Shown here piece after piece: positions 1-40,960 of a stretch of 40,960 nt of DNA. A program made the translations under genes and the position numbers. Each line of letters begins with the position of its first letter. Position 1 is the stretch's first letter. The notes beneath the pieces are model-generated. The model was not told where the DNA came from. It ran no database searches and was given only the letters and a program-made list of their open reading frames with translations. This DNA comes from Spirochaetaceae bacterium (lineage in GTDB: Bacteria > Spirochaetota > Spirochaetia > DSM-27196 > SLAA01). The DNA lies in contig PWQX01000181.1 in the NCBI GenBank assembly GCA_003556605.1, positions 1 through 40,960 of the forward strand. Reading direction: 5' to 3'.

Positions 1-1
1 C

Positions 2-1222
2 GACGAGCCGGGGATTACTCCGTTATTCACCGAGATTCGCGAGGTCTCGCGTTTTCTGCAGTCGGTCTGCACGCCGTGGGAGTTTCCCCTGCTGCACGAT
101 TTTCGCCCTACGCGCGTACTCAAGATGCTGCCGTGGCTAGCGCGGCTCAAGCGCTGGAGCACATTCCGCTACCGGGAGACCGCCTGCCGCGTCATCCACA
201 ACCCCGAGCTTCGAACATGGCTGACAACCATCGGTTATTACAAAATGCCTTACCTGTTTTTCGCCGGCTTCTGGCAGTTATGGTCGCACGACTACTGGTA
301 CCCGGTCGGCGGCATGCAGGCCCTGCACCGCCGCCTGATGGAGCGCTACAGCGAAGCCGGCGGCGAGGTGCGCTACAACACGCTGGTAACCCGTCTTCGC
401 CCGGCCGACTCCGCCCGGCGCCGTGCGGCCGCTGCGCTGACTGCCGACGGCGATGAAATCAGCGCCGAGCAGTTTGTTTACGCCGGTGACTACCGCCGCA
501 TGGTTGAGAGCGTTCTTGGACCGGAGCTCTTTCAACCGAAGCTCGTCAACCAACTGCGAACCGCCCGGCTCACCGAGGCACTGGTCAGTGTGTACCTTGG
601 GCTGGACATGCCAGACACCGAGCTGAGCAAAGCGCTCGGCGGGTCGCAGCATCCTTTCTACTTTCCGAACTATGACGTAGTTTTTCCGGATGCCGACGCG
701 CCGCGCGATGTACACAGCCGCATGTGGCTTGCGCTCAACCATTTCGGGCTGGAAAGAAACTCCGCACCGCAAGGCAAGTCCGCCCTGACGATCCAAACCT
801 ACAGCTCCGCCGCCTGGCAGAACTACTGGGAGAACGGCGGCTACAGCTTCCCCCGCAGCGCTGAGTATCGCGAGCTCAAGAACAGCGTGGGTATGGAAAT
901 GGCCACTCTCGCCGAGAATCTCATACCTGAGCTGCGCCGGCACATTGAATACATGGAAGTTGGGACACCGCTGTCGCTGAAGCGTTTTACGTGCAACTCC
1001 GAAGGCTCAAGCGGCGGGTGGTGCTACCAGGACACTGTGTCGCCGGTGTTTCGCTTTCCGGCGCTGAACTTGATTCGCACACCATTGCGTAACGTGTACG
1101 CCTGCGGCCACTACGCACTGTGGCCCGGAGGTGTTATCTCGGCGGTTCTGTGCGGGCGCATTGTGGCAAATATGGTGACCGGCCGACTGCCGCTCGCCCG
1201 GCTTAAGCCGTCCCGGGTCTGA
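2..1222 (+). CDS. Phytoene desaturase-like FAD-dependent oxidoreductase, 5' end outside window
   Basis: The reading frame is open from base 2, so the N-terminus with the Rossmann FAD-binding motif lies outside the window. What remains is about 406 residues. The C-terminal stretch NVYACGHYALWPGGVISAV is the flavin-contacting end typical of the CrtI/CrtO/carotene isomerase group (COG1233): a glycine-rich segment, then a helix that closes over the isoalloxazine ring. Members desaturate, isomerise or saturate polyprenoid chains; the exact substrate cannot be read from this fragment. No other carotenoid gene is present, so a role in pigment synthesis is inference. The gene ends in TGA at 1220-1222 and is followed by a strong hairpin. 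Confidence 0.75.
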   Translation, partial: DEPGITPLFTEIREVSRFLQSVCTPWEFPLLHDFRPTRVLKMLPWLARLKRWSTFRYRETACRVIHNPELRTWLTTIGYYKMPYLFFAGFWQLWSHDYWYPVGGMQALHRRLMERYSEAGGEVRYNTLVTRLRPADSARRRAAAALTADGDEISAEQFVYAGDYRRMVESVLGPELFQPKLVNQLRTARLTEALVSVYLGLDMPDTELSKALGGSQHPFYFPNYDVVFPDADAPRDVHSRMWLALNHFGLERNSAPQGKSALTIQTYSSAAWQNYWENGGYSFPRSAEYRELKNSVGMEMATLAENLIPELRRHIEYMEVGTPLSLKRFTCNSEGSSGGWCYQDTVSPVFRFPALNLIRTPLRNVYACGHYALWPGGVISAVLCGRIVANMVTGRLPLARLKPSRV

Positions 1223-1289
1223 CGTTTGAGTGGCACGGAAACCAAAGGCTTCTGTACCTTGTCGAACCCTGCGCTTGCGCTCGGCACAA

Positions 1290-1325
1290 CGCGGCTGCAC
1301 GCCCGGCCGGCGGCGTGCAGCCGCG
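1290..1325. terminator. Strong GC-rich hairpin without U-tract, 3' of the oxidoreductase
   Basis: Positions 1290-1303 and 1312-1325 form a perfect 14-bp inverted repeat with an 8-nt loop that is itself GC-rich. It begins 67 nt after the oxidoreductase stop codon. There is no T-run on either side, so it is not a canonical intrinsic terminator; it could be a U-less terminator, an mRNA 3' stabiliser or a REP-like element. The rest of the 1223-1521 gap shows no convincing gene, only this hairpin and the promoter of the next gene. Confidence 0.5.
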
Positions 1326-1476
1326 CCGGCGTGCTCGCCGTACTGGTCAAGGAGATCGTCAGCCCGCCGCGATGACAGGTGCAAACCTCCCGGAACGCAT
1401 AGAACACACCGCCGACTGAGCCTACCGGTGACAATGAAACCCGGAAACGATTACAACACAAGAGCATCACAAGGTA

Positions 1477-1505
1477 TTGCTCATCGTCGGCGAGTTCAGT
1501 ATGCT
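1477..1505 (+). promoter_or_regulatory. Sigma-70-type promoter for the TauE/SafE permease gene
   Basis: TTGCTC at 1477-1482 and TATGCT at 1500-1505 are separated by 17 nt. The predicted transcription start near 1512 gives a leader of about 10 nt before the ATG at 1522, with only a weak GGGA as a possible ribosome site. Confidence 0.45.
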
Positions 1506-1521
1506 CCGGCCGGGACGCTAA

Positions 1522-2289
1522 ATGTCTACTGAACCGTTCTTGTTCGTGCTCGCGTATGCCGGCTGGGGTCTGGTAGTTGGGCTCATGGTTGGTCTCACCG
1601 CCATAGGTACGGCGCTGCTCGGAACGCCGGGACTGATTGTGCTTTTCGGCATGCCCCCTGTCACCGCCGTGGGCACTATGGCGGTAGCCGGGTTCGCCAT
1701 GATGACCGCCGGCACGGCGCAACACCGTCGGCAAGGGACAGTGGTACTGTGGATTGGGCTGCCGTTCTCCGTTCTTGCCGTACCGGCTGCCTACATGACG
1801 GCGCGCTACGCCACCGCAATCAACGCGGTAGTTCCGCTCACCACTGTACTCGGCATCGTAATCATCATCTCGGTCGCAGTGCTGTTTCACCGCTATGTGA
1901 TTGTACGACCCGAACCAAGAATCCTTGAACTGCCTGCCTGGAAGCGCCGTATTGCACCGTTTCTCGGGCTCCTGCTCGGTGCGCTGACCGGAGCTACCAG
2001 CATTTCCGGTTCACTCATCGTCATTGTGTTCATCATGCTGCTCAAGCTGCCGAGCCCGCATGCTGTCGGAACAACAGCCTTCGTCGCGGCGGTGTCGTTG
2101 TTACCTGCGTCGATCGGCCACATCAGCCAAGGCACGGTAAACTGGATTGGCGTAATCGGGCTGCTTCCGGGCGTCTTGGCAGGATCAATGCTTGGGGCTC
2201 GGTATGTGAACCACTTGCCGCGCCAGGCCCTGCGCATGGTGATCCTGGTGGTGCTCCTCGCGGCGGCAGTCATGGTCATGATAAACTAA
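1522..2289 (+). CDS. TauE/SafE family membrane permease
   Basis: This 255-residue protein is almost entirely hydrophobic helices, with two similar halves, as in the TauE/SafE (COG0730, DUF81) family. Recognisable features are the glycine/alanine-rich first repeat around residues 15-75 (GTALLGTPGLIVLFGMPPVTAVGT) and the matching second repeat near residues 150-190 (GALTGATSISGSL, then HAVGTTAFVAAVSLLPASIGH). Family members export sulfite, sulfoacetate or related organic anions, but many are uncharacterised and the substrate cannot be told here. A DUF47/PhoU-like gene follows 223 nt downstream with its own possible promoter. The family call is firm; the substrate is unknown. Confidence 0.88.
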   Translation: MSTEPFLFVLAYAGWGLVVGLMVGLTAIGTALLGTPGLIVLFGMPPVTAVGTMAVAGFAMMTAGTAQHRRQGTVVLWIGLPFSVLAVPAAYMTARYATAINAVVPLTTVLGIVIIISVAVLFHRYVIVRPEPRILELPAWKRRIAPFLGLLLGALTGATSISGSLIVIVFIMLLKLPSPHAVGTTAFVAAVSLLPASIGHISQGTVNWIGVIGLLPGVLAGSMLGARYVNHLPRQALRMVILVVLLAAAVMVMIN

Positions 2290-2306
2290 ACGCCGGTGAA
2301 CGCGGC

Positions 2307-2335
2307 TTGACAGATATCTTCTCCTGGTCGATGAT
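2307..2335 (+). promoter_or_regulatory. Possible promoter for the DUF47 gene
   Basis: A perfect TTGACA at 2307-2312 is followed after 17 nt by GATGAT at 2330-2335. It would give a leader of about 170 nt before the DUF47 start at 2513, long enough to hold the hairpin at 2455-2480. The short open frame starting at TTG 2307 looks like a chance frame. Confidence 0.4.
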
Positions 2336-2454
2336 GATTGGCACGCGTGCATTTGCCCCTGTAGCAGGAGTGACTCATCGTACCTCGCCGCTTTGGCTTT
2401 GTGTCGTCGCGTTGCATGCACCGCTCTTCGCCGCTTGCGGAGGTGGTGTTTGCT

Positions 2455-2480
2455 GTTCGCAACCACAGCGGTGTGCGAAC
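2455..2480 (+). promoter_or_regulatory. Leader hairpin upstream of the DUF47 gene
   Basis: GTTCGCA (2455-2461) pairs with TGCGAAC (2474-2480), and CAC (2464-2466) pairs with GTG (2471-2473) across an AGCG tetraloop, leaving a two-base bulge. The structure ends 20 nt before the GAGGAG ribosome site at 2501. It may be a leader control element or only a stable mRNA stem; no match to a known riboswitch class is evident by eye. Confidence 0.4.
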
Positions 2481-2512
2481 GCGCGCTTGAGTTCCTATAC
2501 GAGGAGTGCAGC

Positions 2513-3187
2513 ATGAAGGAGAAAAGAGACTCGGTCGGCGGGCTATTTGATTCGCGGGCAAAGACCTTGGAGCTGAGCATCGACCGCTACCTGACGCTGG
2601 TCGAGCAAAGCGTGCTCTTGCTGGAAGATGCAATTAAGAAATATCTGAACGACAGAATAGAGCTGTTCGAACATCAGCGCAGCGAGATCGACAAGACCGA
2701 GCGCGAAGCCGACAATTTGCGGCGCGAAATCAAGCACCGCTTATACTCCGAGATGCTGATCCCGGATTCCCGCGGTGACGTGCTCGCACTTATTGAGACG
2801 CTCGACAACGTCACCGACAGAGCGAAAGATGTTTCCAGCCACTTCAGCATCGAGAAGCCGGAGATCTACCCGTTTTTGAAGGGCGATTTTCGCGAGCTGA
2901 TGGACGCCTGCGTGAAAACGGTGGGCGAGGTCACCTTGGCGGTTCGGGCGTTCTTTCGGGAGCTCTACCGGGTAACCGAGCACGTGGAAAAGGTGCACTA
3001 CTGGGAGCACCAGGCCGATGAGATTGAAGAACGCATCAAGCGCAAGGCGTTTCAGTCCGAGGGGATCAAGCTCTTCAGCAAGCGTGTACACATGCGTTAC
3101 TTCGCCGAGCGCATTTCGGAAATCGCGGATGAGGCGGAAGCCGTTGCCGACCGCCTGGCGGTGTACTCCATTAAACGCAGTCTCTAG
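2513..3187 (+). CDS. DUF47 (PhoU-like, TIGR00153) family protein
   Basis: A 224-residue, wholly helical, charged protein of the DUF47/COG1392 family, distant relatives of PhoU, with the usual family length. The start at ATG 2513 is chosen because GAGGAG (2501-2506) sits six bases upstream; the frame stays open further upstream, but that part is arginine- and cysteine-rich and unlike the family. The N-terminus (SIDRYLTLVEQSVLLLEDAI) and the C-terminal repeat of paired helices (YFAERISEIADEAEAVADRL) fit the PhoU-like bundle. Members usually sit beside a PiT phosphate permease and are thought to regulate it. Here the neighbour is a TauE/SafE permease instead, so the partner or ion may differ (inference). 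Confidence 0.88.
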   Translation: MKEKRDSVGGLFDSRAKTLELSIDRYLTLVEQSVLLLEDAIKKYLNDRIELFEHQRSEIDKTEREADNLRREIKHRLYSEMLIPDSRGDVLALIETLDNVTDRAKDVSSHFSIEKPEIYPFLKGDFRELMDACVKTVGEVTLAVRAFFRELYRVTEHVEKVHYWEHQADEIEERIKRKAFQSEGIKLFSKRVHMRYFAERISEIADEAEAVADRLAVYSIKRSL

Positions 3188-3354
3188 CAGGCACCGTACG
3201 GAACCGGCCGGGCTGCCCGTTCGCGTCTACGTGAGCCACACCTTGGGGGCATCATCGTGGCGGGGGGAAAATGGGCTTTTCATCTGTTCGGGCCCTTACA
3301 CACACAGCGCGCCGGTGTTGGCAGGCGTTTTCGGCACCTCCAGTCTGGAATTGA

Positions 3355-3383
3355 TCGACATGCCTATTCTCCTCAGATATACT
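3355..3383 (+). promoter_or_regulatory. Sigma-70-type promoter for the acyl-CoA dehydrogenase gene
   Basis: TCGACA at 3355-3360 and TATACT at 3378-3383 are 17 nt apart, each one base or so from consensus. The predicted start near 3390 gives a 50-nt leader with GAGG at 3432-3435, which supports the ATG at 3441. The remainder of 3188-3354 holds no gene or clear hairpin that I can see. Confidence 0.55.
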
Positions 3384-3440
3384 GTCTCAGATCACTGCAC
3401 AACTGCGGTGAAAGCTAGTCCGTCCGTTTACGAGGCCCTG

Positions 3441-4943
3441 ATGGCAACTGCTTCTAATCCGTCCTTCGAGAGTTTTATCGCCGACCTGCAGGTGCGCATA
3501 CGCTCGGCTCTTCGCTCGCATTACACCGACTCCCGCGCTACCGAGCGCGGAGTACCCGCCGATTTCTTCGACAGAGTGTTCGCCGCCGCTCCGCTATCGG
3601 TTTTTGTGCCGGCTCGTTTTGGGGGTCGCGGACAGCGCGTTCATGAGTGTTTAGCGTTGTTGGAAACGTGCTCGTACGAGTCGCTCCCGCTGGCGCTGAC
3701 GATGGGGATCAACGGGGCACTGTTTCTCCAGCCGGTTTCCAAGTTTGCCGGCGAACACGTACAGCGTCAGGTCTTTGACCGTTTCATCAATCACAAGGCA
3801 CTCGGGGGCCTGATGATCACCGAGCCGGAGTTCGGCTCCGACGCCCTGCAGATGCGCACAAGTTTTCGTGAGACTGACGAAGGCTACCGTGTACGCGGCA
3901 CCAAGCACTGGGGCGGGCTAACCGGCCATGCAGAGTTCTGGCTCCTGACGGCTCGCGGACAGACTCCGCGTGGGAACCTTGAACGCAGCATCAGTTTTTT
4001 TGTATGGGACAAGAGCCTACAGGGGATAGAGGTTGAGGAATACTACGACAGCCTGGGTCTCTACATGATACCATACGGCCGCAATCGCATAGACACTGTG
4101 ATCCCGCATGAACGCCGTTTGGCTCCCAGAACCGGCGGAGTGCGTATGTTGCTTGATTTGCTGCATCGCAGCCGGCTCCAGTTTCCCGGTATGGCGATGG
4201 GTTTCCTCAAGCGCTTGCTCGATGAAGCGCTCGAGCATACCCGCACCCGTGCGGTCGGCGGGCGCCCGCTGCTGGAGTACGATCAAGTGCAGGACCGCCT
4301 CGCCGAGCTGCAGGCGACTTACACCACCTGTTCGGCGATGTGCGCCTACACTACGCAGGTAGCCGGTGTCGAAAACGACTGTTCTGCTGAAGCCCTACCG
4401 GCCAACGCCCTAAAGAGCGTGATTACCGACATGATGCAGTCTGCCGCTCAGTCGGTACTGCAGCTCATCGGCGCTCAGGGTTACCGTCTTGACCGAATTG
4501 TCGGCCGCTCGGTGGTAGACAGCCGGCCGTTTCAGATCTTTGAAGGGTCAAACGACATTCTTTACCATCAAATATCCGAAGCGGTCCTGAAGTCGATGGA
4601 GAAAGTCACGGAGCGCAACCTCTATCGCTTCTTGAGGGGCTTTGAGCTCACCTCACGTGCGGCGCCGTACTGCAAAAGCGCGCTTGATGTGTCGATAGAC
4701 CCGTCGCTACCGCAGCGTAAAATGGTTGAGCTCGGACGTGCACTCGGCCGCATCATCTCACTCCACATGGTGGTTTCGCTCGGCGACCGCGGCTACCGGC
4801 GCGATCTTATAGACAACTGTTCGATGATGCTGCAGCGAGAGATAAACACGCTGCTCACTTCGTTTTCCGATCAGTCGCGTCCAGCGGTAGTTGAAGACTA
4901 CGAAGCCGAGAGCTCCTGGCTCAGCTTTGTAGCGGGCGTATGA
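3441..4943 (+). CDS. Acyl-CoA dehydrogenase family protein with C-terminal extension
   Basis: A flavoprotein of the acyl-CoA dehydrogenase family, expected to oxidise a fatty acyl-CoA or similar thioester at the alpha-beta bond using FAD. The start at 3441 follows GAGG five bases upstream and a good promoter; the open frame runs back to 3018 but overlaps DUF47. The middle-domain signature LMITEPEFGSDA lies near residues 127-138. FEGSNDILY, near residue 367, places Glu368 where the catalytic base of MCAD-type enzymes (YEGT) sits. At 500 residues it is about 110 longer than typical family members (about 380-390), the excess being a helical C-terminal extension. Substrate unknown. An acyl-CoA synthetase gene is 12 kb away. 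Confidence 0.88.
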   Translation: MATASNPSFESFIADLQVRIRSALRSHYTDSRATERGVPADFFDRVFAAAPLSVFVPARFGGRGQRVHECLALLETCSYESLPLALTMGINGALFLQPVSKFAGEHVQRQVFDRFINHKALGGLMITEPEFGSDALQMRTSFRETDEGYRVRGTKHWGGLTGHAEFWLLTARGQTPRGNLERSISFFVWDKSLQGIEVEEYYDSLGLYMIPYGRNRIDTVIPHERRLAPRTGGVRMLLDLLHRSRLQFPGMAMGFLKRLLDEALEHTRTRAVGGRPLLEYDQVQDRLAELQATYTTCSAMCAYTTQVAGVENDCSAEALPANALKSVITDMMQSAAQSVLQLIGAQGYRLDRIVGRSVVDSRPFQIFEGSNDILYHQISEAVLKSMEKVTERNLYRFLRGFELTSRAAPYCKSALDVSIDPSLPQRKMVELGRALGRIISLHMVVSLGDRGYRRDLIDNCSMMLQREINTLLTSFSDQSRPAVVEDYEAESSWLSFVAGV

Positions 4944-5028
4944 GCCTTAGGCGCCGGCGAACGCGTTTTCTGCCGTGCTTATCGACCCCGGGAAGCTTGG
5001 ATCAGTCGGGATGCACGATTCCGTATTC

Positions 5029-5049
5029 TGCCGGCAGGCGCGGCCGGCA
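5029..5049. repeat. Small inverted repeat in the convergent gap 4944-5209
   Basis: TGCCGGC (5029-5035) and GCCGGCA (5043-5049) form a 7-bp perfect stem with a 7-nt loop. It lies between the 3' ends of the convergent acyl-CoA dehydrogenase and tamA-like genes and could end transcription in both directions, but it lacks a U-tract. The rest of the 266-nt gap shows nothing else I can support. Confidence 0.25.
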
Positions 5050-5209
5050 TGCACAGAACCACAGAATCCGCAGCGATGAGTTGTGGATAGGAGATCGGCG
5101 AACGGAATGCTTTCACGTACAGCTCGAGCAGTCCGGACTGAGGAGCGGTATTGGGTTTCCGACGGTTTCCGGACAATGCGATCAACCCGTGCCCTGCATG
5201 GAATCGGTA

Positions 5210-7525
5210 TCAGAACGGATATCCGATCGCGAAGTTCAACAGCAGATTGTCCCGGCGCCAGTCGGAATCCGCGAAATTGACGTCGTCAATTACCCATCGC
5301 TCACCGGGCGGGCGGTCGGCCTCGCGCAACGGAAACGCAAGGTCTAATCGTAGTACCACGAACGGCGTCCTGAGACGAATGCCGGCGCCGGCGCCGGCGT
5401 ACAGTTCCCGGAGAGCGCTGCCGGGTTCGAACATGCTGCCGGGCACGTCTTTGTCATCACGCAGGTTCCAGACATTCCCGGCGTCAAGAAACAAGGCGCC
5501 GCGAAACAGCCCTACAAGCGGAAACCGGTACTCAAGGTTGCTCTCCAAACGCATATCGCCAAGCCGTTCCACGTACCTGTCGTCCACCGGGCGCTGCACC
5601 GTTCCCGGGCCGATACTGCGCGCCGGGAACGCGCGAATGCTATTGGTTCCACCGACGGAGAACTGTTTAATACTCGGCATGCTCTGCGCATTACCCAACG
5701 CCTGCCCTGCTCCGGCCAGCACGCGAGCGGCAAAACGCGTGTTCTCGGTCACACCGAGATAGGCACGATTGTCGGTGTCCAGCCGCAGGTACTGCGCGTA
5801 CGGCACGCCGAAAACCTGGAACGGATCGTCCTCGTGCGGAAACTCTCCTCGCCGTACCACCTGGGTTGCGTGTAAGAGGTTACCGGCCGTTTCGAGATCT
5901 ACCCCAAAATAGGCGTGGTGGCGGCGAGTATCGTCGGGCCGGGTGTTGTAGCGATAGGAGTAGCCTGAAGCTATGATGAACTGTTCGTCGAACGCGCGCC
6001 GCAGGGCGGGGCTAATATCCAGGAGCTCCTCAAACTCGGGGTCAAAATCGCGGGGCCGCACAATGGTAGCATCAACCGGGCGCAATTCGTGGCGGCTGAA
6101 CTCATCGGCGCTCCACAGGTACGCGAAGCCGGCGTTGAACGAGTCCAGGCGATACGCATCGACTCGCGTAAGCGCGCGGTAGCCGGCACGAATCCGCGTC
6201 CGCGGCAGCCTTCTCCCCGGTGTAGTGCCGATCGGCAACGGGCTCACGATCCGCGGTATCGAAAACGTCACCTCAGCGCCCAGCTCATACGAGTCGAGGC
6301 TCCACGCCGTGGTATCTATGCGGGTTTCAACACTCGACAACAGCTGCAGCTCGAGCTGCTCAGCTCCTCCACGCAGGTTACGATCAAGATACGAAGCGCT
6401 CAAACCCGGACCGGCATAGTTGTTGGACTTTGTGACCGCACGAAGCTCCGCTTGCAGCGACTTTTCCATCATCGGCGTGAGGTGTACCTCCGCATCGAGC
6501 GTTTCGTTATCTGCGGCTTGGCGGTAGCGTATAGTAACGAATTGAAATACCCCGAGGTCCATGAGGCGACTGATGGTGTCCAGATGCCGGCGACGGTTGT
6601 AGAGTTCTCCCGGCTGCAACACAATCGCGTCGCGCAATGCAGCGGTCCGGTAGGGCACTTCATCGCTGAGATAGTAGACCCGCGGGGATAGCTCAGTAGC
6701 GGCCGCGTCACGTTCTCCAGTGAGTAAGGCTCGTGAATGGCCGGTGTGGAGGTGCACCGAGCCCAACCGATAAGGTCTGCGCGCCCGCGCGGGTGTGCCG
6801 GGTTTTACGTGAAGATCAAGCTCAACGGTTCTTGATTCCGGGGCGATGCGCGCCGCGTACTCAAGATAATCGGGGTTGAAGTAATAGAACCCGGCATTCT
6901 TGAGTTCTCTATCAATGCGACTACGCTCTTCGATCAGTGTATCAAGCGAATACACATCGCCCGGCTCAACGAGGCTTTCGTACAGCACATCGCGAATAGC
7001 GATCTCGAGCCTGCTGTCCCCCGGGGGGCCGCGCAGCTCGGCGATACGAAACGGCTCGAATAACTCCGCATAGTAGGTAACGCCGGCGCGTTTTCGCCGG
7101 CGTGTTATTTTGTACTCGAGTTCAGCGTCGAAGTAGCCGCGGTTGCCCAAACGGCGACGGAGGGTTTCAGCGGTTCGTTCAGGCGAAACCTCGTCGAACA
7201 ACACCGGCGGTTCTCCAAACCGGTCTCGCAGCCTGCCGCGCAGACCGGTCTCAATATCCGCAAACGCCCCGTGAATCCACAACCCCGGACGTATAAGCCC
7301 CAACCAGGTTGTATTCGGTTGCGGGCGAATACCGTCTTCAAGCTCCGATTGCAGCCGCCGCCGCCTGGGCACGCGCTCCTCGGACTCAATGCGTACATCT
7401 GCACCGGTATAGAGTTCCTCATCTTCGGGGATAAACCGCAGACCGGCGCACCCCGAAAACCCGATAAGACTCACGCCGAGCAGAATCATCCGAGCAAGAA
7501 CGTTGCTCATCCGAAGCCGCGGCAT
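5210..7525 (-). CDS. TamA/TamL-type Omp85 outer-membrane assembly lipoprotein
   Basis: An Omp85-superfamily barrel with N-terminal POTRA domains, expected to fold or insert outer-membrane proteins together with TamB. With the ATG at 7525 (GAGG six bases upstream) it has 771 residues; the GTG at 7537, overlapping the tamB stop codon, is the alternative. A signal peptide ends in LIGFSGC, a lipobox, so the N-terminus should be acylated, as in the TamL proteins of Bacteroidota. POTRA-like segments fill roughly residues 20-350. In the barrel, GGTNSIRAFPARSIGPG matches the conserved loop-6 region (VRGF/Y in classic Omp85). The protein ends in phenylalanine (FAIGYPF), the usual C-terminal barrel signal. 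It is second in an operon with tamB. Confidence 0.9.
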   Translation of the reverse strand: MPRLRMSNVLARMILLGVSLIGFSGCAGLRFIPEDEELYTGADVRIESEERVPRRRRLQSELEDGIRPQPNTTWLGLIRPGLWIHGAFADIETGLRGRLRDRFGEPPVLFDEVSPERTAETLRRRLGNRGYFDAELEYKITRRRKRAGVTYYAELFEPFRIAELRGPPGDSRLEIAIRDVLYESLVEPGDVYSLDTLIEERSRIDRELKNAGFYYFNPDYLEYAARIAPESRTVELDLHVKPGTPARARRPYRLGSVHLHTGHSRALLTGERDAAATELSPRVYYLSDEVPYRTAALRDAIVLQPGELYNRRRHLDTISRLMDLGVFQFVTIRYRQAADNETLDAEVHLTPMMEKSLQAELRAVTKSNNYAGPGLSASYLDRNLRGGAEQLELQLLSSVETRIDTTAWSLDSYELGAEVTFSIPRIVSPLPIGTTPGRRLPRTRIRAGYRALTRVDAYRLDSFNAGFAYLWSADEFSRHELRPVDATIVRPRDFDPEFEELLDISPALRRAFDEQFIIASGYSYRYNTRPDDTRRHHAYFGVDLETAGNLLHATQVVRRGEFPHEDDPFQVFGVPYAQYLRLDTDNRAYLGVTENTRFAARVLAGAGQALGNAQSMPSIKQFSVGGTNSIRAFPARSIGPGTVQRPVDDRYVERLGDMRLESNLEYRFPLVGLFRGALFLDAGNVWNLRDDKDVPGSMFEPGSALRELYAGAGAGIRLRTPFVVLRLDLAFPLREADRPPGERWVIDDVNFADSDWRRDNLLLNFAIGYPF

Positions 7526-7533
7526 GCGAATCC

Positions 7534-10500
7534 TCACTGCGGCGAATCCCCTTCGGGGAGCCCGGGCGCTTCGAAAGTCGCCTGAGCTTCCGGATGGTCG
7601 GGGTCAACCCGCCGAAATAGATCTCGCACTCGATCGAACTGGCGCGTGTAGAGAACCGAGAGCCCGGTGCTGGTAACGGTGCCTTCAACCGGACCTTCGT
7701 ACTGCCTGAGCCGAAAACCGCGCAGACGATATCGTCCGTCTTCAGTGACCAAGTACTCCAGGGTTACATCGCCGGCAAACTCGCCTGCTTCAGCCTCCCG
7801 CCGCCGCTCGCCCTCAACGTCGAACCGGCCGCCCAGTTGTACAATAAGCCGATCACCGAAAAGCCGTTGCGTGATGTCAACGTGTACTTCGGTCCTGCCC
7901 TCGGGACCCTCCTCAGTGTATTCCTCATACGATTCAACGTCGAAACGCAGATCGGTCCCGGGCAGGATCCGACCCGCCATGACGTTCAATTGCTGTGTCA
8001 GAATCCGCGCTGCGCTCGAGCGCCCGCCCGGAACAAGCGCTGCAGTTTGATCGACACCGGTTAAGTCGTCGGCGATGAACTGGTTCAAGACGATGAGCGC
8101 GAAAGCCTGTCGATTTCGATCGGCCTCGTGCTCGTTGAGCTGCTGGATTCGCCTGTAGACAGCGCCGCCAAGCGCCCCGCGTTGTTCGGCCGGCATGTCG
8201 AGCTCAAAGCTGATGTCCGGTTCGGTTAACCGCCCCCGCATTATCAGCACAACCTGAAACGGGAGCTCTGTGCGGTAGACTCCCCGCTCTTGATCAGGTA
8301 CGTAAGCGGCAAAGAGGTTCTCAGGCGACGCGCGCACGCTGTAAACCGCATCGATATTAAGCTCTGCGTCGAGGGGGTCGCCGGTCCAGACCACTGTGCT
8401 TCCCGGTTGAATCACGAATCTCCGCCTCGTGATGGTGTAAAACGAAAGCTCGTAGTCTCCTTGCGAGACTGTGTAGCTGCCGGACAACGTGACGGTCCCA
8501 CCCGGCACCACGGCAAGGCTGAGGTTCCCGCCACCGCGCAGCCTAAGCCGATCACCGGATTGCGGATCGACAATCATCGTTAACCGCGTGTCCGGGTCTA
8601 TGACAACGTTCACGCTGAGCTCAAGTCTGTCAAAGGTGGCATCAAACATGTCCTCTGCGCGCAGCTCAAGCGCGCGGTCGGTACCGCGTGGCACCGCGTA
8701 CCGTTCGTCAGCGTCAACAAAGCGGACCACGCCTTCGCCTTCGTGCACAATCGGTGCGCGGTCGGGCATAACGAACGTTACGGCGCTGCCCTGTTGCAGC
8801 CCGGCGCTGCCTTCGACTACCGGCTCATCACGCGTCCCGCTGATTTGTAGGTCGCTGTCTATCACGATGCGGCCGTACAACTGGTCGTTGTGAGCAGCGG
8901 CGGTATCCATCACGATAAAGCGATCGGCACGAACCGCTAGCTTAAAGCGCAGTGCGCCGGCCGGAGACGGGAACTCAATATCGCCTTCTGCCACCGCTTT
9001 GTTCCCGTCCGTGTCGTGCACCACGAAATCACTGAGCACCAACACACCATCCGAAAACGCAATGCGCTGATCATCGACGAAGAACGCAGTGTTAAGCGCT
9101 GCCGGCGCAACTCTCGCCTCGTGAAACCCGAGCTCACCTTCGCCGAATACCGGATCCTCCCTACCGCTATCAAAACCAACCCACCCTGACCCGTTCATAT
9201 AACCCTCGGTGTCGGTTAACTCCGCGAGCGTTACAGCCTCAAGGTATGCGAGATCTAACCGGCCGATTTCGAACTCAATACGGGCAATACCTTCAGATGG
9301 TATCGCGTAACCGGTTCCGCGAGCCCGATTCGCTTGATGCTCGATTGCAAAGCCGCCGGTGAACCGTCCGGGGATTCGGTTGTCCAGCTCCAAACTCACA
9401 CGGCCGAGCTCAAGCCCCTCAATTCGTAAGTCGGAAACCGCGAGCTCGGCGACCACCAGAGGCTCTGACTCTCGCAGCAGAACCTCGACGCTACCGTTCA
9501 GGAGTCCGGAGAGACGCTCTTCCGGCACACCCAGTGGCCCGCCGATCGTGGTTAGCGCAACGTTGGAGATATCGATTTCAAGCGGCTCGGTTCCGTCGGG
9601 CTCTTCGCGGGTACGCGCGCTGACCCATTGTTCACCGCTTCGCACTCTGATGTTGTGAACCGTAATCCGGTCGCGCTCAAACCGTATCTCGTGGTCCTCC
9701 GGTGCAACCCACTGCTCGCCGCGGATAATGATATCATCCGGCATCAGACGCGCGACCACCGCTGTCTCGCGCGCCTCAAGGACAGTTCCCAGCCGCAATA
9801 GCTCTCGCTCCTCGGCGTCCTGCAACGAAAGCCGCGCCTCCCACCGGTTATCACGCGCCGCCCCGTACACTCTCGGGGAGTGCATGAACAGAGCCCCTGC
9901 CGCAACGCCGGCTGCTTGCAGATCATACGAGAGCTCGTCAGTGTCTGAACGCGCTGTGGCCTGCAGTCCGGCAATGTCAACCGCGCCGTAGCTTACACGA
10001 TCGAAGGCGAGCCCAGCGTCCAGTATTCGCTCAGCGCCGTCGAACTCAACCCGCAGCGAACCAGGCGACAGCGCTTGCAGCTCAGGAAAGAATCCGGCCA
10101 GCACCGGATAGAGCTCCTTGATATCAGCATGCAGCACGAATTGGTGCTCCGGCTTCCGCTTGCGAGGTGTCTCGGGTAGGCGGAAAAACTGCTGAGCGTG
10201 ACCGTGCAGTACGCCGGGCAGCGCCGTGAGGGGCACGGTTGAAGTGAGCTCGCCGCCGGCAACCTCCGACTCGAGCACAATATGCGTGTGTCCCGGGACA
10301 TTGTGAGTACGAACCTCTGCCGACGACACCGAACCCGTCTTCTGCCCGTGCCGGACGCGGAGGTCGCTGAGACCAAAGCGTCCGGTCACGGTGTCCGGGG
10401 AGCCGCCGGCAGCGTCGGCAGTGAAAGTGCCGGCAACCTGTACCATGTGGGGCACGATACCCAAGAGCCCCAACTCGGCACGTTCCACCACAAGCTCACC

Positions 10501-12144
10501 GCGATAGCGCGGCTCTCGGGCGAGCAGATCCAGCTTTGCCCACCCGGCGCCCGCAAGCCGCGCGTCGTCGATAGCGCCACGCGCTGCTATCCGCCCTGCC
10601 TGGTATTGCGCCTCGATCGTCACGTCCTGCAGCACCTCGCCGTGTACTTCGACATCCGGCAGGTGGGCAGACACTTCGGCAGTTAAGGTCTCGAGCGTGC
10701 GCCCGCGCCCCTCGGCGCGGAGCTGCAACGCCGCCGCCCCGAGCGGTGTGTCTATCGGCAGCACGCGCCCCACCTCAAACCGTTCAGTTTCAAGCCCAAG
10801 GCGATAGGCGTACCCGTCGACCCCGCCGACCCGATCAGCTTCACCGGCAATCGCAAGATCCCCGTAGGTGCTACGTGCGCGCAACTGCAGCGCGAGCTGC
10901 CGTCGCCCTCCCCGCAACCGCCCGGAAAGCGCCAAGTGCTCCGGCACCGGAGCCTCACGTATCTGCCCGGGAGAAACGAAATAGGCAAGATCGCGGCGGT
11001 CAAGCTCCAGCGCTTCGACGTTGAGCTCCATGCTGCCGTCGCGCCCTTTCGCCAGATCGCGCAGCACTGCTGCACCCCGGAAGCTGCTATGCTCCCCCAA
11101 TCGCAGCCTTAGCTCCGGGACGGCCAACTCGGCCACACCGCCATGTGCCTTGCCCTGAACCCTTATCTGAGGGTACCGGACCTCCGGGATTCCGGGGGTT
11201 CCAAAGTAGTCTTGGAACGCGATCCCGGGAAACGCGTTCGCGAGCTCTTGTATGCTTAGGTGCAGCTCGTCGATATCGACGCTAGCAACTAAATCCTCGG
11301 GCGCTTCGGGCAACTCGCCCCAAGCGGATACCTCAGCAGAGAGATCGGCGACGATAAGACTGTTCTGCGTTCGCGCGCGCAGTTGTTCAGCACGGGCTCC
11401 GGAACGCGAAACCGTCACCAACGCCGACAGCTCGGTCAGCTCTATACCGTCACCGGCGAGACCCGTGCGTTCGGTAAAAGACATGTCCCGAACCCGTCCG
11501 CTCACCTGCCCGCCGGCGATCTCCAAACCGCTGACGTTCAATGAGAGATCCTGAAGCCGCCACTCGGAGTGTCCGCCGGTTCCCGCGAGCCGCACCTGCG
11601 AGCGGGAGAGCTCGGCTGTCCGGATCTCCACACGCCAAGGGTCTATCCCGCGACTATCCTCAGGGTGCCGACGGCGCACCGCGTCGCGATCGGCCTCGAG
11701 CCCGGTACGACGCCGTAATTGCTCGACTAGCGTAATGAGGTTCACCTTACCGGTTGTTTCGCAGCGATAGAAGTAAGCTCCGGCTCGGTCGACAGCCGCG
11801 TGCGTGATTACAACACGTCGTTGCAGCAAAGCCGGCAGGCTCACGCGCACCGTAATCTCGCCGCTGCGCCACAGCTGTTCACCCTCCGGATCGATGATGG
11901 CGGCCCCAAAGACGCGAAGCTCCGCGACTCCCCGGAGATCCATGGGCACGTGCACGCGCACGCGCTCAAACGAGATCTCACTTCCGGTCTTCTCCGATAG
12001 CCGGCTCGCCGCATGCTCGGCCGCAAACTGCTGTACAACCGGTAAGGTGGCAAACCACACTCCGAGCACCAACGTCAACAGAAGTGCGATAGATACGTAT
12101 ACCAAGGCGCGAACGCCTCGCCGTACAGGGCTAAACCTACCCAC
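7534..12144 (-). CDS. tamB: TamB-type translocation and assembly module protein
   Basis: A 1536-residue inner-membrane-anchored periplasmic protein of the AsmA-like/TamB superfamily. One N-terminal helix (about residues 9-31) is followed by a very long repetitive beta-rich region and the C-terminal TamB (DUF490) domain, seen in phrases such as GGTVTLSGSYTVSQGDYEL and ITQRLFGDRLIVQLGGRFD. Such proteins form a hydrophobic groove across the periplasm and support barrel insertion or lipid transport to the outer membrane. I chose GTG 12144 because GGAGG lies nine bases upstream and the anchor then starts the protein; the frame remains open to 12273. The downstream tamA-type gene starts within or just after its stop codon, so the two are co-expressed. 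Confidence 0.88.
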   Translation of the reverse strand: MGRFSPVRRGVRALVYVSIALLLTLVLGVWFATLPVVQQFAAEHAASRLSEKTGSEISFERVRVHVPMDLRGVAELRVFGAAIIDPEGEQLWRSGEITVRVSLPALLQRRVVITHAAVDRAGAYFYRCETTGKVNLITLVEQLRRRTGLEADRDAVRRRHPEDSRGIDPWRVEIRTAELSRSQVRLAGTGGHSEWRLQDLSLNVSGLEIAGGQVSGRVRDMSFTERTGLAGDGIELTELSALVTVSRSGARAEQLRARTQNSLIVADLSAEVSAWGELPEAPEDLVASVDIDELHLSIQELANAFPGIAFQDYFGTPGIPEVRYPQIRVQGKAHGGVAELAVPELRLRLGEHSSFRGAAVLRDLAKGRDGSMELNVEALELDRRDLAYFVSPGQIREAPVPEHLALSGRLRGGRRQLALQLRARSTYGDLAIAGEADRVGGVDGYAYRLGLETERFEVGRVLPIDTPLGAAALQLRAEGRGRTLETLTAEVSAHLPDVEVHGEVLQDVTIEAQYQAGRIAARGAIDDARLAGAGWAKLDLLAREPRYRGELVVERAELGLLGIVPHMVQVAGTFTADAAGGSPDTVTGRFGLSDLRVRHGQKTGSVSSAEVRTHNVPGHTHIVLESEVAGGELTSTVPLTALPGVLHGHAQQFFRLPETPRKRKPEHQFVLHADIKELYPVLAGFFPELQALSPGSLRVEFDGAERILDAGLAFDRVSYGAVDIAGLQATARSDTDELSYDLQAAGVAAGALFMHSPRVYGAARDNRWEARLSLQDAEERELLRLGTVLEARETAVVARLMPDDIIIRGEQWVAPEDHEIRFERDRITVHNIRVRSGEQWVSARTREEPDGTEPLEIDISNVALTTIGGPLGVPEERLSGLLNGSVEVLLRESEPLVVAELAVSDLRIEGLELGRVSLELDNRIPGRFTGGFAIEHQANRARGTGYAIPSEGIARIEFEIGRLDLAYLEAVTLAELTDTEGYMNGSGWVGFDSGREDPVFGEGELGFHEARVAPAALNTAFFVDDQRIAFSDGVLVLSDFVVHDTDGNKAVAEGDIEFPSPAGALRFKLAVRADRFIVMDTAAAHNDQLYGRIVIDSDLQISGTRDEPVVEGSAGLQQGSAVTFVMPDRAPIVHEGEGVVRFVDADERYAVPRGTDRALELRAEDMFDATFDRLELSVNVVIDPDTRLTMIVDPQSGDRLRLRGGGNLSLAVVPGGTVTLSGSYTVSQGDYELSFYTITRRRFVIQPGSTVVWTGDPLDAELNIDAVYSVRASPENLFAAYVPDQERGVYRTELPFQVVLIMRGRLTEPDISFELDMPAEQRGALGGAVYRRIQQLNEHEADRNRQAFALIVLNQFIADDLTGVDQTAALVPGGRSSAARILTQQLNVMAGRILPGTDLRFDVESYEEYTEEGPEGRTEVHVDITQRLFGDRLIVQLGGRFDVEGERRREAEAGEFAGDVTLEYLVTEDGRYRLRGFRLRQYEGPVEGTVTSTGLSVLYTRQFDRVRDLFRRVDPDHPEAQATFEAPGLPEGDSPQ

Positions 12145-12242
12145 CAGGACGGGTCCTCCCACGGCATTCGCAATTGCCCGGCGCCCTAATGCGGCGCCCG
12201 CCGATCCGGTGCCGGTGAGCCGAAATGCCGCTGCGTACCGTA

Positions 12243-12251
12243 AGCATAACA
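12243..12251 (-). promoter_or_regulatory. Possible extended -10 promoter for the tamB operon
   Basis: On the minus strand the motif TGTTATGCT (extended -10, TGnTATGCT) lies about 100 nt upstream of the GTG start at 12144. The -35 region is weak. A transcript beginning near 12236 would exclude the upstream part of the open frame, which agrees with the chosen start. Confidence 0.35.
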
Positions 12252-12320
12252 CGGCCGCCGACCCATAAGACACCCCCGAACAGGCTCCCGCAAAGACTGC
12301 TGGAGTTTGGCGCCCCCTGC

Positions 12321-12329
12321 TGGTATACT
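12321..12329 (+). promoter_or_regulatory. Extended -10 promoter for the papain-like protein gene
   Basis: TGGTATACT matches the extended -10 motif TGnTATAAT closely. No good -35 box is visible. The predicted start is near 12336, three bases before the ATG at 12339, so the mRNA may be leaderless or translation may begin at the internal ATG 12393. Confidence 0.45.
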
Positions 12330-12338
12330 AGGGCTGTA

Positions 12339-13919
12339 ATGCCACGAGTACAATGGCTCACTGAGAACCTGCTCAACGCCACGCCGACTGCTATGATCGT
12401 GCGGGTGCAGCGCAAGCGGCGCTGCATCACCCTGTTTGCTTTCGTTATTCTGGGCATGCTTGCTGCCGCCGAGGCTGAGGCGCTTACGATAACCGATTGG
12501 TGCACCGAGCACGCGCCGGATCTCGTGGTGGAGGTGCGCTCGCGCAGCGGAAGCCCGTTGCTGCTTGAGTTCTTGCTCAACGACCCGGAACTGGCGCTTG
12601 AGCGCCTCACGATAGAATCCACAGACAGCACAGCAAGCTTCAAAGTGCCTGAAACCGAAGAGATCGACATCAAGCTCACAGCGTTCCACGAGGCAGGAGT
12701 GCACGACATTACGGTCACCATGGAAACCGAAACCGGCTCGTGCACCCGCGAGCTTCAGGTTGCTTTCAGTGACTTCGTGTGGGGACGGGATAATTTCCGG
12801 TTTTCGAACAAGCGCAGCCCGTATGGGTCGGTACGCCCGTACTCACGGGTCTTGTTCCCGTGGGCCGAGGAACGTTTCGGCACCCTGCAGCCGGAGGAGA
12901 AAACCGTCTTGCTGGACTTCACGTATGCCCTGTTCGGAGGGCGGATCGGTAGGTGCTACGCGTTTACCGGAAGCCAAGTCCGCTTTCGCCGTAATTCCGA
13001 TCTGCTGCCGTCCTACTACGACTCAATTTACGCAGTACGCGAGGCCACACCGGATGTCCAAGACCAAATGAACATGCTCCAAAACGATATCATGTTCAAG
13101 CAGTTCGTTAGCAGAGGATACGACCTCGACACCGAGCAATCGCTGGAGAGCCTGCGCTCGGAGACGAGCGCGGTCATTGACGAGATTGCCGCCGGGCGAG
13201 TAGCCGCGTTCGGTTACGTGGCGCCGCAAAGGCATCACTCGATGCTCGCCTACGGGTACCTCACCGACTCCACCGGCGATCGGATAACTCTGATCGTTGC
13301 GAATAACTGGGGTGAAGAACACGATCAGAACATCTTCAGCGAGGCTGCCGAGCGCGTTGCGATCCGCCTCGATGAAGACTACGAGGGGCATCGGGTGCAG
13401 TGGGTTGACACCTCACACCGCGTGTACGAATACGCTGAGCATTTCTTCTTTGTTGACATTCCGGATGAGTACGAGTACGAGCACAAAGCATTGTCGGAGC
13501 TTGTCGCCGAACGGCGTGCCCGCTTGCGTGAAACGCAACACGCGCTTGTTGTCGTCGAGCAGGCTCGTGACGCGGTTCTCGCGGACCAGGAAGGCACCAA
13601 GAGCGGCCGCGTTGGACGAAGAACCTACCGGGATCTGGAATCGGTAAGCTATCGGCGAGTTGAAGATGTACACGTGTTTGAGTTTCCGGCTGAGCATGCC
13701 TTGACCCTGCGCGTTTCGCCGCTGGAGGACAACAGTGAACGGCCGGATGAGACTAAGGCGAATGTGTTCGTGCTCACACACCCTACCCAAAATGGTGTTG
13801 AACTGGTTCACAGCGCAGTTTACACCGAGCTCGATCGCAGCGAGACCGAGGAGCTCAGGTTACGGATAGCCCCGGAAGGGCTGAAAGTCACAACCAAACC
13901 CGCGAACGAAAGCGAGTAG
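12339..13919 (+). CDS. Exported protein with papain-like cysteine peptidase signatures
   Basis: Numbered from ATG 12339 (526 residues); ATG 12393 would give a cleaner signal peptide, with a basic RVQRKRR segment, a hydrophobic core and a likely cut after AEAEA. A beta-rich N-terminal region is followed by three motifs in papain-family order: GRCYAF with Cys206, RHHSMLAYGY with His299/His300, and ANNWGE with Asn322/Asn323, resembling papain's CWAF, HAVxxVGY and NSWG. This suggests a C1-like peptidase or transpeptidase acting in the periplasm or outside the cell. I do not recognise the family by name, and the long C-terminal part (residues about 370-526, helical then beta-rich) is unknown. It is divergent from tamB. 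Confidence 0.7.
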   Translation: MPRVQWLTENLLNATPTAMIVRVQRKRRCITLFAFVILGMLAAAEAEALTITDWCTEHAPDLVVEVRSRSGSPLLLEFLLNDPELALERLTIESTDSTASFKVPETEEIDIKLTAFHEAGVHDITVTMETETGSCTRELQVAFSDFVWGRDNFRFSNKRSPYGSVRPYSRVLFPWAEERFGTLQPEEKTVLLDFTYALFGGRIGRCYAFTGSQVRFRRNSDLLPSYYDSIYAVREATPDVQDQMNMLQNDIMFKQFVSRGYDLDTEQSLESLRSETSAVIDEIAAGRVAAFGYVAPQRHHSMLAYGYLTDSTGDRITLIVANNWGEEHDQNIFSEAAERVAIRLDEDYEGHRVQWVDTSHRVYEYAEHFFFVDIPDEYEYEHKALSELVAERRARLRETQHALVVVEQARDAVLADQEGTKSGRVGRRTYRDLESVSYRRVEDVHVFEFPAEHALTLRVSPLEDNSERPDETKANVFVLTHPTQNGVELVHSAVYTELDRSETEELRLRIAPEGLKVTTKPANESE

Positions 13920-13922
13920 CGT

Positions 13923-14620
13923 ATGCCGAACAACGTAATCCGTAAACGTGCCCAGATTGTGAACGAGATCTTTGGGGAAGGCATACCCGAACTGTGGTGC
14001 CCGTTGCCGACCCCATTATCGCGATACCGCCGGTAATATCGACACCGAGCGTGTGCGCGCGCATCTGCGGCATCTTTCGCCGGCAGTCAAGACGTTTCTC
14101 GCCCCCGGATCAACCGGAGACGGGTAAGAGATGCCGGAGGAGAAACAACGCGAGCTCGTGGATGCGCTGCTCAGCATCGCCGAAGAGCTCCAGGTGTGGA
14201 TCATGATCGGGATGCTGCGGACCGGCCCTGGAGAAGCCCGCGCGGCGATACTTGAAACCGCCGCACAGCTCGACACCGGCACGATGCCAGCCGGAAACCC
14301 AGAACGCGCTGCCGCGCTCGCCGCGCGACGGGTGAGCGGTTTCACCGTGACGGCACCGAAGGGGGCCGAAATCCCGCAAGCCGAGATCCATGCCGAACTG
14401 ACGGCAGCGGATCGCGTTGCGCGGGCCGGGCATGACTACGGCAACATATTCTTGGTGCGCGGCGCCGAGCTGGATTACGCCCTCGTGGCACCAGGCACTC
14501 CAAGCTGCCCCCCCCTTTTTGACCCACTCCGGCAATCGCCTGCCACAGGGCCTGCTTGAACGCGCGGCACGCGCGCTGCAGGAGGCTGATTTCAAGACGC
14601 ACACGGGGTATTTGACGTAG
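13923..14620 (+). pseudogene. Decayed dihydrodipicolinate synthase/aldolase-superfamily (DapA-like) gene
   Basis: Three reading frames together spell one protein related to the DapA / N-acetylneuraminate lyase superfamily. Residues 1-30 (MPNNVIRKRAQIVNEIFGEG, then CPLPTP) run from ATG 13923. The frame shifts near 14013 and continues with PHYRDTAGNIDTERVRAHL and FLAPGSTGDG. An in-frame TAA (14125-14127) stands where relatives have Trp before EMPEE. After IHAELTA near 14401-14411 about 40-45 residues are missing, including the usual catalytic Tyr and the Schiff-base Lys. A further shift near 14485 leads to WHQALQAAPPFLTHSG and the end at 14620. It cannot make an active enzyme. It directly follows the papain-like gene without a clear ribosome site. 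Confidence 0.8.
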
Positions 14621-14668
14621 AGGCGACGCGGCCAACTCAATGCGGCCCCCACATAGATTCGCAGGTGA

Positions 14669-16315
14669 TCAGCGCAACAGCGACTCGCCGGTCATCTCCT
14701 GTGGCTTGTCCAGACCCATCAGAGCAAGCACCGTGGGAAACACGTCGGCGAGCCGCCCGTTGTCGCGCAGCTTCCGCGACGGGACGTCCGGGCTGCCCGA
14801 GGCGCCGCCGCTTCGATCCGGATCCACGATGATGCAATCAACATCATAGACCGTATGCGCGGTGTGCGCGCTATTGTTCTCCGGATCCCACAGCTGCTCG
14901 GAGTTCCCGTGATCGGCAGTGACGATCAGCTTTCCCCCGCGTGCCAGAGCGGCGTCTACGATCAGCTGTACGCATGCATCGACAGCCTCGCAAGCTTTGA
15001 TTGCCGCATCGAGCTTACCGGTGTGACCCACCATGTCACCGTTGGCGAAATTCACGAGAATGAAATCCTCGCAGTCATCGGCGGCGATACGCTTGAGAAC
15101 CACATCACGAACCGCCTCTGCGCTCATCTCGGGTTTCAGATCGTAGGTGCCTACCTGCGGCGACTGCGGCATCTCGCGCTCTTCGCCCTCAAACGGTTCG
15201 TCTCGGTAATCGTTGAAAAAAAACGTCACATGCGGAAACTTCTCGGTCTCCGCGCAGCGGAACTGCCGCAACCCCAGTCTGCTGAGATACTCGCCGGCGA
15301 TACTCTCCATCTTGGGAGGTTTCCGAAACGCAACGTTGACGAGCGGGTTCAACTCTTCCTCGTACGCCGTCATCGTTACCCAATAGACGTCGAGCTTGCG
15401 CCCGCGGTCGAACCCCTTTTGGCCGCTGTCGGGCGACGGCTTGACCGCGCCCTGAAACTCCGGCATCACGAACGCACGCACGATCTCGCGCGGTCTATCG
15501 CCCCGATAATTGAAAAAGACCGCGGTATCACCGTCGGCGATGCGAGTATCCTTCCAGTTCGAGCCCACGCAGCGCGGCGTGACGAACTCGTCGCCGTTTT
15601 GGCTGTCGTTCGTAGGATCGTTGTAGTAAGCCTGCAGCGCGTCGGTTGCGCTGGAGTAACTCTCGATCTCAGCGTCGCGCCCAGTGAGCATATCGTAGGC
15701 TCGTTTTACCCGTTCCCAGCGGTTGTCGCGGTCCATCGCGTAGTAGCGCCCGGCCACCGACGCCACCTGACCCACACCCAGCTCGGCCATCTTGGCTTCG
15801 ATCCGCCGCACGAACTCAATTCCGGTATACGGTCCGGTGTCTCGCCCGTCGGTAAACAGGTGTACCGCCACTCTCTCATGTCCGGCGCGTTTGCACAGCT
15901 CAAGACAGCCGTACAGGTGCCCGAGCAACGAATGCACTCCGGCATCTGAGGCGAGACCCATGATATGCACCCACCCGTTGTTCGCCTTCGCGCGCTCAAC
16001 ACCCTCAAGCAGGGCGCCGTTCGAGAAGAACTCTTCGGTACGGATCGCTTTCGTAATACGCACCGAATCCTGATTCACGATGCGGCCGGCACCCAAATTC
16101 TGATGCCCCACCTCGGAGTTCCCCATCGTCCCCTCGGGCAGGCCAACGTCCTCACCCGAGGTGTGGATGGTCGTCCACGGGTACTCGCGGAGCAATCGAT
16201 CGTTGCACGAGGTATCTGCAAGCTTCACTGCGTTGAACTCGTCGTGTTCAGGATTGGGATTTCGTCCCCACCCGTCACGTACAATCAGCACTACCGGTCT
16301 CGCTCGTTCGCTCAT
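14669..16315 (-). CDS. gpmI: 2,3-bisphosphoglycerate-independent phosphoglycerate mutase
   Basis: Glycolytic enzyme interconverting 3- and 2-phosphoglycerate in the cytoplasm with two metal ions. The 548-residue length fits the family (about 510-550). Asp14 in RDGWG is the first metal ligand, and Ser67 in TMGNSEVGH is the phosphoserine nucleophile. GRYYAMDRDNRWERV in the transferase domain and TADHGNSEQ plus AHTAHT near the C-terminus complete the metal and substrate sites. GGGAG stands nine bases before the ATG. It lies 87 nt downstream of the acyl-CoA synthetase gene on the same strand and could be read from it, but the two share no obvious pathway. Confidence 0.96.
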   Translation of the reverse strand: MSERARPVVLIVRDGWGRNPNPEHDEFNAVKLADTSCNDRLLREYPWTTIHTSGEDVGLPEGTMGNSEVGHQNLGAGRIVNQDSVRITKAIRTEEFFSNGALLEGVERAKANNGWVHIMGLASDAGVHSLLGHLYGCLELCKRAGHERVAVHLFTDGRDTGPYTGIEFVRRIEAKMAELGVGQVASVAGRYYAMDRDNRWERVKRAYDMLTGRDAEIESYSSATDALQAYYNDPTNDSQNGDEFVTPRCVGSNWKDTRIADGDTAVFFNYRGDRPREIVRAFVMPEFQGAVKPSPDSGQKGFDRGRKLDVYWVTMTAYEEELNPLVNVAFRKPPKMESIAGEYLSRLGLRQFRCAETEKFPHVTFFFNDYRDEPFEGEEREMPQSPQVGTYDLKPEMSAEAVRDVVLKRIAADDCEDFILVNFANGDMVGHTGKLDAAIKACEAVDACVQLIVDAALARGGKLIVTADHGNSEQLWDPENNSAHTAHTVYDVDCIIVDPDRSGGASGSPDVPSRKLRDNGRLADVFPTVLALMGLDKPQEMTGESLLR

Positions 16316-16356
16316 CTTATTGCTCTCCCTTTCGTGATACTCGCTAATCGTGTCTG

Positions 16357-16382
16357 TGACGCAATCCTATGACGCAATCCTA
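16357..16382. repeat. Tandem duplication of a 13-bp unit
   Basis: TGACGCAATCCTA occurs twice head to tail at 16357-16369 and 16370-16382, followed by TGACA. It sits in the 87-nt gap between the acyl-CoA synthetase and gpmI. It is most simply a replication-slippage duplication; no function is evident. Confidence 0.6.
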
Positions 16383-16402
16383 TGACACCTGTGATTCGCC
16401 GT

Positions 16403-18100
16403 CTAAGTGCGTTTCTTGTTGTGCTGTCCGAGGTGCGTATAGAGAAAACGCTTGATCTTCTGCGTCGGCGTTTTCTCAAATGGCTCCCATTCGAGAATCA
16501 TCCGACTCAAGCGCGCGAAACGCCCGAGCTGGGCATTTACCTGCGACCGAAGGCCGTCGAGAATTTCGTCAGCCCGCTTTTGGATCGCGGCGACGTTCTC
16601 TTCGCCGATCCCTAAATGCTCACGGAGTTTATCAAAATTGACGTGGACCCGGGCAACCAGCTGACCTTTCCACTGAAAAACAAGCGACTCAACCACCAGC
16701 TCGTTCTCGTTTATCGCGGATTCGATATCCTCGGGGTAGATATTCTCACCGCTCGGGCCCAGAATCATATTCTTCAGCCGCCCTCGAATGTAGAGGTAGC
16801 CGTCTTTGTCAAACGCCCCGAGGTCACCGGTTCTGAACCAGCCGTCCTCGGTGAATACCTCACGCGTGGCCTCTTCGTTGCGGTAATACCCTTGCATCAC
16901 GATCGGCCCGCGCACCTGAATCTCACCGTTGACGCCGTCGCCGGATTCATGGTCGATCCGTACCTCAACATCCGCAATGGGCGGACCGGTAGAGCGCGGG
17001 CGCGTATTGGCGGCGCCGGTACCCGCGACAAGCGGGCTGGTCTCGGTAAGACCGTAGCCGATGGCATACGGAAAGCGTGCTTCACGCAGAAATCGCTCGG
17101 CTTGGGGTGATAACGGCGCGCCCCCGATACCGAAGAACCGCAGCTTTCCCCCGAAGGTCTGGTACACCTTTTTTCCCGCCGCGCGGTGAACGATGCGGCG
17201 TAGCGGCCCGATACGGCCGACCACCCGCGTGACGGCGTTCTTGTTGAACACCGGGGCAACGCGCGACTGGTAGATCTTTTCCATGATCAACGGCACGCTC
17301 AGCATCACGGTAGGCTCTACTTCTTTGAGCGCCGGCAGCAACACCGAGAGCGTAGGCGGTTTACCAAGATACCGAACGCTTGAACCGGTAGAGATGGGGA
17401 TGAGAAACCCGATGGTGCACTCGTAGGTATGCGCGAGCGGAAGGATTGAAAGCAGCCGGTCCTCCGGACCAAGGTCCGCAAGCACCCGTGCGGCAAGGGC
17501 GTTCTGCACCAAGTTCCGGTGGGTGAGCATCACGCCTTTGGGTTCTCCGGTGGTTCCCGAAGTGTACAGGATCGCGGCCAAGTCGCTCTCCGCAGGCGTC
17601 AGCTCCGCTGCCGCGGTGCTTTTCTCGCGGCCGAGAAGCCCGGTAGCGACGCCTGACGGCGGTCCTTGCGGCGGGAGCCCTTCCGCCGGAGTGCCCGGCT
17701 TTATGAACTGCAAGTCGTCAACCAGCAGCAGTTGGGCGTCTGTGTAATCGGCGACTTTGGGGTACAACCCGCGCGATGCACAGAGCACCGAAACGCCGGC
17801 GTGGTCTAAGATTCGGGCAATTTCGGCCGGAGAGAAGTCCGGCAAGATTGGAACGATTACGGCGCCCATACCGGTCACCGCAAGGTACACTACACCCCAG
17901 TTTGGCCTGTTCTCGCTGAGCAGCGCGACATGGTCCCCGGCTTGGACCCCACGGGAGGCCAACGCTTTCCGGAGACCCGTTACTTGTTCACCTAACTCGC
18001 GGTAAGTGTAGCCGCCGTCACCGATCAACCCGAGCGCAGGGCGCTCGGAATAAGCGGCAACACTGTTTTCGAGCAGTTCACGAAGAGTCGTTACACTCAT
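16403..18100 (-). CDS. AMP-forming long-chain acyl-CoA synthetase
   Basis: A 565-residue member of the ANL superfamily that activates a fatty acid as acyl-AMP and transfers it to CoA. The phosphate-binding loop is ILYTSGTTGEPKGVMLTHRN (about residues 180-200), followed by GYGLTETSPL, GWFRTGDLG and the hinge/linker region RGRLKNMILGPSGENIYP. The start is ATG 18100, preceded on the minus strand by AAGGAA; the frame is open to 18142 but the upstream codons lie close to the predicted promoter. A fatty-acid substrate is inferred from overall similarity to FadD/LACS-type proteins. It could feed the acyl-CoA dehydrogenase at 3441, but the genes are not linked. Confidence 0.9.
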   Translation of the reverse strand: MSVTTLRELLENSVAAYSERPALGLIGDGGYTYRELGEQVTGLRKALASRGVQAGDHVALLSENRPNWGVVYLAVTGMGAVIVPILPDFSPAEIARILDHAGVSVLCASRGLYPKVADYTDAQLLLVDDLQFIKPGTPAEGLPPQGPPSGVATGLLGREKSTAAAELTPAESDLAAILYTSGTTGEPKGVMLTHRNLVQNALAARVLADLGPEDRLLSILPLAHTYECTIGFLIPISTGSSVRYLGKPPTLSVLLPALKEVEPTVMLSVPLIMEKIYQSRVAPVFNKNAVTRVVGRIGPLRRIVHRAAGKKVYQTFGGKLRFFGIGGAPLSPQAERFLREARFPYAIGYGLTETSPLVAGTGAANTRPRSTGPPIADVEVRIDHESGDGVNGEIQVRGPIVMQGYYRNEEATREVFTEDGWFRTGDLGAFDKDGYLYIRGRLKNMILGPSGENIYPEDIESAINENELVVESLVFQWKGQLVARVHVNFDKLREHLGIGEENVAAIQKRADEILDGLRSQVNAQLGRFARLSRMILEWEPFEKTPTQKIKRFLYTHLGQHNKKRT

Positions 18101-18146
18101 AGCTTCGCTATTCCTTATCGTCCCGTATGCTTCGCTACGCAAATGG

Positions 18147-18175
18147 ACTATAACACGGGTTCAAGCTATTGCCGA
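18147..18175 (-). promoter_or_regulatory. Possible promoter for the acyl-CoA synthetase gene
   Basis: On the minus strand TCGGCA (18175-18170) and TATAGT (18152-18147) are separated by 17 nt, giving a start near 18140 and a leader of about 40 nt before the ATG at 18100. Confidence 0.4.
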
Positions 18176-18210
18176 GCACCCGGTTATCCGTTTCTTGCTT
18201 GATTCTGAGC

Positions 18211-19386
18211 TCAGCTCTCCGCTCGTGCAAAAGCCCGCAGCGCCCACAACACAGCTATGAGGCCGGCGGCAGCGAAGGTCAAGATCAGCCCACCAACGCC
18301 GTAAACGCCGCGCAGTGCAACCGGGGCCGCGGTCATCCCGATGAACTTCAACGTGTTAAACAGCGCGACAATAGAACCGATTAAACCCGGAGGCCCGGCT
18401 GTAGTAGCCCAGTTGAAGATCACCGGTTGCACTACTCCCATACCCATCCCGAACAGTATCAAACTCACGGCCACCCCGGGAAGCCCCGGCCAGAGCGGAA
18501 TCGTGGTAAGGCTCACTGCGATCGTGAGGTATCCAAACGAGATGGTAAGGCGCTTGCCGATACGGCGGTTGATCGCGACCGCGTGTGCGGCTACGAGCGC
18601 GGCGACAAACCCATTCAGCGAGATCGCGACCCCGGCAACGCCTACCCCAAGGCCGTACACGCCCGCGAGGAACAGCGGCACGAAGGTGACCAGCGCGTAG
18701 AGCAAAAAATAGATACCGAACGAGTGGAGAAAGACCTCCCGAACTCCCCGGAGACCGAGCGCACTTCGCAGCCTACCAAGGTAGGTACGCGTCTTGGAGC
18801 GCATATCCGTAAGCTGTGCCCCCGGGGCTGACTCGGGTATCAACACCAGAAACACGGGCGCCAAAACTAACGAGAACCCGTACACCGCGAACGGGTAGCG
18901 CCAGTCCAGTTCTGCCAGTAAGCCGCCGACCAGCGGTATAACAACCGCGGCAACCGCGATTGTGCCGCTGAGGAAGCCCATAATGCGCAATCGTTGCTCT
19001 CCCTCGTACCAGTCGCTCACCACCGTCATGGCAACAGGAATCAAACCGGCAATGCCAATGCCTTGTACGAATCGCAACACCAGCAGCACGGTGAAACTCG
19101 GTGCAGTGGTGCACAGCAACCCGAATAGCCCGTCGATCAGCAGACAGGTGATTCCGACCGTCTTGCGGCCCAGCAGATCCAGCAGAAGTCCGGTAAACGG
19201 CAAGGTAAGCGCGGCTGCAAAGGTATACACGCTCAACACCAGGCCGACCGAGCCCTCGTCGACCTCAAACGGCGCGAGCAACGCAGGCAGAGCCGGTGCC
19301 AGCAGGCCACCGCCCATCACCCCGAATCCACCCATGAGAAGGAGGGTGCCGACCCGCAGCCGGTAGACCACTTGGCTTTTAGCCAC
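18211..19386 (-). CDS. Major facilitator superfamily permease
   Basis: A 391-residue protein with about twelve hydrophobic helices. The loop between helices 2 and 3 carries GLLLDLLGRKTVG, the MFS motif A (G-x-L-x-D-x-x-G-R-K). Helix 4 holds RFVQGIGIAG, a version of the R-x-x-x-G motif seen in drug:proton antiporters of the 12-helix DHA1 type. The GTG at 19386 is preferred over the TTG at 19392 because AAGGGG lies about six bases upstream. The substrate is not predictable; efflux is a weak inference from the DHA1-like look. It is upstream of the acyl-CoA synthetase on the same strand with a 110-nt gap containing a promoter, so probably transcribed separately. Confidence 0.88.
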   Translation of the reverse strand: MAKSQVVYRLRVGTLLLMGGFGVMGGGLLAPALPALLAPFEVDEGSVGLVLSVYTFAAALTLPFTGLLLDLLGRKTVGITCLLIDGLFGLLCTTAPSFTVLLVLRFVQGIGIAGLIPVAMTVVSDWYEGEQRLRIMGFLSGTIAVAAVVIPLVGGLLAELDWRYPFAVYGFSLVLAPVFLVLIPESAPGAQLTDMRSKTRTYLGRLRSALGLRGVREVFLHSFGIYFLLYALVTFVPLFLAGVYGLGVGVAGVAISLNGFVAALVAAHAVAINRRIGKRLTISFGYLTIAVSLTTIPLWPGLPGVAVSLILFGMGMGVVQPVIFNWATTAGPPGLIGSIVALFNTLKFIGMTAAPVALRGVYGVGGLILTFAAAGLIAVLWALRAFARAES

Positions 19387-19396
19387 CCCCAACCCC

Positions 19397-19426
19397 TTGG
19401 CCGGTAGCGCAGGCGTGCGTTATCAT
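19397..19426 (+). promoter_or_regulatory. Possible promoter for the YqaE/Pmp3 gene
   Basis: TTGGCC at 19397-19402 and TATCAT at 19421-19426 are separated by 18 nt. A start near 19433 leaves a 40-nt leader that contains the GGGAGG ribosome site at 19462-19467. Confidence 0.4.
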
Positions 19427-19472
19427 GGGACGCGCTCGTTTCACGTATCGAAGTTCGTACCGGGAGGATGCT

Positions 19473-19634
19473 GTGGGAGATTTTGTTCGCATTATCATCG
19501 CGATTCTGCTGCCGCCCCTCGGCGTGTTTCTGCACGTTGGGTTACGCGGCCCTTTCTGGATCAATATCCTGCTGTCGTTGCTCGGCTATGTTCCGGGCAT
19601 TGTACACGCAGTGTGGGTAATCGCGAAGCACTAA
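19473..19634 (+). CDS. YqaE/Pmp3 family small membrane protein
   Basis: A 53-residue protein with two hydrophobic helices joined by a short loop, the standard size and layout of the YqaE/Pmp3 family. The start is GTG 19473, with GGGAGG five bases upstream; the longer frame from 19425 adds an arginine-rich stretch foreign to the family. The conserved ILLPPLGVFLHVG segment and the ending GYVPGIVHAVWVIAK are diagnostic. Pmp3-type proteins in yeast and plants affect membrane potential and cation tolerance, and bacterial members are stress-associated; the biochemical role is not settled. It is divergent from the MFS gene and convergent with mtnA. Confidence 0.9.
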   Translation: MGDFVRIIIAILLPPLGVFLHVGLRGPFWINILLSLLGYVPGIVHAVWVIAKH

Positions 19635-19650
19635 GCGCGCTTTGCGGTCT

Positions 19651-20775
19651 TCAACACTCACCGCCTGCTCGCCCCCCGAAGGCTTCACGCAGCGCTTGGA
19701 CATAGGGGGGGCGAATAATCCCGCACTCGGTAATCAACCCCGAGATTATCTCGTTCGGGGTCACGTCGAAGGCAGGGTTGCGTACCGAAACACCCTCCGG
19801 AGTGGTACGGCGCAGCCCAAACTGTGTAACCTCCTCAGGACACCGCTCTTCAATCACGATTTCTGTCCCGGCGGTGGTCGCTAAATCCACTGTCGATGAT
19901 GGGCAGGCGACGTACATCGGAATCCCGAAATGCTTGGCAAGAATCGCGACACCTAAGGTGCCGATCTTATTGGCAACGTCTCCGTTGGCGGCAACGCGGT
20001 CGGTGACCACCAGCACCAGGTTGATCAGGCCGTGCGACATCACGAACGCCGCCATGTTGTCGGTGATCACCGTGACGTCTATTCCGGCCGCCCGCAGTTC
20101 CCAGCTCGTAAGCCGCGCACCCTGTAACAGCGGCCGGCTTTCGTCGGCGTAGACCCGGAAGCGCACCCCCTGCGAATGCGCCAGATACATTGGTGCGGTC
20201 GCAGTGCCGTAATCCGAGGTAGCCAGGCGACCGGCGTTGCAATGTGTGAGAATCCCGATATCGTCGCGGATGAGACCGCGCCCGTGTTCTCCGATGGCCC
20301 GGCATAACTCGATATCCTCGCGATGAATACGCCGCGCCTCGCGCTCGAGCTCGGCAAACAGTTCCGCGCCGTCACCGCCGCCGGCCTCGGCGGTTCGGAG
20401 CATGCGCTTGAGCGCCCAGCTGAGGTTCACCGCAGTTGGGCGCGCGCCGTCGAGATGCGCCGCAAGCCTTTTCGCCTGTTCGAGAAATGCTTCACGGCCG
20501 AATGCCCGATAGGGTCTTAGTCCCACAACCAGCCCGTACGCACCGGCGATCCCGATTGCGGGAGCGCCCCGGACTTTCAACTGCTTGATGGAGTCCCAAA
20601 CGTGCTCAGCGCTTTCCTGCCGCTCGATGATCACGCGTTCCGGCAGCTGGGTCTGGTCGAGAAACCACAATTCACCGTCACGGTAGTCTATTGACCGAAC
20701 GTCGGCCGGATCACCATGAAACGTTTCGCTTGCAACCTGCTGTCGGCCGGCGCGTGCTTCGGGGTCTTCTTGCAC
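19651..20775 (-). CDS. mtnA: S-methyl-5-thioribose-1-phosphate isomerase
   Basis: Methionine-salvage enzyme converting methylthioribose-1-phosphate to methylthioribulose-1-phosphate; related to eIF2B subunits. The 374-residue product has KVRGAPAIGIAGAYG in the N-terminal half, the catalytic Cys in LTHCNAGRLA and the catalytic Asp in VITDNMAAF, followed by the eIF2B-like AANGDVANKIGT and PSSTVD segments. I chose GTG 20775 because GGGAG precedes it and because the ATG at 20826 lies inside the predicted promoter. No other methionine-salvage gene is in the window. The promoter contains a dyad, so transcription is probably controlled by a dimeric regulator (inference). Confidence 0.95.
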   Translation of the reverse strand: MQEDPEARAGRQQVASETFHGDPADVRSIDYRDGELWFLDQTQLPERVIIERQESAEHVWDSIKQLKVRGAPAIGIAGAYGLVVGLRPYRAFGREAFLEQAKRLAAHLDGARPTAVNLSWALKRMLRTAEAGGGDGAELFAELEREARRIHREDIELCRAIGEHGRGLIRDDIGILTHCNAGRLATSDYGTATAPMYLAHSQGVRFRVYADESRPLLQGARLTSWELRAAGIDVTVITDNMAAFVMSHGLINLVLVVTDRVAANGDVANKIGTLGVAILAKHFGIPMYVACPSSTVDLATTAGTEIVIEERCPEEVTQFGLRRTTPEGVSVRNPAFDVTPNEIISGLITECGIIRPPYVQALREAFGGRAGGEC

Positions 20776-20805
20776 ACCGCTGCTCCCGTACCTCTTGGGT
20801 ACCCA

Positions 20806-20836
20806 ATAATACAGACTCGGGAGCATAGTCTGTCAA
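20806..20836 (-). promoter_or_regulatory. mtnA promoter with a dyad operator in the spacer
   Basis: On the minus strand a perfect TTGACA (20836-20831) is followed by TATTAT (20811-20806) at 19 nt, or TGTATT at 17 nt. A perfect 7-bp inverted repeat, ACAGACT (20811-20817) and AGTCTGT (20827-20833) with a 9-nt centre, fills the spacer. A 19-nt spacer with a central dyad is the layout of MerR-family operators; simple repression is equally possible. Confidence 0.5.
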
Positions 20837-20840
20837 GTCG

Positions 20841-20870
20841 CCGAACACATCATGCCGGGATCCTGTTCGG
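20841..20870. repeat. Inverted repeat in the mtnA / GIY-YIG intergenic region
   Basis: CCGAACA (20841-20847) and TGTTCGG (20864-20870) form a perfect 7-bp inverted repeat separated by 16 nt. It is just upstream of the mtnA -35 box and could be a second regulator site; it may also be chance. Confidence 0.25.
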
Positions 20871-20914
20871 AATACCGGCGAGCATACAACACTCCCAGGG
20901 GGCACAAACCGCGC

Positions 20915-20943
20915 AGGACAGATACGCGTTACCACGTTATACT
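20915..20943 (+). promoter_or_regulatory. Promoter for the GIY-YIG gene
   Basis: AGGACA at 20915-20920 and TATACT at 20938-20943 are 17 nt apart. The predicted start is near 20950, two bases before the ATG at 20952, and no ribosome site is possible in that space, so the mRNA may be leaderless. Confidence 0.45.
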
Positions 20944-20951
20944 ACCCGGAC

Positions 20952-21272
20952 ATGCCGCACGCACCCGTCTGGTGGCTCTACCTGATTGAATGCGATGCAC
21001 AGCTCTACACGGGCATCACCACCGATCTCCAACGCCGTCTGCACGAGCACCACGCCGGCCGCTCTCGGGCCGCACGATTTACGCGCGGCGCAGGCAGGAT
21101 CACGCTTCGCTACGCGGTGGGAATCGGCAGCCGAGGACTCGCACTACGCGCTGAATATCGATTTCGGCGACTCCCACGGCGAGAAAAGATCGCGATCATC
21201 GAGGCTCAGCCTCCTCGCGACGACCTTCTGACTCGGCTTTTGCTACAGTCGCCGCCCTCACCGCGCGAATAA
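20952..21272 (+). CDS. GIY-YIG nuclease-domain protein (YhbQ/UPF0213-like)
   Basis: A 106-residue single-domain protein of the GIY-YIG superfamily. The first strand WLYLIECDAQLYTGITTD holds degenerate GIY and YIG motifs (LYL and YTG), followed by the conserved Arg in DLQRRLHEHHAG. EYRFRRLPRREK carries the conserved Glu/Lys-rich helix of the YhbQ/UPF0213 group. E. coli YhbQ-type proteins are linked to DNA repair or nuclease activity, but their biological role is unclear. The C-terminal 25 residues are probably a flexible tail. The domain call is solid; function is not known. Confidence 0.9.
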   Translation: MPHAPVWWLYLIECDAQLYTGITTDLQRRLHEHHAGRSRAARFTRGAGRITLRYAVGIGSRGLALRAEYRFRRLPRREKIAIIEAQPPRDDLLTRLLLQSPPSPRE

Positions 21273-21310
21273 TCCGCTACCGCCGGCTGCGCGCCCCCGG
21301 TTTCGTCGTA

Positions 21311-21340
21311 TTGCGGTCAGGTCAGATTATCGATTACAAT
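21311..21340 (+). promoter_or_regulatory. Promoter of the broken PfkB kinase gene
   Basis: TTGCGG at 21311-21316 and TACAAT at 21335-21340 are separated by 18 nt. The leader then carries AGAGGGGG at 21366-21373, a strong ribosome site for the ATG at 21382, so expression signals look intact although the gene is not. Confidence 0.4.
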
Positions 21341-21381
21341 GCCCTCGCACTGCAACACAATGTTTAGAGGGGGATACGAGC

Positions 21382-22461
21382 ATGACCATGCAACTACGAG
21401 ACAACTGTGACTATGCGATACTCATTCCGACGAGTATGGGAACCCGGCTGACACCACCGGCAGGACAACCGGTGCACATGAGTGATACGTTTATGATGCA
21501 CGCCACCAGCGCCTAGTCAAACGTAATCAGCGTGTCCTCTTACTTAGGGCTGCCGACCAAAGTGCTGACTGCATTCGTCAAAGGAAGTCCAATCTCTCGG
21601 TTTATCAAAGACAATCTGAGCAGCAGGCATATTGCGTACGAAGGTCCCGAACGCGAGCAAGGCGGACCATGGGGCTACCGTCACCAGATAAACATCGCCG
21701 ACAGCGGGTACGGCGCTAGGGGCCCACGCGTTTACAACGACCGCACCGGCGAAGTGGGACGCACGCTCAGCGCTGACGACTTCAACCTAGACCGCATCTT
21801 CGGAGAAGAGGGCGTTCAAATCGTCCACATGTCCGGATTATTCGCGGCGCTATCACCGGAGACCGGAACCTTTTGTTTGGAGCTTGCGCGTACCGCGAAG
21901 AGGTACGGAACACGCATCTCTTTTGATCTCAACTATCGCGCATCCTTCTGGAAAGGGCGCGAGAAGGCTCTGCGAGATATCTTCAGCGAGATCGCAGGTC
22001 TCGCCGATATCTTGGTAGGAAATGAAGAGGACTTCCAGTTGTGCTTGGGACTCGCCGGGCCTGAAGCCGGAGGTAGCGGGCTCGCCGCGAAGATCGAAGG
22101 CTTCAAAGGCATGATCGACACCGTAAAGAAAACCTATCCTAATGCTTCGGTATACGGGACCACGCTCCGCGAAGTGGTAAGCGCCAATCTTCACCTCTGG
22201 GGCGCGATCATGTCGCACGGGGACGACTGGCACGTCATCGAGCCGCGTGAGATTACGATCCTCGATCGCATCGGGGGCGGCGACGGGTTCGTCGGCGGCG
22301 TGCTGTACGCCATTCTCAAGGGTTGGGAGCCTGAGAAATGGGCGCAGTTCGGTTGGGCAAGCGGTGCGCTGGCCACCACATTCCTCACCGATTACGGACA
22401 ACCCGCAGACGAGGATCAAATCTGGGCAATCTGGGAAGGCAACGCTCGCGTGCAGCGCTGA
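21382..22461 (+). pseudogene. PfkB/ribokinase-family sugar kinase gene interrupted by one amber codon
   Basis: The ATG at 21382 with a strong upstream AGAGGGGG opens a frame that reads MTMQLRDNCDYAILIPTSMG and stops at TAG 21514-21516, 44 residues in. The same frame resumes at once with SNVISVSSYLGLPTKVLTAF and runs to 22461. The whole matches one PfkB-family kinase of about 359 codons, closest in look to 2-keto-3-deoxygluconate kinases; relatives have an acidic residue before SNV/YNV, so GAG to TAG is the likely lesion. The C-terminal anion-hole and catalytic-base region DRIGGGDGF is intact, as are NEEDF and DLNYR. Either a recent nonsense mutation, an internal start at GTG 21532 giving a truncated form, or a sequencing error. 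Confidence 0.75.
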
Positions 22462-22477
22462 GAGCCGGATTCAAACG

Positions 22478-22510
22478 CGCTGCACCGGCAGCTTTCCTGC
22501 CGGTGCAGCG
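22478..22510. terminator. Perfect 14-bp hairpin 3' of the PfkB gene
   Basis: Positions 22478-22491 and 22497-22510 form a perfect 14-bp stem with a CTTTC loop, starting 17 nt after the kinase stop codon. No T-run follows. Position and strength suggest a transcription terminator or 3' stabiliser. Its arms share GCTGCAC / GTGCAGC with the hairpin at 1290-1325. Confidence 0.6.
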
Positions 22511-22584
22511 AGAGGTTCAAGCCGTAAGCGACGGCAAAGACCACGGCGCTCCGGATGAAAGTATAGTGTAGAATCGGGGCCATC

Positions 22585-24219
22585 ATGCGCAACACGCAGA
22601 TTCGGGCGGTTTTGTTTGATTTCGACGGGACCCTAACGAAGCCGGGCGCGCTTGATTTCGAGCACCTCCGGCGGGAACTCGAATGTCCGCCGGGCATCGC
22701 GATTCTCGAGTACCTTGAGACACTACCGCAAGGCCGGCCCCGCGAAGCGAAGCTCGACCTCCTCGATGCCTACGAGTTGCAGGCCGCAGCTACAAGCGAA
22801 CCGAACAGCGGCGCCGAACGCACTGTGTTTCAGCTACGCGAAATGGGGCTACGGGTCGGGATGTTTACCCGCAACACGACTGCCGCGGTCGCGCGAAGCC
22901 TCGAGAACTTCACGCACCTGAATAAGAGCGATTTCGCGGTCTTACTTACTCGAGACGATAGCGGACCGGTCAAACCGCACCCGGAGTCGGTACCGCACGC
23001 CGCTGCGTTACTCGGGGTGGAGCCCTATGAAGTGATGGTGGTTGGTGACCATCGCTTCGATATTGAGGCGGCACGCAGCGCAGGCAGCTGGAGCTGCCTA
23101 TTGTCGAATGCCGCGGACCTCGATCGAAGCGCACGTGACCTCGGGGCCGACTACGCGATCGCAAGCCTCGATGAGCTGCCGGCTCTACTCACTCGGCATC
23201 GACCGCTGGCGGTGGGGAAGCTCCCGCGCGAGCAGCTTGCGCCGTTGTTGGACGAGCTGCAGACAGCCGACTCGGCTGCACGCGTACTAATCGGTCCAAA
23301 GATTGGAGAGGATACCGCCGTGGTGCACGGCGACAAGGATGAGGTTATCGTTCTGAAAAGCGATCCGATTACCTTTGCAACCGATCAGGTTGGCCGGTAC
23401 GCGGTGTGTGTCAGCGCCAACGATCTGGTGTGCTCGGGCGCCGAACCCAATTGGTTCCTGGCCGCGGTCTTAATGCCCCCGAACAGCACTCTGTACGCCG
23501 TTGAAACCGTGTTTCACCAAATTGAATCCGCCTGCCGCGAGCTGGGGATTACAGTAGTCGGTGGGCATACCGAGATAACCGAGGCGGTTACGCATGCGTT
23601 GGTGTGCGGGACGATGGCCGGCACGGTTCACCGCGACGCATTGGTCGACAAACGCGCGATCCAGCCAGGAGATGCGATCATACTCACGAAGTGCGCCGGT
23701 CTTGAGGGTACCGCCATACTCTGCACCGAGTTCGCGGGACGCTTACTTGACGAGGGGATACCCGAGACCGAGCTGCAGAAGGGCCGCGCCTTTGTGCAGG
23801 AGCTTTCGGTAGTCCCCGAGGCACAGATTGCGACTAAGATCTCGGGACTGCACGGAATGCACGATGTTACCGAGGGCGGCGTGATCACTGCGCTGCAGGA
23901 GCTTGCCCAAGCGGGCAACGTCAGTCTGACGGTGGACCTCAAGCAGATTCCTACGGCGGAGATAACAAAACGAGTGTGCAGCGCGCTTGCACTTGACCCG
24001 CTCGGCTTGATTGGCTCGGGGTCCCTGGTGATTGCCGTCGCGAACCAGTCTCGCGAAGCCATGCTTGCGGCGCTTGAAATGCACGGGGTGCCCGCCGCCG
24101 GTATCGGCGAAGCCGGCTCGGGTCCGGCGGGCGAGCTGCGTGCTTTGTACGACGGCCGCCCGGTCGAGTGCCCAAGCTTCGCGGTAGACGAAATCGCACG
24201 TCTGTTCTCACAGATGTAG
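22585..24219 (+). CDS. Fusion of HAD phosphatase and AIR-synthase (HypE/PurM-like) domains
   Basis: A 544-residue two-domain protein. Residues 1-205 form a HAD-superfamily hydrolase: DFDGTLT with Asp12 and Asp14, a conserved Lys in GPVKPHPES, and VVGDHRFDIEAA as motif IV, like phosphoglycolate phosphatases. Residues about 210-544 match AIR-synthase-related ATP-binding proteins of the HypE/ThiL/SelD group: KIGEDTAVV, LKSDPITFATDQVGRYAV, SANDLVCSGAEP, VVGGHTE and HDVTEGGV. It lacks the C-terminal PRICG tail of true HypE, so carbamoyl transfer for hydrogenase assembly is unlikely, and no hydrogenase gene is near. An ATP-dependent synthase-plus-phosphatase pair acting on one metabolite is plausible (inference). 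ATG 22585 follows a weak GGGG. Confidence 0.88.
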   Translation: MRNTQIRAVLFDFDGTLTKPGALDFEHLRRELECPPGIAILEYLETLPQGRPREAKLDLLDAYELQAAATSEPNSGAERTVFQLREMGLRVGMFTRNTTAAVARSLENFTHLNKSDFAVLLTRDDSGPVKPHPESVPHAAALLGVEPYEVMVVGDHRFDIEAARSAGSWSCLLSNAADLDRSARDLGADYAIASLDELPALLTRHRPLAVGKLPREQLAPLLDELQTADSAARVLIGPKIGEDTAVVHGDKDEVIVLKSDPITFATDQVGRYAVCVSANDLVCSGAEPNWFLAAVLMPPNSTLYAVETVFHQIESACRELGITVVGGHTEITEAVTHALVCGTMAGTVHRDALVDKRAIQPGDAIILTKCAGLEGTAILCTEFAGRLLDEGIPETELQKGRAFVQELSVVPEAQIATKISGLHGMHDVTEGGVITALQELAQAGNVSLTVDLKQIPTAEITKRVCSALALDPLGLIGSGSLVIAVANQSREAMLAALEMHGVPAAGIGEAGSGPAGELRALYDGRPVECPSFAVDEIARLFSQM

Positions 24220-24268
24220 GTTGCGGGCACGCCCGACGCTCTGCTACGGTGCGGCCCCTCGGGCAGTC

Positions 24269-25252
24269 TCACCCCGGCTCAAATCGCGGAACGCTCAACG
24301 CCGGCAGCGCCGCTTCGATTGCCTCACGGCTCGTCTCAAAACACGGGGGCAGCACCAAACGCTCACCTAGCTTGTCGGGCGACTCGTCTACGGCAAAGCC
24401 GGGTCCGTCGGTCGCAATCTCGTTCAGTGCGCCGCCAGGCTCCCGCACGTACACCGACTTGAACCAAAACCGATCTATAGTCGGTGTTGGGCTTCCACCG
24501 GCGGAACGCACCGCCTGTGATAGATGAGCCTGCTCGTGCTCATCCGCTGCGCGCCACGCCACGTGGTGTATCGCCCCGACCCCCAAGGCACCGCGCGCTA
24601 CTTCAGGACTAACGCACAGATCGATACGTTGACCGGCCTTACCTTCGCCAACGACGTATCGGCGCAATTCACATTCGCCTGAGCCGGCGGACTGCACCTC
24701 ATTAGGGTCCGGCTGAAACCCCAAGGCACGCGCGAAGAACTCGGCGCTTGCCTCGTGCTCACGGACCAGCACACGAACTCCGGCTAGCGAGTGAACCTGA
24801 TACTCACGAGGTACCGGACTTGCTTCCCAGGGGGTAGAGCTGAACTCGGCGTAGGTTTCGCTTTCAACCAAAGCGAGCCGCAGTCCGTGCGGGTCTTCGA
24901 CCGGCAGAACCGACTCGCCGAAACGCACCTCAGGCTCTTGACAATTGACGCCTTTGCTCTGCAACCGTTCGTGCCAATACGTCAGCGATCGGGCCGGCAC
25001 CCCAAGATACAGCTCGTCCCACAAGCCCCAGCCCGGGCGGCGCGGAGGCAGTTTCGGCCATGGAAAGAAGGTAAGGCCAGTGCCGGGGTTACCGTCCCGA
25101 TCGGCGTAGAACAGGTGGTAGGTGTCAGGCGCGTCCTGGTTGATTGTACGTTTCACCAAGCGCATCCCGAGCACTCCGACGTAGAAATCTAGATTCTCCT
25201 GCGCGTCGCCTGCGATAGCGGTTACGTGATGTATGCCTCGGACAGTTTGCAT
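24269..25252 (-). CDS. Ring-cleaving dioxygenase-type VOC protein (glyoxalase superfamily)
   Basis: A 327-residue protein with two vicinal-oxygen-chelate domains, of the kind annotated as ring-cleaving dioxygenase or MhqO/LinE-like hydroquinone dioxygenase. The first domain opens with GIHHVTAI and contains GLTFFPWP; the second holds AIHHVAW and ALNEIATDGPGF, giving the expected His, His and Glu metal ligands. MhqO-type proteins help clear hydroquinones and quinone stress; the substrate here is unknown. The start is ATG 25252, with AGGAG six to seven bases upstream. The longer frame to 25363 adds residues not typical of the family. It is convergent with the HAD-AIR gene, 49 nt apart. Confidence 0.9.
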   Translation of the reverse strand: MQTVRGIHHVTAIAGDAQENLDFYVGVLGMRLVKRTINQDAPDTYHLFYADRDGNPGTGLTFFPWPKLPPRRPGWGLWDELYLGVPARSLTYWHERLQSKGVNCQEPEVRFGESVLPVEDPHGLRLALVESETYAEFSSTPWEASPVPREYQVHSLAGVRVLVREHEASAEFFARALGFQPDPNEVQSAGSGECELRRYVVGEGKAGQRIDLCVSPEVARGALGVGAIHHVAWRAADEHEQAHLSQAVRSAGGSPTPTIDRFWFKSVYVREPGGALNEIATDGPGFAVDESPDKLGERLVLPPCFETSREAIEAALPALSVPRFEPG

Positions 25253-25469
25253 GCACTTGCTCCTATTGAGATTGCCGGCGCGTGCGTCACAACCGGCTGC
25301 CAGCTCATTGGTCGCTAAAATGTCCGTGATTTCGACCCCAATCGTCAACACACTCTCGTGCAAGCGCAGGCGTTAGCGCCGATCATCCGCTGCAGATCAT
25401 CAACGGGAAACTCAGATCAACGACTCAACAGGGACATCACCGAGCGTTTCAACGAATTCAACTGCGAGC

Positions 25470-25498
25470 TTGCTTATCCAAGACATCACCAGTATCAT
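25470..25498 (+). promoter_or_regulatory. Promoter upstream of the 243-residue membrane protein gene
   Basis: TTGCTT at 25470-25475 and TATCAT at 25493-25498 are exactly 17 nt apart, giving a start near 25505 and a leader of about 57 nt ending in a very strong ribosome site. The rest of the 309-nt gap 25253-25561 shows no gene; it must also hold the promoter of the divergent VOC gene, which I cannot place. Confidence 0.5.
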
Positions 25499-25561
25499 AA
25501 GGTGTGGCGAATTTTAGCAAGTAGTGGACCCGGCACCAACACTGCCGGAAGGAGGGACCAA

Positions 25562-26293
25562 ATGATTAGCCGCGCTATGTTTCGCGATGCAACTACGATC
25601 GCGCGAGAAAACGTCATAATTTTAGTTCCCACCATTGCCGCGTCGGTTGTCTTCGGAGTGCTCTCGCTCGTCGCCCGCCCCGCCCCTGCTCCGGGAACGA
25701 TGCTGCCCGGTTACGCAACGGGGCCCGGAGCGATGATCGCGCGAGGGCTGGGTGCCGCAACAGTGCTATTTTTGGTCGGTGTAGTTATTGCGCTCCTGGC
25801 TCACGGGATGACCCTTGCGATGGCTAAGCAGAGCATCGCTGGACAAAAGCCGACGCTCGCCAGCGGCTTTCAAGAAGCAAAGGGCCGCATCGTCGCGCTC
25901 GCTGTCGCTGCGGTGATTTCAGGCGTGCTGATCAGCATCGGCATGATGCTGCTGCTGTTGCCCGGGCTTATCTTGAGCTATCTCTTGATGTTCACCTTCG
26001 CGGCGGTGATCGCATCCGGTCTCAGTGCGCCGGCGGCAATCAGAAAGAGTTTTCGTTTGACAACCGCTGAGTTCGGCGACTCCGCGCCGTTGTTCTTGAT
26101 CATCATTGCACTCGGCGTTTTGTTCGCCGCGGCCTCCTTAGTTTTGAACGTGATACCGGCGTTGGGGCCGCTCCTGAGCATGCTTCTCGGTGGTGTTTAC
26201 ACCGGGTACGCATCAGTGTTGCTGTTACTGACTTATCGCAGGCTCGAAGGCCCTGGACCCCAGACACAGGAGGAACCTCAACCGGAGGGCTGA
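25562..26293 (+). CDS. Polytopic membrane protein, GDPD-membrane-domain-like
   Basis: A 243-residue protein with about six hydrophobic helices. ATG 25562 is chosen because GGAAGGAGGG lies just upstream; the open frame reaches back to 25358 but that part crosses the promoter. A cytoplasmic segment AMAKQSIAGQKPTLASGFQEAKGR is followed by LLPGLILSYLLMFTFAAVIASGLSAPAAIRKSFRL, close to the pattern of the membrane domain found in some glycerophosphodiester phosphodiesterases and YckC/DUF7847-type proteins (weak family call). The C-terminus is proline-rich and polar. Function unknown; it is followed 46 nt later by the AsmA-GT51 gene and may be co-transcribed. Confidence 0.75.
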   Translation: MISRAMFRDATTIARENVIILVPTIAASVVFGVLSLVARPAPAPGTMLPGYATGPGAMIARGLGAATVLFLVGVVIALLAHGMTLAMAKQSIAGQKPTLASGFQEAKGRIVALAVAAVISGVLISIGMMLLLLPGLILSYLLMFTFAAVIASGLSAPAAIRKSFRLTTAEFGDSAPLFLIIIALGVLFAAASLVLNVIPALGPLLSMLLGGVYTGYASVLLLLTYRRLEGPGPQTQEEPQPEG

Positions 26294-26339
26294 CCCCCGG
26301 TCTCTGAGTGCCGGCGAACCCACACGCTGACATCCTGTG

Positions 26340-28979
26340 ATGTATAAACGTAGCGCCGTTTGCGGTACCGCTGCAGCGCTCGCCGTTGCAGCGGGCCTGA
26401 TGCTCGCAGTCCATTTCTGGCTGATTCCTTCCGTCAGCGCGCGCATCGCGCGCGCGCAGCTTGGCCGGCTGACCGAACGGTACGGCGTTTCCGTTGAGTT
26501 TGCCGACGCCGGTTATTCGCGACGCGAGGGACTGGTGTTACACCACGTTAAAGCCCACGAAGACGACGGCCGGCAGATTCTCGGCGCCCGGCGGCTTTCA
26601 ATCCAAACAAACCTACCGGGACTGCTGCTCGGCAAACGCGAGATTCAATCGCTTAGCTTGGAGGAGCCGCTTCTGCGACTACACGGTGACACGCACGCTG
26701 TAGTATTGGCTGCGCGTCGCATCGGCGTTGCCGGACGCCTTGAACTCAACGCGGTTCAGCTGCGCGTCGGCCTTGTCCTTGCCGGGCGCGGCGACCAATT
26801 AACCGAGCTGTTTGAGGCCGAGGAGGCCGCGCTCGTAACGAACGGACTTCCCGACAGCCTGGCGGACCTCGATGAGCTCGATATCAGCCTTCTGCGCCTT
26901 ATCGAACCCACAGCCCACACGCGCATTCGTTCAGGCCGCACTGTCGAATGGGATGCGGCGGCCGCGATCATGCAGGACCTGCTGAGCCGGCTGCATTCTG
27001 CAACTGGAGCGGAAGCCTGCGCCTCCGGCGATCATTGCATTGCTCAGCCCGAGTCGGAGCTCCCGGAGCCGCAGACCTCACGGCAAGACTCCGCACTCCT
27101 TCGTGGTCGCCTGTGGTCGGTTTTCGGCCGATCCGTGTTCCCAAACGAGCTTGTCATCAATGGAGCTGCTATCTCTGTTTCCTATGATACCACATACGGG
27201 CTCGATCCCGCTGCGCCGCCGGCTGATACGCTCGCGTTTACCGAGCTCAATCTGAACTGGCAGCTGGACCGGCGCCGCGACCTGGTGCAACTCAACAGCA
27301 GCGGGCGCATCACCGCAGACGGCAAGGACGCCGGCCGGTGGGTCATCGATCAGGCACTGTGGTATCGAGAACCCATGGTGAGCGGCCGCGCAGAGCTTAA
27401 ACGGCTCAGCCTCCCGGCGCTGACACAACTGGCCGGAGTTCACATAGTCGACACGCCACCGAACGGAACACTCGATGCCGAGCTCACGATGCATCGCAAC
27501 TCTCGTGAGGGTCACACGGAGCTGAACGGAGCTTTCAGATTGCGCGACGCCTCTATACTGCTGCCACACACGGCGCTGGAGGCGGTTGAGATCCCGGATT
27601 TCTCCTACCGCTTTCAGGGTAGGCTTGACCCGCGCGCACCGCTGCCGGCCCCACGCCTGATACACCCCCTGAAGAAAGCCGACGATGAGCCCCGCACCAC
27701 CGAGCTCAGTACGGTTGCCGCTCCACAACGGCGCGGCAGTTTCGTCATTGAGGAAGGCCGCCTACAGCTTGGGTCTGTTAAGGCCGAGGTTCGTGCCGCC
27801 GTACACGGATTGCGCGGATTGTGCACCTTACCGAAACGTCTTGATTTGCAGGTTGCGCTTCCGCGAACTGCTACCCAGAGTATTTTAGATAGCATTCCGC
27901 AGGCGATAACCGGAGAGCTCGCCGAGGTGAAGCTGGAAGGCACTTTCGGCTGGGACTTTGATCTTGAGCTGCCGCTTGACAGGGCCGCGGCCATGCGTTG
28001 GGTCGCCCGACCCGATCTGAGAGACTTTTCCGTCAGGGCTATTCCGGAAAGCATAGACGTCTTCAAGCTGAACCGGGCGTTCACGCACACCATCGTCGAC
28101 GAGTCTGTCGACTACCAACGCACGGTCGCCATTCCGCCGCCGCGAGCGGTACCGGATCGCTGGTTACGCGACAACGGCGGACTTACCGAAGCACAGATTG
28201 CCTCCAAGCGACTGCGTCGCGTGCTATACAACCCCACCGACCTCGATACGCGCTTGCCTAACAGGCCTTTTCTGCTTGCTCATCGTGAGCACGATGCTTC
28301 ACACGGCACAGCCCGTGACGCCCGTTACGTTTACCTCGCTGAGATGTCCGATTGGGTCCCGCGCGCAATTATGACCGGTGAAGACAATTACTTCTTCCGG
28401 CATAAGGGCATAAACTGGCCGGCGATTAAATATGCGGTGCAGTTCAACCTGGAAGCTGGAGAATATCAGCTCGGTGCGAGCACCATCTCTATGCAGTTAG
28501 TGAAGAACCTGTTTCTCAGCCACGATCGCGTACTGGCTCGCAAACTACAGGAGCTGTTCTTGGTTTACCTGATGGAACAAGTAGCCCACGTACCCAAAGA
28601 ACGCATTCTCGAGGTGTACCTCAACGTCATCGAGTTCGGTCCGGGCGTTTTCGGAATTCACGATGCGGCGCAGTATTACTTCAACAAGAGCCCGAGCGAG
28701 CTCGAGGTGCTGGAGGCGGTTTGGTTGGCCGCAATAGCACCGAGCCCCAAACACTATCACGCATTGTTTACGGACAGCGACGGTTCCTCCGTCTGGACCT
28801 CCCGGATGGATCATCATCTGGACCGGCTGAAAACGCGCAACCGCATTACTCCCGAGCGCTACGAGGCGGCGCGTGAGCAAGCGCTACGGTTCGATCCTCG
28901 TACCCGCTTTGAGACCACTGACCTCCGCCCCGTGCTCGATCAGCGGGCCTCCCCCTTGTCACCGCGGTTCACTCCTTAG
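26340..28979 (+). CDS. AsmA-like / GT51 peptidoglycan glycosyltransferase fusion
   Basis: Numbered from ATG 26340 (879 residues; GTG 26337 is equally possible; no clear ribosome site). A single N-terminal anchor (about residues 8-30) is followed by roughly 600 residues rich in beta strands that read like an AsmA/DUF3971-type periplasmic domain (for example VSVEFADAGYSRREGLVLHHV and the LSIQTNLPGLLLGKREIQSLSLEEPLLRL run). Residues about 660-830 are a GT51 transglycosylase: GEDNYFFRHKGINW with catalytic Glu681, GASTISMQLVKNLFL and EVYLNVIEFGPGVFGI. No transpeptidase domain follows, as in MtgA. It should polymerise lipid II; the AsmA-like part is unusual for this family and could bind lipid or guide the enzyme (inference). 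Confidence 0.85.
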   Translation: MYKRSAVCGTAAALAVAAGLMLAVHFWLIPSVSARIARAQLGRLTERYGVSVEFADAGYSRREGLVLHHVKAHEDDGRQILGARRLSIQTNLPGLLLGKREIQSLSLEEPLLRLHGDTHAVVLAARRIGVAGRLELNAVQLRVGLVLAGRGDQLTELFEAEEAALVTNGLPDSLADLDELDISLLRLIEPTAHTRIRSGRTVEWDAAAAIMQDLLSRLHSATGAEACASGDHCIAQPESELPEPQTSRQDSALLRGRLWSVFGRSVFPNELVINGAAISVSYDTTYGLDPAAPPADTLAFTELNLNWQLDRRRDLVQLNSSGRITADGKDAGRWVIDQALWYREPMVSGRAELKRLSLPALTQLAGVHIVDTPPNGTLDAELTMHRNSREGHTELNGAFRLRDASILLPHTALEAVEIPDFSYRFQGRLDPRAPLPAPRLIHPLKKADDEPRTTELSTVAAPQRRGSFVIEEGRLQLGSVKAEVRAAVHGLRGLCTLPKRLDLQVALPRTATQSILDSIPQAITGELAEVKLEGTFGWDFDLELPLDRAAAMRWVARPDLRDFSVRAIPESIDVFKLNRAFTHTIVDESVDYQRTVAIPPPRAVPDRWLRDNGGLTEAQIASKRLRRVLYNPTDLDTRLPNRPFLLAHREHDASHGTARDARYVYLAEMSDWVPRAIMTGEDNYFFRHKGINWPAIKYAVQFNLEAGEYQLGASTISMQLVKNLFLSHDRVLARKLQELFLVYLMEQVAHVPKERILEVYLNVIEFGPGVFGIHDAAQYYFNKSPSELEVLEAVWLAAIAPSPKHYHALFTDSDGSSVWTSRMDHHLDRLKTRNRITPERYEAAREQALRFDPRTRFETTDLRPVLDQRASPLSPRFTP

Positions 28980-28991
28980 CTCACCGGATAC

Positions 28992-29021
28992 TGGACACTC
29001 GCCGGCATCCGGCGATATGCT
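28992..29021 (+). promoter_or_regulatory. Promoter with a palindrome filling the spacer, 5' of the coiled-coil gene
   Basis: TGGACA (28992-28997) and TATGCT (29016-29021) are 18 nt apart. Between them TCGCCGG-CAT-CCGGCGA (28999-29015) is a perfect 7-bp dyad with a 3-nt centre that occupies the spacer almost exactly. It may be an operator, or the terminator hairpin of the GT51 gene that ends at 28979, or both. Confidence 0.4.
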
Positions 29022-29045
29022 TGGGCTCACGGGAGGATTACGCAC

Positions 29046-29339
29046 ATGGGTACACAGCGTGATGAGTATGTTGCCAAGTTGAAAACCAAGCTTGATGAAT
29101 GGAACAGCGAGATCGGCGCACTTGAAGCCAAAGCGGAACAGGTTAGGTCTGACGTGCGAGAACAGTACCGGAAGCAGATCGAAGAAGCCAAGAATCGCCG
29201 TGACGAGCTCCAGGATAGGCTAGCGGAGCTCAAGCAATCCGGAGACGCCGCGTGGGACGATCTCAAGTCGGGTATGGACCTCGCCTGGGACGCACTGACC
29301 AGCGCGGTAAAATCGGCAAAGTCCGAGTTCGAAAAGTAA
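29046..29339 (+). CDS. Small coiled-coil protein of unknown function
   Basis: A 97-residue, highly charged protein predicted to be one long helix or a pair of helices. Heptad-like spacing is visible through KLDEWNSEIGALEAKAEQV and RRDELQDRLAELKQSG, and the end WDDLKSGMDLAWDALTSAVK has regularly spaced Trp and Leu that would make an amphipathic face. GGGAGGA eight bases upstream of ATG 29046 supports the start. There are no cysteines, no signal peptide and no membrane segment, so it is probably cytoplasmic. I do not recognise a specific family; such proteins are often stress-related or bind membranes or DNA peripherally. It has its own promoter. Confidence 0.8.
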   Translation: MGTQRDEYVAKLKTKLDEWNSEIGALEAKAEQVRSDVREQYRKQIEEAKNRRDELQDRLAELKQSGDAAWDDLKSGMDLAWDALTSAVKSAKSEFEK

Positions 29340-29390
29340 CATCCCTTCTTTTCGGTACTCACGCGGCCGGCCACCTCCAGACTAGCGCAG

Positions 29391-30407
29391 TCAGTCGAGA
29401 TAGCGAGCTTTGTTCTCAAGGTGCTCAGCGAAGGTTCGTGCGAATACCGTCTCGCCGGTCGGCTTGTTGAGGAAGAAGAGATACGGGTTGTCGTCGGGGC
29501 TAGCCGCAGCGCGGATAGCTTTCATCCCGGGGTTTCCAATAGGGCCCGGTGGGAGACCGGCATAGCGGTAGGTGTTGTAGGGATCATCGACGGCGATATC
29601 AGCAAAGGTCGGCTGAAGCATTCTCGTACCAAGTACGTAATTCACGGTAGCGTCAGATTCGAGCCGCATGCCGCGATCCAGCCGTTTGCTGAACACGCCG
29701 GCGACCTTGGGCATGTCTTCGGTCGGCGACTCCGCTTCCACAATGGAAGCAAGCGTGACGATCTCGCGCAGCGATAGCTCCTGCTGTGCAATCGCAGTCC
29801 GGGTTTTTTCGTCGAGACGGCGAGCAAACGTCCTCAGCTTGCGGCGCACCACCGTTTCAGGCGACATATCGGGAAACAGACGGTAGGTCTCCGGAAATAG
29901 AAACCCTTCAAGTGTGATGTCGTCGTCGAGCTCGTCGAGAAGCGGATCAATACCGCGGTAAGCATCCCGCATAAATGCCGCGTCCAGGAATCCCTCACGG
30001 TCGACAATCCCCGCGCGCGCGAGCCGAGCTGCAATCAGCTCACGCTGCCACCCCTCCGGTATCGTAACCCTGACTGAGTCATCGATAACATTACCCGCTA
30101 CCATATCGTGAATGATATCCACCGGGCGCATGCCCGGAACGATCTGATACCGGCCGGACTGTATCGCTGCCGCGTCCCCGGTAACACGCGTATACAGCCT
30201 GAGAATCACGGCGCTCGGCACGAGATCGCGTGTTTCGAGCTCAGCCGCTACCGTCGCCATGCTTGCGCCCGACTCGACCGTGATCTCCACGGGCTCGCCC
30301 CGATACGGCTGGTACAAACTGTGCCGCCCCCCAAAAAAGACGGCGGCCATGACGGTAACAATTACAACCGCCGTTACCGCGATCAATCCGACTCCCTTGC
30401 GCGTCAC
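29391..30407 (-). CDS. mltG: Endolytic peptidoglycan transglycosylase MltG
   Basis: A YceG/MltG enzyme that cleaves nascent glycan strands at the outer face of the inner membrane and is thought to end glycan polymerisation. With GTG 30407 (GGAG eight bases upstream) it has 338 residues; the GTG at 30455, overlapping the upstream stop codon as GTGA, is the alternative and adds 16 residues. A membrane helix spans about residues 5-25, a LysM-like subdomain follows, and the catalytic region reads ASIVEAESPTEDMPKVAGVF, with the Glu after the Val as active-site acid. DPYNTYRYAGLPPGPIGNPG is the family signature. It is last in a four-gene operon. Confidence 0.94.
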   Translation of the reverse strand: MTRKGVGLIAVTAVVIVTVMAAVFFGGRHSLYQPYRGEPVEITVESGASMATVAAELETRDLVPSAVILRLYTRVTGDAAAIQSGRYQIVPGMRPVDIIHDMVAGNVIDDSVRVTIPEGWQRELIAARLARAGIVDREGFLDAAFMRDAYRGIDPLLDELDDDITLEGFLFPETYRLFPDMSPETVVRRKLRTFARRLDEKTRTAIAQQELSLREIVTLASIVEAESPTEDMPKVAGVFSKRLDRGMRLESDATVNYVLGTRMLQPTFADIAVDDPYNTYRYAGLPPGPIGNPGMKAIRAAASPDDNPYLFFLNKPTGETVFARTFAEHLENKARYLD

Positions 30408-30451
30408 CTTCTTTACTCCATCAACTCGTTCGACCGATTGCGGGCCCGCAG

Positions 30452-30880
30452 TCACGACATACCGAACCCGAGCGCGTACACCGTAGCAACCGTCCCGCCC
30501 AGCAATACGCCGACAATAATCTCGGGCAATGTGTGACCTGACAGCTCGGAGACCTCAGGATCCCCGCGCTCTCGTAACAGCCTATTCAGCATCTTCGCTT
30601 GCCGTTGGACCGCACCCCGTAGCCGATATGCGTCGTAGATTACGATCAGACTGAACACCGCCGCAACGGCGAAAACATCCGAGTCCAGCCCGCGTCTGAA
30701 CGCGATGCCTACCAACAGCGCTGTTGCGAAAGCCGAGTGCGCGCTCGGGAAACCCCCGGCGTTTATGAAATAGTGCAGTTGTGGACGGCCCGCCCGAACC
30801 GAGTGCACGATCACTTTCAAGGTCTGTCCCAGAACTTGGGCCCCGACAGCGACCAGCAGCGTATCGGATATTCCGGTCAT
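30452..30880 (-). CDS. DUF212 (YuiD-like) divergent PAP2 membrane protein
   Basis: A 142-residue integral membrane protein of the DUF212 family, related to acid phosphatases and vanadium haloperoxidases. GGFPSAHSAFATAL keeps the PSxH motif and SGHTLPEIIVGVLLG keeps the SGHxxxE motif, the two histidine sites of the PAP2 fold, with YDAYRLRGAVQRQA between them. Such proteins are presumed membrane phosphatases, possibly acting on lipid pyrophosphates, but direct evidence is lacking. It is third in the operon, 26 nt after the Crp-like gene and overlapping the possible start of mltG, which fits an envelope role. Confidence 0.93.
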   Translation of the reverse strand: MTGISDTLLVAVGAQVLGQTLKVIVHSVRAGRPQLHYFINAGGFPSAHSAFATALLVGIAFRRGLDSDVFAVAAVFSLIVIYDAYRLRGAVQRQAKMLNRLLRERGDPEVSELSGHTLPEIIVGVLLGGTVATVYALGFGMS

Positions 30881-30906
30881 AGGGTTCCGTGCCGAGCAAA
30901 CTGAGC

Positions 30907-31557
30907 TCAGCTTTCGTCTCGCTTCTTCCGCCGCGAATTGACGAAGCGCGCAAACTCGTTGATGTTCTTCACCACAATTCTATCGGTGTAGATCTCGAGT
31001 CGTCGCTGCGTTTGAAACTGATTCAGCACATCGCGGCTGACCTCGGGTGATATCCCCGCCCAGTGTCCAATGTCGCCAGGCGTGGTATAGAACACGCGCT
31101 CGGATCCTTCAGGTTTCGATCCTGCCTGCGACTCGTCCAACATTAAGAACACGTCGGCAACCTTAGCATGGTTGTCTTCAAGGGTAAGTATCATGAACCG
31201 CCGCCGTTGATCGTAAATTCGCTTCGTGAACAGCTTCAACAGCTTCAGCGCAATTTGCGGGTTGCCGCGCATCAAAACCTCAAAGTTCGCCCGGTTGAAC
31301 TCAAGCGCTTTAACCGGGTCCAAACAGATGGCGTTAGCTGAGCGCGGCGCTTCTTCCAATATCGCCATCTCACCAAAAATCTCGCCCGGATGAAGAATAT
31401 CGATCGTCTTCTCGATATCCCCCATAATCTTGGATATCTGCACCCGACCGTCCTGAATCAGGTAAAACGCGTCACCCGGTTCGTACTCACAAAAAATGAT
31501 GTTACCTTTATCGAAATGAACCGCAAATCGTTCAAATGCATCGAGGTTGAGCTCCAT
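30907..31557 (-). CDS. Crp/Fnr-type cyclic-nucleotide-binding regulator
   Basis: A 216-residue protein with a cNMP-binding domain (about residues 1-120) and a C-terminal winged helix (about 150-210). The phosphate-binding cassette GEIFGEMAILEEAPRSANA keeps the Glu and Arg that contact the cyclic nucleotide in CRP, so ligand binding is likely. The recognition region reads TPGDIGHWAGISPEVSRDVLNQF, and NINEFARFVNSRRKKRDE is a basic tail. It starts one base after the stop codon of the cNMP-TPR gene, so the two are translationally coupled. It may sense a nucleotide signal and control envelope genes, including its own operon (inference). Confidence 0.9.
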   Translation of the reverse strand: MELNLDAFERFAVHFDKGNIIFCEYEPGDAFYLIQDGRVQISKIMGDIEKTIDILHPGEIFGEMAILEEAPRSANAICLDPVKALEFNRANFEVLMRGNPQIALKLLKLFTKRIYDQRRRFMILTLEDNHAKVADVFLMLDESQAGSKPEGSERVFYTTPGDIGHWAGISPEVSRDVLNQFQTQRRLEIYTDRIVVKNINEFARFVNSRRKKRDES

Positions 31558-31558
31558 C

Positions 31559-32599
31559 TCAGGCTCCCTCCAAGTTGCGCAGCGCGTTGTTGACTTTGCG
31601 CTTCAACGCTTCGGAGACACCGGGACGCGACAAGATCTTCTTGTAAAACCCGCCGGCGCGGTTCGTGTCCCCACTGTGCTCGTAACTTTGTCCCAAGTAA
31701 TAGAGCGCATCGTCTAAGTCAGGCATCTTAGGATACCGCTGCACAAGGGCCGTATAGTGCCGGATGCAAGAATCGTAATGACCGAGGTTGAACAAACAGC
31801 GTCCGATCTCGAACATCGACTTCACCACGTATTCGCGATCCTCGGAAGTGTCAACGATCGCCTTGAACTGCTTCATCGCGCCCGTGTAGTTACCTTGGCT
31901 GAAACTGGAGACCGCCGTATAGTATTGTTTTGCCACCGGATCCAACTCACCTGTCTTCGCCGAACCTGTCCCGCGCCCACCGGCCGATTCACGCCCGGTC
32001 TCGGAGCTCGCGCTCGCCCCGCTTTCCGCACCCCGCAAGCCGGGGCCACGGCCCACACCATACTGAGACACATACTGCTCTGCCTGCTGAGCGTGCTTGT
32101 TCGCAAGCTGGTGATACGCACCCGAGGGGTAATAGGTGAGGTACTTCTGGAAGGCATACAGCGCTTTCTCGTACTCCTTCTTTTTCATGTAGTACTCGCC
32201 GATGCGAAACAAACCCAGTTCGGGATCTGCCTGCTCGCCTTCGGCCAGAAGCCCGCGAACCTTTGTGTGTAAGCGCCGCAACTGGTTGGAAAACACGTTC
32301 AGCATCTTCATCACGATGCGCGAGTTCGAGAGCGCGAGCTGCTCGAATTCAGGCACGGAAAACACCACCACGTGCGAATCTGCGAGCGCTACCGCGTTCT
32401 CCTCACGCGGGTACTTCCCGAGAGCCGACTTGACGCCGAAAAACTCGCCGGTTTGGATGAAATCACGCACCTGCTCGCCGGTCTCAATATCGTTTGAGTT
32501 GAGGCTAACCCGTCCTCCTTTCAGAATAAAGATACGGTCGCTCACATCCCCTTGGAAGTAAATCACCGAGTTAGCTTTGTATGTCATGGCTTTCGGCAC
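31559..32599 (-). CDS. Cyclic-nucleotide-binding domain protein with TPR-like repeats
   Basis: A 346-residue protein. Residues 1-115 form a cNMP-binding domain starting NSVIYFQGDVSDRIFILKGG; its cassette GEFFGVKSALGKYPREENA keeps the Arg region but lacks the Glu seen in CRP, so ligand binding is doubtful. Residues about 125-175 and 215-345 carry TPR-like helices (YYMKKKEYEKALYAFQKYL, YYTAVSSFSQGNYTGAMKQF, DALYYLGQSYEHSGDTNRAG), separated by a Gly/Ser-rich linker. It has no DNA-binding domain and probably works as a protein-binding partner. GTG 32599 has CAGGAG seven bases upstream. First gene of the operon; comparable proteins are, to my knowledge, found in spirochaetes. Confidence 0.88.
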   Translation of the reverse strand: MPKAMTYKANSVIYFQGDVSDRIFILKGGRVSLNSNDIETGEQVRDFIQTGEFFGVKSALGKYPREENAVALADSHVVVFSVPEFEQLALSNSRIVMKMLNVFSNQLRRLHTKVRGLLAEGEQADPELGLFRIGEYYMKKKEYEKALYAFQKYLTYYPSGAYHQLANKHAQQAEQYVSQYGVGRGPGLRGAESGASASSETGRESAGGRGTGSAKTGELDPVAKQYYTAVSSFSQGNYTGAMKQFKAIVDTSEDREYVVKSMFEIGRCLFNLGHYDSCIRHYTALVQRYPKMPDLDDALYYLGQSYEHSGDTNRAGGFYKKILSRPGVSEALKRKVNNALRNLEGA

Positions 32600-32619
32600 G
32601 TCCCGACTCCTGAGTTAGA

Positions 32620-32648
32620 ACTCTAAACGCTTAAGCAGGTAAAATCAA
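32620..32648 (-). promoter_or_regulatory. Promoter of the cNMP-TPR / crp / DUF212 / mltG operon
   Basis: On the minus strand TTGATT (32648-32643) and TAGAGT (32625-32620) are 17 nt apart, with a start near 32613 and a 13-nt leader holding CAGGAG. It lies in the 115-nt divergent gap shared with the PHP gene. Confidence 0.5.
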
Positions 32649-32700
32649 GGTTATGCACTTTGGCTAGTATCGGCACTTGACCCATGAAACAAAAATAGCG

Positions 32701-32712
32701 GATTCTAGAATC
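32701..32712. promoter_or_regulatory. Perfect 12-bp palindrome next to the PHP gene start
   Basis: GATTCTAGAATC is a perfect palindrome that ends two bases before the ATG at 32715. It contains TAGAAT, but that hexamer is too close to serve as a -10 box for this start. It could be a repressor site over the start of the PHP gene; no ribosome site is visible there. Confidence 0.3.
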
Positions 32713-32714
32713 AA

Positions 32715-33557
32715 ATGGTAGACTTGCACACGCACACTAGTGCTTCAGACGGTGCGCTTACGCCTAAACGCCTAATCGCCTACGCCGCCGCATGCAACCT
32801 CTCGGCGATCGCGGTTACTGATCACGACACTGTCGCCGGTCTCTCCGAAGCGGTCAGCGCCGGCGAGAATTGCGGCGTACGCGTGATTCCAGGTATCGAA
32901 TTAGAGGTGGAGCACCCGCGTGGAGCATTTCACTTACTCGGTCTCGGGTTATGGCGGCTTGGGTCCCAAAACACCCGCATGCTCGCAGAGCTGCAGCGCA
33001 TGCGCACCGAGCGCAACCTCCGTATCGTCGCTGCCGCACGTAATGCCGGGATCCCGGTAGATTACGAAGAGCTCGTCGCGCTCGCCGGCGGCCCGGTAGT
33101 AGGGCGCCCGCATTTCGCGAGACTGCTGGTGCGGAAGAATCTGGCGATATCCGAACAAGACGCCTTTAACCGCTATCTCGGTGACGGAAAGCGCCTGTAC
33201 GTCCAACGCGAGCGTCCGACCCTCGATGCCTGCCTGCAGCTCATACACCGCGCCGGGGGTAGAGCTGTACTCGCACACCCGCACACGCTGCTCTTGTCAT
33301 GGACCCAACTCGAGCAGCGCCTACGCGACTGGAAAGCCGTAGGCCTTGACGGCGTAGAGGCGTATCACTCTAACGCGCCGATGAAAACCTGTCGCCGAAT
33401 CGAAGCGCTTGCGCGCCAAAACGATCTGATGGTTACCGCAGGGTCCGATTTTCACGGGCCGCAGCGAGTTGATCGACCGCTGGGTCGTACCTGCGGCGAT
33501 ACGCCGATAGACGACGCTTTCGCCGAGCCGTTCCTGGAGCCGGTAACTGCTGTATGA
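32715..33557 (+). CDS. PHP-domain phosphoesterase (TrpH/RNase AM-like)
   Basis: A 280-residue metal-dependent phosphoesterase of the COG0613 type. The four PHP motifs are visible: DLHTHTSASDG at the N-terminus, AVTDHDT near residue 36, AVLAHPH near residue 188, and GSDFHG near residue 250. Characterised relatives remove nucleotides from the 5' end of RNA or hydrolyse 3',5'-nucleoside bisphosphates, so a role in nucleotide turnover is plausible but unproven here. The N-terminal motif fixes the start at ATG 32715, although no ribosome site precedes it. It heads the plus-strand set, divergent from the cNMP-TPR operon. Confidence 0.92.
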   Translation: MVDLHTHTSASDGALTPKRLIAYAAACNLSAIAVTDHDTVAGLSEAVSAGENCGVRVIPGIELEVEHPRGAFHLLGLGLWRLGSQNTRMLAELQRMRTERNLRIVAAARNAGIPVDYEELVALAGGPVVGRPHFARLLVRKNLAISEQDAFNRYLGDGKRLYVQRERPTLDACLQLIHRAGGRAVLAHPHTLLLSWTQLEQRLRDWKAVGLDGVEAYHSNAPMKTCRRIEALARQNDLMVTAGSDFHGPQRVDRPLGRTCGDTPIDDAFAEPFLEPVTAV

Positions 33558-33570
33558 CGCAGCCGTCTAT

Positions 33571-33618
33571 GCCGCCGTTTGTAGAACGCACCGGACGCAC
33601 GACGCATACAACGGCGGC
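33571..33618 (+). repeat. Long-loop inverted repeat between the PHP and membrane protein genes
   Basis: GCCGCCGTT (33571-33579) and AACGGCGGC (33610-33618) are perfect 9-bp complements with a 30-nt loop. It lies in the 94-nt gap after the PHP stop codon and may be a transcript-processing or attenuation structure; there is no U-tract. Confidence 0.3.
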
Positions 33619-33651
33619 TGTACGTAGAAGCCGTGCCATGGAGCTCAGATA

Positions 33652-34086
33652 ATGACCTCAACACCAACTCTAAAGCTGACTGCTGTCGTCCACCGCGTCC
33701 TAACGGGTTATCGGCGCGTACTCGCCCGTCTGCTAACCTTGCTTGCTGCCACCGCCGCACTGATCGCTGCCGCGTTCGTGGTGGTGTTCCCACTGTGGCT
33801 ATTTGCAACGCAAGCTCCGGCGGTGTACACCACGGTTATTACGGCGGTGGTTGCGCTCGCAGCACTCGCTTTGCCGGTGTGGAGATTGTGCAAGAGCTGG
33901 TCTTGGCGTCGTTTTTTGCCGATATTGACAAATGGCGGATTTGTTCTCGCAGCCGGTTTCTTGCTTTACCTTGCGGGAACGTTCTACGCAGCGGCCCGCC
34001 CGGTGCCGGCGACTGTAGTTCTTTTCATTGTACTCGTCGGGATCGGCTACCGGGCCTCGGCCGGAAGCCGCAAGTCGAAGGAGTAA
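33652..34086 (+). CDS. Small membrane protein of unknown function
   Basis: A 144-residue protein with about four hydrophobic segments (near residues 25-50, 58-77, 92-108 and 115-132) and basic ends (HRVLTGYRRVLAR at the start, SAGSRKSKE at the end). GGAG eight bases upstream supports ATG 33652. Its stop codon overlaps the start of the M23 gene (TAATG), so the two are translationally coupled and may act together at the inner membrane. I do not recognise a family and propose no function beyond that association. Confidence 0.8.
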   Translation: MTSTPTLKLTAVVHRVLTGYRRVLARLLTLLAATAALIAAAFVVVFPLWLFATQAPAVYTTVITAVVALAALALPVWRLCKSWSWRRFLPILTNGGFVLAAGFLLYLAGTFYAAARPVPATVVLFIVLVGIGYRASAGSRKSKE

Positions 34087-35036
34087 TGACGCGCAAGCAG
34101 GTTTTCGCACAACTACTACAACGCATCACTGTGATTCTGTGCGCGTTTGGCTCCGTGCTCGCCGCACCGGCGGTGTTGCACGCGTTCGAATACCCGCTCA
34201 TTGAACGGCTCAGCGCCGGCGATCCTTTGTTTCGCCAGCATCAAGACAGCGTCTCCCAGTTCTATCGTGTCCGACACCAGGGAGGAACACCGCCGTCACT
34301 CACCTTATACCGCTACCGGCCGCAATCAGATGACACGCTCATAACGCTGGCGTCTAGGTTCTCGGTGCCTTATAGCACGCTCGCGACGCTGAACCGCGTT
34401 GAGGGCACCCAGATTCCGGAGAGTATCGACAAGCTGCTGATTCCCAGCGTGCCCGGGCTGTTCATTCCAGCCGAAGCCGAATCCTCGCTTGAGATTATGC
34501 TTGACGACCGGGCCGCCGAAGACTTCCAGTCCAGGGACGAAGTCGTCGTCCGAATAGCCCGCAACCAAGACATCGAAGAGTTTGCCTTCTTTCCCGGAGA
34601 GGACTTCTCGGCGAACGAACGGCGAGCATTTCTCAGCGTTCTGTTCCGGCCACCGCTGGAGCACATGCGTTTGACCTCCGGTTTCGGTTTCCGGCGTAAT
34701 CCGTTTACCGGTGGAACGGGTTTTCACTCAGGGATCGACCTCGGCGCCCCGAAGGGCACGCCGGTATACGCCGCCGCCTCCGGTCGCGTTGCTTCAACCG
34801 GGCGAAACGCACTCCATGGTCGCTACGTTCGCCTGGAACACGACAACGGTTACGAAACATTCTACGGACATCTGCAGACTATCGGTGTAGAGTTGAACCA
34901 ACAGGTCGCTTCCGGTATGATGATAGGTGCGGTCGGCAGCAGCGGTCTCAGTACTGGGCCGCATCTCCATTTCGAAGTTCACCTACATGGACGACCGCGC
35001 GATCCGTTCCAATTGCTACCGGGAACGAGCCAATGA
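34086..35036 (+). CDS. LysM-like / M23 (LytM) family metallopeptidase
   Basis: A 316-residue exported protein expected to cut peptidoglycan cross-links. The start is ATG 34086 with AAGGAG upstream. A signal peptide covers about residues 1-36 (core ITVILCAFGSVLAAPAVLHA). A LysM-like segment follows (DDTLITLASRFSVPYSTLATLN, then LLIPSVPGLFIP). The C-terminal M23 domain has the zinc ligands His214 and Asp218 in HSGID and the pair His293/His295 in GPHLHFEV, so it looks catalytically competent rather than an EnvC-like activator. Its last four bases overlap the start of the PEGA gene. It sits in a row with a PEGA protein and PBP1A. Confidence 0.93.
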   Translation: MTRKQVFAQLLQRITVILCAFGSVLAAPAVLHAFEYPLIERLSAGDPLFRQHQDSVSQFYRVRHQGGTPPSLTLYRYRPQSDDTLITLASRFSVPYSTLATLNRVEGTQIPESIDKLLIPSVPGLFIPAEAESSLEIMLDDRAAEDFQSRDEVVVRIARNQDIEEFAFFPGEDFSANERRAFLSVLFRPPLEHMRLTSGFGFRRNPFTGGTGFHSGIDLGAPKGTPVYAAASGRVASTGRNALHGRYVRLEHDNGYETFYGHLQTIGVELNQQVASGMMIGAVGSSGLSTGPHLHFEVHLHGRPRDPFQLLPGTSQ

Positions 35037-36049
35037 ACTGGAAAACGATAGTCGCCGTTCTTTTCCTTCCCGTCGCGCCGGCGTTCGTTGACTCTGCGTT
35101 CACCACCGAGACCCTGCGGGGGCCATTAATCGAAACTCCGCGCCTGTCAACAGAGGCCGAGCAAACAATCGAGTTCACATTAGGAACCGGTGAGATCAGC
35201 GCCGTAGAGCTCGAGCGCGACTCCCGTTTTCTCGACGGACTCGAGCTTGAGATCGGCATTCCCTCCGAGGTACGTCTATATGCTGAGAGTTTCGGTCTCT
35301 ATGTGTTGAGCAGCGTTAGCAAGGCCGATGACCGCGGCTATACTCGGCTCACCGGCGAGGCTGTCTTGTTCGAGACCTTGCCGAAGAGCAGACGTGTATT
35401 CGTCTTGATTCCGCTGCATCCGAAACATCGCATGCGCGCTTCAGCGGACTCGTTTCTCGTCCGCCGCCGGCTGGAGCTCAAAGACCTTCCGCTGGCGCTT
35501 ACGGTTCGCCCGGTAATGAAGGGGCTGCCCGGCACGGTACAGGCGGCGCGCTTTCCGGTGAAGGTTCGGACGGTTTTTCGCGAGGAAGGAGCGGCGCGCA
35601 TAATGCTCACGGATTCCGACGGAGCCGATGTGACATATCGTTACCGCGGTAATCTTGATGACCTGACACTACAGATCGGCGAGTACATTGTTGAAGACAT
35701 CGCGGAAGAAATAGTGTTGCCCAGCGGACTGCACCAGGCGCGGCTGAGAAGCGAACGCTACATCGATCAGGCGGTGACCTTCGGCGTAGAGCGAGGCGTG
35801 GTACAGACCGTGCAACTCACCGTTGAAGAAGAGAAATCGACGATCTATGTGGACGCGCCGATTGGGGCCAAGATGTACTTGAACGGCGAGCGAGTCGATC
35901 GGCTTGATCAGGAGATTGAGGTTTTACCGGGTGAGCATACCGTGCTATTCGAGTTTGGAGAATACACTATCAGCCGAAAGATTACTGTAGAGCCGAAACG
36001 GGACTACAAAGTTTCGCTGTCTCTTGATATAATTATAGTAGAAGACTAA
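35033..36049 (+). CDS. Exported PEGA-domain protein of unknown function
   Basis: A 338-residue, beta-rich protein with a signal peptide (MNWKTIVAVLFLPVAPAFVDS) and no cysteine for lipidation. The C-terminal 80 residues contain a PEGA-type repeat: STIYVDAPIGAKMYLNGERV, then a short turn and EVLPGEHTVLFEFGEYTISRKITVEP, the form found in surface or cell-wall-associated proteins. The middle part is not recognised. ATG 35033 overlaps the M23 stop codon by four bases, which implies coupled translation. It is followed by a strong terminator. Role probably periplasmic or envelope-bound (inference). Confidence 0.82.
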   Translation: MNWKTIVAVLFLPVAPAFVDSAFTTETLRGPLIETPRLSTEAEQTIEFTLGTGEISAVELERDSRFLDGLELEIGIPSEVRLYAESFGLYVLSSVSKADDRGYTRLTGEAVLFETLPKSRRVFVLIPLHPKHRMRASADSFLVRRRLELKDLPLALTVRPVMKGLPGTVQAARFPVKVRTVFREEGAARIMLTDSDGADVTYRYRGNLDDLTLQIGEYIVEDIAEEIVLPSGLHQARLRSERYIDQAVTFGVERGVVQTVQLTVEEEKSTIYVDAPIGAKMYLNGERVDRLDQEIEVLPGEHTVLFEFGEYTISRKITVEPKRDYKVSLSLDIIIVED

Positions 36050-36143
36050 AGCTATCTCGTCGCGAGACGATAATGAGTGTGTCGGTTGTTCAACGTAGTT
36101 CCCCTCCCAGTTCACTATGTTTTACACCGATACCTTAACGGTT

Positions 36144-36172
36144 GACCGGTTCGCAAGAACCGGTCTTTTTTT
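36144..36172 (+). terminator. Intrinsic terminator after the PEGA gene
   Basis: A perfect 9-bp stem, GACCGGTTC (36144-36152) and GAACCGGTC (36157-36165), closes on a GCAA tetraloop and is followed by seven T residues (36166-36172). This is the clearest rho-independent terminator in the window and ends the PHP-to-PEGA transcript about 95 nt after the stop codon. Nothing else is recognisable in 36050-36143. Confidence 0.92.
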
Positions 36173-36228
36173 GGTTCATGGGGCCGTCGGCAGACCCTGC
36201 TCAATAGTCTCAAGAGGCCATCGGGCGC

Positions 36229-36257
36229 TTGACAAATTGGCCCCCCTTACGTACCTT
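36229..36257 (+). promoter_or_regulatory. Promoter for the PBP1A gene
   Basis: A perfect TTGACA at 36229-36234 is followed at 17 nt by TACCTT (36252-36257), a weak -10 box. The predicted start near 36264 is two bases before the ATG at 36266, with no ribosome site, so this mRNA may be leaderless. Confidence 0.5.
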
Positions 36258-36265
36258 AAGTTTGT

Positions 36266-38887
36266 ATGGCTCTCACGTACAAGCGCCGAATCGTGCTCAC
36301 GGTTCTGATTGTATCTGTTGTAACCGTGGCTGTTGTTGTTGGTACGGCTACCGGCATGGCGCTGGCATCCATTCAGAATGCGGCCGGGGTTGCAGCCGGG
36401 CCACGCGACTATGCTGCGTTACCGTCGCAGTTGCTCGATAGTCAAGGTCGTCTCATTACCGAGTTCTTTGCGGAAGAAAACCGTACTTTGGTTACTATCG
36501 ACGAGCTGCCGAAGCATCTCATTTATGCCCTTATAACCCGGGAAGACCAATCATTTTTTGAGCATCGGGGATTTAGTATTCGCGGAACCATTCGGGCTGC
36601 GTGGAATCTGGTGACCGGGCGATACGTTTCGGGTGGCAGCACTATATCTCAGCAGTTGGCCGGGCATCTGTACGCCGACCGGCAAGAGTTCTCTATCGCA
36701 CGGAAGCTTCGGGAACTGTGGTGGGCCCTGCAGTTGGAGCGCAGCCTCACAAAATACGAGATATTAGAACAATATCTTAACACCATGTTTTTCGGCCATG
36801 GAACCTACGGTGTTGAAGCTGCCTCGCGCTACTACTTTGGACACTCGGCAACCGAGTTGAGCATGGCCGAGTCGGTGATGCTGGTAATACAGCTGGCCAA
36901 TCCTGCGATGTACTCACCAATCCGCAGGCCGAACGAGGCGCGGCGCATGCAGCGCACAATCCTCAATCGCATGGTTCACCGCGGGTACGCAACCCAGGAA
37001 GAGGTTGATCTATCGTTTACCCAATACTGGAACGATTACGACTTCACGCGTGCCAGTACCTCAACCGCCTTTTTCGACCGTGAAGACCGCGCGCCTTACT
37101 TCAGCGAGTACGTGCGTTACCGCCTGGAGAATGAGCTCTTGCTCGGCGCTATGGACATCAACCGCGAGGGATTCGTCGTCCACACCACCCTAGATCTCGA
37201 GTTCCAAGACCATGCCGACCGCTTGATGCGCGAAGGAATCTCGCGCGCCAATACGGCGTACCGTGAGGGTCGCGAGCGGCGCGTCGAATACGGCGATGAA
37301 CTCGTTCCTGTCGTCGAGATGCTGTCGCTTGCTTTCGATATTGACAGTATCCGAGTGGGAGACGCCACTCAGCGGCGCCGCGCACGCGAGTACTATCAGG
37401 AGCGGCTCAATCCGGTGTTGGATATCGTGTCGTTGATGTTCTCCCCCGGGGACAACGACGGCATCCGCCATGCCGGTCGAGTAGGCTATGTAATGCAGGA
37501 GCAGCAAGCCCAGCGCACCCAGGTTGAAGGGGCGCTAGTGACGATCGAAAACCGGACCGGCCACATCAAGGCCATGGTCGGAGGGTCCGAGTTTGAGTCG
37601 CGTAACCAGTTCAACCGTGCGGTAGATGCACGACTGTTACCCGGGTCTGCGTTCAAACCCTTGTATTATGCTGCCGCGATAGAATCCCGCGCGATCACTC
37701 CGGCAACCATGATCTACGATTCACCGGTGGTATTCTGGAACGACGACGGGTCGCCGTATACTCCGGCCAACTTCCGCGGCGAGTGGCGCGGCCCGGTACT
37801 CGCACGTGAGGCGCTCTCTACCTCCATGAACGTACCATCCCTACGCGTGCTCCAGCGCGTTGGGTTCACCGAGGCACTTAACACCTCGGCACGGCTACTG
37901 GGAATTCCCGAGCGCGACATGGTAAACCGCAACCTTGTCCGCCGTTATCCAGTTGGGTTAGGCGTAGCGTCGGTCTCGCCTCTTGAGATGGCGCGAGCGT
38001 TCGCAACCTTTGCGAACGAAGGCCGTGCGGTCGAACCTATCGCGGTGCGCTACATCGAGGATCGTCAAGGGCGACTCGTGTTAGAGCACGAAAAGGAAGT
38101 GCGCGAGGAACAACGGCGGCGCAGGGGCGATCTGGAGATCGTGACACCGCAAACCGCGTATATCATCACCGACATGCTCAAGTCCGCCGTTACCGGTGGC
38201 ACATTGCGATACGCGCGCTCAATGGCCGGCGGCTTCGACGGTATACCGATGGCCGGGAAAACTGGCACCACGCAGAACTGGGCCGACGCGTGGACGGTTG
38301 GATACTCACCCTACTACACTACCGCGGTTTGGCTGGGCTTTGACCGCGGCGGCGGCAACTCATTGGGCGTTGATCAAACCGGTGCCATCGCAGCCGGTCC
38401 TATCTGGGGACGCATGATGCGCGCTATCCATGCTGATCATGAACCGATTGAGTTCCCCCGCCCCGTTACCGGCATCAGCGAAGTAGAAGTGAGCACGCGC
38501 TCAGGCCTGCTTCCGCCCGAGCATTACAGTGGCTCCACGCGAGAGGAGCTCTTCCTCACCGGCAGCGAACCTCGCGAGTATGACCGTTTGGAAGAGTTTG
38601 AACGTGCACAGACTACCCGTCTTGTAGACCGCTTGCGTCGTGACGTGGACTCCAGCAGTTACTCGCTCGACCGCCAGGTGGATTTCCGTTTAGATCTTGA
38701 TTTGGATCTTGATCTTCGCTTCGAACGGGGTGTGCGGCTGAATGACGACCTTGATCTTCACTATCTTGACGGTGAGCAACAGCGCGAGGTAGAGGCAGGT
38801 TCCGAGGCTGACGAAACTCGGTTTCAGCTCGACGCTCCCAGTTTCGACGCTCCCTCCGAGCCTGAAGGAAACCCGCTGCTCGACTAA
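36266..38887 (+). CDS. Class A penicillin-binding protein (PBP1A type)
   Basis: An 873-residue bifunctional enzyme that polymerises lipid II and cross-links the peptides. One membrane anchor (about residues 8-35) is followed by the GT51 domain, with Glu93 in REDQSFFEHRG, GGSTISQQLAGHLY and EQYLNTMFFGHGTYGVEAA. The transpeptidase domain has Ser461 and Lys464 in GSAFKP, Ser520 and Asn522 in STSMN, and Lys665-Thr-Gly in GKTGTT, so all three motifs are intact. A stretch of about 100 residues between the domains (around 340-430) is charged and helical. The C-terminal tail is acidic and low in complexity, with a run of Leu-Asp repeats at about residues 809-818. It is separated from the M23/PEGA genes by a terminator. 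Confidence 0.95.
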   Translation: MALTYKRRIVLTVLIVSVVTVAVVVGTATGMALASIQNAAGVAAGPRDYAALPSQLLDSQGRLITEFFAEENRTLVTIDELPKHLIYALITREDQSFFEHRGFSIRGTIRAAWNLVTGRYVSGGSTISQQLAGHLYADRQEFSIARKLRELWWALQLERSLTKYEILEQYLNTMFFGHGTYGVEAASRYYFGHSATELSMAESVMLVIQLANPAMYSPIRRPNEARRMQRTILNRMVHRGYATQEEVDLSFTQYWNDYDFTRASTSTAFFDREDRAPYFSEYVRYRLENELLLGAMDINREGFVVHTTLDLEFQDHADRLMREGISRANTAYREGRERRVEYGDELVPVVEMLSLAFDIDSIRVGDATQRRRAREYYQERLNPVLDIVSLMFSPGDNDGIRHAGRVGYVMQEQQAQRTQVEGALVTIENRTGHIKAMVGGSEFESRNQFNRAVDARLLPGSAFKPLYYAAAIESRAITPATMIYDSPVVFWNDDGSPYTPANFRGEWRGPVLAREALSTSMNVPSLRVLQRVGFTEALNTSARLLGIPERDMVNRNLVRRYPVGLGVASVSPLEMARAFATFANEGRAVEPIAVRYIEDRQGRLVLEHEKEVREEQRRRRGDLEIVTPQTAYIITDMLKSAVTGGTLRYARSMAGGFDGIPMAGKTGTTQNWADAWTVGYSPYYTTAVWLGFDRGGGNSLGVDQTGAIAAGPIWGRMMRAIHADHEPIEFPRPVTGISEVEVSTRSGLLPPEHYSGSTREELFLTGSEPREYDRLEEFERAQTTRLVDRLRRDVDSSSYSLDRQVDFRLDLDLDLDLRFERGVRLNDDLDLHYLDGEQQREVEAGSEADETRFQLDAPSFDAPSEPEGNPLLD

Positions 38888-38910
38888 GCAACACCACAAA
38901 GGGTACTCGT

Positions 38911-39297
38911 GTGCAAGTCAGAATCGACACCATTACCTTACGCAAGCGTATACGACACGATCTCGGTGACCTGACCTCGCTCAAGCACAGCCTTGACCAG
39001 CATGGATTGCTGAGCCCCATCGTCATCACCAGCGACAATGTCTTGGTGGCCGGGCATCGCCGTCTAGAGGCGGCAAAACAGCTTGGGTGGAATACCATTG
39101 CCGTACGAATCATCGATCAAGCCGACGAGTCTGATCAGCTCGAGATGGAAATCGAAGAAAACACACAGCGCAAGAACCTTTCCACCGACGAGCTCGCCGA
39201 GGCGTATCTACGCCTTGATAAGATCAAGAACCCCGGCTTGCTTCGCCGCATTTGGCGTGCAATCATTGCGTTTTTTAGACGCCTCTTCCGGCGCTGA
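38911..39297 (+). CDS. ParB N-terminal-domain protein with amphipathic C-terminal tail
   Basis: A 128-residue protein that is little more than a ParB/Sulfiredoxin-like nuclease domain. It has DLTSLKHSLDQHGLLSPIVI, VLVAGHRRLEAAKQLG (matching the GERR/GHRR nucleotide-binding box) and EENTQRKNLSTDELAEAY, the ParB order. It lacks the helix-turn-helix and dimerisation domains of true ParB, so chromosome segregation is unlikely. The last 20 residues, LLRRIWRAIIAFFRRLFRR, form a cationic amphipathic helix that could bind membrane. GTG 38911 has AAAGGG seven bases upstream. It follows PBP1A by 23 nt and is probably co-transcribed. Function unknown. Confidence 0.85.
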   Translation: MQVRIDTITLRKRIRHDLGDLTSLKHSLDQHGLLSPIVITSDNVLVAGHRRLEAAKQLGWNTIAVRIIDQADESDQLEMEIEENTQRKNLSTDELAEAYLRLDKIKNPGLLRRIWRAIIAFFRRLFRR

Positions 39298-39346
39298 AAC
39301 TCGCTGCCCAGCCGCACAGCACCGAGCAGGGTGAGGGATCCCCGTT

Positions 39347-40924
39347 TCAGCCGCTCTGTGCCCAGATCTCGTGGAACGTATGCGGTGTTTCGCAATACCG
39401 GCAGACGAAGTCCTCTTCGCTCGAGCGGTAGAACTCAGCTATCACCGGCTCGGCGTGCTGCGGATGAGATATACAGTCGGGATTCCTGCAGCAGATCTCT
39501 TCGAGGTTGTATACCCGCGGCGGCATGCGCAAGCGATACTTCCGTCGCACCTGTTGTTCCGTAATGAGGTTCAGAGTGCAGCCGGGTGCGATGGCACCGA
39601 GCATCTTGATCAGGCGCTCGTCAAACTGTGTAATACCCGGAAGCGAGATGATCCCTTTATACCGGCCGGTCTGCTCTGAGGCAAACACACCGTGGGAGCT
39701 CACACAATTCAATCCGAGAGTCTTTCTGATCTTGTTGACTTGATTCCAGATTGCCTCCGGCTGTTGTCCTGTAGCGATATGGTCGATCACGATTCCGTTG
39801 GAAACTGGTTTGATGCCTACTTTGTACTCACCTTTGGCTCGGGTGCCGGGTCCTGTTTCCTCCACGAAATCATCCGAAAACTCGGGCGGCGTCTGCACCG
39901 TTCCGGTGAAATCATCTCCCAAGCATCCCGCCAACAAGGCGATCTCAATTATCCTGGTGTAATAGCCGTTTACCGCCTGCTCGTCCCAGGCGTTGACTGC
40001 CAGCCCGTCAAGAAACGGCGGGATCACCGGCGTCTCACGGTGGCGCGGTAACGGGTGAAAAAACCGCGTCTGTTGACTGACACGCGGCAAGAACTCACGC
40101 CGAAACGTAACTGCTGCACGCAGCGCAGCGGCTCTATCACGCAGCTTCTCGCCCATGCGCTCGAGCTGCAGACGAGTGAAGTACCACAGCGGCGCAACAT
40201 GATGCTGCCCGAGGTACTCCTCTATCGACTCAAACCAACGCAGCTTGTAACCGTGGTACTCCATCTGCCGCGTGTAGTGGGCAGGCATCGAGATGTCCCG
40301 CGGCGCCACCAAATCAATCTCTACTTCGTGAAACAACCGTAAGCCGTTCACCTTTGAATGCACCGTCCGGCCGTGGAGCAGATCGCCGACCAACGCTAGA
40401 TGAATGTGAGAACGGTCCCAATTCAAACGCTCCAGGAAACTGTACTCATCGAGAAACTCTTGCGTGGGGTGCTCGTGCCGGCCGTCGCCGGCGTTGATAA
40501 ACGCCGGCCGCCGCATTCCGTGACTCTCGCAATACCCGCCAACCGTGTCCTCGAGCCATCGGCAGGTCCCTTCTTGAGGAGTACGCATAACAAAAACCGA
40601 GTCCCGCGAGTACCCTGCGAGCATCTTGACAGTGTCGGTGATACTTTCACTCTTGGCAAACGACGATCCGGCAAGGCCAAACTCATTGACCTTAGCACGG
40701 TGAAACTTGGCAGCATTGCGAAACGATTCCCGGGTACGTGTCGAGTCTTCGAGAAAAATCAGATACACTCCGAGCTCGGGGTCCTGCACACGAAAGCTCT
40801 GAACCTCGGAGGAGTTCGCTCGCATCGCGCGTTTCAGACGTCGCGTCTGCTCATAGAGATACAGTTGTTCGTCAATTGAGAAATCATTGACTACCTGTAT
40901 GGTACGTCCTCGAAAGCTACTCAC
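39347..40924 (-). CDS. pyrBI: Aspartate carbamoyltransferase, fused catalytic and regulatory chains (PyrB-PyrI)
   Basis: Catalyses carbamoyl phosphate plus aspartate to carbamoyl-aspartate, the committed step of pyrimidine synthesis. The 525 residues join two chains that are separate in E. coli. The PyrB part (about residues 1-345) has EDSTRTRESFRNA, which binds carbamoyl phosphate, and HPTQEF. The PyrI part (from about residue 365) has KGEYKVGIKPVSNGIVIDHIATG and ends with a zinc site: Cys-x4-Cys in CRNPDC and Cys-x2-Cys in CRYC, 23 residues apart, the spacing of E. coli PyrI. Such fusions are known in Thermotoga and in treponemes. GTG 40924 has GGAG eight bases upstream. It is convergent with the ParB-like gene. 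Confidence 0.96.
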   Translation of the reverse strand: MSSFRGRTIQVVNDFSIDEQLYLYEQTRRLKRAMRANSSEVQSFRVQDPELGVYLIFLEDSTRTRESFRNAAKFHRAKVNEFGLAGSSFAKSESITDTVKMLAGYSRDSVFVMRTPQEGTCRWLEDTVGGYCESHGMRRPAFINAGDGRHEHPTQEFLDEYSFLERLNWDRSHIHLALVGDLLHGRTVHSKVNGLRLFHEVEIDLVAPRDISMPAHYTRQMEYHGYKLRWFESIEEYLGQHHVAPLWYFTRLQLERMGEKLRDRAAALRAAVTFRREFLPRVSQQTRFFHPLPRHRETPVIPPFLDGLAVNAWDEQAVNGYYTRIIEIALLAGCLGDDFTGTVQTPPEFSDDFVEETGPGTRAKGEYKVGIKPVSNGIVIDHIATGQQPEAIWNQVNKIRKTLGLNCVSSHGVFASEQTGRYKGIISLPGITQFDERLIKMLGAIAPGCTLNLITEQQVRRKYRLRMPPRVYNLEEICCRNPDCISHPQHAEPVIAEFYRSSEEDFVCRYCETPHTFHEIWAQSG

Positions 40925-40960
40925 GGTAAGCGCTCCAAGTCGCGCCCATCACGGGGCACC

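Follow-up and report, generated by a model that had tools for sequence, protein, structure and literature searches.

GT51 enzymes require lipid II in the outer leaflet of the inner membrane, and in diderm bacteria it is an open question how the growth of the wall they build is coordinated with the supply of lipid to the outer membrane. The Chorein-N/AsmA proteins are lipid-transfer proteins (PMC6791001, PMC8593681); Levine related the AsmA-type N-terminal module to Chorein-N (PMC6791001), and five AsmA-like proteins were identified in Flavobacterium johnsoniae from Escherichia coli AsmA (PMC12045153), in a paper that makes no mention of a transglycosylase or glycosyltransferase. Here we describe a gene of a Spirochaetaceae bacterium, located in a stretch of 40,960 nucleotides that was analysed as a whole (the window), encoding a real and widespread variant of the monofunctional GT51 synthases, anchored in the inner membrane and with a predicted AsmA-like groove between anchor and catalytic domain. 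No description of such a fusion was found in the open-access literature searched, and the architecture is apparently previously undescribed.

Architecture of the fusion protein

The features of the gene are given below, with residues counted from an alternative GTG start. Homologues beginning MYKRSAV agree with the ATG at 26340, from which an earlier note on this DNA had counted; its catalytic Glu681 is therefore our E682.

26340..28979, + strand: fusion coding sequence, 879 aa from ATG (880 aa from the GTG at 26337)
26361..26429, + strand: N-terminal hydrophobic anchor, residues about 9-31, after a short basic N-terminus, MYKR (from the sequence and a model helix spanning 3-49)
26439..26684, + strand: AsmA/TamB-type N-terminal (Chorein-N-like) module, residues 35-116 (hhalign and DUF748 alignment)
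26718..27104, + strand: low-confidence insert of variable length, residues 128-256 (pLDDT mostly < 50 in both models)
27147..28133, + strand: second half of the predicted groove, residues 271-599 (long strands running antiparallel, with pLDDT mostly 80-98 in AlphaFold2)
28257..28316, + strand: flexible linker from groove to GT51, residues 641-660 (pLDDT < 50)
28308..28811, + strand: GT51 (Transgly) domain, residues 658-825 (PF00912, E 1.2e-45)
28380-28382, + strand: catalytic Glu E682, within the GT51 domain

The order of domains is thus a transmembrane helix, expected to be oriented N-in and C-out, followed by the AsmA-type N-terminal module, a predicted long antiparallel beta-groove and a C-terminal GT51 domain. 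The last of these carries GT51 motifs I-IV, including the catalytic Glu: motif II reads GASTISMQLVKN, and is accompanied by RKLQE with E739 and KERILEVYLN with E759. Among the homologues E682, D683, H689, K723, R735, K736 and E739 are invariant, as are others, and E759 is conserved. The closest solved GT51 structure is the GT domain of Aquifex aeolicus PBP1a (38% identity, Z 19.4, rmsd 2.5, 183 residues aligned). A Pfam scan found no transpeptidase domain in the fusion, which sets it outside the class A PBPs, and the MtgA model TIGR02070 matches it with E 3.9e-45 and 154.1 bits, under the curated cut-off of 182.65. GT51 domains with these motifs are expected to polymerise lipid II, and from its intact catalytic motifs we infer that the fusion GT51 would polymerise lipid II into glycan strands.

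The roughly 600 residues between anchor and GT51 carry no confident Pfam family in the window protein. Their sole Pfam match, DUF748, is sub-threshold (E 0.015, 13.7 bits against a cut-off of 50). Taken singly, the window protein is too divergent to pass a curated Pfam threshold for any AsmA-like family, and it is the profile of the family and the relatives that carry the AsmA-like assignment. Among 53 homologues, Pfam identified DUF748 in 37, AsmA in 15, YhdP (formerly DUF3971) in three and YdbH in one, and NCBIfam identified GspN_Lepto in 18, LIC_11026 in 10 and TamB in four; in one relative from the Myxococcota group (L188), DUF748, AsmA and Transgly all score above their curated cut-offs within a single chain. 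Profile-profile comparison with hhalign matched the family to residues 29-115 of E. coli AsmA (E 1.5e-5) and to the N-terminus of the TamB encoded in the window (E 1.8e-5). As the family profile matches the N-termini of both proteins, residues 35-116 correspond to the module tied to Chorein-N, and the succession of an N-terminal transmembrane helix and an AsmA/Chorein-N-type module, recovered by hhalign and by DUF748/AsmA matches in homologues, is that of the AsmA-like superfamily. The second half of the groove by itself gave weak profile matches to E. coli YhdP 590-726 and AsmA 368-420 (E 0.003 and 0.002; probabilities 11-15%) and none to the TamA and PBP1a controls, and DUF748 was found on this half alone in 8 of 32 members. 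Taken together, the AsmA-like nature of the N-terminal part is well supported. The earlier note had read the gene, from its letters, as one anchored protein in which about 600 residues resembling AsmA/DUF3971 proteins precede a complete GT51 domain; the open reading frame, Pfam and the homologue profiles bear out this architecture, and the resemblance is upheld by the homologue family profiles, the AsmA/TamB profile-profile matches and an AlphaFold2 model.

Predicted structure of the groove

The structure prediction that had been proposed as a check was run with AlphaFold2 on an alignment of 53 sequences (mean pLDDT 77.9, pTM 0.74). The model comprises a long N-terminal helix (residues 3-49), long antiparallel strands with short helices, and the GT51 domain, with the insert (128-256) and the linker (641-660) coming out as disordered. 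The strands are amphipathic, with a mean face contrast of 2.15 against 1.20 (sd 0.21) for shuffled sequences, above all 2000 shuffles, and this amphipathicity is maintained across the family; a hydrophobic groove lined by long amphipathic antiparallel strands is predicted. Sequence conservation of the groove is low, and the insert at residues 128-256 varies in length in the family alignment.

Comparison of models with and without GT51 suggests that the C-terminal end of the groove and the GT51 domain pack together, since pLDDT rises from 61 to 96 at residues 571-580 and from 74-86 to 89-95 at residues 601-630 when GT51 is included; the two models used different alignments, making these differences indicative only. 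Against the PDB, the groove matched ApoB-100 first (Z 12.4, rmsd 8.6, 203 residues aligned) and then mostly generic barrels, and fold matches of the whole model include the VPS13 N-terminus (Z 8.1) and LPD-3 (Z 8.7). ApoB-100, VPS13 and LPD-3 are lipid-binding proteins, an analogy which may favour a lipid groove. The PDB matches listed for the groove (Foldseek/VIA), mostly beta-barrels and ApoB, include no AsmA or TamB chain, which neither supports nor excludes the groove assignment.

Distribution, phylogeny and genomic surroundings

A search for related loci with the window sequence alone found nothing. An alignment-based search yielded 80 loci, using GT51 motifs as patterns, one of which contains Met and biases the set toward the Met type; most non-spirochaete loci were retrieved with this motif, which includes Met719. 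A profile of the N-terminal part was dropped as a taxonomic probe, having matched TamB-sized and other AsmA-like proteins, and a profile of the groove/GT51 junction was used instead, read only where both halves were covered. Collecting homologues, as the earlier note had recommended, mapped the same architecture to Spirochaetota, Myxococcota/Bradymonadia and Bacteroidota, with the AsmA-type N-terminal module kept in all three. Matches were found in all eight genomes searched from the same genus and family, with further matches across the order and class; across a Spirochaetota-wide sample, a match spanning both halves occurred in only 3 of 247 genomes. Counting only matches that cover the end of the groove as well as GT51, at least one fusion is present in 13 of 99 Bacteroidota genomes; in the Myxococcota-level group, among the rows listed, 52 of 78 genomes carry at least one, often as two to three paralogues. 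In Spirochaetota the groove varies in length beside a GT51 of constant size, whole proteins measuring between 600 and about 1060 aa. Flavobacterium granuli encodes a 654-aa fusion alongside a short MtgA-type GT51 of 284 aa and a GT51 open reading frame of 769 aa; given this coexistence, the fusion does not simply replace MtgA.

One fusion homologue (L055:7924-9440, in genome G043) lies in two overlapping frames of 386 and 215 aa, perhaps through a frameshift or assembly error. Also, one Lujinxingiaceae genome has two long open reading frames of 1049 and 1404 aa (L167 and L168; G289:C47 and C11) whose GT51 domains diverge strongly (57.7 and 52.6 bits) and whose motif is GGSTLATQ.

Phylogenetic reconstruction placed most fusion GT51 domains in one clade apart from MtgA and class A PBPs, with support of 99/96 in a careful tree of 48 fusion domains and 97 (SH-aLRT) in a quick tree of 71, and in both trees the fusion GT51 fell outside MtgA. 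Within the clade, Spirochaetota members group with Bradymonadia. Several long GT51 proteins of the Myxococcota group with Gln in motif II fall outside the main fusion clade, a placement drawn from a quick tree with few columns; of eight such proteins scanned, four (L183, L188, L189 and L190) carry DUF748, with DUF748/AsmA N-termini. Trees of the sampled clade favour the view that the fusion arose once; as these Gln-type, DUF748-bearing proteins lie outside the clade, fusion or loss may also have occurred repeatedly.

Gene neighbourhoods were uninformative as to function. The neighbours considered were as follows.

25358..26293, + strand: upstream co-directional membrane protein, separated from the fusion by a 43-base gap; no Pfam family
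5210-12273, - strand: adjacent TamA-type Omp85 protein and TamB (TamB at 7534-12273, 1579 aa)
29391-30455, - strand: MltG, near the fusion
36266-38887, + strand: PBP1a, near the fusion

Of 30 Spirochaetota loci, only 4 have a homologue of the upstream membrane protein close to the fusion. Across the relatives' fusion loci we found no conserved neighbourhood and no conserved envelope or lipid/outer-membrane biogenesis partners: recurrent neighbours in Bacteroidota include panC, panD, a RadA-like ATPase and an esterase, and the few that recur in Spirochaetota include no obvious lipid-transport partner. TamB, which had been pointed out as a second AsmA-like protein in the window, is indeed present, and its N-terminus also matches DUF748. 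Its presence weighs little, because about 14 kb separates the fusion gene from the TamA/TamB pair, the neighbourhood is unconserved and the source genome holds at least three further AsmA-like matches elsewhere. We therefore treat the closeness of TamA/TamB, MltG and PBP1a to the fusion as coincidence until shown otherwise.

Other genes of the window also combine domains. PyrB (aspartate carbamoyltransferase catalytic) and PyrI (regulatory) share a single open reading frame at 39347-40924 (-); a 544-aa open reading frame at 22585-24219 (+) fuses a HAD hydrolase domain to an AIR-synthase-related AIRS/AIRS_C pair; and a cNMP-binding domain followed by TPR repeats (31559-32599, -) adjoins a Crp-like regulator (30907-31557).

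Possible functions and comparison with known systems

The best explanation of the pairing, to which we give an even chance of being right, is an anchored GT51 synthase with a lipid-holding AsmA-like groove that tunes strand synthesis. The GT51 domain would polymerise lipid II, while the groove, sitting against it, would hold lipid acyl or prenyl chains like other AsmA-like proteins, and strands would be made where lipid moves into the periplasm, that site tuning their synthesis. The AsmA literature (PMC6791001, PMC8593681) would lead one to expect that such a groove binds lipid; that lipid traffic and wall synthesis are coupled, in whichever direction, is plausible. In favour of this explanation is the persistence of the pairing across deep lineages; against it count the absence of conserved lipid-linked neighbours and the mostly generic barrels among PDB matches of the groove. 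Placement of GT51 after the groove is also geometrically awkward, because lipid II must be reached at the inner membrane; the groove would have to fold back, or else offer lipid or substrate to the enzyme. Being AsmA-sized, the groove probably lacks the length to bridge the periplasm by itself.

The wide variation in groove length beside a constant GT51, the low conservation of groove sequence and the lack of lipid-related neighbours at fusion loci would suit an AsmA-like part that is a mere stalk, or a docking or regulatory domain, positioning GT51 or recruiting partners with no role in lipid handling. We consider this rather unlikely, if deserving of serious attention, as strand amphipathicity is kept family-wide and all three groups retain the AsmA-type N-terminal module. 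An improbable alternative is that the groove handles polyprenyl, be it lipid II, the undecaprenyl tail of the strand or undecaprenyl pyrophosphate to be removed, and that GT51 works off the membrane surface. This would do away with the geometric problem, and is in keeping with a GT51 domain directly following, and apparently packed on, the C-terminal end of the groove and with a GT51 substrate that is itself a long-chain lipid; nothing in the sequence, however, separates prenyl from acyl cargo, and we know of no AsmA-like protein that carries polyprenyl lipids.

That the fusion GT51 has lost its catalytic activity, or works on a different glycan, appears very improbable. Met719 of the window protein occupies the site of Gln136 in motif II of Staphylococcus aureus MGT, where a Gln-to-Glu change abolishes activity (PMC6053601), and Met is found there in 70 of 71 clade members, a count inflated by those loci that came from a search pattern containing M, although almost every one of the 27 Spirochaetota members was recovered through the N-terminus. 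Because Met at this site is shared by some MtgA-type proteins and by two of the four PBP1c-like proteins in the comparison, we do not read it as inactivation, and E682, E739, K723, R735/K736 and E759 are conserved. Finally, a misassembly or a chance read-through of two genes, conceivable in a fragmented source assembly of 296 contigs, has practically no likelihood and is ruled out by the identical architecture in independent genomes of three phylum-level groups, single-contig genomes (G013 and G009) among them.

The recurrence of the pairing across three groups may reflect a physical connection of wall building with lipid traffic. Tentatively, and with the balance of probability against this reading, the fusion could exemplify a widespread class of wall synthase whose peptidoglycan polymerase is either supplied directly by a lipid-transfer groove or acts as the gate of that groove, making lipid flux and glycan synthesis one machine. 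With groove and wall polymerase on one polypeptide in several phyla, such coupling becomes testable through point mutations in a single gene.

Compared with described systems, the fusion resembles MtgA (TIGR02070) in its single GT51, its N-terminal membrane anchor and its lack of a transpeptidase, but has about 600 additional AsmA-like residues between anchor and GT51. With the class A PBPs (PBP1a/1b/1c) it shares the GT51 domain and motifs and the inner-membrane anchor; it differs in lacking a transpeptidase, in its separate GT51 clade and in a GT51 that is C-terminal to the AsmA-like part, whereas that of class A PBPs adjoins the transmembrane helix. AsmA-like proteins (AsmA, TamB, YhdP and YdbH; DUF748) have in common with it the N-terminal transmembrane helix, the AsmA-type module and a predicted beta-groove, but the catalytic C-terminal GT51 is particular to the fusion, the AsmA papers (PMC12045153, PMC6791001, PMC8593681) mentioning none. 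The F. johnsoniae proteins, compared by their published description only (PMC12045153), are likewise AsmA-like proteins of a phylum, Bacteroidota, in which the fusion occurs. Together, these comparisons mark the fusion as a distinct monofunctional GT51 subfamily, of which the family libraries searched recognise only the catalytic domain.
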